64,000 bases of DNA from assembly GCF_005049235.1 (NCBI RefSeq), contig NZ_SUMD01000010.1, forward strand, positions 1 through 64,000, read 5' to 3'. The notes beneath the pieces were generated by a model. It saw only the letters and a program-made list of their open reading frames with translations, searched no databases and was not told the DNA's origin. This DNA comes from Rhodococcus oryzae. Its GTDB lineage: Bacteria; Actinomycetota; Actinomycetes; Mycobacteriales; Mycobacteriaceae. Shown here piece by piece: positions 1 through 64,000 of this stretch. The translations under genes were made by a program, and so were the position numbers. Numbering within the stretch: the first letter of the stretch is position 1; every line of letters begins with the position of its first letter.

Positions 1-121
1 TGGTGTGGAGTACCAAAATTTGGCACTGACATTCATCGGCACACTGTTGAGTTCTCAAAGAACACGCACACACCATCACCACCAAGAAACTCGTTCTCGG
101 CCGCTCCGGGGCAACTGTTCC
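1..121 (-). promoter_or_regulatory. rRNA operon leader with boxB/boxA-like antitermination element
   Basis: On the minus strand this is the transcribed leader of an rRNA operon whose 16S gene lies beyond the left edge. Positions 40-65 read, on the minus strand, GTGTTCTTTGAGAACTC followed by AACAGTG: a small inverted repeat (GTTCT/AGAAC, boxB-like) running into a boxA-like segment, as in actinobacterial rrn leaders. The placement directly downstream of murA matches the murA-rrs order of mycobacteria. No 16S sequence itself is visible. Confidence 0.8.
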
Positions 122-150
122 AGCCTAGCTCATCGAAGCCTCCCGGTCAA
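122..150 (-). promoter_or_regulatory. rRNA operon promoter (-35 TTGACC, -10 TAGGCT)
   Basis: Minus-strand hexamers TTGACC (145-150) and TAGGCT (122-127) are separated by exactly 17 bases, a near-consensus housekeeping sigma promoter. It fires into the boxA/boxB leader toward the left edge. Confidence 0.8.
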
Positions 151-259
151 AACCGGGCTGAGTGATCAAGCAAGCTTTGGGATTGTCTGGCGCCTTCGTC
201 CAACCTCGTGTCCCGCGCCTCTCGGCCGGGTCGGTGTCCGTGTCGCTCTGACTCGACAA

Positions 260-288
260 AAGTTACGCGGCGGCGAACGCTGTGGCAA
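260..288 (-). promoter_or_regulatory. candidate second rRNA operon promoter
   Basis: TTGCCA (283-288) and TAACTT (260-265) on the minus strand are 17 bases apart, upstream of the stronger promoter at 122-150. Tandem rrn promoters are common in actinobacteria. The -10 is weaker, so this is a candidate only. Confidence 0.45.
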
Positions 289-425
289 ATCGCCATGTCG
301 CGGCCCCTCCGACTCAGAAATTGCCAGGTCAGAGAGCTCGACCAGGCGGCGGAACCGGCATTTCGGGGGAAATCGATCATTGTGACGCCGGACACTCTCG
401 GCGCTCCCCCGACGCGACGGCTCGA

Positions 426-1697
426 TCAGCCCGCCACAACCGGGGCAGGCACCCGCTCGATCACACCGCCGAGAGCCGTCAGGTTCTCGACGAATCTCGG
501 GTATCCGCGGTCGATGTGGAAGACGTCGTGGACCTCGGTGACGCCGTCCGCCACCAGGCCTGCCAGCACCAGGCCGGCGCCGGCCCGGATGTCCGAGGAC
601 CACACCGGTGCGCTCGAGAGCTGCGGGATCCCGCGGACCACCGCGTGATGTCCGTCGGTGCGGGCATCGGCGCCGAGCCGGATCATCTCCTCGACGAACC
701 GGAAGCGCGCCTCGAAGACGTTCTCGGTGATCATCGACGTGCCGTCCGCGACGGCGGCCAGGCCGATCGCCATCGGCTGCAGGTCAGTCGGGAATCCCGG
801 GTACGGCAGGGTCGCGTAGTTCACCGCGGTGGGACGGCCCTCCTGCACGATCCGGAATCCGTCCGGCTCCATCGTGACCTGCGAGCCCGCGGACCGGAGC
901 TTGTCGAGCACGAGCGAGAGGTGCTTCGGGTTGACCCCGCGCACCCGGACATCGCCCCTGGTCATCGCGGCCGCGATCCCCCACGTCGCCGCGACGATCC
1001 GATCCCCGATCACCCGATGGGTGGTCGGCTGCATGGTCTTGACGCCCCGAATGGTCAGCGTCGTGGAACCGGCGCCCTCGATCTGGGCACCCATCCGCCT
1101 GAGCATGTTGCACAGGTCCACTATCTCGGGTTCGCGGGCGGCGTTGTCGATGACGGTCTCGCCCTTGGCAAGCACCGCGGCCATCAGGATGTTCTCGGTG
1201 GCACCGACCGACGGGAACGCCAGGCGGATGGTGGCGCCGTGCAGGTCGTCCGCCTCCGCCACCACGCACCCGTGCTGGATCTCGCTGCGTGCGCCGAGCA
1301 ATTCCAGTCCGGACTGGTGCATGTCCAGCGGCCGCGACCCGATCGCGTCACCGCCAGGGAGCGCGACCACGGCGCGCCTGCACCGCGCGACCAGGGGCCC
1401 GAGCACACACACCGACGCACGGAACTGGGTCACGGCCGGGAAGTCGGCGTGGTACTTCGGCTCGGCAGGCGTCGTGATGCGCGCCTCGTCCCCCTCGAGC
1501 ACCACCTCGCAGCCGAGTCCGCGCAGTACCTCCGCCATCAGCGGGACGTCGAGGATGTCGGGGCAGTTGGTGATGGTGGTCGTGCCCTCCGCCAGAAGGG
1601 CAGCCGCCATCAACTTCAGGACGCTGTTCTTAGCGCCGCCCACCGAGACCTCACCCGTCAGCCTGTTGCCGCCGGTGACAAGAAAGCGTTCACTCAC
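426..1697 (-). CDS. murA: UDP-N-acetylglucosamine 1-carboxyvinyltransferase (MurA)
   Basis: Catalyses the first committed step of peptidoglycan synthesis, transferring enolpyruvate from PEP to UDP-GlcNAc in the cytoplasm. The 423-residue length is normal. The N-terminal [10 protein letters not shown] carries the substrate-binding Lys-Asn pair (residues 23-24). The active-site loop reads [10 protein letters not shown] with Asp at residue 117, where E. coli has Cys115. This is the mycobacterial state, in which fosfomycin cannot alkylate the enzyme. The start is GTG at 1697, with almost no leader behind a TAGGCT -10 box at 1706-1711. The gene sits immediately upstream of, and co-directional with, the rRNA operon, as in M. 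tuberculosis. Identification is secure; fosfomycin resistance is inferred from the residue. Confidence 0.97.
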
Positions 1698-1705
1698 AGT
1701 GCGAC

Positions 1706-1711
1706 AGCCTA
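1706..1711 (-). promoter_or_regulatory. -10 box of murA, suggesting a leaderless transcript
   Basis: TAGGCT on the minus strand ends 8 bases before the murA GTG, so transcription would begin within about three bases of the start codon. No Shine-Dalgarno sequence is seen, consistent with leaderless translation, which is frequent in actinobacteria. The -35 is weak. Confidence 0.45.
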
Positions 1712-1731
1712 GTCAGCCGCGACCGGCGCCC

Positions 1732-1745
1732 GACCGCTAGCGGTC
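1732..1745. promoter_or_regulatory. perfect 14-bp palindrome in the murA/adenosyltransferase divergent promoter
   Basis: GACCGCTAGCGGTC is self-complementary. It lies between divergent murA (start 1697) and the adenosyltransferase gene (start 1780), so it could serve as an operator for either. The cognate protein is unknown. Confidence 0.4.
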
Positions 1746-1779
1746 CCGATTGGATCTGCACGAGCGGTACCGTGACGTC

Positions 1780-2373
1780 ATGTCCGTACACCTGACCCGC
1801 ATCTACACCCGTACCGGCGACGACGGGACCACCGGTCTGAGCGATTTCTCACGGGTGTCGAAGAACGACCCTCGGCTGATCGCGTACGCGGACTGCGACG
1901 AGGCCAATGCCAGCCTGGGCGTTGCGCTCGCGCTCGGGCAGCCGGGACCCGAGTTCGTCGACGTGCTGCGGCAGGTCCAGAACGACCTCTTCGACGCGGG
2001 CGCGGACCTGTCCACCCCCGTTGTCGCGGATCCGAAGTACCCGCCGCTGCGGGTCACCGCCGGCTACATCGAGCGACTCGAGGGCTGGTGCGATGAGTAC
2101 AACGAGCCGCTGGCGCCGCTGAACTCCTTCATCCTGCCCGGCGGCACCGCCCTTGCGGCGCTCCTGCACGTGGCCCGGACCGTGGTGCGTCGCGCCGAAC
2201 GATCCGCGTGGGCGGCGGTGGACGCCTCCCCCGAGGACACCAGTGTGCTTCCCGCCAAGTACCTGAACCGGCTCTCCGACCTGCTGTTCATCCTGAGCCG
2301 GGCGGCGAACCCCGAGGGCGACGTGCTGTGGAAGCCGGGTGCGGGCGGCACCGAATCCGCGGGCGGGCACTGA
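1780..2373 (+). CDS. pduO: cob(I)yrinic acid a,c-diamide adenosyltransferase, PduO type
   Basis: Transfers the 5'-deoxyadenosyl group of ATP to cob(I)alamin, making the coenzyme for AdoCbl-dependent mutases. The N-terminus HLTRIYTRTGDDGTTGLSD is the PduO-family ATP-binding motif, and the R-x-x-E-R/NR-LSD-L-F segment near the C-terminus (around residues 151-173) is typical. I chose ATG 1780 (197 aa) over an upstream in-frame TTG at 1750, because it puts the conserved motif at the N-terminus and matches the M. tuberculosis orthologue Rv1314c, which has the same neighbours. It is transcribed alone, divergent from murA, and ends at a terminator shared with the convergent DUF2550 gene. Confidence 0.93.
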   Translation: MSVHLTRIYTRTGDDGTTGLSDFSRVSKNDPRLIAYADCDEANASLGVALALGQPGPEFVDVLRQVQNDLFDAGADLSTPVVADPKYPPLRVTAGYIERLEGWCDEYNEPLAPLNSFILPGGTALAALLHVARTVVRRAERSAWAAVDASPEDTSVLPAKYLNRLSDLLFILSRAANPEGDVLWKPGAGGTESAGGH

Positions 2374-2381
2374 AACGACAA

Positions 2382-2408
2382 AAGACCCCTGCGATGAGCC
2401 GGGGTCTT
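2382..2408. terminator. bidirectional terminator hairpin
   Basis: AAGACCCC (2382-2389) and GGGGTCTT (2401-2408) form an 8-bp stem between convergent stop codons at 2373 and 2423. The A-rich 5' flank gives U residues on the minus-strand transcript. Confidence 0.75.
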
Positions 2409-2422
2409 CGATGTTGTGGGCG

Positions 2423-2857
2423 TCAGGCCGGACGGCCACGCATGGAGCGCCCCGAGGGACGCGATTCCACCCAGGACAGGAACGCGGTGAGGGCGCCGGA
2501 GTCGAGCGCCACCTCGTAGCCGTGATCGCCGTCCTGCACCGACAGGATCACGATCTCGTCGGTCATGATGTCGAACTCGGTCTCGCGGGGCCCGCGCCGA
2601 TCCCCCACCTCGATGCCCTGCCTGCTGATCCGCGAGTCCGGTCCCGGCCGAAGGCTGGAGAGCTTGTAGAAGACGAGGTCCTCCTCGCCGTACCGGATCA
2701 CGCCGTGCCGCCAGCCCTGGCCTGCGCCCGCGGGGGTGGTCCGGACGATCGCCGCCGTGCCGCCGCGGCGCAGCACCCCCAACCGATACACGAAAGCCGC
2801 GACGAGCGCCGCGAGCAGGACAACCAGAACGAAAAGAACTGTCACTCCGGTTGTCAC
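2423..2857 (-). CDS. DUF2550 membrane-anchored protein
   Basis: A 144-residue protein of the DUF2550 family (M. tuberculosis Rv1312 is the positional homologue). One N-terminal hydrophobic segment (about residues 3-25) ends in a YRLGVLRRGG basic patch. The remainder is a small soluble domain with alternating beta-type sequence. It directly follows atpC and is probably the last gene of the atp operon. Its function is unknown; the constant position next to ATP synthase in mycolata suggests a link but proves nothing. Confidence 0.85.
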   Translation of the reverse strand: MTTGVTVLFVLVVLLAALVAAFVYRLGVLRRGGTAAIVRTTPAGAGQGWRHGVIRYGEEDLVFYKLSSLRPGPDSRISRQGIEVGDRRGPRETEFDIMTDEIVILSVQDGDHGYEVALDSGALTAFLSWVESRPSGRSMRGRPA

Positions 2858-2897
2858 TGCTCGTCGGCCTTGCTCGTCGCGGCTGTCGGGGTACCGG

Positions 2898-3266
2898 TCA
2901 GGCGCGCTCGACGGCGCGGAGCTGACCCTTGGCGATCGCGATCGCCTCGAGATCCTCGGTCGTCTCCGCCAGGACCGCCTTGGCGGCCTCGACGTCGACG
3001 TCGCCCGCGAAGTCCGCGGACTCCGCCAGGATCGTGACGGTGGTGCCCGTCACCGAGAGGAAGCCACCGTGCACCGCGGCGACGACGCGCTCGCCGTCGG
3101 CGGTGGTGATGGCGACCACGCCTGCCTCGATCAGCTGGCCGAGGACCGGCTCATGTCCGTACATGATGCCGATCTCGCCCTCGGTGGTCTGAGCGCTGAC
3201 GAGCGTCGCCGAACCCGACCACAGCCGCTGCTCGACGGCAACCAGCTCAACAGTCATCTCAGCCAT
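2898..3266 (-). CDS. atpC: ATP synthase subunit epsilon
   Basis: Central-stalk epsilon subunit of F1, 122 residues. The N-terminal beta-sandwich begins [15 protein letters not shown], followed by [13 protein letters not shown], the family's conserved glycine-rich turn. The C-terminal helical part is short compared with E. coli, as in mycobacteria, where epsilon has reduced inhibitory reach. It starts 6 bases after the atpD stop, consistent with operon expression. Confidence 0.95.
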
Positions 3267-3272
3267 TGTCGA

Positions 3273-5697
<2,425 letters not shown>

Positions 5698-5746
5698 CTA
5701 CTCAGTCACACTCCCTTCCCACAAGATTCCGACACGGCCGTCACGC

Positions 5747-7390
<1,644 letters not shown>

Positions 7391-7457
7391 GTTTTTCCTG
7401 CTCTCGGTATCTGGTCTTCGAATATCTGGAGTTTGAGGTCGGCCGTGTTCGCCGGGA

Positions 7458-8291
7458 CTACTTGAAGGTCTTGCGCAGAGACGCGAGACGTCCCGCCGCA
7501 CTGCCGTCGATGACCTCGTCGCCCACGCGAACGACAAGGCCGCTCAGGAGCTCGGGGTCGACCTCCACGTGCACGGTGACCGGCTTGCCGTAGGTGCGGG
7601 TCAGGGTCGCGGCGAGCCGCTCCTCCTGCTCGGCGGACAGCGCCGAGGCGCTGCGCACGTGTGCGACCGCCTTGTCGCGTCGCGCCGCCGCCAGTTCCGA
7701 CAGCTCGTTGAAGGCATCCGCGGGTGCGGTCCGCAACCGGCCGGCGGCCTGGGTGGCCAGGGCCTCGGTGATCGCGGTGACCTTGCCGTAGAGCAGCGTG
7801 GACAGCAGCTCGCGCTTGCCCGCGGTGGGCGTCGCGCGATCGGACAGCGCCTGCTCGAGGCTCGAGTCGCCCGCCACGATGCGGCCGAGCCGGAACAGCT
7901 CGTCCTCGACGGTGTCGAGCTGACCCTGATCGTCGGCCGCCTTGAGCAGCGACTCCCGACCGAGCAGCACCAGCGAGTTCCGCAGGTCAGCCGAGCTCGA
8001 CCAGTCCTGGGACACGGCCGCCTTCAGCGTCACGAGGGCCTCGGCCGAAACCTTGGCCGAGAACACCTGCTCGGCCAAGGCCTGCCGAACCGCCGCGGGG
8101 GCCGAGGGGTCGGACAGCGCGGCACGAAGCGTGCGCTGACCGTCGAGAACCTCGACCACCGTGAACAGCTCGGCACCGGTCTGTGCCGCAGCTGCAGTCG
8201 CCGCGCCGGCCGAAACTCCGGCCAACGCTGATTCCAGGGCGCTCCTCGTATGAGTCAGCGCCTCACGGCTTGCTGCGTACATGGTGCTCAC
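7458..8291 (-). CDS. atpH: ATP synthase subunit delta, long form
   Basis: Peripheral-stalk delta subunit joining F1 to subunit b. At 277 residues it is about 95 longer than E. coli delta. The extra N-terminal helical segment (roughly residues 1-95) precedes the normal delta domain, which ends [17 protein letters not shown] before RLASLRKTF. In mycobacteria delta carries a comparable extension and is fused to a second b subunit; here the b part is absent. The start GTG 8291 overlaps the atpF stop as GTGA; ATG 8282 is an alternative. Confidence 0.93.
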
Positions 8292-8848
8292 TTTCCGGCT
8301 GCGGAGTCAGCGCTGACGGCGTCCAGTTCGCTGAGGAAACGATCGATCGAACCCGACCGCTTGACCTCGTCGGCCAGCGATTCGCCGATGACCTTCTCGG
8401 CCAGATCGACCGCGGTCTTGCCCAGATCGCTGCGCAGTTCGGTGACGATCTGCTGACGCTGAGCGGCGAGCTGGCTGCTGCCTGCGGCCACGATGCGGTC
8501 GCTCTCCAGCTGTGCCTGGACCTTCATCTCGGCGATGATCTGCTGGCCCTGGGTGCGGGCATCCTCACGGATGGCCGCGGCCTCGGTCCGTGCCTCGGCG
8601 AGCTGGGCGCGGTACTGCTCCAGCGTCTCCTTGGCCTCGGCCTGAGCCTCCTCGGCGCGCTGGATGCCGCCCTCGATCTGCTCGGTACGGTCCGCCAGCA
8701 CCTGCTGGAACTTCGGAAGGATGTACTTCCAGAAGAAGAACCCGATAACCGCGATGCAGACCGCCGACCACACGATGTCGTAGGTCTCGGGGACGAGAGG
8801 ATTGATAACCTCGCCCTCCTCGGCCGCGATCAATGCAATGGTTGACAT
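8288..8848 (-). CDS. atpF: ATP synthase subunit b
   Basis: Peripheral-stalk subunit: one N-terminal membrane helix ([16 protein letters not shown]) followed by a long Ala/Glu/Gln-rich coiled coil with [23 protein letters not shown] 8848 (186 aa) lies 7 bases after the atpE stop and gives [13 protein letters not shown]. The longer alternative (TTG 8878) would overlap atpE. Confidence 0.95.
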
Positions 8849-8855
8849 GGCGAGA

Positions 8856-9966
<1,111 letters not shown>

Positions 9967-10313
9967 CGGTCTCTCCCGTAGTCGTGGCCGCAGGCGGCAT
10001 CGCCTGCGGTTCGATCGGACATTGACGATCTAACAAGTCGACAAGGTCGGCTCGCGTATTCGTCAGCTGCTGTGGCCGATTAGCTCGGCCCCGCGTCTGT
10101 CGGTGTCGGCGGACTGTCGTCGACTCGGTGGTCCCCGACCAGCCATTTCCGAACACGCGGAAGTAGCGATCGTGGTCACCTGCGAGGATGCCTGACCCGG
10201 CGAAATGTGTGTTTCGCGTAGTTTCGGCTCTCGCTTGGCCCTGACCCTACCAATACAACTACGACGTTGTGTAGATGGGGGTCCTGCTTGACCGATTACG
10301 ACAGGTCGTCGTA
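9967..10313 (-). promoter_or_regulatory. 347-bp untranslated gap before atpB, with hairpin
   Basis: No gene is seen. A perfect 9-bp hairpin, CCGCAGGCG-GCAT-CGCCTGCGG (9988-10009), sits about 20 bases upstream of the proposed atpB start, inside the likely 5' UTR. It lacks a U-run, so it is more likely a leader structure than a terminator. A convincing promoter was not identified; a TAGGGT hexamer near 10249 (minus strand) is a weak -10 candidate. Confidence 0.45.
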
Positions 10314-10802
10314 CTACTTTTCGTCGGATTCGGGCTCACCGGTGGCGCCGTCCTGCTGTGCGGGAGCGCCGTCCGACTGGGTGGGAGTGACATAGGGCAC
10401 CTTCACCTTGAGCAGCCCGTAGGTCTCGGCGCCGAGCACGATGATCAGGGCCAGCACCATGACGATGACCAGCGCCTCTTTGCTGTAGAAGTCCATGCCC
10501 TTGAGCACGCCAAGGACCAGGATCGCGAGGATCATCTTGAGCAGCCAGCTGCCCAACAGCACCGCACCCGAGGTGGCGGGCGGGAGCTTCTCGGTGAACA
10601 GCACCGCCAGCGCGGTGCACAGGATGAAGCCGCCGCCGACGGCGACGCCGATCAACGCACCCCACAGTCCGGGCAGGCCGGCCGCGACGAAGGCGATGAT
10701 CGAGCCGATCACCGCGAGCGCGATCAGGCCGATCACGCCATAGCGAACCGCTGCACGCAGCGGAGCGGACTGGTCGGGCACGGGTTCCGGAGAGAAGGTC
10801 AC
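10314..10802 (-). CDS. AtpI-like membrane protein of the ATP synthase locus
   Basis: A 162-residue integral membrane protein with four predicted helices (near 22-43, 46-70, 78-101 and 108-128) and a hydrophilic tail rich in Gln, Asp and Glu. It is the positional homologue of M. tuberculosis Rv1303, between wecA and atpB. AtpI-type proteins assist c-ring assembly or Mg2+ supply in other bacteria; this role is inferred from position and topology, because sequence similarity to classical AtpI is weak. Confidence 0.8.
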   Translation of the reverse strand: MTFSPEPVPDQSAPLRAAVRYGVIGLIALAVIGSIIAFVAAGLPGLWGALIGVAVGGGFILCTALAVLFTEKLPPATSGAVLLGSWLLKMILAILVLGVLKGMDFYSKEALVIVMVLALIIVLGAETYGLLKVKVPYVTPTQSDGAPAQQDGATGEPESDEK

Positions 10803-10821
10803 GGTCCGCCAGCCTAGCGGG

Positions 10822-12042
10822 CTACGAACTGTCGGCCCGATCGCGACCGGGGACCTGCTTCAGGCGCAGCGACGGCACGGCGGTCACGACCAGCGCAAAC
10901 ACCAGGCCACCCGCCACCAGCAGGACGACGATCCGCCGGTCGAGCAGGGCCGAGCCGACTGCGCCGAACGCGAGCACACCGACCCACAAGTAGATCAACA
11001 GGACCACCCGCCGGTGCGAATGTCCGATCTGCAGCAGGCGGTGGTGCAGGTGCATCTTGTCGGGGCTGAAGGGGCTGCGTCCGGCCCTCGTCCGGCGGAC
11101 CACCGCGAGCAGGAGGTCGAGGATCGGGATGAACATGACCGCGCCCACCAGCAGGAGCGGCGAGAGCAGACCGAGGATGTCCCTGGTGCCGTAGGCGCTG
11201 AGCGGGATCCGGCCGGAGGCGCTGGTCGAGATGGCCGCCAGCATCAGGCCGATCAGCATCGACCCCGAGTCCCCCATGAAGATGCGGGCCGGCTGGAAGT
11301 TGTGCGGCAAAAAGCCGAGGCACGCGCCCGCCAGCGCGGCGGCCAGCATCGCGGGCGGATACGCACTCACGTCACCGCCCTGCTCGTGCAGCAGGCCGAC
11401 CGAGAACACACAGATCGCCAGCGCCGCGATCAGGCCGAGGCCGGCCGCGAGCCCGTCGAGACCGTCGACGAAGTTCATGGCATTGATCATCACGACCGCG
11501 ATCAGCACCGTCACCAGGCCCGACTGCAACTGGTCCAGCACCAGGGTGGTGCCATTGAAGGGCAGGTACAGCACGAACCAGCTGACCCCCATCACCACCA
11601 GCACACCCGCCGCGGTCACCTGGCCGACGAACTTCGTGAGCGCGTCCAGCCCCCACCTGTCGTCGATGATCCCCACCAGCACGATCACGCCGCCGGAGAC
11701 GAGCGCCGCCGGGATGTCCTTGGTGTTGTAGTCGAAACCCCTGGCCAGCGCTGGCAGTTGCTGGGCGAACAGAAGGGCGGCGACGAATCCGACGTACATG
11801 CCGACGCCACCGAGCCGGGGCGTGGGCGTGACGTGCACGTCGCGGTCGCGCGGGACGGCAACGGCGCCGAACTTGAGGGCGAACAACCGGACGGCCCCGG
11901 TCGCCAGGAACGTGATGACCGCAGCGGTGAAGAGCACCAGCAGCAGTTCCCTGATCGGGACCCCGGCCCCCCGGCCCGACTGAGCGAGCAATTCTGAATG
12001 GGCGACGATCACGTCGAAGAGGCTACCGTCACCGCGCGCCAT
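10822..12042 (-). CDS. wecA: UDP-GlcNAc: polyprenyl-phosphate GlcNAc-1-phosphate transferase (WecA/Rfe)
   Basis: Starts the arabinogalactan linkage unit by moving GlcNAc-1-P onto decaprenyl phosphate at the membrane. It has about eleven hydrophobic helices. Family motifs are GIIDDRWGLDALTKF (the acidic DD pair binds Mg2+), NAMNFVDGLDGLA, GDSGSMLIG, and the HHRLLQIGHSHRR basic loop. It is close to M. tuberculosis Rv1302 throughout. ATG 12042 overlaps the glyA end by 14 bases; GTG 12057 is also possible. It sits between cell-wall and ATP-synthase genes, as in mycobacteria. Confidence 0.93.
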   Translation of the reverse strand: MARGDGSLFDVIVAHSELLAQSGRGAGVPIRELLLVLFTAAVITFLATGAVRLFALKFGAVAVPRDRDVHVTPTPRLGGVGMYVGFVAALLFAQQLPALARGFDYNTKDIPAALVSGGVIVLVGIIDDRWGLDALTKFVGQVTAAGVLVVMGVSWFVLYLPFNGTTLVLDQLQSGLVTVLIAVVMINAMNFVDGLDGLAAGLGLIAALAICVFSVGLLHEQGGDVSAYPPAMLAAALAGACLGFLPHNFQPARIFMGDSGSMLIGLMLAAISTSASGRIPLSAYGTRDILGLLSPLLLVGAVMFIPILDLLLAVVRRTRAGRSPFSPDKMHLHHRLLQIGHSHRRVVLLIYLWVGVLAFGAVGSALLDRRIVVLLVAGGLVFALVVTAVPSLRLKQVPGRDRADSS

Positions 12043-13381
12043 CCCCTGCCGCTGCACTCGTCTGCGTCACGGGCCGGGGATAGGCGGGCTTGCGCGCCAC
12101 CAGATCCGAGACCTCGCGCGCCACATCGGCCAGCTCCGCGTCGCCCGCGGTGGTGCCGTCCTCGGCCCGCACCGCCCTGGCGATCAGCGCACCGACCGCC
12201 GCGCAGTCGTCGGTGTCGAAACCCTGCGTGGTCACCGCCGCGGATCCGACCCTGATCCCGGACGCCACCATCGGCGGCGCCGGATCGAACGGGATCGCGT
12301 TCTTGTTCAACGTGATTCGGGCCGCATCGCATCGCCGTTCGGCCTCGGCCCCGGTCACCCCGAGCTCGCGCAGGTCCAGCAGCGCCAGGTGGGTGTCGGT
12401 GCCGCCGGACACCGCGCGCATGCCGCCCGCCTCGAGCGCCTTGGTCATCGCCGCGGCGTTGTCGACCACGTTCGAGGCGTAGGCCCGGTAGTCGTCAGTC
12501 GCCGCTTCCTTCAGCGCGACCGCCTTGGCCGCGATCGAGTGCATGAGCGGGCCGCCCTGACTGAACGGGAAGACCGCCTTGTCGACGGCCTTGGCGTGCT
12601 CGGCCCGGCACAGCAGCATGCCGCCGCGCGGCCCCCGCAGCACCTTGTGTGTGGTCGCGGAGACGACATCGGCGTACGGCACCGGCGACGGGATCGCCCC
12701 GCCCGCCACCAGTCCGATGAAATGTGCGGCGTCGACCCACAGGATGGCGCCAACCTCGTCGGCGATCTGCCGGAACTTCGCGAAGTCGATCAGTCGCGGA
12801 TACGCGGTCGCGCCCGCGACGATGATCCGGGGCCGATGGGTCAACGCGAGGTCACGGACCTCGTCGTAGTCGATGAGCTCGGTCGACTTGTCCACGTGAT
12901 ACGGGATCGGGGTGAACCACTTGCCCGAGAAGCTCACCTTGGACCCGTGGGTGAGATGACCGCCGTGCGGCAGGCTCATCGCCAGCACCGGGTCGCCGGG
13001 CTTCGCGAACGCGGCGTACACCGCGAGGTTGGCGTTGGCCCCCGAATGCGGCTGTACGTTGGCGTGCTCGGCCCCGAACAGCGTCTTGGCCCGCTCGATC
13101 GCCAGGCTCTCGGCGCGATCGACCTCGGCACATCCGCCGTAGTACCGGTGACCCGGGTACCCCTCGGCGTACTTGTTGCTCAGCGTCGACCCCAGCGCCG
13201 CCAGCACCGCTGGGCTGGTCAGGTTCTCGCTGGCGATCAGCTGCAACCCGCCGCGCAGCCGGTCCAGCTCGGCGAGGGTGATCTCGGCGATCTCCGGGTC
13301 CGTCCGTTCGAGCTCGGAGAAGTCCGGGCCCCAGAACGCCTGATCGGCGTGGGCCTGCCGCGGGGAACCCGCCTCGCTCAC
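12029..13381 (-). CDS. glyA: serine hydroxymethyltransferase
   Basis: PLP enzyme converting serine and tetrahydrofolate to glycine and 5,10-methylene-THF. Its 450 residues carry ELIDYDEVRDLALTHRP and the PLP-lysine segment SATTHKVLRGPRGG. The start GTG 13381 overlaps the tsaC stop as GTGA, implying translational coupling. In M. tuberculosis the tsaC-like gene and rfe are adjacent with no glyA between, so this is an extra or relocated copy relative to that layout. A similar arrangement occurs in other actinomycetes. Confidence 0.94.
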   Translation of the reverse strand: MSEAGSPRQAHADQAFWGPDFSELERTDPEIAEITLAELDRLRGGLQLIASENLTSPAVLAALGSTLSNKYAEGYPGHRYYGGCAEVDRAESLAIERAKTLFGAEHANVQPHSGANANLAVYAAFAKPGDPVLAMSLPHGGHLTHGSKVSFSGKWFTPIPYHVDKSTELIDYDEVRDLALTHRPRIIVAGATAYPRLIDFAKFRQIADEVGAILWVDAAHFIGLVAGGAIPSPVPYADVVSATTHKVLRGPRGGMLLCRAEHAKAVDKAVFPFSQGGPLMHSIAAKAVALKEAATDDYRAYASNVVDNAAAMTKALEAGGMRAVSGGTDTHLALLDLRELGVTGAEAERRCDAARITLNKNAIPFDPAPPMVASGIRVGSAAVTTQGFDTDDCAAVGALIARAVRAEDGTTAGDAELADVAREVSDLVARKPAYPRPVTQTSAAAGDGAR

Positions 13382-14046
13382 TCCGGTACCCGTCCCGGCA
13401 GCAGGCTCTCGATGGTCACGCCGAGCACCTCCGCGATGTCCGCGGCCGCGACTGCCCCCTCGCGCAGGATGCGCGGCTCGTCGGCCGTCAGGTCCACGAT
13501 CGTCGAGGCGACAGCGTGCTGGGCGGGGCCACCGTCCAGATACACCGATGCGGCGCCGCCGAGCTGATCGCGGGCCTGCTCGACGGTGGCGGCCGGTGCG
13601 TGCCCGGAGATGTTCGCGCTCGACACGGCGAGAGGTCCCACCTCCCGCAACAGTTCGAGCGCCACGGGGTGCAGCGGCATCCTCAACATCACGGTCCCCC
13701 TGGTGTCGCCCAGGTCCCACGCCAACGAGGGCGCTTGCTGCACAACGAGACTCAGCCCACCGGGCCAGAAGGCGCGGATCAGCTCACGCGCCTGCGGCCG
13801 CACGGTGAAGACGAGTCCGTCGATGGTGTTCCACGAGCCGACGAGCACCGGCACGGGCATGTCCCGGCCGCGGCCCTTGGCGCGCAGCAACGCGGTGACG
13901 GCCTCGCCGTCGAAGGCGTTGGCCGCGAGTCCGTAGAGGGTGTCGGTCGGCACGACGACCAGGCGCCCGGCCTTGAGCGAGTTCGTCGCGGCAGCGATGC
14001 CCGCCTCGCGCGAATCGGTGTTCCGGCAGTCGTAGACGATGCTCAC
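13378..14046 (-). CDS. tsaC: L-threonylcarbamoyladenylate synthase (Sua5/YrdC family)
   Basis: Makes threonylcarbamoyl-AMP for the t6A37 modification of ANN-decoding tRNAs. The 222-residue YrdC domain shows VVVPTDTLYGLAANAF, the K-x-R segment RAKGRGRDMP and the SSANISG motif. It begins with GTG 14046 and is coupled to glyA downstream. The pairing with prmC and prfA groups three translation-fidelity genes. Confidence 0.93.
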   Translation of the reverse strand: MSIVYDCRNTDSREAGIAAATNSLKAGRLVVVPTDTLYGLAANAFDGEAVTALLRAKGRGRDMPVPVLVGSWNTIDGLVFTVRPQARELIRAFWPGGLSLVVQQAPSLAWDLGDTRGTVMLRMPLHPVALELLREVGPLAVSSANISGHAPAATVEQARDQLGGAASVYLDGGPAQHAVASTIVDLTADEPRILREGAVAAADIAEVLGVTIESLLPGRVPE

Positions 14047-14088
14047 TCCCCCATCCTTCCATCCGCGTCGATCCGTCGCCGACGGTGG

Positions 14089-14988
14089 TCAGTGCCCGCG
14101 GGCCGCCTCGGTGTCCGTCGCGACCCGGCGGGCGACCACGAACCGGGGCTTACCCGCCAGATCCGGATGCTCGGCGACCTGGCCGAAAACCCGTCGTTCG
14201 CGCAGCAGGGCCGCCACCTGACCGCCGTTGGTGTCGTCGTGCTCGATGGCCAGCGCGCCGCCGATCTTCAGCCAGCGCGCGATGTTGGAGACCATCGGGG
14301 TGATCACCGACAGCCCGTCCGGCCCGCCGAACAGCGCCAGGTGCGGGTCGAACTCCGCCACCTCGGGATCGAGCTCGGCGCCCTCGGGGATGTACGGCGG
14401 ATTCGACACCACGACGTCGACCTTGCCCTCGAGCTCGGTGAGCAGCGATCGGTCGGTGACGTCGCCCTGATGCAGCGTGATCGGGGTGTCGCCCTCGGTC
14501 GCCCTGGCCTCGGCGTTGCGCCTGGTCCAGGCCAGCGCAGCGGGGTCCAGTTCCACCGCGTGCACGATCGCGTCCGGGCGGGCGTTCGCCAGCGCGAGCG
14601 CCAGCGCCCCGGTTCCCGTGCACAGATCGAGGATCACCGGTGGATGCGCGGGATGTCCCTCCAGGAAGGCGAGGGCCCACGCGAAGAGCAGCTCGGTCTC
14701 CGGTCTGGGCACGAAGACCCCCGGACCGACCTGGAGGTCGATGTCGCCCATCGACGACACGCCGGTGAGGTACTGCAACGGAACCCGCTCGGCGCGCCGG
14801 GCGACCAGCGCGCGATACCGCTCGAGCACCTCGGGGTCGACGAGCGGCACCAGTCCGAGCCTGGTCCGCTCCACCCCCACGACATGGGCGGCGAGCAGTT
14901 CTGCATCAGTGCGGGGACTGTGTACGCCCGCCTCCTCGAGCAGCGTGGTGGCCTCGAGGATCGCGAGGCGGATGGGTTGACGACTCAC
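14089..14988 (-). CDS. prmC: release factor glutamine methyltransferase (PrmC/HemK)
   Basis: SAM-dependent N5-methylation of the GGQ glutamine in release factors. An N-terminal helical domain with SRPQ/RPETELL is followed by a Rossmann methyltransferase domain, with DLCTGTGALALALA and the catalytic NPPY (in VVSNPPYIPEG). GTG 14988 (299 aa) gives the family N-terminus SRQPIRLAILEA and has a GGACGGG Shine-Dalgarno. It lies directly downstream of prfA, whose product it modifies. Confidence 0.94.
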   Translation of the reverse strand: MSRQPIRLAILEATTLLEEAGVHSPRTDAELLAAHVVGVERTRLGLVPLVDPEVLERYRALVARRAERVPLQYLTGVSSMGDIDLQVGPGVFVPRPETELLFAWALAFLEGHPAHPPVILDLCTGTGALALALANARPDAIVHAVELDPAALAWTRRNAEARATEGDTPITLHQGDVTDRSLLTELEGKVDVVVSNPPYIPEGAELDPEVAEFDPHLALFGGPDGLSVITPMVSNIARWLKIGGALAIEHDDTNGGQVAALLRERRVFGQVAEHPDLAGKPRFVVARRVATDTEAARGH

Positions 14989-15048
14989 CCGTCCAGCCTG
15001 CCATGGGCCGCCGCCGGAACCCCGCATTACCCGACCGCGGCCACGTGG

Positions 15049-16128
15049 CTACTCGACGGCGAGCCGGGCCTCCCGGTCCGACTTGCCGAGCGCGTCCAGC
15101 AGCGCGTCCAGATCGCCGTCGAGCACGGCGTCGAGGTTGTGCGCCTTGAACCCGATCCGGTGATCGGTGATCCGGTTCTCCGGGTAGTTGTAGGTACGGA
15201 TGCGCTCGGAACGGTCAACGGTGCGCACCTGGCTCTGCCTGCCTGCCGACGCCTCGTCGGCAGCGGCCTCCTCTGCCGCGGCCTGCAGCCTGGCCGCGAG
15301 CACCTGCATCGCGCGAGCCTTGTTCTGCAGCTGCGAGCGCTCGTTCTGGCAGGTCACCACGATGCCGGTGGGCAGGTGGGTGATCCGGACCGCGGAGTCG
15401 GTGGTGTTGACGCCCTGACCACCCTTGCCGGACGAGCGGTACACATCGATGCGCAGATCGGTCTCGTCGATCTGCACCTCCTCGACCTCCTCGGGCTCCG
15501 GGTAGATCAGCACGCCGGCCGCGGAGGTGTGCACCCGGCCCTGGGACTCGGTCACGGGTACCCGCTGGACGCGGTGCACGCCGCCCTCGAACTTCAGCCG
15601 GGCCCAGACACCGTCGCGGGTGTCGCCCTTCGACTTGATCGACAGGGTCGCGTCCTTGTAGCCGCCGAGATCGGAGATGTTCGCGTCGAGGACCTCGACC
15701 CGCCAGCCGTGCCGCTCGGCGTACCGCAGGTACATCCGGGCCAGGTCCGCGGCGAACAGCGCGGACTCCTCGCCGCCCTCGCCGGACTTCACCTCGAGCA
15801 CCACGTCGTCGCCGTCGTGCGGGTCCCTCGGCGCGAGCAGGTCGGTGAGGGCGACGTCGAGCTCGGCCACCTTGGCCTCCAGCTCGGGCACCTCGGCGGC
15901 GAAGCTCGAATCGTCGGCGGCCAGCTCGCGAGCGGCCTCCAGGTCCTCGCGCGCGGCCTGCAGCTTGGTGTGGGTGGCCATGATGGGAGCGAGCTCGGCG
16001 AACCGCTTGCCGACCCGGCGGGCGGCCGAGGGGTCGTTGTGCAAGGACGGGTCGGACAGCTGCAGCTCGAGGCCGGCGTGCTCGGCCAGGATGTCATCGA
16101 TCGCCGACGGCTGGGTGGTCCCCGCCAT
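15049..16128 (-). CDS. prfA: peptide chain release factor 1
   Basis: Recognises UAA and UAG stop codons. Its 359 residues include the codon-reading PVT tripeptide ([14 protein letters not shown]) and the catalytic GGQ loop ([18 protein letters not shown]). ATG 16128 has GAGGAGCG eight bases upstream. It is separated from rpmE by a strong terminator, so expression is probably partly independent. Confidence 0.97.
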
Positions 16129-16222
16129 GGTTCGCTCCTCGGTTGTCGACACCCCCGAGGGGATGCCGGGCAGTGCAATGGGTGGATGTTGGCGCCGGGT
16201 CCGGCGCGCGCACCACGGGTAC

Positions 16223-16269
16223 AAAAAAACCGACGCCCGGCCTGCAATGGAACACAGGACGGGCGTCGG
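16223..16269 (-). terminator. Rho-independent terminator of rpmE
   Basis: The minus-strand stem CCGACGCCCG/CGGGCGTCGG (10 bp, arms at 16260-16269 and 16230-16239) is followed by seven U residues (16229-16223), a textbook intrinsic terminator. It lies just after the rpmE stop. Confidence 0.92.
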
Positions 16270-16277
16270 CGGGACAG

Positions 16278-16511
16278 CTAGCTGTCGGCGTCGGCCTTCT
16301 TGCCGGCGCGCTTGCCGTAGCGAGCCTCGAAGCGCGCGACGCGTCCACCGGTGTCGAGGATCTTCTGCTTGCCGGTGTAGAACGGGTGGCACTGCGAGCA
16401 GACCTCGACGTTGATGCGTCCGGACTCCTTGGTGCTGTGGGTCTCGAACGTGTTACCGCAACCGCAGACGACGGTGGTCGCCACGTAGTTGGGGTGGATT
16501 CCTGCCTTCAT
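16278..16511 (-). CDS. rpmE: 50S ribosomal protein L31, zinc-binding type
   Basis: 77 residues. Four cysteines in CGCGN and CSQCHPF form the zinc ribbon of C+ type L31. ATG 16511 ([10 protein letters not shown]) has AAAGGGA upstream. Zinc-free paralogues elsewhere usually replace this form under zinc starvation. Confidence 0.96.
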
Positions 16512-16582
16512 GGTGTCCCTTTCGGTGGTCGCCGGGTCGCCTTCGCCAATCGAAGCCGTGAACCGGAACCGGACATTGTTGT

Positions 16583-16599
16583 ACTCGCACGCGGCGAGT
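16583..16599. repeat. small inverted repeat upstream of rpmE
   Basis: ACTCGC-N5-GCGAGT lies about 70 bases upstream of the rpmE start, in the 234-bp gap between rho and rpmE. It may be a leader hairpin or operator; no match to a known zinc-regulator box was recognised. Confidence 0.3.
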
Positions 16600-16687
16600 G
16601 CCACGGGCGCGATCGTTCATTCTGCCAGAACGCGTGCATCAAGTCCTAACGACCAGGTGCCGCAATCTGTTCCCGACCGGCGCCGAC

Positions 16688-16733
16688 ACGAGGCAGGCCC
16701 CGGAAACCGTGCGGTTTCCGGGGCCTGCCTCGT
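16688..16733 (-). terminator. 22-bp perfect hairpin after rho
   Basis: The arms at 16688-16709 and 16712-16733 are perfectly complementary over 22 bp (ACGAGGCAGGCCCCGG... mirrored), with a 2-base centre. The hairpin lies 13 bases past the rho stop. There is no U-run, as is common for actinobacterial L-shaped terminators. Confidence 0.8.
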
Positions 16734-16745
16734 CGCACGCGACTA

Positions 16746-18809
16746 CTAGTCGTCGTCGCCCATCGCTCCCGGCGCGGTCTTGGAGACCTGCATGAGGAAC
16801 TCGAGGTTGTTCTTGCTCTTCTTGAGCCGGTCGATCAGCAGATCGATCGCCTGGTGCGAGTCCAGGCCGGACAGCACCCGTCGCAGCTTGTGCAGCACCG
16901 CGGCCTCGTCCGGGTTGAGCAGCAGCTCGTCCTTACGGGTGCCGGACGGGTTGACGTCGACCGCCGGGAAGACCCGACGCTCGGCGATCTTGCGATCGAG
17001 CTTGAGCTCGGCGTTGCCGGTGCCCTTGAACTCCTCGAAGATCACGGTGTCACCGGTGGAGCCGGTCTCGACCATCGCGGTGGCGATGATCGTGAGCGAG
17101 CCGCCGTTCTCGATGTTGCGGGCCGCGCCGAGGAACCGCTTCGGCGGGTACAGCGCGGTCGAGTCGACACCACCGGACAGGATTCGTCCCGAGGCGGGCG
17201 ACGAGTTGTTGTACGCACGGCCGAGTCGGGTGATCGAGTCGAGCAGCACGACGACGTCCTTGCCCTCCTCGACGAGGCGCTTGGCCCGCTCGATGGCGAG
17301 CTCGGCGACCGAGGTGTGGTCTGACGGCGGCCGGTCGAAGGTGGAGGCGATGACCTCACCCTTCACCGAACGCTGCATATCGGTGACCTCTTCCGGACGC
17401 TCGTCGACCAGGACGACCATCAGGTAGCACTCGGGGTTGTTCGTGGCGATGGCGTTCGCGATCGCCTGCAGCACGCTGGTCTTACCGGCCTTAGGCGGGC
17501 TGACGATGAGGGCGCGCTGGCCCTTACCGATCGGCATCACCAGGTCGATGACACGGGTGGTGAGAATGTTCGGCGTGGTCTCGAGGCGCAGGCGCTGGTT
17601 CGGGTAGAGCGGCGTCAGCTTGCCGAACTCGGGCCGCCGCTTGGCCGCCTCGACGTCGCCGCCGTTGACGGTGTCCAGGCGGACCAGCGGGTTGAACTTC
17701 TGACGCTGGCTGCTAGCGGCGCCGCCGCCCTCACCCTCACGGGCGACGCGGACGGCACCGGTGATGGCGTCACCGCGACGGAGTCCGTTCTTGCGGATCA
17801 GGTTCATCGAGACGTACACGTCGTTCGGGCCCGCCAGGTATCCGGAGGTCCGCACGAAGGCGTAGTTGTCGAGCACATCGAGGATGCCCGCGACCGGCTG
17901 CAGGACATCGTCCTCGCGGATCTCGAGGTCGCGGTCCGCGCCTGCGCCGCCGCCCTCGCCGCGGTCGCGTCCACGACGACGCTCACGGAACCGGCGTCCC
18001 CGCCGACCCCGGCCGTCCTCGTCCTCGCCGCCGCGGTTGTCATTGCGACCCTCGCCGCGCGGGCCGTTGCCGCCCTGGCCACGCTCACCCTGGTTGCGCT
18101 CGCCCTGGCCACGCTCACCCTGGCCACGCTCACCCTGGTTCCGCTCACCCTGGTTCCGCTCACCCTGGCCACGCTCGCCCTGGTTGCGCTCACCCTGGCC
18201 ACGCTCGCCCTGGTTGCGGTCGCGACGGTTGCGCTCACCGCCCTGGTCCTGACGGGGCTGGCGGTCGCCGCCCTGTTCGGCCGCGGGGGCCGTCGATGCC
18301 GTCGACTCACCCTGCTCGGGAGAGCCGGCCTGGCGAGACGACCCGCGGCGCTGCCGGTTTCGGCGGCCACCCTGCTCGCCCTCGGCGGACTCGGCGGCCT
18401 GGGCTGCCGGACGCTCGGTGGTAGCGGGGGCCGACTCGGCGGCGGGGGCAACCTCGGCGACCCGCTGCGGCGCGGTCGCGGCCTCGCTGGCCGCGGCCTC
18501 GACGGGAGCCACCTTGGGCGCCGTCTTGGTGGCGCCGCCGCCGCCCTGACGCTCCTTGATGGCCGCGATCAGGTCGCCCTTGCGCAGGCCGGACGTTCCC
18601 TTGATGCCGAGCTCGGTCGCGAGTCCGCGCAGCTCGGCCAGCACCATGCCGGACAGGCCGGCACCGCGCCGGGCCTCGGCGCGCTTGGTGGAGGCTGCCA
18701 CCGCGTCGCCGGTGGCTTCTGAAGTTCGTGCAGTGCCGCCGGCCTGGCTCGCCGCGGAGTCAACCGGGGTATCGAGAGCAGGTGTGGCGATCAGGTCCGT
18801 ATCGGTCAC
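16746..18809 (-). CDS. rho: transcription termination factor Rho
   Basis: Hexameric RNA helicase, 687 residues, much longer than E. coli Rho (419). The SAP-like N-terminal helix region (about 52-88: LSGMVLAELRGLATELG) is followed by a disordered Ala/Pro/Glu stretch, then ten R-[N/G]-Q-G-E pentapeptides (198-247), then an Arg-rich acidic/basic tract. The cold-shock RNA-binding domain follows (about 305-360, DNYAFVRTSGYLAG), then the ATPase with Walker A PPKAGKTS and DERPEEVTDMQ. Such insertions between the N-terminal subdomains are an actinobacterial trait linked to RNA binding. Upstream is a roughly 290-base leader. Confidence 0.97.
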   Translation of the reverse strand: MTDTDLIATPALDTPVDSAASQAGGTARTSEATGDAVAASTKRAEARRGAGLSGMVLAELRGLATELGIKGTSGLRKGDLIAAIKERQGGGGATKTAPKVAPVEAAASEAATAPQRVAEVAPAAESAPATTERPAAQAAESAEGEQGGRRNRQRRGSSRQAGSPEQGESTASTAPAAEQGGDRQPRQDQGGERNRRDRNQGERGQGERNQGERGQGERNQGERNQGERGQGERGQGERNQGERGQGGNGPRGEGRNDNRGGEDEDGRGRRGRRFRERRRGRDRGEGGGAGADRDLEIREDDVLQPVAGILDVLDNYAFVRTSGYLAGPNDVYVSMNLIRKNGLRRGDAITGAVRVAREGEGGGAASSQRQKFNPLVRLDTVNGGDVEAAKRRPEFGKLTPLYPNQRLRLETTPNILTTRVIDLVMPIGKGQRALIVSPPKAGKTSVLQAIANAIATNNPECYLMVVLVDERPEEVTDMQRSVKGEVIASTFDRPPSDHTSVAELAIERAKRLVEEGKDVVVLLDSITRLGRAYNNSSPASGRILSGGVDSTALYPPKRFLGAARNIENGGSLTIIATAMVETGSTGDTVIFEEFKGTGNAELKLDRKIAERRVFPAVDVNPSGTRKDELLLNPDEAAVLHKLRRVLSGLDSHQAIDLLIDRLKKSKNNLEFLMQVSKTAPGAMGDDD
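18069..18218 (-). repeat. in-frame 15-bp tandem repeat inside rho
   Basis: Ten consecutive 15-bp units encode the pentapeptide R-N/G-Q-G-E/G (residues 198-247 of Rho). On the plus strand it reads as repeated CTGGCCACGCTCACC and CTGGTTGCGCTCACC variants. Length variation between strains is expected by slippage. Confidence 0.9.
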
Positions 18810-19173
18810 GGAGATCCTTTCCTTCCCTCGCTCGCGCGGCGCGTGTCGAGGGTTCGTCCCGAAGCTCAGCTCACTCGCTGAACTCGGTTATGCCGGACGT
18901 GTTCGCTGGATGGAACTATCGGCTCGTCCACCCCCGTGGCCTCTCGAACAGGCACGTTCCAAGTCGATCACCGCGGAAATCACGCGAGGGAATCGAGCCA
19001 GGTGCGTCTACTCTTGCCTCGGCAGTCCCGGGGTACGGGAGCCAATTCTCGGAGTGAATGCCCTGGTAGAACACCGGCGTCTGATGCGCACGATGGGCGA
19101 ACGACCCTCAGGATAGCCTCCAACCGGGCCGCGGGCAAGGACCGACCCGCCGGTATCCCGTCCGATCAGCCGG
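18810..19173 (-). promoter_or_regulatory. rho leader and promoter region
   Basis: No gene is seen in these 364 bases. The minus-strand TTGCCC (19133-19138) and TATCCT (19110-19115) are 17 bases apart, a good promoter placing transcription start near 19103. It would leave a 5' UTR of roughly 290 bases before the rho start. Autogenous attenuation of rho in its leader is known in other bacteria; here it is only suggested by leader length. Confidence 0.55.
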
Positions 19174-21216
<2,043 letters not shown>

Positions 21217-21224
<8 letters not shown>

Positions 21225-22530
21225 TGGAACCTTCCAATCGGAGAACACTGGTGACCGCGGTCACGAACTCGAGCTTGCCGAGGGCCGCAACGGTTTCGGA
21301 CAGGGCCGCGTCGGTCGCCAGATGGGTGACCACGATCAGCCCGGCGCCGTTGCCCATGCCCTCCTGACGGACCGTCGAGATGCTGACGTCGTGCTTGGCG
21401 AACTCCGCCGCGACCGCCGACAGCACGCCCGCACGGTCCGCGACCTGCATGTTGACGTAGTAACGGGTGGGGATCTCGCCGATCGGCGCGATCTTGAGGT
21501 CCGCGTACTTCGACTCACGGGGGCCGCGGCCGCCGTGCACCCGGTTCCGGGCCGCCATCACGAGGTCGCCCATCACGGCCGAGGCGGTCGGCGAGCCACC
21601 GGCGCCCTGTCCGTAGAACATGAGCCGTCCCGCGGCCTCGGCCTCGACCACGACCGCGTTGAACGCGCCGTTCACCGAGGCGAGCGGGTGATCGAGCGGG
21701 ACGAGCGCCGGGTAGACCCGGGCCGAGATCCGCTCGGAGCCGTCCGCGCCGTTGACCCGCTCGCAGATCGAGAGCAGCTTCACCGTGCAGTTCAGCGACT
21801 TGGCGGCCTCGAGGTCCGCCGAGCTGATCTTCGAGATGCCCTCGCGGTACACGTCGGCAGCGGTGACCCGGGTGTGGAACGCGATCGACGCGAGGATCGC
21901 GGCCTTCGCCGCGGCGTCGTAGCCCTCCACGTCCGCGGTCGGATCGGCCTCGGCATAGCCGAGCCGGCCCGCCTCGGCGAGCGTGTCGGCGTAATCGGCG
22001 CCGGTCTCGTCCATCGCGGAGAGGATGAAGTTGGTGGTGCCGTTGACGATTCCGGCGACCTTGTTGACCCGGTCACCCGCGAGCGACTGGGTCAGCGGGC
22101 GGATCACCGGGATCGCGCCCGCGACCGCGGCCTCGAAGTACAGGTCGACGCTCTTGTTCTCGGCCGCCTCGGCGAGCTCGCCGGTGTAGTCGGCCAGCAG
22201 CGCCTTGTTCGCGGTGACCACCGACTTGCCCGAGTTGAGGGCGGCGAGGATGAGCTTGCGGGGCACCTCGATGCCGCCGATCACCTCGACGACGATGTCC
22301 ACGTCCGCGCGCGTGACCAGAGAGTCCGCGTCGGTCGTCAGCAACTCGGCCGGAACCCCGCGGTCACCCTCGATCCGGCGCACCGCGATACCGCGCAGCA
22401 CCACCGGTGCGCCGACCCGCGCCTCGAGCTCGCGGGCGTGCTCGCGCAGAATTCGCACGACCTCACTGCCCACGTTGCCGAGGCCGAGGACCGCCACACC
22501 GATCGCGGCATTGCCACTCGGTTCAGTCAT
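21217..22530 (-). CDS. hom: homoserine dehydrogenase
   Basis: NAD(P)H-dependent reduction of aspartate semialdehyde to homoserine. 437 residues: Rossmann domain ([13 protein letters not shown]), catalytic region with [11 protein letters not shown] and [16 protein letters not shown], and a C-terminal ACT domain (about 355-430, starting [15 protein letters not shown]) that normally binds threonine for feedback inhibition. It overlaps lysA by 8 bases at its start. Confidence 0.97.
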
Positions 22531-23950
22531 GTTGCTGTACCTCCAAGCTGAGCAGATCTTCCACTGTTTCCCTGCGCAAGATCAGTCGGGACTGACCATC
22601 ACGCACCGCGACCACGGCAGGCCGGGTGAGCAGGTTGTAGCGGCTGGACATCGAATAGCAGTATGCGCCAGTGGCGGCGACCGCGAGCAGATCTCCCGCG
22701 TTGACGTCCTCCGGCATCCAGGCGTCCCGGATGACGATGTCGCCACTCTCGCAATGCTTCCCCACCACGCGGGCGACCACCGGGTCGGCCACGCTGTCGC
22801 GCGAGACCAGGCGCGAATCGTACTCGGCCTGATACAGCGACGTGCGGATGTTATCGCTCATCCCGCCGTCCACGCTGATGTATCGCCGGGTTGCGTTGGC
22901 ACCCAAGCGAACATCCTTGACCGTGCCGACCTCGTACAGGGTCACGGTGCCCGGTCCCGCGATCGCCCGGCCCGGCTCGACCGCGAGGGTCGGCACCGGC
23001 AGTCCGGCGAGCGCCGACTCGGTGGCGACGATGTGCGCGAGCTTGGCCGCCAGGTCGTCCACCGGCGGCGGGTCGTCGCTCGCGAGGTACGAGATCCCCA
23101 TCCCGCCGCCGAGGTCGACGATCGAGATCTGCGAGGACTTGTCCACCCCGAACTCGGCGACGATGGTGCGGAGCAGCCCGATCACGCGGTGCGCGGCGAG
23201 CTCGAATCCGTCGACCTCGAAGATCTGCGAGCCGATGTGGCTGTGCAGCCCGACCAGCCGCAGGTTCTCGGTGGCGAACACGCGGCGGACGGCGTCCAGT
23301 GCCGATCCGTCCGAGAGCGAGAACCCGAACTTCTGGTCCTCGTGGGCGGTGGCGATAAACTCGTGGGTGTGCGCCTCGACGCCGACCGTGACGCGGATCA
23401 GCACGTCCTGCACCACGCCGTGCGCACCGGCGACGAGGTCCAGCCGATCGATCTCCTGGGTCGAGTCGAGCACGATGTGCCCGACACCCGCGGCCACCCC
23501 GGCCTCGAGCTCGGCGACGGACTTGTTGTTGCCGTGCATGGCAATTCGCTCGGCCGGGAAGTTCGCGTGCAGCGCGATGGCCAGCTCGCCGCCGGAGCAG
23601 ATGTCCAGCGACAGTCCCTCCTCGGCGACCCAGCGGGCGATCTCACCGCAGAGGAACGCCTTCGAGGCGTAATGCACCTTGCCGGTGGGGCCGAAGGCAC
23701 GGGCCATGTCGCGGCACCGGGACCGGAAGTCGTCCTCGTCGATGACGAACAGCGGCGTGCCGTACTGCTCCGCCAGCTCGGTGACGGGCACCCCGGCCAG
23801 CCGGACCACGCCGTCCTCGCCGCGGGCGGCGTTGCGAGGCCAGACGGCGGCGGGCAGTGCGGTCAGCTCGGCCGCGGACTCCGGCCGCGGCGGCAGTCCG
23901 GGTGCGTGTGGGATCTCGGCATGCTTGGGTCCCGCCGGATGCGCGCTCAC
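22523..23950 (-). CDS. lysA: diaminopimelate decarboxylase
   Basis: PLP decarboxylase (alanine racemase fold) making L-lysine from meso-DAP. 475 residues. The PLP lysine is in [16 protein letters not shown], the HSHIGSQ loop and the CESGD catalytic cysteine segment are present. GTG 23950 overlaps the argS TGA as GTGA, so translation is coupled. Order and overlap match mycobacterial argS-lysA. Confidence 0.97.
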
Positions 23951-25599
23951 ATTCGCTCCGGTGCGCTGACGCCGAGCACGGCGAGGCCGTTGGCGAGGAC
24001 CTGGCGGGTCGCCGCGCACAGGGCCAGCCGGGCCGTGTGCAGATCGCCCGCGGGCTCGTCGCCCTGCGGCAGAACGCGGCAGTCGGTGTAGAAGCGGTGG
24101 TAGGTGCCTGCGAGCTCCTCCATGTACCGGGCGATCCGGTGCGGTTCCCGCAGCTCGGCCGCCGCGGCCACCACCCGCGGGTACTCGCCGATGGTCCGGA
24201 TGAGGTCGCCCTCCCGGTCGTGGGTGAGCAATTCCAGCTTCGGGTTCTCGGTGGAGATGCCAAGCTCGGCCGCGTTGCGGCCAAGCGAGGCGAGCCGGGC
24301 GTGCGCGTACTGCACGTAGTAGACGGGGTTCTCGCTGGTGGTGCTGGTCCACAGCTCGAGGTCGATGTCCAGGCTCGAATCCACGGACGACCGGATCATC
24401 GCGTACCGGGCGGCGTCGACGCCGATCGCCTCGACCAGGTCGTCGAGGGTGATGACCGTGCCCGCCCGCTTGCTCATCTTCACCGCGACGCCGTCGCGGA
24501 CCAGGTTCACCATCTGACCGATCAGCACCTCGACGGTGTCCGGGTCATCACCGAACGCGGCGGCCGCGGCCTTGAGCCGGCCGATGTAGCCATGGTGGTC
24601 GGCGCCGAGCATGTAGATGCACAGGTCGAAGCCGCGCGAACGCTTGTCCTGGAAGTAGGCGATGTCGCCCGCGATGTACGCCGCGTTGCCATCGCTCTTG
24701 ATGACAACGCGGTCCTTGTCGTCACCGAAGTCGGTGCTCTTGAGCCACCAGGCGCCGTCCTCCTCGTAGAGGTTCCCGGACGCCTTGAGGGTCGCCACCG
24801 CCGTCTCGACGGCACCGGACTCGAAGAGCGAGTTCTCGTGGAAGTACACGTCGAAGTCGGTGCCGAACTCGTGCAGGGTCTTCTTGATGTGGTCGAACAT
24901 CAGCGCCACGCCGATGGACCGGAACGCCTCCTGACGCTCGTCGGCGGGCAGCGCGAGCGCGTCCGGGCGCTGCCGGACGACCTCCGCGGCGATGTCGGAG
25001 ATGTACGCCCCCGCGTAGCCGTCCTCGGGCGCCGGGTCGCCGTTGGCCGCGGCGATCAGCGACCGCGCGAACCGGTCGATCTGGGCGCCGTGGTCGTTGA
25101 AGTAGTACTCGCGGGTGACGGCTGCGCCCTGGGCGGCGAGGATGCGTCCGAGCGCGTCGCCGACCGCGGCCCACCTGGTGCCGCCGAGGTGGATCGGACC
25201 CGTCGGGTTCGCCGAGACGAACTCGAGGTTGATCCGCTTTCCCGCCAGCGCCTGGGACGAACCGAAGGCCTCGCCCGCGGCGATGGCGTTCGCAACGATG
25301 ACGCCCTGGGCGGCCGCGGCCAGCCGGATGTTGAGGAATCCCGGACCTGCCACCTCGACGGTCTCGATGCCGTCGGTGGCGGTCAGCGCGTCGGCCAGCC
25401 AGGTCGCCAGGTCGCGCGGGTTGGCGCCCGCCTTCTTGCCGACCTGCATGGCCACGTTGCTGGCGTAGTCCCCGTGCTCGGGGTTGCGCGGGCGTTCGAC
25501 GGCGAGCGTCGCCGGGAGGACGCTCGCGTCGAGCCCACGCTCGGCGAGGACCTTCGCGGCGGTCCCTCGGAGCAGTTCGGCAAGGTCGGCAGGAGTCAC
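23947..25599 (-). CDS. argS: arginyl-tRNA synthetase
   Basis: Class I synthetase, 550 residues. The HIGH-equivalent is HLGGTR (in TGPIHLGG) and the KMSKS-equivalent is KMSKRAG. The N-terminal Add-1 domain precedes the catalytic core, and the C-terminal DALR anticodon domain ends with [12 protein letters not shown]. The GTG start at 25599 lies close behind a TAGGAT -10-like box (25608-25613), so the mRNA may be nearly leaderless. Confidence 0.97.
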
Positions 25600-25607
25600 A
25601 GGTATCT

Positions 25608-25613
25608 ATCCTA
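25608..25613 (-). promoter_or_regulatory. candidate -10 box of the argS-lysA-hom-thrCB operon
   Basis: TAGGAT on the minus strand lies 8 bases before the argS GTG. No clear -35 and no Shine-Dalgarno were seen, so a very short leader is likely. Confidence 0.4.
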
Positions 25614-25720
25614 TGGTCTGGCCGTTCACCGCCTGCGCTCAGGCACTGAACGTAGAGTGGGGCCCCGGCGGGACCCACCGCCTCCATGTGACTGTCCCAC
25701 CACCGAAAGAGCACTCACCG

Positions 25721-26641
25721 ATGCCAAGCGGTTCGGAAAATCGCGGCGCCAAGAACTCGGGCGCCAAGTCAGCCAAGGCCATCAAAGCCGCCAACAAGAG
25801 TGCCGGCGGCGCCAAGCCCAAGGCCGGGCTCCCCAAGCAACGCAACATCCCCTGGCTGACCATCGGTGCGGTGATTGCCGTGCTGGCCCTGATCGGTGTG
25901 CTCGCGGTGAACCTCTTCCCGAAGTACCAGGACAAGGCCGAGGCCGACAAGTTCGCGCCGAGCTCCGAGAACAAGGATCCCTCGATCGAGATCGACGGCG
26001 TCGTCCGGAACGAGTACCCCCCGGCGCTGCACGTGAGCGCGACGCAGCGGGTGGCCTACGACCAGACCCCGCCGTACGGCGGCCCGCACGACGCTACGTG
26101 GGCCACCTGCACCGGCATCGTGTACCCGAACGCGATCCGCACGGAGAACGCCGTGCACTCGCTCGAACACGGCGCCGTGTGGATCGCCTACAACCCCGAC
26201 AAGGTCTCCGACGACCAGCGTGACGCGCTCGCGGACCGGGTCGACGGCAAGTCCTACATGCTGATGTCGCCGTACCCGGGCCTCGACTCCCCCATCTCCC
26301 TGCAGAGCTGGGGACACCAGCTCAAGCTGGACGACGCGAGCGACCCGCGGATCAGCCAGTTCATCGCCGCGCTGCGCCTGAACAACTTCGGGGTCTACCC
26401 CGAGGTCGGCGCCAGCTGCTCGACCATCCCGGGCGCGTTCGACCCGGACAACCCGCCTGCGTTCGACGGCTCGGCGCCCGGCCCCGACGCGGTGCCGATG
26501 AACGGCGAGGGCCTGGCACAGGATCAGGGCGAGCTGGGCACCGGCGGAGCGCCCGGCGGACTGCCCGGTGGACTGCAGCTGTCGGACCTCCAGGTCCCGC
26601 CCGCCGTCCCCGAGGCCCCGGCACCGGCGCCGGCTGGCTGA
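25721..26641 (+). CDS. DUF3105 membrane-anchored extracytoplasmic protein
   Basis: 306 residues. A Lys/Ala-rich cytoplasmic head (1-44) precedes one transmembrane helix (about 45-66, WLTIGAVIAVLALIGVLAV). An extracytoplasmic DUF3105 domain follows, with the family signature NAVHSLEHGAVWIAY and two cysteines (in TCTG and SCST). The C-terminal tail is Pro/Gly-rich. ATG 25721 has GAAAGAG upstream; the frame is open further 5' but that part overlaps argS. The next gene starts two bases after its stop, so they form an operon. Function unknown. Confidence 0.85.
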   Translation: MPSGSENRGAKNSGAKSAKAIKAANKSAGGAKPKAGLPKQRNIPWLTIGAVIAVLALIGVLAVNLFPKYQDKAEADKFAPSSENKDPSIEIDGVVRNEYPPALHVSATQRVAYDQTPPYGGPHDATWATCTGIVYPNAIRTENAVHSLEHGAVWIAYNPDKVSDDQRDALADRVDGKSYMLMSPYPGLDSPISLQSWGHQLKLDDASDPRISQFIAALRLNNFGVYPEVGASCSTIPGAFDPDNPPAFDGSAPGPDAVPMNGEGLAQDQGELGTGGAPGGLPGGLQLSDLQVPPAVPEAPAPAPAG

Positions 26642-26642
26642 C

Positions 26643-27410
26643 ATGACTGATCAGACCGGAGCCGACCAGGACACAGTCGGGACGCAGGCACCCGAGGGCG
26701 GCAAGCGCAGTCAGCGCACCGCCCTCGCCGTGCTGGGCCTGATCGCCGCCGTCGCGATCGGGTTCGCCATCGGGTTCCTGGCGAGCCTGCCGCTGCGCGA
26801 CGACGGCGCCGCCAACCCGGGTGCAGGTTCGGTGGACGTCGGGTTCGCGCAGGACATGACCGTGCACCACAACCAGGCGGTGGAGATGTCGGCGATCGCG
26901 ATCGCCAATGCCACCGACCCGATGGTCCGCGACCTCGCGTACGACATCCTGACCACCCAGCAGAACCAGATCGGCCAGATGACCGGCTGGCTGTCGCTGT
27001 GGAATCAGCCGCTGCTCCCGACCGGTGACTACATGACCTGGATGAGCTCGGACGAGTCCGGGCACGGCGGGGACGGGCACGGGCACGCGGAGTCCGGCCA
27101 CGACATGGGCGCGATGACCTCCGAGGCCGGAGCGCCCGCGTCGACGGGAGCGATGCCCGGAATGGCCAGCTCCGAGGACATGGCCGCGCTGCGGCAGGCC
27201 CGCGGCCCGGCCGCCGACGTCCTCTACCTGCAGCTGATGCTGCGTCATCACCAGGGCGGCCTGCCGATGATGGAGTACGGCGCACAGCATGCCGAGGTTC
27301 CGACCGTCCAGATGCTGGCTCAGACCATGGTCGACACCCAGCAGAGCGAGGCGGACCGGATCACCGCGATGCTCCAGGAGAAGGGCGCGGCTCCCCTGCC
27401 GATGAACTGA
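26643..27410 (+). CDS. DUF305 membrane-anchored protein with His/Met-rich loop
   Basis: 255 residues: one N-terminal transmembrane helix (about 27-50) and an extracytoplasmic four-helix ferritin-like DUF305 domain. Both DUF305 His motifs are present, HHNQAVEM (75-82) and RHHQGGLPMM (201-210). Between them is a loop with clustered His (141, 146, 148, 153) and many Met. DUF305 proteins such as CopM bind copper in some bacteria, so periplasmic metal binding is plausible but unproven. It is coupled to the DUF3105 gene. Confidence 0.85.
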   Translation: MTDQTGADQDTVGTQAPEGGKRSQRTALAVLGLIAAVAIGFAIGFLASLPLRDDGAANPGAGSVDVGFAQDMTVHHNQAVEMSAIAIANATDPMVRDLAYDILTTQQNQIGQMTGWLSLWNQPLLPTGDYMTWMSSDESGHGGDGHGHAESGHDMGAMTSEAGAPASTGAMPGMASSEDMAALRQARGPAADVLYLQLMLRHHQGGLPMMEYGAQHAEVPTVQMLAQTMVDTQQSEADRITAMLQEKGAAPLPMN

Positions 27411-27428
27411 CCGACCGCCTGCCCACGG

Positions 27429-29846
27429 TCAACGCGTCGTGGGCTCGGCGGGGGCGGTCGACCCCCACGTCCACTCGCGCACCTCGGGCATGTCCTCGAG
27501 GTGCGCGACGACGTGATCGCGGTGCCGCTCGAGCTGACCCCGGCAGTATCGCGCGAGCTCGTCGCCGCGCTGGGGCACCCGGCGGGCGCGGCGCAGCGCC
27601 TCGAGCACCAGGTCGTACCGGCTCATCCGGTTGAGCACCACCATGTCGAACGGCGTGGTGGTCGTGCCCTGCTCATTGAACCCACGGACGTGGAAGCGGT
27701 CCGCGTTCGGTCGCCCGTGCAGCAGCTGGTGCACCGCGCGCGAGTACCCGTGGAAGGCGAACACCACGTCGGTGTCCTCGGTGAACAGCTCGGCGAAGCC
27801 GGCGACGGTGAACCCGTGCGGATGCACGTCCTGGGGCATCAGCGCCATCAGGTCGACGATGTTGACCACCCGCACCCGCAGGTAGGGCACCCAGACCCGC
27901 AGCAGTTCGGCCGCGGCCAGGATCTCCTCGGTCGGCACGTCCCCGGCCGCCGCCAGCACGACGTCCGGCTCGTCCGGCCTGCCTGCCCCGTCGTCCTCGG
28001 TCCCCGCCCACCGCCACACCGAAGCGCCTGCGGCGCAGTGCCGGTCGGCCTCCTCGAGGGTCAGGTACTGCAGGTGCGGCTGCTTGTCGACGACGATCAG
28101 GTTGACGTGGTCGGTGCTGCGCAGACAGTGGTCGGCGATCGAGAGCAGCGTGTTCGAGTCCGGCGGCAGCCAGATCCGGACCACCTCGGGTGACAACGGG
28201 ATGGCCGCGTCGATCATGCCCGGGCCCTGGTGGCTGAAACCGTTGTGGTCGTTGCGCCAGCAGGTGCTGGTGAGGAGCACGTTCAGCGAGGAGACCGGCT
28301 CCCGCCAGGGCAGTGTCCGCGCGTGTTGGAGCCACTTGGCGTGCTGGATCAGCATCGAGACGCTGACCATCGCGAACGCCTCGTAGCTCGCGAACACCCC
28401 GTGCCCGCCGGCCAGCAGATATCCCTCCAGCCATCCCTGGCACAGGTGCTCGCTGAGGACCTCCATCACCCGACCGTCGGGGCCGAGCCCGTCGTCGTGG
28501 TCGGTGACGGGCAGTTGCCAGCAGCGGTCCGTCGTCTCGAATACCGCGCCGAGCCGGTTGCTGGCGGTCTCGTCCGGGCAGAACAGCCGGAAGTCGCCAC
28601 CGCCGTCGGATCGGGTGCCCTCGGCGTAGATGTCGCGCAGCATCTCGCCGAGCACCCGGGTGGTCTCGTGGAATGTCGTCCCCGGCGCGGGCACGTCGAG
28701 GGCGTACCGCTCGAGTGGCGGGACCGGCAACGCCCGGCGCAGCCGCCCGCCATTCGCGTAGGGGGTCGATCCCATCCGCTTGTCTCCCGCGGGCGCCAGA
28801 GCCGCGAGTTCGGCTGCCAGCGTGCCGTTCTCGTCGAAGAGCTGGTCCGGTCGGTAGGACCGCATCCATCGCTCGAGCTGTGCGAGATGGGCCGGGTTGG
28901 TGCGCACAGCCGACAGCGGCACCTGATGGGCCCGGTGCGTGCCCTCGACCAGCACGCCGTCGACGGTGTGCGGACCGGTCCAGCCCTTCGGGGTGCGCAG
29001 CACGATCGCGGGCCATCGGGGCGTGTCTGCGGAGGCGGTACCGGCGCGGGCCGCCCGTTGGATCGCGGTGATCGACTCGTGCGCGGAATCCACCGCGGCC
29101 CACAGCGCGCGGAACACGAGCCTCGGGTCGTCGCCCTCGACGAAGACCGGCGCCCACCCCTGACCGGAGAGGTAGGCGGCGACATCGGTGTCGGTGCTGC
29201 GCCCGAGGACCGTCGGTCCGGCGATCTTCGCGCCGTTCAGGTGCAGGATCGGCAACACCGCACCGTCCCGGCGCGCGTTGAGGAAGGCAGGCAGCTTCCA
29301 GGAGGCGGACAGTGGGCCCGTCTCCGCCTCCCCGTCGCCGATCACGCACGCGACCAACAGGTCGGGCCGGTCGAACGCGGCTCCGGCGGCGTGTGCGAGC
29401 GCGTAGCCGAGTTCGCCGCCCTCGTGGATGCTGCCCGGGGTCTGCACGCTCACGTGGCTCGGCACCCCGCCCGGCGACGAGAACTGCCGACAGAGCCGCC
29501 CGATCCCGGCCGCATCCGCGCTGACCTGGGGATAGATCTGCGAGTAGGTGCCCTCGAGGTAGGTGGCCGCCACCAGCGCCGGGCCGCCGTGGCCCGGACC
29601 GGTGACGTACAGCCAGTCCGCGTCGGTGCGGCGGATGTGCCTGTTGAGCACGGCATAGATCGCGGACAGTCCGGGACTGGTCCCCCAGTGTCCGAGCAGC
29701 CGCGGCTTGATGTGTTCGGCGCGCAGCGGCTCTCGCAGCAATGCGTTGTCCCGCAGGTAGATCTGGGCGACCGTCAGATAGTTGGCGGCGGCCCACCAGC
29801 GCAGGTCCAGGTCGAGTTCGGCATCGGGGTAATACTGATCGGCCAT
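27429..29846 (-). CDS. xfp: phosphoketolase (Xfp family)
   Basis: TPP-dependent cleavage of xylulose-5-P and/or fructose-6-P to acetyl-P plus a shorter sugar phosphate. 805 residues. GPGHGGPAL, the family signature EGGELGY, the TPP/Mg motif GDGEAETGP, the HNGFSHQGPG catalytic segment and the C-terminal RGFNEQGTTTTPFD are all present. It stands alone, convergent with the DUF305 gene. It would allow an acetyl-P bypass of glycolysis; an acetate kinase or phosphotransacetylase partner is not in this window. Confidence 0.95.
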   Translation of the reverse strand: MADQYYPDAELDLDLRWWAAANYLTVAQIYLRDNALLREPLRAEHIKPRLLGHWGTSPGLSAIYAVLNRHIRRTDADWLYVTGPGHGGPALVAATYLEGTYSQIYPQVSADAAGIGRLCRQFSSPGGVPSHVSVQTPGSIHEGGELGYALAHAAGAAFDRPDLLVACVIGDGEAETGPLSASWKLPAFLNARRDGAVLPILHLNGAKIAGPTVLGRSTDTDVAAYLSGQGWAPVFVEGDDPRLVFRALWAAVDSAHESITAIQRAARAGTASADTPRWPAIVLRTPKGWTGPHTVDGVLVEGTHRAHQVPLSAVRTNPAHLAQLERWMRSYRPDQLFDENGTLAAELAALAPAGDKRMGSTPYANGGRLRRALPVPPLERYALDVPAPGTTFHETTRVLGEMLRDIYAEGTRSDGGGDFRLFCPDETASNRLGAVFETTDRCWQLPVTDHDDGLGPDGRVMEVLSEHLCQGWLEGYLLAGGHGVFASYEAFAMVSVSMLIQHAKWLQHARTLPWREPVSSLNVLLTSTCWRNDHNGFSHQGPGMIDAAIPLSPEVVRIWLPPDSNTLLSIADHCLRSTDHVNLIVVDKQPHLQYLTLEEADRHCAAGASVWRWAGTEDDGAGRPDEPDVVLAAAGDVPTEEILAAAELLRVWVPYLRVRVVNIVDLMALMPQDVHPHGFTVAGFAELFTEDTDVVFAFHGYSRAVHQLLHGRPNADRFHVRGFNEQGTTTTPFDMVVLNRMSRYDLVLEALRRARRVPQRGDELARYCRGQLERHRDHVVAHLEDMPEVREWTWGSTAPAEPTTR

Positions 29847-29982
29847 CGACGAGCCCTTCGGTATTCGTGGCGGACACCGGGTGCGTACCAGGCACTTTAC
29901 CCAACCGGGGGGTCCAAATATGGATCCGGCCGATCGTGGGTTACGCTAACCCCGCCCAATGGCACGCCGGAAGTTTCGGCGG

Positions 29983-30058
29983 GCCCCCGTAGCTCAGGGG
30001 ATAGAGCGTTCGCCTCCGGAGCGAAAGGCCGCAGGTTCGAATCCTGCCGGGGGCACCA
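29983..30058 (+). tRNA. tRNA-Arg (anticodon CCG)
   Basis: A complete cloverleaf: acceptor GCCCCCG/CGGGGGC, D-stem GCTC/GAGC, anticodon stem TTCGC/GCGAA with loop CTCCGGA (anticodon CCG, codon CGG), and T-loop TTCGAAT. The 3' CCA is encoded (30056-30058). Confidence 0.96.
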
Positions 30059-30152
30059 CCATCACCAGGAACCATCGATGGATCGGTGCATTTTCTCAGC
30101 CGCGATCAGCGGACTCTCTTCACACTGTGTGGCGCGAAGGCGCGGAAACCGC

Positions 30153-30181
30153 CATTGCGCGCACAGAATGTGAGCGCAATG
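30153..30181. terminator. candidate terminator or hairpin after the epoxide-hydrolase-like gene
   Basis: CATTGCGC and GCGCAATG form an 8-bp stem with a 13-base loop, 12 bases past the stop of the minus-strand gene at 30194. There is no U-run. Confidence 0.4.
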
Positions 30182-30193
30182 CGGTCCCGTCGG

Positions 30194-30562
30194 CTAGCTG
30201 CCGAGCGCCGTCAGCGGCGTCATGTCGAAGTAGTCCCGCCAGGCCACGATCTTGCCGTCCGGCGCGATCTCGAAGACACCGACGACAGGCAGGTCGATCT
30301 GCTTGCCGTTGATGGCGAACACGTCGGTGCGCTCGTTCATCACGATCGAGCCGTTGGCCACCTGGTGGTGCACGTTGAACGCGATGCCGCCGAACGATCC
30401 GATGAAGCCCGTGATGAAGTCCTTGATCGCGGACTTCCCGACCACCGGTTCCATCGGGATGTTGTGGTAGACGGCATCTTCCGCGAAAAACTCGACGATC
30501 GCATCGGGATCGGCCTGCGCCCAGAGCGCGCAGAACTCGGTGACGACAGACTCCGGATTCAT
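30194..30562 (-). CDS. limonene-1,2-epoxide hydrolase family protein (NTF2 fold)
   Basis: 122 residues, the usual length for this family. The catalytic arrangement known from Rhodococcus limonene-epoxide hydrolase (Arg-x-Asp ... Asp) is preserved as ERTD, then WRDYFD near the C-terminus, with GVFEIAPDGKIVAW between them. M. tuberculosis EphG is a related enzyme acting on larger, possibly sterol-like epoxides. Substrate unknown. It lies upstream of the SDR genes on the same strand but with gaps of more than 100 bases, so operon membership is unclear. Confidence 0.8.
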   Translation of the reverse strand: MNPESVVTEFCALWAQADPDAIVEFFAEDAVYHNIPMEPVVGKSAIKDFITGFIGSFGGIAFNVHHQVANGSIVMNERTDVFAINGKQIDLPVVGVFEIAPDGKIVAWRDYFDMTPLTALGS

Positions 30563-30682
30563 GGGTTCCCCTTCGGTTGGTGGTGTTCGTGTGCGGAAAC
30601 CCTCTCACGCGGCTCCGCCGCCTTCCAGGACGACGGTCCGGGTTCGTTGCGCCAGAAACCATTTCGCGGAACCGCGGCGCGG

Positions 30683-31522
30683 TCAGCCGCCGAACGCCAC
30701 CACGGGAGTGACCCGGCCCAGGATCATGTCGGTGCGGGGCTGCAGCGCCGGATCGAGGGCCTCGGGCTGGGGCACCACCCAGTACCGACCCTCGGCGACC
30801 TGCGCGAACACCCGCTCCGCGTGCTCGTCCGGGGTGAGTCCGTGTTCGTCCGCGTCGTTCTGGAGCCACTGCTGGAAGCCCTGCACCTCGGGCGGGGTGT
30901 CCGCGCCGGGACGCGCGGCCCGGAAGATGTCGCTCTTGACGTGCCCCGGCGTCACCACGGACACCCGGATCTGTGCCTTCTTCATCTGCATCTCGTAGTG
31001 CAGGCTCTCGGTGAGCGCCAGCACGCCGAACTTGGTGACGCTGTAGGGGGCCATGAGCGGGCTGGGCAGCAGGCCCCCGACCGAGGACACGTTGACCACC
31101 CACGCCGGGGTCTCGGCCTCGAGCATCCGCGGCACGAAGGCGCGCAGGCCGTTGACGTACCCGCCGATGTTGACGCGGAGCATGGCGTCCCAGCGCTCCG
31201 CCGGGATCTCCCAGGAGTACCCGAACGCCATGATCCCGGCATTGTTGACCAGCATGTCCACCCCACCGAATCGCCGCCAGGCCCGCTCGGCCAGCGCCTC
31301 GACCGCGGCCGGGTCGGCGACGTCGGTCACCACGGCCTCCGCCTCGGCGCCCTGCGCGCTGAGCTCCTCCCGCAGCGACTCGGTCCGCTCCGCGTCGACA
31401 TCGGCCAGCACCACCCGCATCCCGAGACCCGCTGCATGCCGCGCGAGGCCGGCGCCGATTCCGCTCGAGGCGCCGGTGATGACCGCAACCTTGCCTTTGA
31501 ACACCTGCTGGGCCGATTCCAT
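30683..31522 (-). CDS. short-chain dehydrogenase/reductase
   Basis: Classical SDR of 279 residues. The cofactor glycine motif is TGASSGIG, the structural motif is NNAG, and the catalytic Ser...YSVTK (Tyr-x-x-x-Lys) follows SSVGG. An Asp after the second strand (ADVD) favours NAD. ATG 31522 has GGAG upstream; an earlier in-frame start adds ten residues. It resembles the SDR at 58323-59147. Substrate not identifiable. Confidence 0.88.
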   Translation of the reverse strand: MESAQQVFKGKVAVITGASSGIGAGLARHAAGLGMRVVLADVDAERTESLREELSAQGAEAEAVVTDVADPAAVEALAERAWRRFGGVDMLVNNAGIMAFGYSWEIPAERWDAMLRVNIGGYVNGLRAFVPRMLEAETPAWVVNVSSVGGLLPSPLMAPYSVTKFGVLALTESLHYEMQMKKAQIRVSVVTPGHVKSDIFRAARPGADTPPEVQGFQQWLQNDADEHGLTPDEHAERVFAQVAEGRYWVVPQPEALDPALQPRTDMILGRVTPVVAFGG

Positions 31523-31647
31523 GGCAATCTCCGTCCTGAGTTCGATTGCCACCGAGGCTAGGCCGCACCGGAGCGCCCGGGGCGCCGTCGGCCCGATGGG
31601 TGGAACAGTTGCCGCGCGCGACTACTCGACCGAACGGATGACCCGCA

Positions 31648-32343
31648 TCACCAGCCGACCGGCCCGGATGCCGCGAAGAACGACCCCGTCGGGCCGTCGA
31701 CGCCGATGCCCGCCATCCGAACGATGATCGCGGCGCCCTCCGCCACGGTCTGAGTGCCGCTGTTTCCGTTGAGGTCGGTCGCGGTGTAGCCGGGGTCGAC
31801 CACGTTGACGCGGAACCGCGGCAGCGCCTTCGCGTACTGCGTGGTGATCATGTTCACCGCGGTCTTGGACGAGGGATACCCGATGCCGACGAGACCGGCC
31901 TCGATCCGATCCGGGTCGGTCGTGACCGCGAGTGATCCCATGCCGCTGCCCACGTTGACCACGACGGGCGCCGCCGACAGATCGAGCAGCGGGATGAACG
32001 CGTGCATCATGCGGACGATGCCGAAGACGTTGGTCTCGTACACCTCCCGCACCTGGTCCGCGCGGGTGTCGCGTGGATGGTCGAACGTCCCTCCGATGCC
32101 GGCGTTGTTCACCAGCACGTCGAGCACGCCGTCGCGCTGCTCGATGTGGGCGGCCGCCGCGGCGACGGACGCGTCGTCGGTGACGTCGAGCGGGACGTGC
32201 CGCGCACCGAGCGCGGCTGCCGCGGCCTCCCCCCGACCGGCGTCGCGGGCCCCGAGGTAGACGCAGTGGCCTGCCTCGACGAGGGCGCGGGCGGTTTCGA
32301 ATCCGAGGCCCTTGTTGGCTCCGGTGATGAGTGTGATGGTCAT
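31648..32343 (-). CDS. short-chain dehydrogenase/reductase
   Basis: 231-residue SDR with TGANKGLG, NNAG and catalytic YPSSKTA. Arg after the second strand (GARDAGRG) suggests NADPH use, as in carbonyl-reductase-like SDRs. It is divergent from the XRE regulator at 32445, and an inverted repeat lies between them, so the regulator probably controls this gene. ATG 32343 has GTGGGGA upstream. Confidence 0.88.
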   Translation of the reverse strand: MTITLITGANKGLGFETARALVEAGHCVYLGARDAGRGEAAAAALGARHVPLDVTDDASVAAAAAHIEQRDGVLDVLVNNAGIGGTFDHPRDTRADQVREVYETNVFGIVRMMHAFIPLLDLSAAPVVVNVGSGMGSLAVTTDPDRIEAGLVGIGYPSSKTAVNMITTQYAKALPRFRVNVVDPGYTATDLNGNSGTQTVAEGAAIIVRMAGIGVDGPTGSFFAASGPVGW

Positions 32344-32374
32344 GTCCCCACTTTCGGCCGCCACGAGCCCGCTG

Positions 32375-32397
32375 CCCAGGCGTCCCGTCATCCTGGG
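32375..32397. promoter_or_regulatory. inverted repeat CCCAGG-N11-CCTGGG, candidate operator
   Basis: It lies between the divergent SDR (32343) and XRE regulator (32445) genes. Half-sites one helical turn and a half apart would suit a dimeric regulator. Confidence 0.4.
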
Positions 32398-32444
32398 AAC
32401 GCCAGTACCACCCTCGCGGATACGAGACGGGCGATACTCGAGGC

Positions 32445-33320
32445 ATGAGTGCTGACGAACGGCAGCTCGGCCGGATGCTGCGCGCCTGGCGCGACAGGGT
32501 TGATCCCGGCGAGGCAGGCATCTCGGTCGGCCCCAAGCGGCGGTCCCCCGGCCTACGACGCGAAGAGGTCGCGCACGCGGCAGGCGTCTCGGTGGACTAC
32601 CTCACGCGGCTCGAACAGGGGCGCTCGCAACATCCTTCACCGCAGGTGCTCTCGGCGCTGGCCCGCACGCTCCGGCTGACGGCCGCCGAACGCGACCACC
32701 TGTACCTGCTTGCCGGCCTGCTCACACCGTCGGCAGGCACCGTCGACGCGCATGTGACGCCGGGGGTGCAGCGCCTCGTCGAGCGGATGCGCGACCTACC
32801 GGTCGCCGTCTATGACGCGCGCTGGACGCTCGTCACATCGAATCCGCTGTGGGATGCGCTGATGGGCGCACCGCTGACCGGCGACGCCCGTGCACGAAAC
32901 CTGCCGTGGCTGATCTTCCTCGGCGCACCGGCCCGGGTGCGCCACAGTCCCGAGGAGCGAGTGGCGCTCGAGTCCGCGGTCGTCGCCGACCTCCGTCAGG
33001 CGAGCGCCCGCTACCCGCGCGACAGCGAGCTCGCCGACCTCGTGCGCGGGCTCCGCGCGGAATCGCCCCGGTTCGCCGAGCTCTGGGAGCGCGCCGAGGT
33101 GACCACGCACACCGCCGACCGCAAGACGATCGAGCACCCCGAGGTCGGGACGATCACGCTCGACTGCGACGTGCTGACCGTGCAGGGCGCCGACCTGCGT
33201 ATCGTCGCCTACTCCGCGGAGGCAGGCAGCCCCGATGCCGCGGCGCTCGACCTGCTCCGGGTCATCGGCGAGGCGCCGCTCAGTCCAGATCGCGCAGTCG
33301 CCGCACCACATCGGCCATAG
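32445..33320 (+). CDS. XRE-family regulator with MmyB-like ligand domain
   Basis: 291 residues. The N-terminal helix-turn-helix (about 10-80) contains the RRSPGLRREEVAHAAGVSVDYLTRLEQGR signature of this actinobacterial family, best seen in LRREEVAHAAGVS. The C-terminal PAS-like MmyB domain (about 105-275) is thought to bind a hydrophobic ligand. It probably regulates the divergent SDR gene. Its last 41 bases overlap the end of the convergent F420 oxidoreductase gene. Confidence 0.88.
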   Translation: MSADERQLGRMLRAWRDRVDPGEAGISVGPKRRSPGLRREEVAHAAGVSVDYLTRLEQGRSQHPSPQVLSALARTLRLTAAERDHLYLLAGLLTPSAGTVDAHVTPGVQRLVERMRDLPVAVYDARWTLVTSNPLWDALMGAPLTGDARARNLPWLIFLGAPARVRHSPEERVALESAVVADLRQASARYPRDSELADLVRGLRAESPRFAELWERAEVTTHTADRKTIEHPEVGTITLDCDVLTVQGADLRIVAYSAEAGSPDAAALDLLRVIGEAPLSPDRAVAAPHRP

Positions 33321-34314
33321 CGGGGTCACGCGACGGATCCGCGGGCAGCGGCAGGGTGACCGCATCGGCGAGCCCGCCGATCCGCTCGTGGATCAGCTCG
33401 GGCAGCTCCCCGTAGCGCGCCGACGGCAGCATCGCGTCGAGCACCTCGTCGGTGACAAGTTCCCGGAGCCGGTCCCAGTCGTTCGTCCGGACCATCCGGG
33501 CCAGCGGTTCGCGCAGATCGCCGAGGCCGCAGCGTTCGAGCTCGCGACGGTATTCCGGGGTCGAGTACAGGAAGGCGAACTGGCGCCGATGTCGCTCTCT
33601 CTCGGTATCGAGGTCGGCCTGCGTCTCGCCGGTGATCACCTGGAATCCCGCGACGAGCTCGCAGTCGTCCGGGTTGCGGCCCGCGGCCGCCGCGCCTGCC
33701 GCCAGCGCCGGGCGGACGTCCTGCTCCAGGAACGACGGGCTCGAGCCGGTGGGGTGCGTGATCAGCCCGTCCGCCACCTCACCCGCCACGGTGCACATCC
33801 GGCGGCCCACCCCGCCCAGGTAGATCGGCGGGCAGGCCATCTCGGCGTCGGTCGCGTCGTGCGGATTGAAGTACGGCTGCATCCGGGTGAAGCCGTAGTG
33901 CTCGCCCTCGAAGGGCGTCAGCGTCCCGGTCCGGAACGTCTCGAACGCCGCCCGGACCACGTGGACGTACTCCGCCATCCGCGCAGCCGGCTCGGCCCAG
34001 GGCATCGCGTACCGCTGCTCGATGTTCTGCCTGATCTGGCTGCCGAGGCCGAGGTGGAACCGGCCGCCGGACATCCTCGCCAGGTCCCATCCCGTGTACG
34101 CGGTGAGCAGCGGGCTGCGGACGAAGGCCAGCGCGACCGACGTCCGCACCACGATCCGGGAGGTGCTCTGCAACGCGATCAGCGCGAGCAGGAACGGATC
34201 GTGCACCGTCTCCGAGACGTGCATGCCGTCGTAGCCCGCGGCCTCGACCCTCCGGGCATAGGCGCCGACGTCGCCGAGCCCCATCCGCGGATCCGCTCCG
34301 GTGAAGACCTTCAC
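33280..34314 (-). CDS. LLM-class F420-dependent oxidoreductase
   Basis: 344-residue luciferase-like TIM barrel. SVALAFVRSPLLTA, LARMSGGRFHLGLGSQI, RTGTLTPFEGEHYGF and PPIYLGGVG are typical of the F420-dependent family annotated as TIGR03617-type. It starts 7 bases after the cysQ stop, so it appears to be the fourth gene of the cysD-cysNC-cysQ operon, an unexpected partner for sulfate activation. The 3' end overlaps the convergent XRE gene by 41 bases. Substrate unknown. Confidence 0.88.
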   Translation of the reverse strand: MKVFTGADPRMGLGDVGAYARRVEAAGYDGMHVSETVHDPFLLALIALQSTSRIVVRTSVALAFVRSPLLTAYTGWDLARMSGGRFHLGLGSQIRQNIEQRYAMPWAEPAARMAEYVHVVRAAFETFRTGTLTPFEGEHYGFTRMQPYFNPHDATDAEMACPPIYLGGVGRRMCTVAGEVADGLITHPTGSSPSFLEQDVRPALAAGAAAAGRNPDDCELVAGFQVITGETQADLDTERERHRRQFAFLYSTPEYRRELERCGLGDLREPLARMVRTNDWDRLRELVTDEVLDAMLPSARYGELPELIHERIGGLADAVTLPLPADPSRDPAMADVVRRLRDLD

Positions 34315-34321
34315 GCCGCCG

Positions 34322-35449
34322 TCACCCGGCCGCCGGGTGCGGCTCGATGATCGCCAGGATCGACTCGATCTCCCCGCCCGGTATCGAGAAGTGCTCGGTG
34401 ATCGCGACGGTGACGACGTGCGCGCCCGCGCCCATGTCGAGCAGGAACCGGGCCACCACGTTCGGCCCCCATTCCCGGAACTCCAGGTCCCGGATGCCGG
34501 TGATCGGCTTGTACTGGTCGCCGTGCTCCAGCTCGGCGATGATCTCGGGCCCGGAATCGCCCGTGCGCTGGCCGTTCTCGACCCGGAGGCAGTCCGCCGC
34601 CAGCCGCACCTTGCTCGCGTCGTGGGTGACCAGGCTGCTCAGGTACTCGCGCACCATCGCCACCCGGGGGCTGTCTGCGGGCGCACCGGTCAGCTCGGCG
34701 ATCCCGTCGAGCAGCGGCCGGGCCAGCTCGGGCCTGCAGATGACGAGGTCCGGCAGGTAGGGATGCGCCTCGTTGTAGATCAGCGGTGTCCCGTCGATCC
34801 GCGAGCAGTGCAGGCCGGCGGCCTGTGCCACCCCGACGGGCGCCGCCGAATCCCACTCCCACTGGCCACCGGCGTGCACGTAGGCGTCGGCCTCGCCGCG
34901 CAGCACCGCCATCGCCTTGGCGCCGGCCGAGCCCATCGGCGCGACATCGGCGCCGATCCGCTCGGCGAGCGGGCCGATGAATTCCGGAGGGCGGCTGTCG
35001 CTCACCAGGATTCGAGGGCGGACCCGTCCTGCCGGACCCGCCAGGGGAGCCGACCCGCTCACGTAGACCTCACCAAGCGCGGGCTGGGCGACGGCGGCCG
35101 TCGTGATCCCCGCGCCGCGTTCCCACAGCGCGACGTGCACCGCCCAGTCGGGCCGTCCCGGCAGCCCGTACTCCCGCGAGCCGTCCAGCGGATCGATGAT
35201 CCACACCCGCGGATTGTCCAGGCGGGCAAGGTCATCCGCGGACTCCTCGGACAGCACGGCGTCAGCCGGACGGTGCTCCCCGAGCAGCCCCAGCAGCAGC
35301 GTGTTCGCCTCCTTGTCGCCCCTGCGCCCGAGCTCACGCGCCTGTGTCTTCTCGAGCGGGGCCTCGCCCAGCTCGCGGTTTCTCAGCTCCAGGAGGAGTT
35401 CGCCCGCACGGGTGGCCAGTTCGCCGGCGAGCACGGCATCGGTCGTCAT
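34322..35449 (-). CDS. cysQ: CysQ-type 3'-phosphonucleotide phosphatase fused to an NTF2-like (DUF8021-type) domain
   Basis: Residues 1-255 form an inositol-monophosphatase-fold PAP/PAPS phosphatase close to M. tuberculosis CysQ. Metal-binding motifs are LSEES (66-70), IIDPLDGSREYG (84-95) and GGQWEWDSAAP (194-204). It would convert PAP, the by-product of sulfotransferases, to AMP. Residues about 260-375 are an added domain beginning MVREYLSSLVTHDASKV and containing CLRVENGQRTG, resembling SnoaL/DUF8021 NTF2-like proteins. Mycobacterial CysQ ends near residue 267, so this is a true fusion in one frame. The start overlaps the cysNC stop (ATGA). Confidence 0.9.
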   Translation of the reverse strand: MTTDAVLAGELATRAGELLLELRNRELGEAPLEKTQARELGRRGDKEANTLLLGLLGEHRPADAVLSEESADDLARLDNPRVWIIDPLDGSREYGLPGRPDWAVHVALWERGAGITTAAVAQPALGEVYVSGSAPLAGPAGRVRPRILVSDSRPPEFIGPLAERIGADVAPMGSAGAKAMAVLRGEADAYVHAGGQWEWDSAAPVGVAQAAGLHCSRIDGTPLIYNEAHPYLPDLVICRPELARPLLDGIAELTGAPADSPRVAMVREYLSSLVTHDASKVRLAADCLRVENGQRTGDSGPEIIAELEHGDQYKPITGIRDLEFREWGPNVVARFLLDMGAGAHVVTVAITEHFSIPGGEIESILAIIEPHPAAG

Positions 35450-37308
35450 AGGTTCAGATACTCCATGATCGTGGCGGCCTGGGCGACGGGATCGCCGTCC
35501 TCGGGTCGCAGCACCAGTTCGGCGTTCGTCGGCGCCTCGTACGGGTCGTCGACGCCGGTGAAGCCGGTGATCTCACCGGCCCTCGCCTTGGCGTACATGC
35601 CCTTCGGGTCGCGGGCCTCGCACTGCTCGATCGGGGTGTCGATGAACACCTCGATGAACGGCAGGCCTGCCGCGATGTGCTGGGCCCGCACCCGGTCCCG
35701 GTCCTCCCGATACGGACTGATCAACGAGGCGACCGCGACCATCCCCGCGTCGGCGAGCAGCTGGGCGACCTCGCCGACCCGCCGGACGTTCTCGGCCCGG
35801 TCCGCGGCACCGAAGCCGAGGTCGGAGTTGAGCCCGTGCCGCAGGTTGTCCCCGTCCAGCCGGTAGGCGGGCACGCCGGAGGCCACCAGCCGTCGCTCGA
35901 GTTCGACGGCGACCGTGGACTTCCCGGACGCGGACAGCCCGGTCAGCCACACCGTGGCGCCCTTGGTGGCGCGCTCGGCCCGGGAGACCGACGCGGCGTG
36001 CCAGACGACCTTCGACTCCTTGAGCGTCGGCCCGAGGATCATGCCTGCCGCGACGGTGTTGCCGGTCGACTCGTCGACCAGGATGAAGCTGCCGGTCACC
36101 CGGCTGCGACGGTACGGGTCGAACAGCAGCGGCTGCTGCGTCTTCAGCTGGATCCGGCCGATCTCGTTGAGCGACAACGACTGCGCGACCTCGTCCCGGT
36201 GCAGGGTGTTGACGTCGAGCCGGTAGTCGAGCCGGACCACCTGAGCCTTGGTGGACTTGGTGGTGTGCATCAGGGTGTATCGGGTGTTCTCGGAGAGCGA
36301 GGACTGTTCGGTGAGCCAACAGACCATCGCGTCGATCTCCTGGCCTACCTGCGGGCGGTTGTTCGGCCGGCAGAGCACGTCGCCGCGGCTGACATCCAGG
36401 TTGTCGGCCAGCGAGATCGTCACCGCGGACGGCGCGAACGCCTCCTCGATCACGGTTCCGCCGGGACCGAAGATGGCCTCGACCGTGGAGGTGAAGCCCG
36501 AGGGCAGCACGACGACCTCGTCGCCCGGCTTGAACACGCCGCTGGCGACGGTGCCCGCGTAGCCGCGGAAGTCGTGCAGCTCGGCGTCAGTCTGGCGCTG
36601 CGGCCGGATCACGTACTGCACCGGGAAGCGCGCGTCGATGAGGTTGCGGTCCGAGGCAATGTGCACGTCCTCGAGGTGGTGCAGCAGCGAGGAGCCCTCG
36701 TACCAGGGCATGTTCTCGGTGCGGGTGACGATGTTGTCGCCCTTGAGCGCGGAGACCGGGATGAACGTCAGGTCGTGCACGTCGAGCTTGATCGCGAACT
36801 GACGGAACTCCTCCTTGATCTCCTCGAAGCGCTCCTGCGACCAGTCGACCAGGTCCATCTTGTTCACGCACAGCACCAGGTGCGGGATCCCGAGCAGGGT
36901 GGACAGGAAGGCGTGCCTGCGGGTCTGCTCCAGCACGCCCTTGCGCGCGTCGACCAGGATCAGCGCGAGGTCCGCGGTGGAGGCCCCGGTGACCATGTTG
37001 CGGGTGTACTGCTCGTGACCGGGGGTGTCGGCGATGATGAACTTGCGGTGCGGGGTGGCGAAATACCGGTGCGCGACATCGATGGTGATGCCCTGCTCCC
37101 GCTCTGCGCGCAGCCCGTCGGTGAGCAAGGCGAGGTTGGCGTACTCGTCGCCGCGCTCGCGACTGCTGCGTTCGACCGCCTCGAGCTGATCCTCGAAGAT
37201 CGACTTGGAGTCGTAGAGCAGCCGGCCGATCAGCGTCGACTTCCCGTCGTCGACGCTGCCCGCGGTGGCGACGCGGAGCAGCTGCAGGGCGTGGTGGGAC
37301 TGCGACAT
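35446..37308 (-). CDS. cysNC: bifunctional sulfate adenylyltransferase subunit 1 / APS kinase
   Basis: 620 residues. CysN GTPase (1 to about 445): GSVDDGKST, DTPGHEQY and NKMDLVDW drive ATP sulfurylase. The CysC part (about 449-620) has P-loop GLSASGKST and LDGDNLRHGLN, and phosphorylates APS to PAPS. The ATG shares a base with the cysD stop (TGATG). No cysH reductase is in this operon, so it is built to deliver PAPS rather than sulfite. Fused CysNC is standard in mycobacteria. Confidence 0.97.
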   Translation of the reverse strand: MSQSHHALQLLRVATAGSVDDGKSTLIGRLLYDSKSIFEDQLEAVERSSRERGDEYANLALLTDGLRAEREQGITIDVAHRYFATPHRKFIIADTPGHEQYTRNMVTGASTADLALILVDARKGVLEQTRRHAFLSTLLGIPHLVLCVNKMDLVDWSQERFEEIKEEFRQFAIKLDVHDLTFIPVSALKGDNIVTRTENMPWYEGSSLLHHLEDVHIASDRNLIDARFPVQYVIRPQRQTDAELHDFRGYAGTVASGVFKPGDEVVVLPSGFTSTVEAIFGPGGTVIEEAFAPSAVTISLADNLDVSRGDVLCRPNNRPQVGQEIDAMVCWLTEQSSLSENTRYTLMHTTKSTKAQVVRLDYRLDVNTLHRDEVAQSLSLNEIGRIQLKTQQPLLFDPYRRSRVTGSFILVDESTGNTVAAGMILGPTLKESKVVWHAASVSRAERATKGATVWLTGLSASGKSTVAVELERRLVASGVPAYRLDGDNLRHGLNSDLGFGAADRAENVRRVGEVAQLLADAGMVAVASLISPYREDRDRVRAQHIAAGLPFIEVFIDTPIEQCEARDPKGMYAKARAGEITGFTGVDDPYEAPTNAELVLRPEDGDPVAQAATIMEYLNL

Positions 37309-38234
37309 CAGAAGTACCCCTCCTTCTTGCGGTCTTCCATCCCGGCCTCGGAGATCCGGTCGTCGGCGCGGGTGGCCCCCCGCTCGGTGATGCGGCTGGC
37401 CGCCACCTCGGTGACGACGGCGGCAGCGGTGGCCGCCGAGGACTCCACGCAGCCGGTGCAGGTGGCATCGCCGACGGTCCGGAACCGGACGAGCTCCTCG
37501 TACGACTCCTCCCCCGGGAGCAGCGTCAGGAACCTGGTGTGCGCCAGCAGCATTCCGTCGCGCGGCACCACCTGGCGGCGGTGCGCGTAGTAGATGGCCG
37601 GCAGCTCGATCTGTTCCTCGAGGATGTACTGCCAGATGTCGAGTTCGGTCCAGTTGGACAGCGGGAACACCCGGATGTGCTCGCCCTTGCGGTGCTTGCC
37701 GTTGTAGAGGTTCCACAGCTCGGGTCGTTGCGCGCGCGGATCCCATTGCCCGAACTCGTCGCGGAAGCTGAACACCCGCTCCTTGGCGCGCGCCTTCTCC
37801 TCGTCGCGGCGGGCCCCGCCGAAGACCGCGTCGAACTCGTTGTCGCGGATACCGCGCAGCAAGGCGTGCGTCTGCAGCCGGTTGCGGCTGGCCCGCGGCC
37901 CCTGCTCCTCGGTGACGCGGCCCGCGTCGATGTCGTCCTGCACCCGCGAGACCACGAGGCGGAGGCCGAGCTCGTCGACCACGCGGTCCCGGAATTCGAT
38001 CACCTCGTCGAAGTTGTGGCCGGTGTCGACGTGCATCACCGCGAAGGGCAGCGGCGCGGGCCAGAAGGCCTTGGCGGCGACGTGCAGCATCACCACCGAG
38101 TCCTTGCCCCCGGAGAACAGAAGGACGGGGCGCTCGAAGGTGGCGGCCACCTCACGGAAGATGTGCACCGCTTCCGCCTCGAGCGCGCCCAGGTGGGACA
38201 GCTCGTAGGCGGGTGGTGCGTGTCGGGTTGTCAT
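37308..38234 (-). CDS. cysD: sulfate adenylyltransferase subunit 2
   Basis: PP-loop ATP sulfurylase, 308 residues. LLFSGGKDSVVMLH is the PP-loop; DTGHNFDEVIEFRD, FGGARRDEEKARAKER and the CTGC segment near residue 262 are family motifs. ATG 38234 has GAGGAG seven bases upstream. It is the first gene of the cysD-cysNC-cysQ-LLM operon. Its promoter region carries the two palindromes at 38269-38286 and 38312-38332, copies of those before the sulfotransferase cluster. Confidence 0.97.
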   Translation of the reverse strand: MTTRHAPPAYELSHLGALEAEAVHIFREVAATFERPVLLFSGGKDSVVMLHVAAKAFWPAPLPFAVMHVDTGHNFDEVIEFRDRVVDELGLRLVVSRVQDDIDAGRVTEEQGPRASRNRLQTHALLRGIRDNEFDAVFGGARRDEEKARAKERVFSFRDEFGQWDPRAQRPELWNLYNGKHRKGEHIRVFPLSNWTELDIWQYILEEQIELPAIYYAHRRQVVPRDGMLLAHTRFLTLLPGEESYEELVRFRTVGDATCTGCVESSAATAAAVVTEVAASRITERGATRADDRISEAGMEDRKKEGYF

Positions 38235-38268
38235 GTGCGGCTCCTCGACTGGATCGGGGTCCGAGCGT

Positions 38269-38286
38269 CGGTACATTTTTGTACCG
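38269..38286. promoter_or_regulatory. operator-like palindrome CGGTACA-TTTT-TGTACCG before cysD
   Basis: Seven-base arms around four T, centred about 43 bases upstream of the cysD ATG. The same GGTACA-N4-TGTACC core recurs at 39356-39371, before the Rv3531c-like gene. The binding protein is unknown; the neighbouring IclR regulator is a candidate. Confidence 0.65.
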
Positions 38287-38311
38287 AGGCGGTTCGAAAT
38301 TGAAGTCTGAG

Positions 38312-38332
38312 CCGACAATAGAACGTGTTCTA
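38312..38332. promoter_or_regulatory. KstR-type operator before cysD (overlaps the iclR stop codon)
   Basis: Read on the minus strand: TAGAACACGTTCTA followed by TTGTCGG. The first 14 bases fit the KstR consensus TnnAACnnGTTnnA exactly. All 21 bases are identical to 39313-39333. The iclR stop codon TAG is the first half-site's edge. It lies about 80-98 bases upstream of cysD. Confidence 0.7.
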
Positions 38333-39301
38333 GGTCGGGTCAATCCCCTCGCCGATCGACACCGGACCCGGATCCGCGCGCCGGTCCGGCCATCTCCCAC
38401 CCACCTCCGCCGTCACCGCGTCGGCCGCCGCCGCGAGGGCCTTTCCGCGACGTTCGATCTCGGCGCCGCTGATCGAGGAGCCCACGTCCAGGGTCAGGAC
38501 CAGCGACTGATGCCCGTCAGCGTCGTAGGCGGGCGCGGCGATCAGGCTCACCGGATACTCGGCATCAGCGGCGAGCTCACGCCCCAGGTACACCCGCTCA
38601 CCCAGGCTCGAGACCATCTCGCCCAGCAGCTCGCGGATCTCGGACGGCAGGTCCTGCCCGGCGACGCCCTGCATCAGCGAGAAGAGCCTGCGCCCCATCG
38701 GGGTCAGCCGCTCGACGAGGTAACCCGCATCGCGGCAGTCCTCGACGACCTCGCGCAACAGGTCGCGATCGAGCACCACCGGCAGCGTCGGCTCGCGACG
38801 CAGCCACGCCTTCAGGTCGTCGTCGGCGCTCCACAGCACGTACATGAGCCCCACCGGGGGCGCGAACGGGTACGCCTGCCCCACCTTGACTGCGGTCCGT
38901 CCGCCCTTCATCCCAGCCGGCGTGGCCACCTCGAGGATCATGATCCGGTCGCCCACCACCGCGGACGCCGTGCAGACGGACCCGAACTCGGCGGCGAGCC
39001 GGTCGAGATGGGTGCGCGCGATCGGACCGACCGCGAAGCCCCGCTGCGCCGCCCGCCCGGCGGCGATCAGCGCGGGGCCGAGCCCATAGGTCTTCGACGC
39101 CGGATCGCGAGTGAGATAGCCGCCGGAGACCAGTGCGGAGAGGATCCCCAGGCAGGTCGGCTTGCTGATCGAGAGCGCGCGGGCCAGCTCGGACAGCCCG
39201 AAGCGCTGTTCCTGGCGGGCCACCAGGTAGTCGAGAACCTGCACCACCCGCTCGGTCGGGGGTGAGCGACGCCCGGCGACGGTGTCCTGCTCTTCAGCCA
39301 T
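38330..39301 (-). CDS. IclR-family transcriptional regulator
   Basis: 323 residues. Winged helix-turn-helix (about 17-75: LDYLVARQEQRFGLSELARALSISKPT region, with LSELARALSISKPTCLGIL). The IclR effector domain follows (about 90-265, with GTALLA-like VATPAGMKGGRTAV and YPFAPPVGLMYVLWS). ATG 39301 has AAGGAG seven bases upstream. It is placed exactly between two promoter regions bearing identical operator pairs: the operator at 39313-39333 begins 12 bases upstream of its start, and the other overlaps its stop. It is likely autoregulated, and likely a controller of both flanking operons; ligand unknown. Confidence 0.9.
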   Translation of the reverse strand: MAEEQDTVAGRRSPPTERVVQVLDYLVARQEQRFGLSELARALSISKPTCLGILSALVSGGYLTRDPASKTYGLGPALIAAGRAAQRGFAVGPIARTHLDRLAAEFGSVCTASAVVGDRIMILEVATPAGMKGGRTAVKVGQAYPFAPPVGLMYVLWSADDDLKAWLRREPTLPVVLDRDLLREVVEDCRDAGYLVERLTPMGRRLFSLMQGVAGQDLPSEIRELLGEMVSSLGERVYLGRELAADAEYPVSLIAAPAYDADGHQSLVLTLDVGSSISGAEIERRGKALAAAADAVTAEVGGRWPDRRADPGPVSIGEGIDPT

Positions 39302-39312
39302 TGACCACTCCT

Positions 39313-39333
39313 TAGAACACGTTCTATTGTCGG
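39313..39333. promoter_or_regulatory. KstR-type operator between iclR and the Rv3531c-like gene
   Basis: TAGAACACGTTCTA followed by TTGTCGG on the plus strand. It is an exact KstR consensus match and an identical inverted copy of 38312-38332. It sits 12 bases before iclR and about 60 before the divergent gene, so binding could repress both. Confidence 0.75.
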
Positions 39334-39355
39334 ACCATCACCGGTCTACCACCTA

Positions 39356-39371
39356 GGTACATATTTGTACC
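39356..39371. promoter_or_regulatory. operator-like palindrome GGTACA-TATT-TGTACC
   Basis: Six-base arms, 22 bases downstream of the KstR-type block and 22 bases before the GTG at 39393. Same core and same order as at the cysD promoter (38269-38286). Confidence 0.65.
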
Positions 39372-39392
39372 ACTTGAACGCGAGGAGCGGGA

Positions 39393-40559
39393 GTGCTGAC
39401 AGAACCCCTGGCCGAGGCCATCGCCGAGGCCGAGAAGCTGGTCGAGGCCGCCCCACACATCCGGTCCGAACAGGACCTGCTCGAGGGCTACCAGTACCTC
39501 GCGGGCGGGATCCTGGCCACCGTGCACGCCGCGTGGGCCACCGAGAAGACGCACCCCACCTTCATCCAGGGCACCGGCCCGTACATGAAGATGGGCCTCG
39601 ACAACCCGGACACCCTGTACTTCGGCGCCCGGATCAACGGCGACGCGGAGTACGTCGTCACCGGGAGGCGCGGCACCACGGCCGATCTGAGCTTCCAGGT
39701 GCTCAGCGGCAACTACACCAACGCCAACGTGCCGGGCAGCGTGACGGCTTTCGACGACCGCGAACTGCACATCGAGGACGACGGTTCGTTCGTCGTGACA
39801 TTCGGACCCGGCCCGGCCGACGGCCGCACCAACCACTTCACCCTCGCACCGGACTCCTCGCAGCTGGTCGTCCGCGAGGTCTACAGCGACTGGAGCCAGC
39901 AGCGCGGCACCATCCGGATCGATCGGGTGGACCGGATCGGCGTGCCCGGCGACGCCCTCACCAAGGAGGAGACCGAGAAGCGTTACGCCAGGGCGGGCAA
40001 GGCCCTGGTAAGCCGGGTCAAGACCTGGCTACAGTTTCCCGAGTGGTTTTACCTCAAGCTCCCGGTGAACACGATGACCGAACCGCGGCTGACCCCCGGC
40101 GGCCTGGCCACCCAGTTCTCGTCCGTCGGCCACTACGAGCTCACCGATGACCAGGCGATGATCATCACCGTCCCGAAATCCGATGCGCCGTACCAGGGCT
40201 TCCAGCTCGGCAGCCTCTGGTACATCTCGCTCGACTACACAGGGCACCAGACCTCGCTGAACAACGCGCAGGCCCAGGCCGATCCCGACGGGATGATCCG
40301 GATGGTGGTCAGCGAGCGCAATCCCGGCGTCACCAACTGGATCGAGACGGTCGGGCACCCGCGCGGATACCTGCAGTTCCGCTGGCAGCGCACCTCTCGG
40401 GAGTTCACCCCCGCCGACGGACCGACGGTCGAGGTGGTGAACCTGGACGAGGTCGCGTCGAAGCTGCCGTTCCACGAACAGAACAAGATCACCTCGGAGG
40501 ACTGGACCGCCCGCATCGCGGCACGCCAGGCCGCCGTCGCCAACCGGATGCTGGGGTAG
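39393..40559 (+). CDS. conserved protein resembling Rv3531c (steroid cluster)
   Basis: 388 residues. No catalytic motif is recognised. Moderately conserved landmarks include THPTFIQGTGPYMKMGLDNPD, YFGARINGDAEYVVTGRRG and SERNPGVTNWIETVGHPRG. It has the look of DUF1214-type proteins and of M. tuberculosis Rv3531c, and it is followed by homologues of Rv3530c and Rv3529c in the same order. GTG 39393 has GAGGAG seven bases upstream. It starts the plus-strand operon controlled from the iclR intergenic region. Function unknown; the steroid link is inferred from synteny and the operator. Confidence 0.75.
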   Translation: MLTEPLAEAIAEAEKLVEAAPHIRSEQDLLEGYQYLAGGILATVHAAWATEKTHPTFIQGTGPYMKMGLDNPDTLYFGARINGDAEYVVTGRRGTTADLSFQVLSGNYTNANVPGSVTAFDDRELHIEDDGSFVVTFGPGPADGRTNHFTLAPDSSQLVVREVYSDWSQQRGTIRIDRVDRIGVPGDALTKEETEKRYARAGKALVSRVKTWLQFPEWFYLKLPVNTMTEPRLTPGGLATQFSSVGHYELTDDQAMIITVPKSDAPYQGFQLGSLWYISLDYTGHQTSLNNAQAQADPDGMIRMVVSERNPGVTNWIETVGHPRGYLQFRWQRTSREFTPADGPTVEVVNLDEVASKLPFHEQNKITSEDWTARIAARQAAVANRMLG

Positions 40560-40566
40560 TACGACC

Positions 40567-41349
40567 ATGACAAATCTCTTGCAGGACAAAGTCGTTGTGA
40601 TCTCGGGTGTCGGACCCGCGCTCGGCCGCACCCTCGCGCTGCGGTGCGCCGCCGCCGGGGCCGACCTGGTGCTGGCCGCCCGCACCCAGTCCCGGCTCGA
40701 CGAGGTGGCCAAGGAGGTCACCGACCTCGGCAGGCGCGCGGTCACGGTGTCCACCGACATCACCGACCAGGCCTCCGCCGAGAACCTGATCGCCGCCAGC
40801 GTCGACGCCTACGGCAAGGTGGACGTCCTGGTGAACAACGCGTTCTCGGTTCCGTCGATGAAGCCGCTCGCGCGCACCGACTACCAGCACATCCGCGACA
40901 GCATCGAGCTGACCGTGCTCGGCGCGCTGCGGCTGACCCAGCTGTTCACCCCCGCCCTCGAGGAGAGCAAGGGCGCGGTGGTGAACATCAACTCGATGGT
41001 GCTGCGCCACTCGCAGGAGCGCTACGGCAGCTACAAGATGGCCAAGTCCGCCCTCCTGGCGATGTCGCAGTCGCTCGCCACCGAGCTGGGCCCCAAGGGG
41101 ATTCGGATCAACTCGGTCGCGCCCGGGTACATCTGGGGCGACACCCTCAAGCAGTACTTCGAGCACCAGGCGAAGAAGTTCGGGATCACCGTCGAGCAGA
41201 TCTACGAACACACCGCGGCGGCCACCGACCTCAAGCGGCTGCCGGAGACGGAGGAGATCGCGGACGCGGTGATCTTCCTGGCCTCCCCGATGGCCAGCGC
41301 CATCACCGGCCAGTGCCTCGACGTCAACTGCGGCGAATTCCACCACTAG
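40567..41349 (+). CDS. short-chain dehydrogenase resembling Rv3530c
   Basis: 260-residue SDR. The glycine motif is atypical, SGVGPALGR, in place of TGxxxGIG, as in Rv3530c-like proteins. LVNNAF replaces LVNNAG, and the catalytic Ser and YGSYKMAK are present. The C-terminus GQCLDVNCGEFHH is characteristic of this branch. It begins 7 bases after the upstream gene's stop. It probably oxidises or reduces a hydroxyl or keto group on a steroid-like substrate, but this is inferred only from context. Confidence 0.85.
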   Translation: MTNLLQDKVVVISGVGPALGRTLALRCAAAGADLVLAARTQSRLDEVAKEVTDLGRRAVTVSTDITDQASAENLIAASVDAYGKVDVLVNNAFSVPSMKPLARTDYQHIRDSIELTVLGALRLTQLFTPALEESKGAVVNINSMVLRHSQERYGSYKMAKSALLAMSQSLATELGPKGIRINSVAPGYIWGDTLKQYFEHQAKKFGITVEQIYEHTAAATDLKRLPETEEIADAVIFLASPMASAITGQCLDVNCGEFHH

Positions 41350-41369
41350 GCGAAGGGCCACCGAGCACC

Positions 41370-42506
41370 ATGACTGAACGCACCACCGTCGGGACCGTCG
41401 AGGACCTGCACGCCTCCGCCACCCGGATGACCGGCCTGACCGACTTCGGCACCGACGACTACACAGAGGCGCTCGGAGTCCTGCTCGACTCCTACGCGAG
41501 CGATGAGGACCTGACGCCGTTCGGCAGCAAGATCTCTCGGGTCTTCCTGCGCGGCGCCCTGGTCGCGAGACTGCTCAGCGAGGCCGCCTGGAAGCAGCAC
41601 CCCGAACACGCCGACGTGCCGATCGAGCGGCCGATCTTCGTCACCGGACTGCCCAGGACCGGCACCACCGCCCTGCACCGGCTGCTCACCGTCGATCCCG
41701 CGCACCAGGGCCTGGAGATGTGGCTGACGGAGATGCCGCAGCCACGTCCGCCGCGCGAGAGCTGGGAGTCGAACCCGGTCTTCCAGGGCATCGAGGCCCA
41801 GTTCAGCAAGCACCACATCGAGCACCCCGAGTTCATGGGCGTGCACTACATGTCGGCGGGCGAGGTCGAGGAGTGTTGGCAGCTGCTGCGCCAGACCTTC
41901 AAGTCGGTGTCCTACGAGTGCCTGGCCAACCTGCCGACCTACTCGAAGTGGCTCGAGGGGCAGGACTGGACCAATGCCTATGCGCGGCACAAGAAGAACC
42001 TGCAGCTGATCGGACTGCCGGATCGGGACCGCCGGTGGGTACTGAAGAACCCGAGCCATCTGTTCGCGCTCGACGAGTTGCTCGCGGTGTACCCCGACGC
42101 GCTGATCGTGCAGACCCACCGCGCGCCGAGCACGATCATCCCGTCCGTGTGCAGCCTGGCCGAGCAGGCCACCGACGGCTGGTCGAACAAGTTCAAGGGC
42201 GAGGTGATCGGGCGCAGCCAGCTCGAACTGTGGGCACGCGGCCTGGAGCAGTTCAACGCCGCACGGGCCCAGCACGATCCGGCCCAGTTCATCGACGTCG
42301 ACTACCAGGACTTCGTCGCCGACCCGCTCGGCACCGTGGAGGGTATCTACACCCGCTTCGACCTCCCGCTGACCACGCAGGCCCAGCAGGCAATGGAGGC
42401 GATGCACGAGGAGAGCCGGTCCGGTGACCGGCGGCCCGCCCACAAGTACACCCTCGAGGAGTTCGGTCTCACCGCAGCCGAGGTCGAGGAACGCTTCGGC
42501 GCCTGA
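41370..42506 (+). CDS. PAPS-dependent sulfotransferase family protein resembling Rv3529c
   Basis: 378 residues. The 5'-phosphosulfate loop is TGLPRTGTTALHRLL (PRTGTT at 95-100), and the 3'-phosphate-binding segment is QTHRAPSTIIPSVCSLAE. The N-terminal VEDLHASATRMTGL and RPIFVTGL segments are very close to M. tuberculosis Rv3529c. It would transfer sulfate from PAPS to an alcohol acceptor and release PAP. The adjacent cys operon makes PAPS and removes PAP, which supports this activity. Acceptor unknown; a steroid or lipid alcohol is plausible. Confidence 0.88.
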   Translation: MTERTTVGTVEDLHASATRMTGLTDFGTDDYTEALGVLLDSYASDEDLTPFGSKISRVFLRGALVARLLSEAAWKQHPEHADVPIERPIFVTGLPRTGTTALHRLLTVDPAHQGLEMWLTEMPQPRPPRESWESNPVFQGIEAQFSKHHIEHPEFMGVHYMSAGEVEECWQLLRQTFKSVSYECLANLPTYSKWLEGQDWTNAYARHKKNLQLIGLPDRDRRWVLKNPSHLFALDELLAVYPDALIVQTHRAPSTIIPSVCSLAEQATDGWSNKFKGEVIGRSQLELWARGLEQFNAARAQHDPAQFIDVDYQDFVADPLGTVEGIYTRFDLPLTTQAQQAMEAMHEESRSGDRRPAHKYTLEEFGLTAAEVEERFGA

Positions 42507-42528
42507 GCCGCACCCGATCCCCGCCCTC

Positions 42529-43077
42529 TCACGCGACCTCCGGCACCACGCCGGCGCGCAGGGCGGGGATCACCTGCAGCAGTGCCTCCGCGATCTCCTC
42601 CCCCACCCGCTCGAACGCCTCCCGGCGCAAACCCACCGGATCGCTGATCGACTCGCCGCCGGGCCGGACATCGTCGCGGCCCGCGGCGATCTCGCGCACG
42701 GTCCGCGCCCCGGTCAGCCACACGATGCGGTGTGCCTCCGGCAGCGTGAAGGTCCGATCCGCGGCCTCCGGCAGCTGTCGCACCGCCTCGTCCCGCACGG
42801 ACTCCGACATGGCCAGCACGAGATCGGCCCGTTCGATCATCTCGGGCCGCAACCGACGAGCGACGAAGCCCGACGGATCGCCGCCGAGCCCGCGGAGCAC
42901 CTCGGCCGCGACCGGCTCCATCGGGAACCCGACCAACGCCCTGGTCCCCGCGCTCTCCGCGCTGAGCGTCGCCGCACCGGCAGAGACCGGTCCCAGATCC
43001 GCGGCAATGGCGATCGCGAGGCGCTCGGCGATGGCCGAGCGGCACACGTTGCCGTTGCAGACGAACAAGACGTGCAT
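42529..43077 (-). CDS. low-molecular-weight protein-tyrosine phosphatase family
   Basis: 182 residues. The N-terminal P-loop is VCNGNVCRS (Cys-x5-Arg), and the general-acid Asp-Pro is seen in SISDPVG. It is slightly longer than typical LMW-PTPs (about 150-160), with an inserted MIERADLVLAMSESVRDEA region conserved in the actinobacterial branch. It is monocistronic and convergent with the sulfotransferase gene; stops are 22 bases apart with no clear terminator. It could be a tyrosine phosphatase or, less likely, an arsenate-reductase-like member. Confidence 0.87.
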   Translation of the reverse strand: MHVLFVCNGNVCRSAIAERLAIAIAADLGPVSAGAATLSAESAGTRALVGFPMEPVAAEVLRGLGGDPSGFVARRLRPEMIERADLVLAMSESVRDEAVRQLPEAADRTFTLPEAHRIVWLTGARTVREIAAGRDDVRPGGESISDPVGLRREAFERVGEEIAEALLQVIPALRAGVVPEVA

Positions 43078-43174
43078 GGCCGGACTGTATCGACGCCGAA
43101 TGGCGTCCGCGAGCCGGGAAATCGCGTCAACGGGCGTATCGCTGGATGTTCATCGCAGGTACCCGAGGGGTTCA

Positions 43175-43197
43175 CCGCCCCGTTCATTCCGGGGCGG
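43175..43197 (-). terminator. terminator hairpin after the hydrolase gene
   Basis: CCGCCCCG and CGGGGCGG (8 bp, 7-base loop) lie 12 bases past the minus-strand stop at 43209. Confidence 0.6.
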
Positions 43198-43208
43198 GCC
43201 CCGCTGGG

Positions 43209-44054
43209 CTACCGCGAGTGCGCCGCCAGGTGTTCACCGAGCAGCGCATCCACCCGCTCCGGCACCTCGTCGGGGATCCAGTGGCTGACACCCTCGAGTA
43301 CCTCGAAGGCGTACGGGGCGTCGACGTACCGCGGCGTCAACGCGGCACCGACGGGCCCGATCGCGGTGTCGCGGTCGCCCAACACATGCAGGGTGGGTAC
43401 CCGCACCCTGGCCGATGTCCGGCCCAGCGTCGTGAAGACCATGCCGCGATACCAGTTCAGTCCGCCGCGGGCCCTGGCCCGCTCCCGCAGCGACCCGGCA
43501 TCACGGGCAGCATCGTCCGGCGACGCCCCGGTGGCGATCAGCTTCCGGCGGAACGTGTCACGGGACAGCACCAGCTCAGGGAGCACGGGGACCTGGAAGG
43601 CGAGCATGTACCAGGACTTGAGCACCTGACGGCTGGTGAGCACCGCCCGGACGAAGGCGGCCGGGTGCGGCACGGACAGCGTCGTCAGGGTGCGGACCAG
43701 GTCGGGGCGGTTCGCGGCGGCGGTCCATGCGACTGCGGCTCCCCAGTCGTGGCCGACCAGGTGCACGGGTCCCGCACCCGCCTGCTCGATCAGGGCAACC
43801 ACGTCCGCGGTCAGCTGCGAACTGCGATAGGCCCGGCGAGACCGCGGCCGGGCACCGGGCGAGGCCCCCCGCAGGTCGGGCGCCAGGGTCCGGAAGCCGC
43901 GCCGGTGCAGCAGCGGCGCCAGCCGATCCCAGGAACGCGAGTCCTGCGGGAAGCCGTGCAGCAGCACCACCGGGACACCGTCGAGTGGCCCGGTGTCGCG
44001 GACGTCGAAGACCAGCCCGTCCCGGCTGTACGAGGCGATCCGGTCGCCGCTCAT
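43209..44054 (-). CDS. alpha/beta hydrolase, epoxide-hydrolase-like
   Basis: 281 residues. The oxyanion motif is HGFPQDSRSW, the nucleophile elbow is GHDWGAAVAW (Asp nucleophile, typical of epoxide hydrolases and dehalogenases), the acid is in LGDRDTAIG, and the catalytic His is in GVSHWIPDE. The Asp nucleophile excludes an ordinary serine esterase. The start overlaps the stop of the upstream amidohydrolase (ATGA), so the two are co-translated. Substrate unknown. Confidence 0.88.
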   Translation of the reverse strand: MSGDRIASYSRDGLVFDVRDTGPLDGVPVVLLHGFPQDSRSWDRLAPLLHRRGFRTLAPDLRGASPGARPRSRRAYRSSQLTADVVALIEQAGAGPVHLVGHDWGAAVAWTAAANRPDLVRTLTTLSVPHPAAFVRAVLTSRQVLKSWYMLAFQVPVLPELVLSRDTFRRKLIATGASPDDAARDAGSLRERARARGGLNWYRGMVFTTLGRTSARVRVPTLHVLGDRDTAIGPVGAALTPRYVDAPYAFEVLEGVSHWIPDEVPERVDALLGEHLAAHSR

Positions 44055-45844
44055 ACAGTGGCCCCGGCGTGTACCCGCCCGCCAACCGAAGGCGCCTTGG
44101 CGCCCGCGGGCAGGAACTGTCCGGTCTTCTCGACGCCGAAGCCGGGGGTGAACTCGCCGTCCCGGTAGACGAGCCTGCCGTTGATGACAGTGGCCACCGC
44201 CGCGGCGTCATTCCGGTTCACCATCCGGCGCAGGCCGCCGTATTCGGGCACCGACTCCTCGAACAGTCCGTCGACCGAGGCGTCCAGACCCGCGGGATCG
44301 ATCACCACGAGATCGGCGCGGTCGCCCTCGCGCAGGTGGCCCGCGTCGATGCCGTACCAGTCGGCGAGCTCGCCGGTGAGCCGGTGGATCGCACGCTCGA
44401 TCGTGAGGAACGGCTTGCGCGAGGACCGGGCGTCGTTGACGCGCTTGAGGAGTCGGATCGGGTAGTTGTAGAACGCCATGTTGCGCAGGTGCGCGCCCGC
44501 GTCGCCGAACCCCATCTGCACGCCCGGGCTGGCGGCCAGCTTGTCGGCGAACTTCGGCCGGTGGTTCGCGACCGTGGTCCGCCACCGCAGCGCCTTGCCG
44601 TACTCCACCACCAGGTCCAGGTACGCATCGACCGGGTGGACCCCCCTCTCGTCGCCCACCCGGCCGAAGGTCTTGCCGATCAGGGTCTCGTCGGGGCAGC
44701 CGACGATGACCGCGTCGTAGAAATTGCGGTGCCAGATGCGCGGTGAGAACTTGTTGTCGTAGTCCTTGCGGAACCAGCGGCGGTAGTCCTCGTCCTGGAG
44801 CAGCGCGTTGCGTTCCACCTCGTTCTTGAGGTGCAGGGCGGCGGCACCCGCGCCGAACTCCTCGAACACCACCAGGTCGATGCCGTCCGCGTACACGGTG
44901 AACGGAACCGGCAGGTGCTGCCAGCGGAAGTTGGTCTTGGCGAAGCGGTTCAGCAGCGGCGCCGCCGTCAGCATGAAGTACACGATCGCCGGGTACGCCT
45001 TCGAGTCGGCGCCGGAGAGCAGCGAGGTCTTGAGCGCCTTCTTCCGCCCGATCGCCGAGCTCTCGACGAAGAACGCGGCCACGTTGGGGTGCAGGTTGAT
45101 CGTCGGCGCGCTCTGCAGGATCTTGCCGCGATCGCGCAGGATCCGGTTGAGGAAACGGAACTCGCGCCAGCGCGCGTACGTCGACGGCAGTGAGCGCGAA
45201 CGGTATTCGTCGCCGTCGATCTTGTCGAGGGCGTTGGTCATCGAGGACAGTCCGAGGAACCCGGCGTCGATGGCCTCGATGAGCATCGAGCCCATCCGGT
45301 CGAGCTCGGCGGCGGTGGGCTTGGTCTTTTTGTCCGTGCCGCGGCCGAGACCGAGGACATGGGTGCGGATGTCGGAGTGGCCGATGAAACCGGCGACGTT
45401 CGGCCCGAGCGGCAGCGCGTTCAGCGCGTCGACGTACTCCGCGGGCCCGCGCCAGGTCTTGTTCTCCTCCAGGATCCGCAGCACCGACTCGCGCGGCACG
45501 GCCTCGACCCGGCTGAACAGGTCCGCGCACTCGCGTGGGGTGGAGTAGACGGTCGAGAGCGAGCAGTTGCCCAGGACGACGGTGGTGACGCCGTGGCGGA
45601 CCGACTCGGGCAGCCCGGGGCTGACCAGCGCCTCCGCGTCGTAGTGGGTGTGCACGTCGACGAAGCCGGGGAGCACCCACTTGCCTGCCGCGTCGATGAC
45701 CTCGGTGTCCGGTCCGACGGGGAGCGCAGCGGTGGAGACCGTCACGACGACGCCGTCCCGGATCCCGAGATTGCGCAGCTGACCGTCGGTCCCGGTGCCG
45801 TCGAACCACAGGCCGCCGTTGACCACGATGTCGAACTCGGACAT
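44051..45844 (-). CDS. amidohydrolase, N-acyl-D-amino-acid deacylase-like
   Basis: 597-residue metal-dependent TIM-barrel hydrolase. The metal motif is GFVDVHTHYDAE, with VTTVVLGNCSLS, IGHSDIR and GFGDAGAHLRNM further on. The C-terminal composite beta domain re-forms with ADLVVIDPAGLD and the VINGRLVYRDGEF ending. It resembles M. tuberculosis Rv2913c. ATG 45844 is five codons inside a longer frame. It is divergent from a TetR-family gene with paired repeats between them. Confidence 0.86.
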   Translation of the reverse strand: MSEFDIVVNGGLWFDGTGTDGQLRNLGIRDGVVVTVSTAALPVGPDTEVIDAAGKWVLPGFVDVHTHYDAEALVSPGLPESVRHGVTTVVLGNCSLSTVYSTPRECADLFSRVEAVPRESVLRILEENKTWRGPAEYVDALNALPLGPNVAGFIGHSDIRTHVLGLGRGTDKKTKPTAAELDRMGSMLIEAIDAGFLGLSSMTNALDKIDGDEYRSRSLPSTYARWREFRFLNRILRDRGKILQSAPTINLHPNVAAFFVESSAIGRKKALKTSLLSGADSKAYPAIVYFMLTAAPLLNRFAKTNFRWQHLPVPFTVYADGIDLVVFEEFGAGAAALHLKNEVERNALLQDEDYRRWFRKDYDNKFSPRIWHRNFYDAVIVGCPDETLIGKTFGRVGDERGVHPVDAYLDLVVEYGKALRWRTTVANHRPKFADKLAASPGVQMGFGDAGAHLRNMAFYNYPIRLLKRVNDARSSRKPFLTIERAIHRLTGELADWYGIDAGHLREGDRADLVVIDPAGLDASVDGLFEESVPEYGGLRRMVNRNDAAAVATVINGRLVYRDGEFTPGFGVEKTGQFLPAGAKAPSVGGRVHAGATV

Positions 45845-45893
45845 TGTCGCGCTCCTCACATCGAGTAAGTGTTACCCGAGGTTACATATCCCG

Positions 45894-45931
45894 TTGAGTA
45901 GAAGTCAATGGACCGGTTGAGCATTACTCAA
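45894..45931. promoter_or_regulatory. paired TTGAG-N5-CTCAA-like repeats, candidate TetR operators
   Basis: TTGAG-CATTA-CTCAA (45917-45931) is a perfect inverted repeat. A second, imperfect copy TTGAG-TAGAA-GTCAA starts 23 bases earlier at 45894. Both are in the amidohydrolase/TetR divergent promoter. Confidence 0.5.
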
Positions 45932-45944
45932 TAGAGTGCTCGGC

Positions 45945-46583
45945 ATGGCCGCTGCCCCTCGCTCCCCCGCCGATCGGCGCGCCCAGATCCTCGAGGTCGC
46001 GGTGCGGATGCTCGAGACGGAGCCCTTCGACGACCTGTCCATGGACCGGGTGGCCGCGGAGGCCGGGGTGTCGCCGCCGCTGCTGTTCCACTACTTCAAG
46101 AACAAGCAGGGCTTCCGGAACGCGGTGCTCGAGGCCAGCGCGAAGGCCCTGCAGCAGCGGATGACGCCCGACCAGGCGCTGCCGACGTCCGCCCAGCTCC
46201 GCGCCGGCGTGGAGACCTTCGTCGACGCGGTGGTCGCGCACCCGACGAGCTACCTGGCCGTGATGCGGTTGGCGGGCAGCGGCGAGGAGGGCATGCGCCG
46301 GATCTATCGCGGGATGCGGCGCACCTTCACCGACTGGATCGTGCGGGCGCTGGCCGAACTCGGGCTGCCCACCACCCCCGCCGTCGACGCGGCCGTGCAG
46401 GGCTGGCAGGCCTTCATGGAGGAGGTGGTCCTGTCCTGGCTGGACGAGCCCACCATGACCCGAGTCGAGGTGATCGAGCTGTGCGAGCGCGCCTTCTACC
46501 ACCTGCTGCCCGCCGCCGGCCTCGACGTCGAGCAGATCGCCCTTGCGCTGGCCGCGGCGCGGCCGGATACCGCCTCGCCCTAA
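45945..46583 (+). CDS. TetR-family transcriptional regulator
   Basis: 212 residues from ATG 45945 (GTG 45936 would add three). N-terminal helix-turn-helix: RRAQILEVAVRML, then LSMDRVAAEAGVSPPLLFHYFKNKQGF, the latter best seen in VAAEAGVSPPLLFHYF. The C-terminal ligand domain is unassigned. It likely represses itself and the divergent amidohydrolase-hydrolase operon. The stop shares bases with the convergent ABC ATPase stop (CTAA). Confidence 0.9.
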   Translation: MAAAPRSPADRRAQILEVAVRMLETEPFDDLSMDRVAAEAGVSPPLLFHYFKNKQGFRNAVLEASAKALQQRMTPDQALPTSAQLRAGVETFVDAVVAHPTSYLAVMRLAGSGEEGMRRIYRGMRRTFTDWIVRALAELGLPTTPAVDAAVQGWQAFMEEVVLSWLDEPTMTRVEVIELCERAFYHLLPAAGLDVEQIALALAAARPDTASP

Positions 46584-47650
46584 CCGTTTCGGTCCGCGAC
46601 CGGGAACACCTCGGCCTCGCCCAGCACCTCGATGGCCACCAGCGAGCCGACCGCGGGCGTGCGGGTGCCGGCCTGACGGACCCTGATGTGCGTCGGCGAG
46701 GAATTGAGGGTGATGTCGAGCAGCGCCTGCGAGCCGAGGAACTCGGTCGCCGTCACCGTGCCGACCTTGCGTCCGTCGGGCGCCGCACCCAGGTCCGAGG
46801 CCACGATCTGTTCCGGGCGTAAGAGCATCCGGCCCGGACCCTCGAACGCGCTCGCCCGCACCGGGATACGGCCGAGGACGCACTCCGCGACGCCGCCCGC
46901 CACGACCGCGGGGAGCAGGACGCACTCGCCGAGGAACTCGGCGGTGAAAATGTCCACCGGACGGTGGTACACCTGCTCCGGCGCGCCGACCTGGGTGAAC
47001 CGGCCCGCCCGCATCACCGCGACCTGCCCGGCGAAGGAGAGGGCCTCCTCCTGGTCGTGGGTCACCAGGATCGTCGTCACCCCCGCCGCGTCGAGCGTCT
47101 GCGCCACCGACTTCCTGGTCGAGGCCCGCAGGCCGGCGTCCAGGGCGCTGAACGGCTCGTCGAGCAGCATCACCTCGGGCTCGCGGGCGAGCGCGCGGGC
47201 CAGCGCGACCCGCTGCTGCTGCCCGCCGGACAGCTCGTGCGGCCGCCGCCGCGCATAGGACTCGTCGAGCGAGACCATCTCCAGCAGCTGCGCGACCCGC
47301 CTGCCGGATCTCGCCCGGTCCCGCACTCGCGCGCCCCGCAGGCCGAAGCCGATGTTGCCCGCGACGCTGAGATGCGGGAACAGCGCGCCGTCCTGGGCCA
47401 CGTAGCCGACCCGCCGTCGGTGCGGGGGCACCACCCGGCCGGGCCGCGCGACCAGGGCCCCGGCGATCGACACCGTCCCGGCGTCGGGGCTGTCGAAACC
47501 CGCGACGACCCGCAACAGGGTGGTCTTCCCGCAGCCCGACGAGCCGACCACCGCGGTGGTGGTGCCGCGCTCGACCCGCAGGCTCACCGCGTCCAGGACT
47601 GCGGTCGGGCCGTAGGACTTCGACAGGGATTCGATCTCCACCTCGCTCAC
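46580..47650 (-). CDS. fbpC: ferric iron ABC transporter, ATP-binding protein (FbpC type)
   Basis: 356 residues. Walker A is GSSGCGKTT, signature LSGGQQQR, Walker B VMLLDEP and H-loop VTHDQEEA. The C-terminal TOBE-like regulatory region includes [12 protein letters not shown] 47650 overlaps the permease stop as GTGA. It energises import by the FbpB-type permease. Confidence 0.92.
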
Positions 47651-49212
47651 AGGCCGGCCGCCTTCTGGGACTGGCGGAGCAGCAGGTAGGTCATGGGCAA
47701 CGCCAGCAGGATCATCGCCAGCGCGAAGGGCGCGGCGGCGGCGTAGTCGAGCTCGCTGGTCAGCGACCAGAATCGGGTGGAGAGCGTCCGGGTGCCGTTC
47801 GGCGCGAGCAGCAGCGTCGCGGTCAGTTCCGTCACGATCGCCATGAACACCAGCGCGGCGCCCGCCGCGGCCGCGGGCGCGGTCAGGCGCAGCGTCACCC
47901 GCACGAAGGTGCTCGCCTGCGAGCGGCCGAGCGCGGCCGAGGCCTCCTCGAGCCCGACCGGGACCTGTGCCAGGCCCGAGCGCAGCGACACCAGGGCCCG
48001 CGGCAGGAACATCAGCACGTAGGCGGTGATCAGCACGATGACGGTCTGGTAGAGCGGGTTCGCGTAGCGGATGGTGACGGTGATCAGCGCCAGCGCGGTG
48101 ACGATCCCGGGCAGCGAGCTCGTCACGTAGTTGCAGCCCTCCACGATCCTGCTGAACACCCCCGGGCGCCGCACCGCGATCCAGGCAACGGGGAACGCCA
48201 GCGCGGTTGTCACCGCGGCGCCGAGCAGCCCGAGGGCGAGGGTCTGCGCGAACGCTGGCCACAGCGTGCTCGTCCGCCAGACCTCCGTGCCGCCGATCCG
48301 CAGCCAGCGCGCGATGGTCCACAGCGGGACGCCGAGGGCCGCGACGGTCAGTGCCACCAGCCCGAGCGCGGCGGGAATCGCGCTCCACCGCAACCGGATC
48401 CGGTCCGGTCGGCGGGGCGCGCCCGAGCCCACCCGCGCGTATCGAGCCGAGCCCCTTGCCGCGGCCTCGGCGACGAGCAGGACGAGGCAGCACAGCACCA
48501 GCACGCTCGCGAGCATGCTGCCTGCGGCGCCGTTGAAGGTGGACTGGAACTGCTCGAAGATCGCGGTGGTGAAGGTGTCGAAGCGGAGCAGCGCGAACGC
48601 CCCGTACTCGGCGAGCAGGTGCAGCCCGATCAGCAGTCCCCCGCCGAGGATCGGCAGCCGCAGCTGCGGCACGACGATCCGGAAGAAGACCCGGTACGGA
48701 CCGGCCCCGAGCGCGCCCGCCGACTCCTCGATGGCAGGGTCGAGCCGGCGCAGCGTCGCGGCGACGGGCAGCGCGACCAGCGGGAAGTAGGACAGCGTGG
48801 CGACCAGCACCCCGGACCACAGCCCGTGCAGGGACGGGATCACGCTCACCCACGCGTAGCTGTTGACGAACGCGGGCACCGCGAGCGGCGCGGCCAGGAC
48901 CGGGGCCCAGTACCGGTGCCCGACCACGGTGGTGCGCTCGACGATCCACGCGGCGCCGACCCCGAGGACCATGCAGACGGGCACGGTGATGACCACGAGC
49001 GCGACGGTGTTGCGCAGCAGCTCCCCGACCCGGGGCCGGAAGATCAACGCCGATGCCGTTTCCCAGCCGGTGGCGATCGTGGTGGCGATGACGTACCCGA
49101 GCGGAATGAGGGTGACCGCCACCAGCACCGCGACCACCGCAGCGACGACCGGCGGCACCCGCCGTCGCTCCGACCGCCCGGATCGGGGGCGCGCGAGCGT
49201 GGGCGCGATCAT
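47647..49212 (-). CDS. fbpB: ferric iron ABC transporter, double permease (FbpB type)
   Basis: 521 residues with about twelve membrane helices. Two EAA loops, [17 protein letters not shown] and [17 protein letters not shown], show that two permease halves are fused, as in FbpB/AfuB iron transporters. It starts four bases after the binding-protein stop. Confidence 0.92.
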
Positions 49213-49216
49213 CGCA

Positions 49217-50248
49217 CTAGAGGAGGCCGGCCTCGGTCATCAGCTGGGTGACCTTCTGGCTGTTGAGTTTCGACGGATCGACGGTCGGCGCCTGCAGGTC
49301 AGCGAGCGGCACCAACGCCGGATTCGACGGGACGTCGCTGCCGATCGCATACTCGAACGAGTCGCCCTTCTGCAAGATCTCCTGGCCGGCCTTTCCGGTC
49401 ACGAACCTCAGGAACTGCTGTGCGGCAACGGCTTTGTTGCTCGACTCGAGCACGCCGCCGCCGGACACGCTGACGAACGCACCCGGGTCCTCGTTCTTGA
49501 AGTAGTGCAGCGCGGTGTTGGCGCTGTTCTCGCCCGTCTTGGCCTGGTCTCCGAACCAGTAGTACTGGTAGATGATCCCGCCGGGCACCTCCCCCGCGTT
49601 GACGGCCTTCATCACGGCGCTGTTGCCCTTGTAGGCGACGGCATTCTCCTTCATGCCCGCCAGCCACGCCCGCGTCACGTCCTCCCCCTTGAGCTCGAGC
49701 AGTGCGCTGACGATGGCCTGGAAGTCGGCGCCCGACGGCGAGGCTGCCCATCGCCCCTTCCAGCTCGGGTCCTGCAGGTCGAGCAGCGACTTCGGCAGCT
49801 GGTCTTGCGGCAGCTTGTCCTTGTTGTAGACGAAGACCGTCGAGCGCGCCGCGATCCCCGTCCACTTCCCGGTGGACGGCCGATACTGCTGGGGCACCTG
49901 CGCGAGGGTGTCGGGATCGAGGTCGGTGAACAACCCCGCGTTCTCGACGAGCGCCATCGCGGGCGAGTTCTCGGTGAGGAACACATCGGCCGGGGACGCG
50001 CCACCCTCGGCGACGATCTGATTGCCGAGTTCGGTGTCGCCGCCGTTGCGCAGGTTCACCGTGATCCCGGATTCGGCGGTGAATGCGTCGACCCATTCCT
50101 GGGTGAGCGATTCGTGCTGGGCGTTGTAGACGGTGATCTGCTCGGGTTCGTTCGCCGGGGTGTCCGAGTCGTTCGCGCAGGCGGTCAGGCCCACCAGCGT
50201 CGATGCCAGAAACGTCGCGCCCGCGATCGTCTTCCATCCTGCTGTCAT
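49217..50248 (-). CDS. fbpA: ferric iron-binding lipoprotein (FbpA type)
   Basis: 343 residues. A lipoprotein signal with lipobox LTAC puts the lipidated Cys at residue 24. [12 protein letters not shown] begins the periplasmic-binding fold. The YQYYWFGDQ segment supplies the tyrosine pair that ligates Fe3+ in class 1 ferric-binding proteins. ATG 50248 has GAAGGGC upstream. IdeR-like boxes lie in the divergent promoter at 50366-50417, so iron-replete repression is expected. Confidence 0.92.
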
Positions 50249-50365
50249 GACGGTGCCCTTCGGCCGCTGCGACCATCGGGGAATCCCCGATGAGGATTGC
50301 CTCAGCAACGTACACCCGTGGGTGCGCTCGCGGACCGTGATCGGCCCACGATCAAGATCAAAAAG

Positions 50366-50383
50366 TTGGGGTAGCCTACCCTT
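50366..50383. promoter_or_regulatory. IdeR/DtxR iron box
   Basis: TTGGGGTAGCCTACCCTT is nearly palindromic and matches the IdeR consensus core (AGGnTAGnCTAnCCT), in the fbpA/bfd divergent promoter. Confidence 0.75.
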
Positions 50384-50398
50384 TTCACGAGCCGATCC

Positions 50399-50417
50399 TT
50401 AGTGTAGCCTTCCCTAG
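50399..50417. promoter_or_regulatory. second IdeR-like iron box
   Basis: TTAGTGTAGCCTTCCCTAG is a weaker match to the IdeR consensus, 33 bases from the first box and 27 before bfd. Confidence 0.6.
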
Positions 50418-50443
50418 GGAAAGCCGGGCTGGAGGATCTCGAC

Positions 50444-50650
50444 ATGTACGTCTGCGTTTGCGAAGCAGCCACCGAAGAACACGTGCAGCAATGCATCTCT
50501 GCGGGGGCTCGCACCGCCAAGCACGTCGCGCTGGGCTGCGGTGCGGGGCGCGGGCGCGGCTGCGGCATGTGCCGCGACCGGATCAAGTCGATGATCGAAC
50601 AGCACTACGCCACCGTCGTCGAATGCGAGGCAGAAGCGATCAGCGCCTAG
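50444..50650 (+). CDS. bfd: bacterioferritin-associated ferredoxin-like [2Fe-2S] protein
   Basis: 68 residues. Cys4 and Cys6 (YVCVCEA) plus Cys40 and Cys43 (GCGMC) match the Bfd-type [2Fe-2S] cluster pattern. In other bacteria Bfd reduces the bacterioferritin core to release iron. ATG 50444 has GGAGG nine bases upstream. The gene is preceded by two IdeR boxes and followed by bfr. Confidence 0.9.
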   Translation: MYVCVCEAATEEHVQQCISAGARTAKHVALGCGAGRGRGCGMCRDRIKSMIEQHYATVVECEAEAISA

Positions 50651-50691
50651 TTGCGATTCGTGCACAAATACACCGAGTGAATTCACCCGGT

Positions 50692-50711
50692 GAGGGTTAG
50701 GCTGACTCTAG
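50692..50711. promoter_or_regulatory. IdeR-like box before bfr
   Basis: GAGGGTTAGGCTGACTCTAG fits the IdeR consensus, 28 bases before the bfr ATG. In mycobacteria IdeR activates bfrA from upstream boxes, so the sign of control may be opposite to that at fbpA. Confidence 0.65.
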
Positions 50712-50739
50712 TGTCCAGCCCACCCCCACCGGAGGTGTC

Positions 50740-51225
50740 ATGCGCGGCGACGATGAGGTCATTGCTCTTCTCAACGAGCAGTTGACCAGTGAACTCACAG
50801 CGATCAATCAGTACTTCCTGCACTCGAAGATGCAGGCCAACTGGGGCCTGACCAAGCTCGCGGAGAAGACGCGAGAGGAATCCTTCGAGGAGATGCAGCA
50901 CGCGGAGCTGCTCACCGACCGGATCCTCATGCTCGAGGCCCTGCCGAACTACCAGCGGCTGCTGCCGCTGCGCATCGGACAGACCATCCGGGAGCAGTTC
51001 GAATCCGACCTGGCGATCGAGGTCGAGGTGGTTCAGCGCCTCCGCCCCGGCATCACGATGTGCCGCGAGAAGGGCGACCACACCAGCGCCGGCATCTTCG
51101 AGAAGATCCTCGCCGAGGAGGAGGACCACGTCGACTACCTCGAGACCCAGCTCGAGCTGATCGACAAGCTCGGCGAGCAGCTCTACCTCGCGCAGACCGT
51201 GGATCAGCCGCCGACCGCCGGCTGA
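50740..51225 (+). CDS. bfr: bacterioferritin
   Basis: 161 residues, a 24-mer iron store. Ferroxidase ligands Glu18, Glu51 and His54, then Glu and His in AEEEDHVDYL, are all present. Met52, the axial haem ligand, is conserved. Strong GGAGG precedes ATG 50740. It ends at a bidirectional terminator. Together with bfd it forms the iron storage and release unit opposite the FbpABC uptake operon. Confidence 0.96.
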   Translation: MRGDDEVIALLNEQLTSELTAINQYFLHSKMQANWGLTKLAEKTREESFEEMQHAELLTDRILMLEALPNYQRLLPLRIGQTIREQFESDLAIEVEVVQRLRPGITMCREKGDHTSAGIFEKILAEEEDHVDYLETQLELIDKLGEQLYLAQTVDQPPTAG

Positions 51226-51238
51226 CCCCGCAGACACC

Positions 51239-51270
51239 CGAGCCCGGCAGGTGACCACCTGCCGGGCTCG
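51239..51270. terminator. bidirectional terminator between bfr and the SRPBCC gene
   Basis: Perfect 14-bp stem CGAGCCCGGCAGGT/ACCTGCCGGGCTCG with a 4-base loop, between convergent stops at 51225 and 51277. Confidence 0.85.
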
Positions 51271-51276
51271 TCGCTC

Positions 51277-52254
51277 TCACGCGACGATCGGTGTACGCCC
51301 GGAGAACGCCGCGAGCCGATCGATCGGGGTGGCGTCCCCCGCCGGGGTGACCTCGTCGGCGAATGCCGTTCCCCGGACTGCGGGGACGATCGTCTCGGCG
51401 AGACCGCGGACATAGTCGACGAGTTCGTCGGAGATGTGCAGGGACTGGCCGCTCGCCTGAGCAAAGTCCCAGGCGTGGAGGGTGAGTTCGAGCGGAAGGA
51501 TGCCGGCGGCGAACGATGCCGGCATCTGCGAGCCGCCGGGGCCGGGCACGGTGCCGTCGAGGTCGACCGTGTGCCAGGCGTCGATGGCCCGGCCTGCGAG
51601 GGTCGAGACGCGGTTCTCCAGCGATCCCGATGCGGGGTCGGACTCGGGGGCGCCTTCCGTGGCGCCCAACTGGACCAGCGACGTGAAAAGGTGCTCGGCG
51701 AGCTCGTGACAGGTGAAGTCCGCACACGGCGTCGGCTTGGAGCGATCCTCGGCAGTCAGATTGCGCAGGATCGGCTGCAGCACCGCCAAGGCCGCCTCCG
51801 CCGCCACCACGGGGGTGAGGTTCTCCGGCGCGTAGGCCCATTCGTCGGGGCCCGCATCGCCGGTGGTTGCCAGGCGCTCGAGACGCTCGAAGTGGTGATC
51901 CCAGCCCTCGGCATGAGACTTCGCCTGCTCCTCGGTGAGCCCCTCATGTACCAGCGTCACCAGCGAACCGGCGTCCGCGGGCTCCACCGTCACGGTCACC
52001 GTGGACGCGTCGTATGGCAGGTCGGCATTGCCGTCCCAGCCCCACCCGAACACGATCCGGCGGCCGGGATCGACCTCACGGAAGGTGCCCGCCGCGATGT
52101 GACCCGGGGTGACCGTCCACCGGTAGGAGCCGCCCGCGCGCAGATCGACCACCGCCGAGACGGTCAGCCAGCGGCGCAACCGCTCCGGCTCGGTGATCAG
52201 TGCGAACGCCTCGTCAGGGCTGACCGGCAGGACCGCTATCTTCGTGTAGCTCAT
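51277..52254 (-). CDS. SRPBCC (AHSA1-like) domain fused to TIGR03086 DinB-like domain
   Basis: 325 residues. The N-terminal AHSA1/START-type domain (about 1-140) has FALITEPERLRRWL and REVDPGRRIVFGWGW. The C-terminal TIGR03086/mycothiol-dependent-isomerase-like helical domain (about 145-320) has SKPTPCADFTCHELAEHL and LELTLHAWDFA; the His residues are possible metal ligands. Both parts usually occur as separate proteins. It is coupled to the upstream ArsR gene (ATGA), so expression is probably controlled by that repressor. Substrate or ligand unknown. Confidence 0.85.
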   Translation of the reverse strand: MSYTKIAVLPVSPDEAFALITEPERLRRWLTVSAVVDLRAGGSYRWTVTPGHIAAGTFREVDPGRRIVFGWGWDGNADLPYDASTVTVTVEPADAGSLVTLVHEGLTEEQAKSHAEGWDHHFERLERLATTGDAGPDEWAYAPENLTPVVAAEAALAVLQPILRNLTAEDRSKPTPCADFTCHELAEHLFTSLVQLGATEGAPESDPASGSLENRVSTLAGRAIDAWHTVDLDGTVPGPGGSQMPASFAAGILPLELTLHAWDFAQASGQSLHISDELVDYVRGLAETIVPAVRGTAFADEVTPAGDATPIDRLAAFSGRTPIVA

Positions 52255-52556
52255 GACTTGCTCCTCAGGGTGTGTGCGTCGGCGACCAGTTGGTCGAGTT
52301 CGTCGGTCCAGAACTTGTCGATCTCGGCCTGCAACTTGAGCAGCCCACTCGGCAGGACTCGGTAGATCCGCTGTCGGCCGACCTTTTCGGCCTCAACCAG
52401 CCCGGCGTCGGCCAACACCAGGAGGTGCTGGGAGATCGCCGACCGGGTCACCGGAAACTCGGCAGCGACCTCACTGACGGTCCTCGGTTGCCCCGCCAGC
52501 AACTGCAGGATGCGTCGCCGGTTCGGCTCGGCAGCGGCAGTCAACGGGTCAGTCAC
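52251..52556 (-). CDS. ArsR-family transcriptional repressor
   Basis: 101 residues from GTG 52556. Winged helix: ANRRRILQLL-like EPNRRRILQLLAGQ, recognition helix TRSAISQHLLVLADAGLV, and the wing GRQRIYRV. It has none of the metal-binding Cys motifs of ArsR/SmtB, which fits the AHSA1-linked subfamily. An inverted repeat CGTTAG-N6-CTAACG just upstream is the likely autoregulatory operator. Confidence 0.9.
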   Translation of the reverse strand: MTDPLTAAAEPNRRRILQLLAGQPRTVSEVAAEFPVTRSAISQHLLVLADAGLVEAEKVGRQRIYRVLPSGLLKLQAEIDKFWTDELDQLVADAHTLRSKS

Positions 52557-52564
52557 AAGAAATA

Positions 52565-52582
52565 CGTTAGCAGCGACTAACG
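52565..52582. promoter_or_regulatory. operator-like inverted repeat before arsR
   Basis: CGTTAG-CAGCGA-CTAACG, 9 bases upstream of the ArsR GTG, overlaps the expected transcription start. Confidence 0.6.
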
Positions 52583-52651
52583 CATCTGTCGATGCTGTCA
52601 CTGGCGCAGTGAGCGAGGTACCCACTCGCCGCAAAGCTGGTGCACATACGC

Positions 52652-52712
52652 GTCGGGACCGACCAGTGATGGCCGGCCCCGACGATCGAGCGAAGGCGGG
52701 AATCGAATCCCG
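52652..52712 (-). repeat. degenerate copy of the tRNA-Cys 3' end and its terminator
   Basis: Aligns over its whole length with 56843-56903, with about 51 of 62 aligned columns identical and two single-base gaps. It contains the shared blocks GGCCGGCCCCGAC, TCGAGCGA and CGGGAATCGAA (T-arm). A one-base insertion disrupts the T-arm and no 5' part of a tRNA is present, so it is a remnant. The hairpin part still pairs on the minus strand using G-U pairs and probably terminates the emb gene. Confidence 0.75.
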
Positions 52713-52718
52713 GCCGCG

Positions 52719-55700
52719 TCACCAGGCGATGTTGATCGGCCCCGGAGTCCACGTGCCCGAGCGCGGCACCGTCGCGGTGTCGAGTTGTGCCGGTACGGAA
52801 TTCGCGTCGCGGCGGGTGTACTTCTCCAGGCTGCCCCAGTCCTGGCTCCAGTCGTCCTTCAGGTAGGTCGGCAGGGTGCGGCCGGTGGCGGTCAGGTCGA
52901 TCCACCCCAGGGGGCCGCCGCCGAAGTGGTCCTGCCACAGGCTCGTCATCGCCGCACCGGGGCGGTCCCCGAGGATGCGGTACTCCGGGATCTCGGCGAC
53001 GCCGAGGCGATGGTTGAACGGCTGCTGGCACGGGAACTGCAGCGCCACTTCCCAGTCGATCATCGTGGGTGTGGTCGACCCGAGCAGGGCGTCGAGGGTC
53101 TGGGTCTGTGGGACCCGCGGCGGCGTGACGGCGACCCACTGATCGGGGTCGGTGTCGCTGTCGTCGACGACGATCCGGACGGCATTCGCCTCGGCCGGGA
53201 ATTGGTCGAGCGGCACCCTGAGGTTGCGCCACGAGGGGGCCGGGCCGATGTCGATGGGCAGCGCACTGCCCAACTGCTGGACGGTCCCGTCCGCCCCGCG
53301 CACTCCGTAGTCGAGTTCGACGCGGGCACCCGGGGTCTCGATCCCGTCCGAGTTCACCGAGTACACCCGGCCCGCGACGGACATCGAGACGAGGTCGCCG
53401 CCGGTGGGCAGGGCGTACCAGTCCGAGGTCAGCGACGCCGGGCCCTTCGCCCCGTAGCTGCCGAGGACCGGCGTCCGGGCCGGGTCCAGACCGAAGGGCA
53501 GCGCGACGGAGCTGCCGTTGATGCCGGAGGCGCCCTGTCCGCCGGCGGTGCCTGCCGCGTTGCTGGACTTGGCGTCCTCGTTGTCGAGGGAGGTGGCCAT
53601 GCCCTCGGAGGCGGCCTTCTCGTCGGAGGTCAGGTCGCCGGCCACCCCGTTCGGGGTGAATCCGGCGCTCTGCGCTGCGAGCGCGTTCGCCGGTGTGGTG
53701 GTGAGCGGTTGCAGCATGGAGGCGTTGGTGTCGGTCTCGACCAGTACGTCCTCGGCCAGGCCGCAAGCGTGTCCGGCGAGGGCACCGAAGTTGGATTTTG
53801 CGACAGAGAAGGACGGGTACTGGGCGATCGCGCCCTTGGTCATCGAGAGCACGAAGAACACGACCAACGCCCCGGCCGCGACCGTCAGCGGGGGAATCGA
53901 CCAGAGTCGGCCCGGCCGGTCGGCCGGATCCTCGTGGGGTTCCCGGAGGAAGCACCAGGCGGCGACGAGCAGCATCACCACCGTGGCGGCGAGCAGGATG
54001 GTGCCCGCGCCGACCCCGGCGATCATCACCGGCTTGTCCCAGAAAGGGACGCCCCAGGCCGAGATGTACCACCAGCTGTTGCTGCTGGTGAAGGCGAGCG
54101 CGAGGACGAACAGCACCGCGGCCGCGAACAGTGCCCGGTTGCGGCGCGACCGGAGCACCAGCGGGCCGACGGCGACGGCGGTCAGCACGGCGAGCGAACC
54201 GGCCAGGCCGGCGTAGATCCCGAAATGGTGCGTCCACTTCGTTGGCGTGAACATCATCAGCACCATCGCGGCGATCGTGATGCCGATGATCCGGCGGGAC
54301 GGGCCCGCCGCGGTTCCCGGGATCCGCCCGCCGCGGCGCAGCATCACCACCAGGCTCGCGACGATCGAGAGCACCATCACGAACACCCCGAACCGTCGGG
54401 CCAGGGACCCGTCGGCGTTGATCATGAACAGCCAGTCGTACCGCTTGTACTCCTCGAACCACGCGTTCGTCGGCGGGATCGCGTGCACGCGTTGCATCTC
54501 GAGGGCACCGGTGAGGGTCTGGTCCGCGAACATGGCGACCAGGATGACCAGGCCCGCCGCGATGATCGGTCCGAGAACGGCGAGGTAGCCGACGGCCTTG
54601 GCGCGCGCGGCGACGATCGCCAGCACCGGCCTGGCGCCTGCGATCAGCGCGCCGAAGCAGATGATCCCGGATGGCCCGACGGTCACCGTGAGCGCGCCGA
54701 CCAGCACTGCGACGGCGGCGGGGAGCAGGCGCCTTGTCGCGATGGCACGCTCGACCGAGCACCACGTCAGCAGCACACCGGCGGCGACGATCGGCTCGGG
54801 CCGCAGGCCGTTGTTGTAGGGCAGCCAGAACGCGAGGAACACCAGACCGCCGGTCCACAACGCCACCCGGTTGTTACGGACCGCGGCGCCGAGTCGCGGG
54901 GCCACCTCGCGGCTGATCACCAGCCAGCACACGATCCCCGCGACCAGTGCGGGGAGCCGGACCCACGGGCTGGCCGTGGACACCGTCGTCAGCAGCGCGA
55001 GCAGGTCGTAGTACGGGGTGCCGAACGGCGTCTCCGGGACGCCGAACCAGCGGAAGTAGTTCGCCATGTAGCCCGACTCGAGCGACGTCCTGGCCATCGT
55101 GAACTGGTAACCGTCGTCGGAGGTGGTGGCGCCGATGAAGTGCCACAGCAGCAGCGTTCCGATCACCACCGCGTCGATCGGACGGAACCTCCACCAGCGC
55201 GCGGGCAGGAACCGCCGGGCCCGGCGACCGTCGAGGCCGTCGATGCGGTGCAGCCCGACGAGGGCGACGGCGGTCGCGAGCGCCGCGACGATCATCGCGA
55301 CGAGCTTGATCGCCGAGGGCGTCGACGTGAACCGTGTATCGAGGTCCGCGCGCACGGCCAGGCCCTCCGGAACGGCGCCCCGGAGGTCGCTGAACACCCC
55401 CACCATCTGCGGCCGGAAGTCGCCCGCGAGGGTGATCGGGTCGTCACCCGCGAGCGTGGCGGTGGTCCGCTCCGCGTTCGAGGTGACGGTGACCGAACGC
55501 CCGTCGAGTTCGTCGACCGGGATCGAGAGCAGGGTGTGGTCGCGCTGGACGATCTCGAACTGCGCGGGCCCGCCGTCGGCCCCGGCGGTGACCCGGGCGA
55601 CGACGCCGTAGCGGGCCGCGTCCGCCGCCCCGACCGGGGCGGTCGAGACCACGACTCCCCCGGTGTCGGACAGCTGCGCCGCCGCGGCGGCGGGGATGGT

Positions 55701-55976
55701 CGCGTCGAATTCGAGGGGTGCGTACGACACCAGCGGAGCGTCGACGCCGGCGATCGAGTCCGCCTGCGGCCAGGACAGACTCGCGCTCTCCTGCTGCACC
55801 GGGAGGATCGGTACCGAGAGTGCGGCCAGGATCGCGAGAACGGACGACACCACGGCAAGGAGGCGAACCCGACCGGCCTCCACTCGGGCCACCCCTGCTG
55901 GGTCCGGTCGGCTGGGCTGCGGTCGTTCGTCTACGGCGCTAACGGTCACGCCGACCGATGCTAGACGGCCGTCCAT
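52719..55976 (-). CDS. arabinosyltransferase, EmbA/B/C family
   Basis: About 1085 residues from ATG 55976 (GTG 55949 is the alternative). GT-C membrane enzyme using decaprenyl-phosphoarabinose to build cell-envelope arabinan. After an N-terminal helix and periplasmic domain, the catalytic Asp-Asp is in TTSDDGYQFTMAR. The HAGYM-like SGYMANYFRWFG, GLRPEPIVAAG and TPTKWTHHFGIYAGLAGSL motifs follow. About a dozen membrane helices precede a soluble carbohydrate-binding C-terminal domain (GGPLGWIDL, SYLKDDW-like TYLKDDW). It resembles EmbC/EmbB throughout. It stands alone here, not beside aftA, glfT or other emb genes. Confidence 0.93.
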   Translation of the reverse strand: MDGRLASVGVTVSAVDERPQPSRPDPAGVARVEAGRVRLLAVVSSVLAILAALSVPILPVQQESASLSWPQADSIAGVDAPLVSYAPLEFDATIPAAAAAQLSDTGGVVVSTAPVGAADAARYGVVARVTAGADGGPAQFEIVQRDHTLLSIPVDELDGRSVTVTSNAERTTATLAGDDPITLAGDFRPQMVGVFSDLRGAVPEGLAVRADLDTRFTSTPSAIKLVAMIVAALATAVALVGLHRIDGLDGRRARRFLPARWWRFRPIDAVVIGTLLLWHFIGATTSDDGYQFTMARTSLESGYMANYFRWFGVPETPFGTPYYDLLALLTTVSTASPWVRLPALVAGIVCWLVISREVAPRLGAAVRNNRVALWTGGLVFLAFWLPYNNGLRPEPIVAAGVLLTWCSVERAIATRRLLPAAVAVLVGALTVTVGPSGIICFGALIAGARPVLAIVAARAKAVGYLAVLGPIIAAGLVILVAMFADQTLTGALEMQRVHAIPPTNAWFEEYKRYDWLFMINADGSLARRFGVFVMVLSIVASLVVMLRRGGRIPGTAAGPSRRIIGITIAAMVLMMFTPTKWTHHFGIYAGLAGSLAVLTAVAVGPLVLRSRRNRALFAAAVLFVLALAFTSSNSWWYISAWGVPFWDKPVMIAGVGAGTILLAATVVMLLVAAWCFLREPHEDPADRPGRLWSIPPLTVAAGALVVFFVLSMTKGAIAQYPSFSVAKSNFGALAGHACGLAEDVLVETDTNASMLQPLTTTPANALAAQSAGFTPNGVAGDLTSDEKAASEGMATSLDNEDAKSSNAAGTAGGQGASGINGSSVALPFGLDPARTPVLGSYGAKGPASLTSDWYALPTGGDLVSMSVAGRVYSVNSDGIETPGARVELDYGVRGADGTVQQLGSALPIDIGPAPSWRNLRVPLDQFPAEANAVRIVVDDSDTDPDQWVAVTPPRVPQTQTLDALLGSTTPTMIDWEVALQFPCQQPFNHRLGVAEIPEYRILGDRPGAAMTSLWQDHFGGGPLGWIDLTATGRTLPTYLKDDWSQDWGSLEKYTRRDANSVPAQLDTATVPRSGTWTPGPINIAW

Positions 55977-56028
55977 CCGAAACGTTCCAAATGGTCTCTT
56001 CCGTCCAGAGGATCCAGGTGGCCAGTTG

Positions 56029-56796
56029 CTACGGGCGCGTCGCCGCCGCCTCGCGCACTTCAGGATCGGGATCGGCAGCCAAGCGGGCCAGCAGTCCGCG
56101 GACCTCGCTGCCACGGTAACTGCGCAGTGCCAACGCGAGTGCGTAACGGACCTCGGGGTTGGCATGGTCGAGCAGGGGCACGATATCGGCGACATCGCCA
56201 CGACTACGACGGGCCAAGCCGCAGAGAGCGTCGATCAGCTCGTCATCATCGTCCGCGTTACGTAGTTGGTCCAGTAGTTGAGGCTTCGTGAGCTCCGGGG
56301 GTTCGATGGGGAACCGGCGGCGAAGGTCGGCGGCCTTGAATTCTCCACGTCCCAGGCATGCCGGACAGGCGCAGGGCGGACGACCGTGTGCGTCCGGGTG
56401 ATACCGCCACCCCGTCACCTGCCGTACGTGCCGAACCCGATGCAGCTCGGCGGGGGCGATCGAACGAGGTACGACGATCTGGTATCCGCGCGCGTCCTCG
56501 GCGTGGAGAATCATCGAAACAGCCTCGGCGGCAGTCATTTCTATGCTGGCGTCTGAGTAGTGTCCGACAAGAACAGGTTCGTCGTCGGGTATCCGGAAAT
56601 GCACCGCGACGATCAGTCGCTGCCCGCCGCGGCGCAGCTCGCGCAACCATTGATGCGACAGCACATAGGACGGCAGCACCGGCATACAGAACACTCCGCG
56701 CCCCGAGCCACGCGCGGGGATGATGCCCGAACGGCGGATTCGCCGAGCGTTCTTCTCGGGCGTCAGGTGAACTAGTAGGGCCACGGAACAAACCAT
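56029..56796 (-). CDS. uncharacterised protein with CxCxxC motif and C-terminal HEAT repeats
   Basis: 255 residues. The N-terminal domain (1-130) opens VHLTPEKNARRIRRSGI (His10). This resembles the start of ADP-ribosyltransferase-fold proteins such as KptA/DarT relatives, but downstream catalytic residues are not securely identified. Cys142-x-Cys144-x2-Cys147 may bind zinc. Residues about 172-250 form HEAT/PBS-lyase-type repeats (NPEVRYALALALRSY, DPEVREAAA). It lies between tRNA-Cys and emb on the minus strand, inside the repeat-bracketed segment. Function not assigned. Confidence 0.7.
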   Translation of the reverse strand: MVCSVALLVHLTPEKNARRIRRSGIIPARGSGRGVFCMPVLPSYVLSHQWLRELRRGGQRLIVAVHFRIPDDEPVLVGHYSDASIEMTAAEAVSMILHAEDARGYQIVVPRSIAPAELHRVRHVRQVTGWRYHPDAHGRPPCACPACLGRGEFKAADLRRRFPIEPPELTKPQLLDQLRNADDDDELIDALCGLARRSRGDVADIVPLLDHANPEVRYALALALRSYRGSEVRGLLARLAADPDPEVREAAATRP

Positions 56797-56842
56797 AGCG
56801 ATCCCGTACCGGTAGAAGAACCACGTCGCGCACGCAAGACGA

Positions 56843-56874
56843 GTCGGGGCCGGCCCCTGCTGGCCGGCCCCGAC
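56843..56874 (-). terminator. terminator after tRNA-Cys
   Basis: GTCGGGGCCGGCC and GGCCGGCCCCGAC form a perfect 13-bp stem just 3' of tRNA-Cys on the minus strand. Confidence 0.75.
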
Positions 56875-56879
56875 ATTCG

Positions 56880-56950
56880 AGCGAGTGACGGGAATCGAAC
56901 CCGTGTTAACGGCTTTGCAGGCCGGTGCCTAACCACTCAGCCACACCCGC
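56880..56950 (-). tRNA. tRNA-Cys (anticodon GCA)
   Basis: Minus-strand cloverleaf: acceptor GCGGGTG/CACTCGC (one G-U pair), anticodon loop CTGCAAA (anticodon GCA), T-arm ACGGG-TTCGATT-CCCGT, and discriminator U as usual for tRNA-Cys. CCA is not encoded. 71 bases. Confidence 0.95.
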
Positions 56951-57011
56951 ATCGATAGGACACTCTGCCGACACGGGGACGATCCGACCAGGGTTCGGCT
57001 CAGCGTGATTC

Positions 57012-58208
57012 TTAGTCCGCCAGGCTCGGGCGTCGCAGCGCCGAGAGCGCGCTGAACCCCGCGGCCAGAAGCGCGAAGGCGACCGAGCAGACCGCGAACG
57101 CGGTGCCGCCGAGCGTGGTCAGGCCCAGCGCGGTGGTGCCCGCGCCCGTGCCGATGTAGAGCACCGAGTTGTTCCAGGACACCGCGGGCGCGCGGCGCTC
57201 CGCCATCACGGTGGTCAGGTACACCTGTGCGGTGCTGAAGAAGGCGGTGCCCGCGAAGAAGGCGGTCACGAAGCCCGCCAGGCACAGCTGCCAGGTGTCC
57301 GCGGTGGTAGCCACGCCGAGGGCCGCCGCGAGGACCAGTCCCCAGCCGACGCAGAGCAGCGGCTCACGCCGCCCGCGCGAGCGCCAGCGATCCACCAGCG
57401 GCCCGGCCACGAGCGAGCCGATCAGTGAGCCGAGACCCACCAGGGCGCCGACGAGGCCCAGCACGCCGGTCGCGAATCCGAACTTCGTCGCGAACAGCGC
57501 GCCGGCGTAGGCGTAGGTCCCCAGCCGCGCGGCCTGGACGAAGAAGTTGCCCGCCATGATCAACCGGAACACCCCGCCCCGCCACAGCGCGAACGACGAC
57601 CGCAGCGCCGCCAACGCACCCCTGTCGTGGATCCTGATGGCGCGCGCCGATTCCCGCAGCCGCAACGCGATCAGCGTGCCCGCCACCATCAGGCCGGCCG
57701 CGACGGCGGCGAAGGCCAGCCGCCAGCTCGACCCGGCCGCGACGAACGTCGCCAGCGGCACCCCGACGATCTGACCGCCCGCATACGCCGCGGCGCCCCG
57801 CGCGATCGCCCGGCCCCGCTCCAGCGGCACCGCGGTCTCCGCCAGGTACGCCCACATCGCGGGCCCGATGAGCGCCCCGCCCACGCCTCCGATCGCCCTG
57901 GCCGCGAGCAGCCAGCCGAGATTCGGGGCCAGCGCACACAGCGTCTCCCCCGCCGCGAACACCCCCAGCCCGGAGAGGATCACCCGCCTGCGCGGCAGGT
58001 GCTCGGTGAGCGCCCCGAGCAGCGGGCTCGCGATCGCGTACGACACCCCGAACGTGGTGACCACCCAGGCCGTCTCGGCGACGGTGGTGCCGAAATCCGC
58101 CGACATGGTCGGCAACAGTGGGGATGCCAGGAAGAGTTCGGCCCCCATCAGGAAGAACACCAAGTGGATCAGCAGGTGCTGGCGCCAGGGTGTGTGTGGC
58201 TGCGTCAA
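57012..58208 (-). CDS. MFS transporter, drug-efflux-like
   Basis: 398 residues, twelve predicted helices. The loop 2-3 motif is LGALTEHLPRRRVIL. The helix 5 region GRAIARGAAAYAGGQIVGVPL resembles motif C of DHA1 proton antiporters. TTG 58208 is the likely start, with GGAGAG six bases upstream; no nearer ATG or GTG fits. It is divergent from the SDR at 58323. Substrate unknown. Confidence 0.88.
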   Translation of the reverse strand: MTQPHTPWRQHLLIHLVFFLMGAELFLASPLLPTMSADFGTTVAETAWVVTTFGVSYAIASPLLGALTEHLPRRRVILSGLGVFAAGETLCALAPNLGWLLAARAIGGVGGALIGPAMWAYLAETAVPLERGRAIARGAAAYAGGQIVGVPLATFVAAGSSWRLAFAAVAAGLMVAGTLIALRLRESARAIRIHDRGALAALRSSFALWRGGVFRLIMAGNFFVQAARLGTYAYAGALFATKFGFATGVLGLVGALVGLGSLIGSLVAGPLVDRWRSRGRREPLLCVGWGLVLAAALGVATTADTWQLCLAGFVTAFFAGTAFFSTAQVYLTTVMAERRAPAVSWNNSVLYIGTGAGTTALGLTTLGGTAFAVCSVAFALLAAGFSALSALRRPSLAD

Positions 58209-58322
58209 GACTCTCTCCTTCGCCGCCGACGCTACCGCGACGGGTCGGCCGCCCCCGCGTTCGACTCCCGCTGACAGGGAACCGGAGGTGCCCGCCCGCG
58301 CCAGGGCTCTTACGGTGCGGTC

Positions 58323-59147
58323 ATGACTGCATTCGACTTGCGGGACCTGGCGGGCACCACCGCGGTCGTCACCGGGGCGGCCTCCGGCATCGGCGCGGCG
58401 ATCGCCCGCCGGGCAGCCGGGCTCGGAATGCGCGTGGTACTGGCCGACTTCGACGGCGCCCGGCTCGACGAAGTCGCGCGCGAGATCGCCGCCACCGGAG
58501 CCGAGACACTCGCCGTGCGCTGCGACGTGACCGACCCCGATGACCTCGAACGCCTGGCCGCGACGACCGTCGATCGGTTCGGGTCGGTGCGCCTGCTGGT
58601 CAACAACGCGGGCATCGACAGCACCGGGCGGCTGTGGGAGCTCGACCCGGAGCGATTCGACCGCGTCCTCGCCGTCAACGTCACCGGCGTCTTCCACGGG
58701 GTCCGCGCCTTCGTCCCGCGGATGCTCGCGGCCGGCGGGCCCGCACACATCGTCAACACCGCCTCGATCGGGGCCGTCACCACCGTGCCCACCCAGGCCG
58801 CGTACTGCGCCAGCAAGCACGCGACGCTGGCGATGACGGAGTGCCTGGCAATCGAACTCGCGGCCGAGCGCGCGCCGATCACGGTCGCGGCCCTCCTGCC
58901 CGGTCCGGTGCACACCGCGATCTACGAGTCCGCCGGGTCGGACGGTTCGGCGGGCGCCGCCACCCGGGACCGGATGGAGGCCTTCCTGCGCGAGAACGGG
59001 GTGACCCCAGAGCAGGCCGCGGACACGATGTTCGAGGGGCTGGCCGCGGGACGGTTCTGGATCTACACCCATCCCGAACGCGCCGACGATCTGTTGCGAC
59101 TGCGGGCCGACCGCCTGACGGGCCACCTGGCGCCGACCGCGCCCTGA
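58323..59147 (+). CDS. short-chain dehydrogenase/reductase
   Basis: 274 residues. TGAASGIG, ADFD (NAD preference), LVNNAG, catalytic TASIG and YCASKHA. It is close in layout to the SDR at 30683-31522, including the C-terminal EQAADTMFEGLAAGRFWIYTHP extension, so the two are paralogues. It is followed 39 bases later by a MarR gene. Confidence 0.9.
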   Translation: MTAFDLRDLAGTTAVVTGAASGIGAAIARRAAGLGMRVVLADFDGARLDEVAREIAATGAETLAVRCDVTDPDDLERLAATTVDRFGSVRLLVNNAGIDSTGRLWELDPERFDRVLAVNVTGVFHGVRAFVPRMLAAGGPAHIVNTASIGAVTTVPTQAAYCASKHATLAMTECLAIELAAERAPITVAALLPGPVHTAIYESAGSDGSAGAATRDRMEAFLRENGVTPEQAADTMFEGLAAGRFWIYTHPERADDLLRLRADRLTGHLAPTAP

Positions 59148-59150
59148 GAT

Positions 59151-59160
59151 ACCTGCAGGT
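59151..59160. promoter_or_regulatory. palindrome ACCTGCAGGT before marR
   Basis: A 10-bp perfect palindrome in the 39-bp gap between the SDR and MarR genes; a weak operator candidate. Confidence 0.3.
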
Positions 59161-59186
59161 GGCGATCGGCATGGGATGATGGCGGA

Positions 59187-59720
59187 ATGCCGCCTTCGTC
59201 ACCTTTGCCACTCGATCCGATCGAGGAGGCCCATCGCCAGTGGGAGGAGCACGGCTGGGGCGATGTCGCGGATGGGATGGCCGCGGTCACCTCGCTGATG
59301 CGCGCGCAGCAGATCATGATGGCCCGGGTCGAAGAGGTGCTCAAGCCGACCGGTCTCACCTTCTCGCGGTACGAACTGCTGACGCTGTTGACCTTCACCC
59401 GGACCGGCGCCCTGCCGATGGCGAAGGCCAGCGCCCGCCTCCAGGTGCACCCGACCAGCGTCACGAACGCCGTCGATCGGCTCGAATCCGCGAAACTCGT
59501 TCGCAGAGTTCCGCATCCGAGCGACCGTCGCGCTACTCTGATCGAAATCACCCAGGCCGGCCGCGATTTGGCTCTCACGGCCACCGAGCAGCTCAACACC
59601 CAGGTCTTCGCTCAACCCGGATTGTCCGCCGATAAGCTCGACACCCTCGTGCGGATTCTCGCGGAGCTCCGCCGTAGCGCGGGCGACTTCGACACCGGGG
59701 ACGCACCCACCAAGTGGTGA
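59187..59720 (+). CDS. MarR-family transcriptional regulator
   Basis: 177 residues. Winged helix with LPMAKASARLQVHPTSVTNAVDRLE and the wing SDRRATLIEITQAG, best seen as HPSDRRATLIEIT. The N-terminal 30 residues (WEEHGWGDVADGMA) are an added dimerisation arm. It probably regulates the SDR/MFS pair or the following gene. The next gene starts 27 bases downstream. Confidence 0.9.
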   Translation: MPPSSPLPLDPIEEAHRQWEEHGWGDVADGMAAVTSLMRAQQIMMARVEEVLKPTGLTFSRYELLTLLTFTRTGALPMAKASARLQVHPTSVTNAVDRLESAKLVRRVPHPSDRRATLIEITQAGRDLALTATEQLNTQVFAQPGLSADKLDTLVRILAELRRSAGDFDTGDAPTKW

Positions 59721-59747
59721 GCTGATCAGCGAGCAAGGAGTGCGACG

Positions 59748-60626
59748 TTGGTGCTGGTTCTTGGCGTGTCGGCGGGCGCTAGTGGAGCGCGCGCGGTGCT
59801 GGCGCTCTCGGATCGACCGCATCACGAACCGGTGGCGCGCTGCGACGTTCGGCGTCGCCCCGGCACGACCATCGGCGAGCCGGTCATCTCCGCGATCCGC
59901 ACCCTGCGCGCCACCGCCGTAGAGCAGGCCGCGTTCATCGGCGCGACCGCGGTGACCCTGCGCACCGGCATCGATCCCGACGTGGTGGAGAGCGCCACCG
60001 CCGCGACCACCCGGCAGCACGTGCGGGTGGTGCCCGAAACCTCCGCCCAGTTGCGGTATCTCAGGTTCACCGGTCGACTGCCACGCCGCGGGTCGGTACT
60101 GATCTACGACGTGGGGAGCTCGGGACTGGCCGCCTGCGTGGCGGACACGGTGTCCGGTGAGGTGCTGGCCTCGCGCCGCAGCGCGGTGGTCGGCGGGGAC
60201 CAGTTCGACCGGCTGGTGCAGCAGCACCTGGCGGGCCGCGGGATCCGGCTCGAGCAGGCGGCGTGCCGCGATCTCAAGGAGCAGCTCGGGTTCGAGCGCA
60301 TCGTCACGGCCAAGGACCCGGAGACCGGCGCCTGCCAGGTCCTGACGAACAACGATCTGGCGGGACTGGCCGCGGACGCCGTCGCCCACTCGAGCACGGT
60401 GCTGCGCAGCATGATCCGTGAATCGGGCACCACCCCGCAGTCGATCGTGCTGCTCGGGGGCGGCGCACACACCCCGGCCCTCGGCTCACGCCTGGAGGCC
60501 CTGCTGCGGATCCCGGTGGTCATGCCGCCGGAACCGGCCTCGGTGGCGGGGCGAGGAGCGGTGCTCCTCGCCGCCGCCACCGGCATGCCGTCCTCGCGCC
60601 GAGGTACTGCGCTCAGCGACTGGTGA
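59748..60626 (+). CDS. Hsp70-like ASKHA-fold ATPase lacking a substrate-binding domain
   Basis: 292 residues. Phosphate-1 loop LGVSAGASGARAVLA, phosphate-2 loop IYDVGSSGLAACV and adenosine motif IVLLGGGAHTPALG mark the actin/Hsp70 nucleotide-binding fold. The N-terminal DLGTT motif is replaced by GVSAGAS, and no beta-sandwich substrate domain follows, so this is not a DnaK chaperone. AAGGAG precedes the TTG at 59748 by seven bases (GTG 59751 is an alternative). It is co-directional with marR. Function unknown. Confidence 0.8.
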   Translation: MVLVLGVSAGASGARAVLALSDRPHHEPVARCDVRRRPGTTIGEPVISAIRTLRATAVEQAAFIGATAVTLRTGIDPDVVESATAATTRQHVRVVPETSAQLRYLRFTGRLPRRGSVLIYDVGSSGLAACVADTVSGEVLASRRSAVVGGDQFDRLVQQHLAGRGIRLEQAACRDLKEQLGFERIVTAKDPETGACQVLTNNDLAGLAADAVAHSSTVLRSMIRESGTTPQSIVLLGGGAHTPALGSRLEALLRIPVVMPPEPASVAGRGAVLLAAATGMPSSRRGTALSDW

Positions 60627-60638
60627 AGCCGGGCATAC

Positions 60639-61415
60639 CTAGCTGTTGGTGAACTTCGGCGCCCGCTTGTCCACGAACGCCGCCATGCCTTCCTTCTGGT
60701 CCGCGGTCGCGAACGTCGAGTGGAACACCCTGCGCTCGAAGCGGACACCCTCGGCGAGGGTGGTCTCGAAGGACCTGTTCACGCTCTCCTTGGCCATCAT
60801 CGCGATGGGCAGCGACATCTCGGCGATGGTCGTCGCCGTCGCCATGGCCTCGGTGAGCAGGTCGGCCGCGGGCACGATCCGCGAGACCAGGCCCGCACGC
60901 TCGGCCTCCTCCGCGTCCATGTTGCGTCCGGTCAGGCACAGGTCCATCGCCTTCGCCTTGCCGACGGCGCGGGTCAACCGTTGCGAGCCACCGATTCCCG
61001 GGATCACCCCGAGCTTGATCTCCGGCTGGCCGAACTTGGCGTTGTCCGCGGCGAGGATGATGTCGCAGAGCATGGCCAGCTCGCAGCCGCCGCCCAGCGC
61101 GTAGCCGGCGACCGCGGCGATGGTGGGCTTGCGGGCCGAGGCGAGGCGATCCCACGCCGCGAACCAGTCGTCGAGGTACATGTCCATGTACGACTTCGGC
61201 GCCATCTCCTTGATGTCGGCTCCCGCGGCGAAGGCCCGCTCGGACCCGGTGATGAGGATCGCGCCGATCTCCGGTTCGCGCTCGAGGTCGACGACCGCGG
61301 CCACGACCTCGCCCATCAGCTGGGCGTTGAGCGCGTTGAGCGCCTTCGGCCGGTTCAGCGTGATGACACCGACCCTGCCCTTGCGCTCGAGCAGGATGGT
61401 CTCGAAGTGACTCAC
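60639..61415 (-). CDS. echA: enoyl-CoA hydratase
   Basis: 258 residues, crotonase fold. Oxyanion-hole segments [10 protein letters not shown] and [12 protein letters not shown], with both catalytic Glu residues (in GGCEL and [11 protein letters not shown]). It is most like the EchA8/short-chain group. GTG 61415 overlaps the mmsB stop (GTGA). In this operon it would hydrate methacrylyl-CoA in valine degradation. Confidence 0.93.
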
Positions 61416-62326
61416 GCGTTCTCCTCGTTCGCACGTCGGCGGATGTCGTTGACGATGGCGGAGAAGTCCAGCGTGCCGCCGGTCTCCTCGTGGAACCGCG
61501 AGTAGATCTCCGCGGCTCGAAGGCCGAGCTCTCCGGGAACGCCGTTGCCGCGCAGGGCGTTCGCGGCCAGGCCGAGATCCTTGTCCATCAGGGCGGCCGC
61601 GAAACCCGGCTGGTAGTCGTTGTTCGCCGGGCTGGTCGGCACCGGGCCCGGCACCGGGCAGTAGCTGGTCAGTGCCCAGCACTGACCCGAGGCGTTGGAT
61701 GCCACGTCGAACAGTGCCTGGTTGCTCAGGCCGAGCTTCTCGCCGAGCACGAACGCCTCGCTGATCGCGATCATGGACACGCCGAGGATCATGTTGTTGC
61801 AGATCTTCGCGGCCTGGCCGACGCCGGATGCGCCGCAGTGCACGACCTTGGCGCCCATCACCTCGAGCAGCGGCCGCGCCGACTCGAAGTCCGCCTCGTC
61901 CGCGCCGACCATGAAGGCCAGCGTGCCCGCGGTCGCGCCCGCCACGCCACCGGAGACCGGGGCGTCCATGCCGCGGTGCCCGGCCTTGACCGCGAGGTCG
62001 TGTGCCTGGCGGGCGTCCGCGACGTCGATGGTCGAGCAGTCGATGAACAGCGTGCCGGGGGCCGCGGCCTCGAGCAGTCCGCCCTCGTACAGCCCGAGCA
62101 CGTGCTTGCCGCTTGGCAGCATCGTGATCACGATGTCCGACCCGGTGGCCGCGTCGGCGGCCGACGCGACGACCGTGATGCCGTCGCGGGTGGCCTGTTC
62201 CAGTGCCGCGGGCACCAGGTCGAAGCCGTTGACCTGGTATCCGGCCTTGGCCAGGTTCGCGGCCATCGGGCCGCCCATGTGACCGAGACCGATGAAGCCG
62301 ATCCGGAGATTGCCTGCGGCGCTCAT
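61412..62326 (-). CDS. mmsB: 3-hydroxyisobutyrate dehydrogenase
   Basis: 304 residues of the beta-hydroxyacid dehydrogenase family. Cofactor motif [13 protein letters not shown]; substrate motif [16 protein letters not shown]; catalytic Lys in [11 protein letters not shown]. It oxidises 3-hydroxyisobutyrate to methylmalonate semialdehyde. The ATG overlaps the upstream gene's stop (ATGA). Confidence 0.95.
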
Positions 62327-63456
62327 GACTTTCCTTCCCCAACGCTGCTGAGTTCCTGGGTGTTGCCGAGAGTGATGGAGCTGTGGGTGTTTCCACCGGG
62401 GACGAGGCCGAGCTCGAACGCCCCCAGATCCGCGAAGAAGCGATCCACCTGCTCGTCCGTGACCTCCTCCAGGGTGGCGGGCGACCAGGCGGGATTGCGG
62501 TCCTTCTCCACCACCTGCGCGCGGATGCCCTCGACGAGGTCATGGGAATCCAGGCAGGCCGAGGAGACCCGGTACTCCTGGTTCAGCACCTCCTCGAGGC
62601 TGCCGAGGTCGCGGGAGCGGCGCAGCGAGCGCAGCGTCACCTTCGCCGCGGTCGGCGACTTGGCGAGGATCTGCTCGGCGGCGTCCGCGGCCGCCGGTAT
62701 CCCGCTGTCCCGCAGCCGCGAGACGATCTCCTCGACGGTGTCCGCGGAGTAGGCGTCGCCGATCCACCCCTTCTGCGCCAGCAGGGCGGATTCGGGTTCG
62801 GGCTCGGTGAACTCCTCGAGCGCGCGCTCGAGGGTCCCGGCGGCGAGCGCCGCCAGGAAGGCGGGCACCCGGCCGGACGGGATGAAGTGGTCGGCCAGAC
62901 CGCAGGCGATGGCGTCGCCCGCGGTCAGCCGTGCGGTCGTCAGCGCGATGTGGGTACCGAGCTCACCAGGAGCACGCGAGAGCAGGTAGGTGCCGCCCAC
63001 GTCGAGCACGAATCCGATTCCGGCCTCGGGCATCCCGATCATCGAGCGCTCGGTGACGATCCGGACGCCGCCGTGCGCGGACACCCCGACGCCGCCGCCC
63101 ATCACGATGCCGTCCATGATCGCGACGTACGGCTTGGGGTAGCTCGCGATCGCGGCGTTGAGCACGTACTCGTCGCGCCAGAACTCGCGCGATCCGTCGC
63201 CGCCGTCCTGGGCGTCGTGGTAGATCGAGACGATGTCGCCGCCCGCGCAGAGCCCGCGCTCCCCCGCACCGGTGAGCACCACCGCGCGCACCTCGTCGTC
63301 GGCGGCCCATTCCGCCAGCGCCGCCGCGAGCTGGTGCACCATCGAGTGGTTGAGCGCGTTGATCGCCTTGGGCCGGTTCAGGGTGAGCAGGCCGAGGCCG
63401 TCGCGCTTGTCGACGATCACCTCCGCCTCGGTCATCTCCGCCGCGCCCGCGCTCAC
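62323..63456 (-). CDS. 3-hydroxyisobutyryl-CoA hydrolase
   Basis: 377 residues, longer than simple crotonases, as expected for this hydrolase. [14 protein letters not shown] and [14 protein letters not shown] form the oxyanion hole; [13 protein letters not shown] carries the catalytic Glu. The C-terminal extension includes [11 protein letters not shown]. It hydrolyses 3-hydroxyisobutyryl-CoA, feeding mmsB. GTG 63456 overlaps the acyl-CoA dehydrogenase stop (GTGA); ATG 63432 is an alternative. Confidence 0.93.
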
Positions 63457-64000
63457 GCCGTCCCCGCCGTTCCGACGACGGCGCGGGCGATGACCACCCG
63501 CATGATCTCGTTGGCGCCCTCGAGGATCTGGTGGACCCGCAGATCACGCACGATCTTCTCCAATCCGTACTCGGACAGGTAGCCGTACCCGCCGTGCATC
63601 TGTAGTGCCTTGTTGGCTACGTCGAATCCGGTGTCGGTGGCGAATCGCTTTGCCATCGCGCAGAGTTCGACCTTGTCGTTCGCGTCCTCGTCGAGCGCGG
63701 CCGCGGCCCGCCACAGCAGGGTGCGTGCGGCCTCGAGTTCGGTGCGCATGTCCGCGAGCTGGAACTGCAGCGCCTGCGAGTCGAGCAGCGGCGAGCCGAA
63801 CGCCTTGCGCTCGGCCAGGTGGTTGACCGCCTTCTGCAGCGCGGCCTGGCCGCCGCCGACCGAGCACGCCGCGATGTTCAGCCTGCCGCCGTTGAGCCCG
63901 GACATCGCGATGCGGAAGCCGTCGCCCTCCTGACCGAGCAGGTTGGCGGCGGGCACCCGCACCTCGTCGAGGATCACCTGACGGGTCGGCTGCGCGTTCC
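63453..64000 (-). CDS. acyl-CoA dehydrogenase (isobutyryl-CoA dehydrogenase-like), 5' end outside window
   Basis: C-terminal part only; the frame runs through the right edge, with NAQPTRQVILDEVRVP readable there. FAD and substrate segments include GGRLNIAACSVGGGQAAL, RKAFGSPLLDSQALQFQLADM, the MHGGYGYLSEYGLEKIVRD motif and the EGANEIMR ending that holds the family's active-site region. By operon context (HIBYL-CoA hydrolase, mmsB, enoyl-CoA hydratase) it most likely oxidises isobutyryl-CoA. Confidence 0.9.
   Translation of the reverse strand, partial: NAQPTRQVILDEVRVPAANLLGQEGDGFRIAMSGLNGGRLNIAACSVGGGQAALQKAVNHLAERKAFGSPLLDSQALQFQLADMRTELEAARTLLWRAAAALDEDANDKVELCAMAKRFATDTGFDVANKALQMHGGYGYLSEYGLEKIVRDLRVHQILEGANEIMRVVIARAVVGTAGTA

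Follow-up and report, generated by a model that had tools for sequence, protein, structure and literature searches.

In mycobacteria, KstR bound the Rv3531c site, and MSMEG_5932 was up 6-fold without kstR, according to the available parts of the original report (Kendall 2007, PMC1995591). The available parts of its account of the Rv3531c promoter contain no second palindrome, and the strings 'sulf' and 'cysD' are absent from its main text (PMC1995591). A coupling of sulfate activation to sulfotransfer comes from R. qingshengii IGTS8, where paralogues of CysNC and CysD are physically linked to a PAPS sulfotransferase (CysN2C-CysD2-Stf0), and a separate CysD1N1-CysH set that bears APS-reductase signatures serves assimilation (PMC8557817, in excerpt). 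In M. tuberculosis, Rv1285-Rv1286 (CysD plus CysNC) is the PAPS source and the reductive branch starts from APS, as described in excerpts of two reports (PMC4373884, PMC3141025).

The locus described here lies in a window of 64,000 nucleotides from Rhodococcus oryzae (contig NZ_SUMD01000010.1), a close relation of R. maanshanensis, and shares features with each of these systems. As in the mycobacterial KstR regulon, the same trio of genes by homology is present, and the DUF gene is again preceded by the operator TNNAACNNGTTNNA; the locus differs from the regulon, as excerpted, in that cysD-cysNC-cysQ and an iclR gene stand in the same locus with both operators (PMC1995591). The IGTS8 cluster shares the CysNC and CysD paralogues, the PAPS sulfotransferase and the separate assimilatory set, but has another gene order (cysNC, cysD and Stf0 side by side) and a Stf0-type enzyme, was seen with dibenzothiophene rather than steroids, and is described in the available excerpts without a KstR or IclR operator, an SDR or a DUF gene (PMC8557817). 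Rv1285-Rv1286 differs in that a single complex feeds both branches, and the control reported in the excerpts is by stress and sulfur, not steroid (PMC4373884, PMC3141025).

On the minus strand, CysD, a second copy in this genome (37308..38234; TIGR02039, 456.3 bits, cut-off 396.6), is followed by CysNC, the large subunit of ATP sulfurylase with a fused APS kinase (35446..37308; NF004035, 977 bits, cut-off 715), by a CysQ-like phosphatase of the inositol monophosphatase family (34322..35449; Pfam Inositol_P), and by an LLM-class F420-dependent oxidoreductase (33280..34314; NCBIfam TIGR03617, 327 bits, cut-off 278). The CysC part of CysNC is above its own curated cut-off (TIGR00455, 222.9 bits versus 138.7), and the CysD is 64% identical to the assimilatory CysD of the genome. 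An IclR-family regulator, a conserved marker of the locus, is encoded upstream on the same strand (38330..39301; HTH_IclR, PF09339, 34.5 bits, cut-off 22). The trio runs on the plus strand and comprises a DUF1254/DUF1214-fold protein (39393..40559), a short-chain dehydrogenase (SDR) of the PRK07890 subfamily (40567..41349; NF005909, 433.7 bits, cut-off 258) and a Sulfotransfer_3 PAPS-type sulfotransferase (41370..42506; PF13469, 200.8 bits, cut-off 27). We take these three to be Rv3531c-like, Rv3530c-like and Rv3529c/Stf1-like, respectively. The profile searches agree with the gene calls of a preliminary description of this DNA for LLM, CysQ-like, CysNC, CysD, IclR, DUF1214-like, SDR and Sulfotransfer_3. 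The phosphatase scores below the CysQ equivalog cut-off (TIGR01331, bisphos_cysQ, 77.8 bits versus 228.8), is named from family and gene context only, and is presumed to act on PAP.

The sulfotransferase motifs TGLPR-(T/S)-GTT and H250 R251...S259, which we take to be the 5'-phosphosulfate loop and the 3'-phosphate motif for PAPS, are invariant in 35/35 aligned sequences. Together with the family profile they support the assignment to PAPS-dependent enzymes made in the preliminary description, and catalysis with PAPS is predicted. The protein matches PDB 2zq5 over 375/378 residues (E 1.8e-168). We take 2zq5 to be Stf1 of M. tuberculosis (and 2z6v to be Stf9 of M. avium), and to our knowledge the 2zq5 enzyme has not been linked to PAPS genes in M. 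tuberculosis. The DUF protein has a structural match across most of its chain, with a DUF1214 profile match slightly under the cut-off; identity to 6ans, VPA0106 and VPA0735, presumably DUF1254/DUF1214-type proteins and listed as uncharacterised, is 26% at best.

Sulfate reduction in this host appears to be served elsewhere. A separate cysH-cysD-cysN locus encodes a CysN without kinase and a CysH with the CC...CxxC cluster motifs of APS reductase, and therefore assimilation should need no PAPS. This CysH passes TIGR02055 (239.5 bits, cut-off 235.3) and the broader NF002537, named phosphoadenylyl-sulfate reductase (273.8 versus 154), but fails the PAPS reductase profile TIGR02057 (161.5 bits versus 254.2), and host assimilation is thus predicted to be of the APS-reducing rather than the PAPS-reducing type. 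Profile searches found no APS kinase in the cysH-cysD-cysN locus, and the single match to PF01583 in the genome is the CysNC of the window. These results support the earlier view that the cysD operon is not built for sulfite production.

The two operons share promoter elements. Read towards its gene, each contains the 21-mer TAGAACACGTTCTATTGTCGG, the longest string common to both (39313-39333 on the plus strand and 38332-38312 on the minus strand), followed in the same order and orientation by GGTACA-N4-TGTACC (39356-39371 and 38285-38270) after a spacer of 22 bases before the trio and 26 before cysD. String comparison and coordinates thus reproduce the arrangement first described, but the shared block is not an operator alone: it holds the KstR palindrome (39313-39326 and 38319-38332) and also TATTGT, a hexamer resembling a -10 box. 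A search of 38200-39500 for sigma-70-like promoters found these two and no others, TTGACC-N18/N17-TATTGT (shuffle mean 0.1), with -35-like TTGACC at 39301-39306 for the trio and, inside the end of iclR, at 38343-38338 for cysD. The KstR palindrome therefore lies between -35 and -10, overlapping the latter, and the second palindrome follows ~26-45 bases beyond that box, where the leader is presumed to be. Allowing up to 2 mismatches, GGTACAN4TGTACC has two matches in the window, both exact (shuffle mean 0.51), and 3 exact matches in the 5.37 Mb genome, 2 of them at the locus. TNNAACNNGTTNNA has three matches in the window (expected mean 0.09), in the two promoters and within the sulfotransferase gene, and 2 of the 6 exact genomic matches to TAGAACNNGTTCTA are at the locus. 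The genome encodes a bona fide KstR (NF033703, 340.8 bits, cut-off 280) that matches PDB KstR entries, and the same palindrome, TAGAACGTGTTCTA, precedes its kstR gene. There are 53 KstR-type sites in the genome, versus 6 for the reversed pattern. A second KstR-like protein (119.5 bits) might use similar sites.

Identity of the 21-mer in both promoters of one strain could reflect recent duplication within the locus without joint control. We give this explanation almost no weight, given that the sites recur in several genera with order and spacing retained even though their sequence varies (as variants of the KstR site, and as GGTCCA-N4-TGGACC or a close form before cysD in the R. jostii type). 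The exact KstR motif occurs upstream of the trio in 69/79 promoters and upstream of cysD in 38/73, against 0.14 and 0.06 after shuffling; GGTNCA-N4-TGNACC, presumed to be the site of the local IclR, is found in 79/81 (shuffled 0.37) and 42/74 (0.7), respectively, when one mismatch is allowed, these counts coming from related and hence non-independent species. All 111 promoters that hold both sites (each with at most 1 mismatch) have the KstR site upstream, and start-to-start spacing is 43-48 in 66/71 and 42-49 in 40/40. The paralogous module of L162 and L041 lacks exact KstR sites, but each of its two promoters keeps an IclR-type palindrome in altered form. Conservation of the pair in related genomes, raised as a check in the preliminary description, is thus seen in pairing, order and spacing.

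Gene content is also retained. Among 80 named loci holding an orthologue of the IclR protein, cysD is found nearby in 73, the DUF gene in 79, the sulfotransferase in 79 and the SDR in 73; conserved loci span Rhodococcus, Nocardia, Amycolatopsis, Kutzneria and others. A cysQ relative, counted at >45% identity, is present in 48 of the 80, and at this threshold none was found in the Nocardia and Amycolatopsis loci. The LLM gene lies ~100 bp or less from cysQ in only four of the 80 (L090, L091, L095, L099; R. maanshanensis group). The lack of a cysQ relative in Nocardia and Amycolatopsis counts against a dedicated cassette, as does the lack of an APS kinase at up to 16 kb on their own contig for 16/55 sulfotransferase matches. 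A sulfur-balance role was proposed for CysN2CD2-Stf0 of IGTS8, where CysD2 and Stf0 were found only in dibenzothiophene cultures, in the excerpts available (PMC8557817). By analogy, cysD-cysNC-cysQ could serve sulfite detoxification or APS/PAP cycling, with adjacency to the trio incidental. This seems very improbable here: the side-by-side IGTS8 order is unlike the present locus, the two operators are common to both operons across genera, and a second, divergent cassette (cysQ-cysD-cysNC-SDR-sulfotransferase-DUF, in L214-L217) repeats the same gene set.

Co-occurrence with the steroid dioxygenase HsaC, together with KstR and the position of the trio beside kshA/hsaA-hsaC, supports a link to steroids. 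In this genome and 100 relatives, 44 have both sulfotransferase and HsaC, none the sulfotransferase only, 4 HsaC only and 53 neither. In several genomes the trio is embedded in, or borders on, kshA/hsaA-hsaC/hsaFG clusters, and the trio, or DUF gene plus sulfotransferase, adjoins hsaA-hsaC in L218-L220, L226, L225 and L232. Against the link, 10/47 sulfotransferase-positive genomes of a class-wide sample lack HsaC at its cut-off. Seven of the ten have sulfotransferases at 51-52% and no DUF gene in the stretch examined; the other three (G184, G331, G387) have the whole trio and a KstR-type site, with HsaC-like proteins at 237-326 bits (cut-off 450) and KstR-like proteins at 141-149 bits (cut-off 280) only. 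HsaC without the sulfotransferase was seen in 5 distinct genomes (4 among relatives and 3 in the class sample, 2 being common).

It is possible, although rather unlikely, that the sulfate goes onto a lipid of the envelope or of storage, or onto another general metabolite needed for life on sterols, with steroid as signal rather than substrate. Known mycobacterial sulfotransferases produce sulfolipid-1 and sulfomenaquinone, according to excerpted sources. The trio occurs in Streptosporangiales-type genomes with HsaC and KstR under cut-off, and there is a paralogous cassette that has no KstR site close by. However, all 44 sulfotransferase-positive relatives carry HsaC, the trio stands in or beside steroid clusters, and the accompanying SDR and DUF protein would fit a small-molecule substrate. 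The presence of the sulfotransferase in 44/48 HsaC carriers and its position beside hsaA-hsaC would also suit an obligate catabolic step, in which sulfate turns a steroid hydroxyl into a leaving group and the trio belongs to the pathway proper. We consider this improbable, as four HsaC-positive relatives do without the sulfotransferase and 6/79 named DUF-bearing loci lack an adjoining SDR. Furthermore, excerpted data for M. tuberculosis on cholesterol list Rv3529c and Rv3530c as not confirmed essential, and among the trio only Rv3531c as specifically required (PMC6429209).

Based on synteny, the paired operators, the host's own KstR, the sole detectable APS kinase and co-occurrence with HsaC, we suggest that the locus is probably a dedicated, sterol-induced sulfo-conjugation cassette of the steroid-degradation regulon. 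The preliminary interpretation was largely right; its steroid connection is backed by KstR, hsaC co-occurrence and the neighbours of the trio, and the conjugation function itself is a prediction. We infer KstR control of the cysD operon, IclR binding, the substrate and the purpose. In this scenario, CysD-CysNC would convert sulfate to PAPS, which the Stf1-like enzyme would use to sulfate a steroid-derived molecule at a hydroxyl or phenol; the by-product PAP would presumably be cleared by the CysQ-like phosphatase. Whether the acceptor group is keto or hydroxy probably depends on the SDR; the DUF1214-fold protein may act on, or carry, the same substrate. KstR would repress both operons via the palindrome overlapping the -10 box until repression is lifted by steroid-CoA intermediates, the ligand of KstR. 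The local IclR, acting at GGTNCA-N4-TGNACC ~45 bp downstream in both leaders, could be a second gate that presumably responds to substrate or product. The likely benefit is that an intermediate of ring degradation that is toxic or dissolves poorly would be conjugated.

Given that the trio lies beside hsaA-hsaC in several genomes, our best guess for the substrate is phenolic or catecholic 9,10-secosteroids. Phenolic and catecholic secosteroids are the substrates of HsaA and HsaC. More tentatively, actinobacterial steroid degradation may have an undescribed sulfo-conjugation branch in which the Stf1-like enzyme sulfates these HsaA/HsaC substrates or a related hydroxysteroid. In this Rhodococcus the only detectable PAPS supply would then be under joint control of KstR and a dedicated IclR, so that sterols would switch on sulfate activation for conjugation.

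From the perspective of steroid metabolism, a connection of Rv3529c-Rv3531c with KstR dates from 2007, with no role assigned to the trio in the available excerpts. At this locus the trio is joined by an operon that makes PAPS, includes a presumed PAP phosphatase and has the same two operators, and a sulfated steroid-derived product is therefore a concrete prediction in a laboratory Rhodococcus. The IclR protein becomes a candidate ligand-sensing regulator with a defined putative operator, and the retention of a second cysD with a cysNC by these steroid degraders gains an explanation. Overall, a block of genes for making and using activated sulfate, conserved in many steroid-eating soil bacteria and accompanied by the KstR site, suggests that steroid breakdown has a branch of sulfate tagging not described before.

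The minus strand of the window carries cysD and cysNC, followed by a gene for a CysQ-like phosphatase and one for an F420-dependent oxidoreductase. Directly upstream of cysD is a gene of the IclR family. Divergent from iclR, on the plus strand, lie a DUF1214-like gene, an SDR gene and a Sulfotransfer_3 gene, a trio that we take to correspond to Rv3531c, Rv3530c and Rv3529c. The host is a Rhodococcus with a 5.37 Mb genome, and its closest named relative by locus is R. maanshanensis, with an IclR protein 97% identical (IclR profile scan of contigs, best 80 of 164 relatives). The closest solved structure to the sulfotransferase is 2zq5, aligned over 375 of 378 residues. The possibility that this enzyme acts independently of PAPS was rejected, as it is a Sulfotransfer_3 family member with PAPS motifs. 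For the DUF protein, a fold search gave strong matches to uncharacterised proteins only.

The preliminary description held that the cysD operon is not built for sulfite production, and this agrees with the presence elsewhere in the genome of a separate CysH of the APS-reductase type. That CysH is encoded in a sir-cysH-cysD-cysN run on contig 27 (L170; sir was named by eye), so the window cysD was rejected as the assimilatory copy. The contig 27 CysH has CC and CxxC motifs, scores 239.5 bits against the APS-reductase model (cut-off 235.3) and fails the PAPS-reductase model TIGR02057, and the neighbouring CysN has no kinase domain. Given an APS-reductase-type CysH and a kinase-free CysN, PAPS should be unneeded for sulfite in this organism. 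The one APS kinase found in the genome is that of the window (family search, with 33 of 61 first-look candidates scored), and the window operon appears to be the sole PAPS source. For 55 sulfotransferase matches in this genome and 100 relatives, the distance to an APS kinase was taken from the full-length APS-kinase matches listed plus one partial match in G019, with APS-kinase matches of 28 bits or less excluded. Of the 55, 39 have an APS kinase at most 16 kb away on the contig, 6 have one farther away and 10 have no APS kinase on the contig.

The regulatory part of the earlier claim, that both promoters carry the same two operators in the same order, was borne out: TAGAACACGTTCTATTGTCGG is exact in both and is accompanied by GGTACA-N4-TGTACC, in the same order, with spacers of 22 and 26 bases. 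Exact GGTACA-N4-TGTACC occurs three times in the whole genome and exact TAGAACNNGTTCTA six times, in each case twice at the module. The sole GGTACA-N4-TGTACC outside the module is at G000:C31:57579-57594 (in L003 and L053), with a 35% LLM-like match about 6 kb off. In 38200-39500 the only sigma-70-like promoters found have the form TTGACC-N18/N17-TATTGT, with one per side; given their position, the shared 21-mer is a KstR palindrome overlapping the -10 box. The available text of Kendall 2007 (PMC1995591) describes a similar arrangement for kstR itself, whose promoter has the motif in partial overlap with the -10 region. The second palindrome is presumed to lie in the leader of both operons.

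The genome does encode a KstR equivalog (L052:12271-13008; 340.8 bits, cut-off 280), which also matches solved KstR chains, and TAGAACGTGTTCTA lies directly ahead of its gene. Sites of the form TNNAACNNGTTNNA number 53, versus 6 for the reversed pattern; one is between hsaA and kshA and another is beside a kstD-like gene (hsaA and hsaC were named by NCBIfam, kshA, hsaF and hsaG by solved structures, and the kstD-like gene by eye). A second, weaker KstR-like TetR protein (G000:C12:394880-395428; 119.5 bits, below cut-off) is encoded about 7 kb from an HsaC-like gene at C12:387296, and these genes are perhaps another steroid cluster.

A search of related genomes for the locus and both palindromes, as proposed in the preliminary description, found both conserved across several genera. 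The IclR-protein alignment was scanned against genome contigs, and gene presence was scored by tblastn at >45% identity in the best 80 loci of 164 relatives. In this set, cysD, cysNC, cysQ, DUF, SDR and sulfotransferase genes occur together in 44 of 80 loci, and the complete set minus cysQ at that threshold in 22; by gene, cysD is present in 73, DUF in 79, sulfotransferase in 79, SDR in 73 and cysQ in 48. The seven loci without cysD comprise five from Microtetraspora/Actinomadura/Microbispora, one from Aldersonia (L131) and one short contig (L168). Rhodococcus, Prescottella and Speluncibacter have the full set, and R. jostii is among the species with the locus (L115). Nocardia, Amycolatopsis and Actinophytocola have cysD-cysNC and the trio with no cysQ detected at >45% identity, and Kutzneria has cysD-cysNC and the trio genes without the SDR, likewise with no cysQ detected. 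In a tree of 35 sulfotransferases, the window protein falls within the Rhodococcus/Prescottella set (support 100/98).

Neighbourhood clustering of 100 loci ranked the seven core genes first, in 88 to 44 loci, with the next cluster in 18; some genes are overlooked by the gene caller in these counts. Downstream of the sulfotransferase, genes for an LMW phosphatase, an alpha/beta hydrolase, an amidohydrolase and a TetR protein (42529-46583) are present in 9 to 17 of the 100 loci and therefore appear to be lineage-specific neighbours. The TIGR03617 F420-dependent oxidoreductase gene (33280-34314) is near the 3' side of cysQ in the R. maanshanensis group only; in Prescottella-type loci a 62-66% relative is found about 3-5 kb further along. 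Fourteen of 100 loci (L134:10902-11384 and 13 others), including ones from Microtetraspora, Microbispora and Amycolatopsis, encode a small protein of roughly 160 residues that looks SnoaL/NTF2-like by eye; its gene adjoins the IclR gene in L134.

Across these loci the operator letters drift while the layout is kept. In trio promoters, the KstR motif is exact in 69 of 79 (0.14 in shuffles) and GGTACA-N4-TGTACC is present with at most one mismatch in 67 of 79 (0.0 in shuffles); the shuffles are of single letters rather than dinucleotides, and the promoters come from related species and hence are not independent. In cysD promoters, the KstR motif is exact in 38 of 73 (shuffled 0.06) and within one mismatch in 64 (shuffled 1.7), and the GGTACA type is exact in 18 of 73, rising to 27 when one mismatch is allowed. 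Among the other cysD promoters, many have GGTCCA-N4-TGGACC in a symmetric or nearly symmetric variant form, and those from Nocardia and Amycolatopsis gave no good match. With the relaxed form GGTNCA-N4-TGNACC, there are 60 exact sites and 79 within one mismatch on the trio side (n=81, adding L041 and L073), and 39 and 42 on the cysD side (n=74, adding L041). Where both operators are present at one mismatch or fewer, the KstR site is upstream in 111 of 111 promoters, and the starts of the two sites are 43-48 bases apart in 66 of 71 trio promoters and 42-49 in 40 of 40 cysD promoters.

Second copies of the module, each with its own IclR paralogue, are present in R. maanshanensis NBRC 100610 (L162; 59% identical) and in G051 (L041; 55%). 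An exact KstR-type site was found neither in L041 nor in either L162 promoter. Both copies have GTTCGAAATATGGAAC on the trio side, where a few further imperfect palindromes are also present in the long gaps, and on the cysD side GTTCCA-N4-TGGAAC in L162 and ATTCCA-N4-TGGAAC in L041. Since these copies keep an altered palindrome without the exact KstR site, the palindrome accompanies the IclR paralogue rather than the KstR site, and we regard this pattern as the strongest evidence that the second palindrome may be bound by the IclR protein.

The module is a unit, given that the same gene set recurs, with genes side by side, in a divergent second cassette of six genes (seen in L214-L217, from four of the seven genomes with such pairs; 4183-11159 in L214). 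Its identities to the module are 46-47% for cysD, 51-52% for cysNC, 50-52% for SDR, 56-57% for sulfotransferase and 28-32% for DUF, and cysQ is also present. The CysD in L214 is equidistant from the window CysD (47%) and the assimilatory CysD (46%), and the second-cassette sulfotransferases group with that of L162 (n=35, support 100/100). Three of the four stretches have no KstR-type site, and in L215 the one site is >3 kb from the cassette. In L214 a TetR-family gene precedes the cassette and a PF00756 esterase gene comes after it.

The link to steroid degradation was assessed with HsaC as the marker. In this genome and 100 relatives, sulfotransferase and HsaC occur together in 44, sulfotransferase alone in 0, HsaC alone in 4 and neither in 53 (HsaC counted at E <=1e-140, which excludes G052, G068 and G100 at 1e-87 to 1e-94; the 38% sulfotransferase of G100 is also excluded). 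In a class sample of 345 genomes that partly overlaps the first, the corresponding counts are 37, 10, 3 and 295, with one of two sulfotransferase matches examined in G169. Of the 10 genomes with sulfotransferase alone, seven have an enzyme at 51-52% identity and no DUF gene in the stretch examined; a distant SDR (30-31%) is present in two of these seven. The other three, G184, G331 and G387, have the whole trio and a KstR-type site, with HsaC-like and KstR-like proteins below cut-offs, and provide the main counter-evidence to a link with hsaC-type degradation alone.

At several relatives' loci the trio, or its DUF and sulfotransferase genes, is found in or next to a set of steroid genes. The order is kshA/hsaA, hsaC, DUF, SDR, sulfotransferase in L218, L219, L220 and L226; in L225 and L232 hsaC is followed by DUF and sulfotransferase genes and then a CysQ-like gene; the trio is among kshA and hsaFG in L272 and L274 and beside kshA in L273. 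L227 and L233 carry the trio with a CysQ-like gene in divergent orientation, and TAGAACGTGTTCTA is directly ahead of the DUF gene. Between the sulfotransferase and an IclR-like gene of the L218 steroid cluster are a TetR-type regulator and a DHA2/EmrB-like MFS efflux pump (L218:8373-10555; 229.8 bits, slightly below the 230.2 cut-off). A drug-efflux-type pump in this position, seen at one locus, would fit conjugation and export.

According to the parts of Kendall 2007 (PMC1995591) consulted, KstR bound a probe for Rv3531c/Rv3532, and deletion of kstR derepressed MSMEG_5932 6-fold. A 2019 compilation (PMC6429209), in the sections retrieved, names Rv3531c as a specific requirement on cholesterol; Rv3529c and Rv3530c are entered there as not confirmed or predicted essential. 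Excerpts of R. qingshengii proteomics (PMC8557817) tie a CysNC-CysD-Stf0 cluster, with a gene order unlike that of the window locus, to dibenzothiophene use, and report the APS-reductase signatures also seen in the CysH described here. Identity of the window locus with CysN2CD2-Stf0 of IGTS8 was rejected on this differing gene order, as given in those excerpts. Among the titles and abstract openings listed from the open-licence PMC literature on KstR, sulfotransferases, sulfation, Rv3529c-Rv3531c, Stf1 and Stf9, none described the module, which is weak evidence of absence; the excerpts of PMC7807495, PMC9782250, PMC3161971, PMC4810484, PMC4881515, PMC7593942 and PMC3068626 had nothing relevant on sulfation, cysD, cysN or IclR (terms varied by paper).

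Taken together, it is nearly certain that this dedicated PAPS-sulfotransferase cassette is a functional unit, and joint control of both operons by KstR and IclR is very likely. The acceptor of the sulfotransferase is probably steroid-derived. Because the trio neighbours hsaA-hsaC, our preferred guess is that phenolic or catecholic secosteroids are the substrates conjugated.
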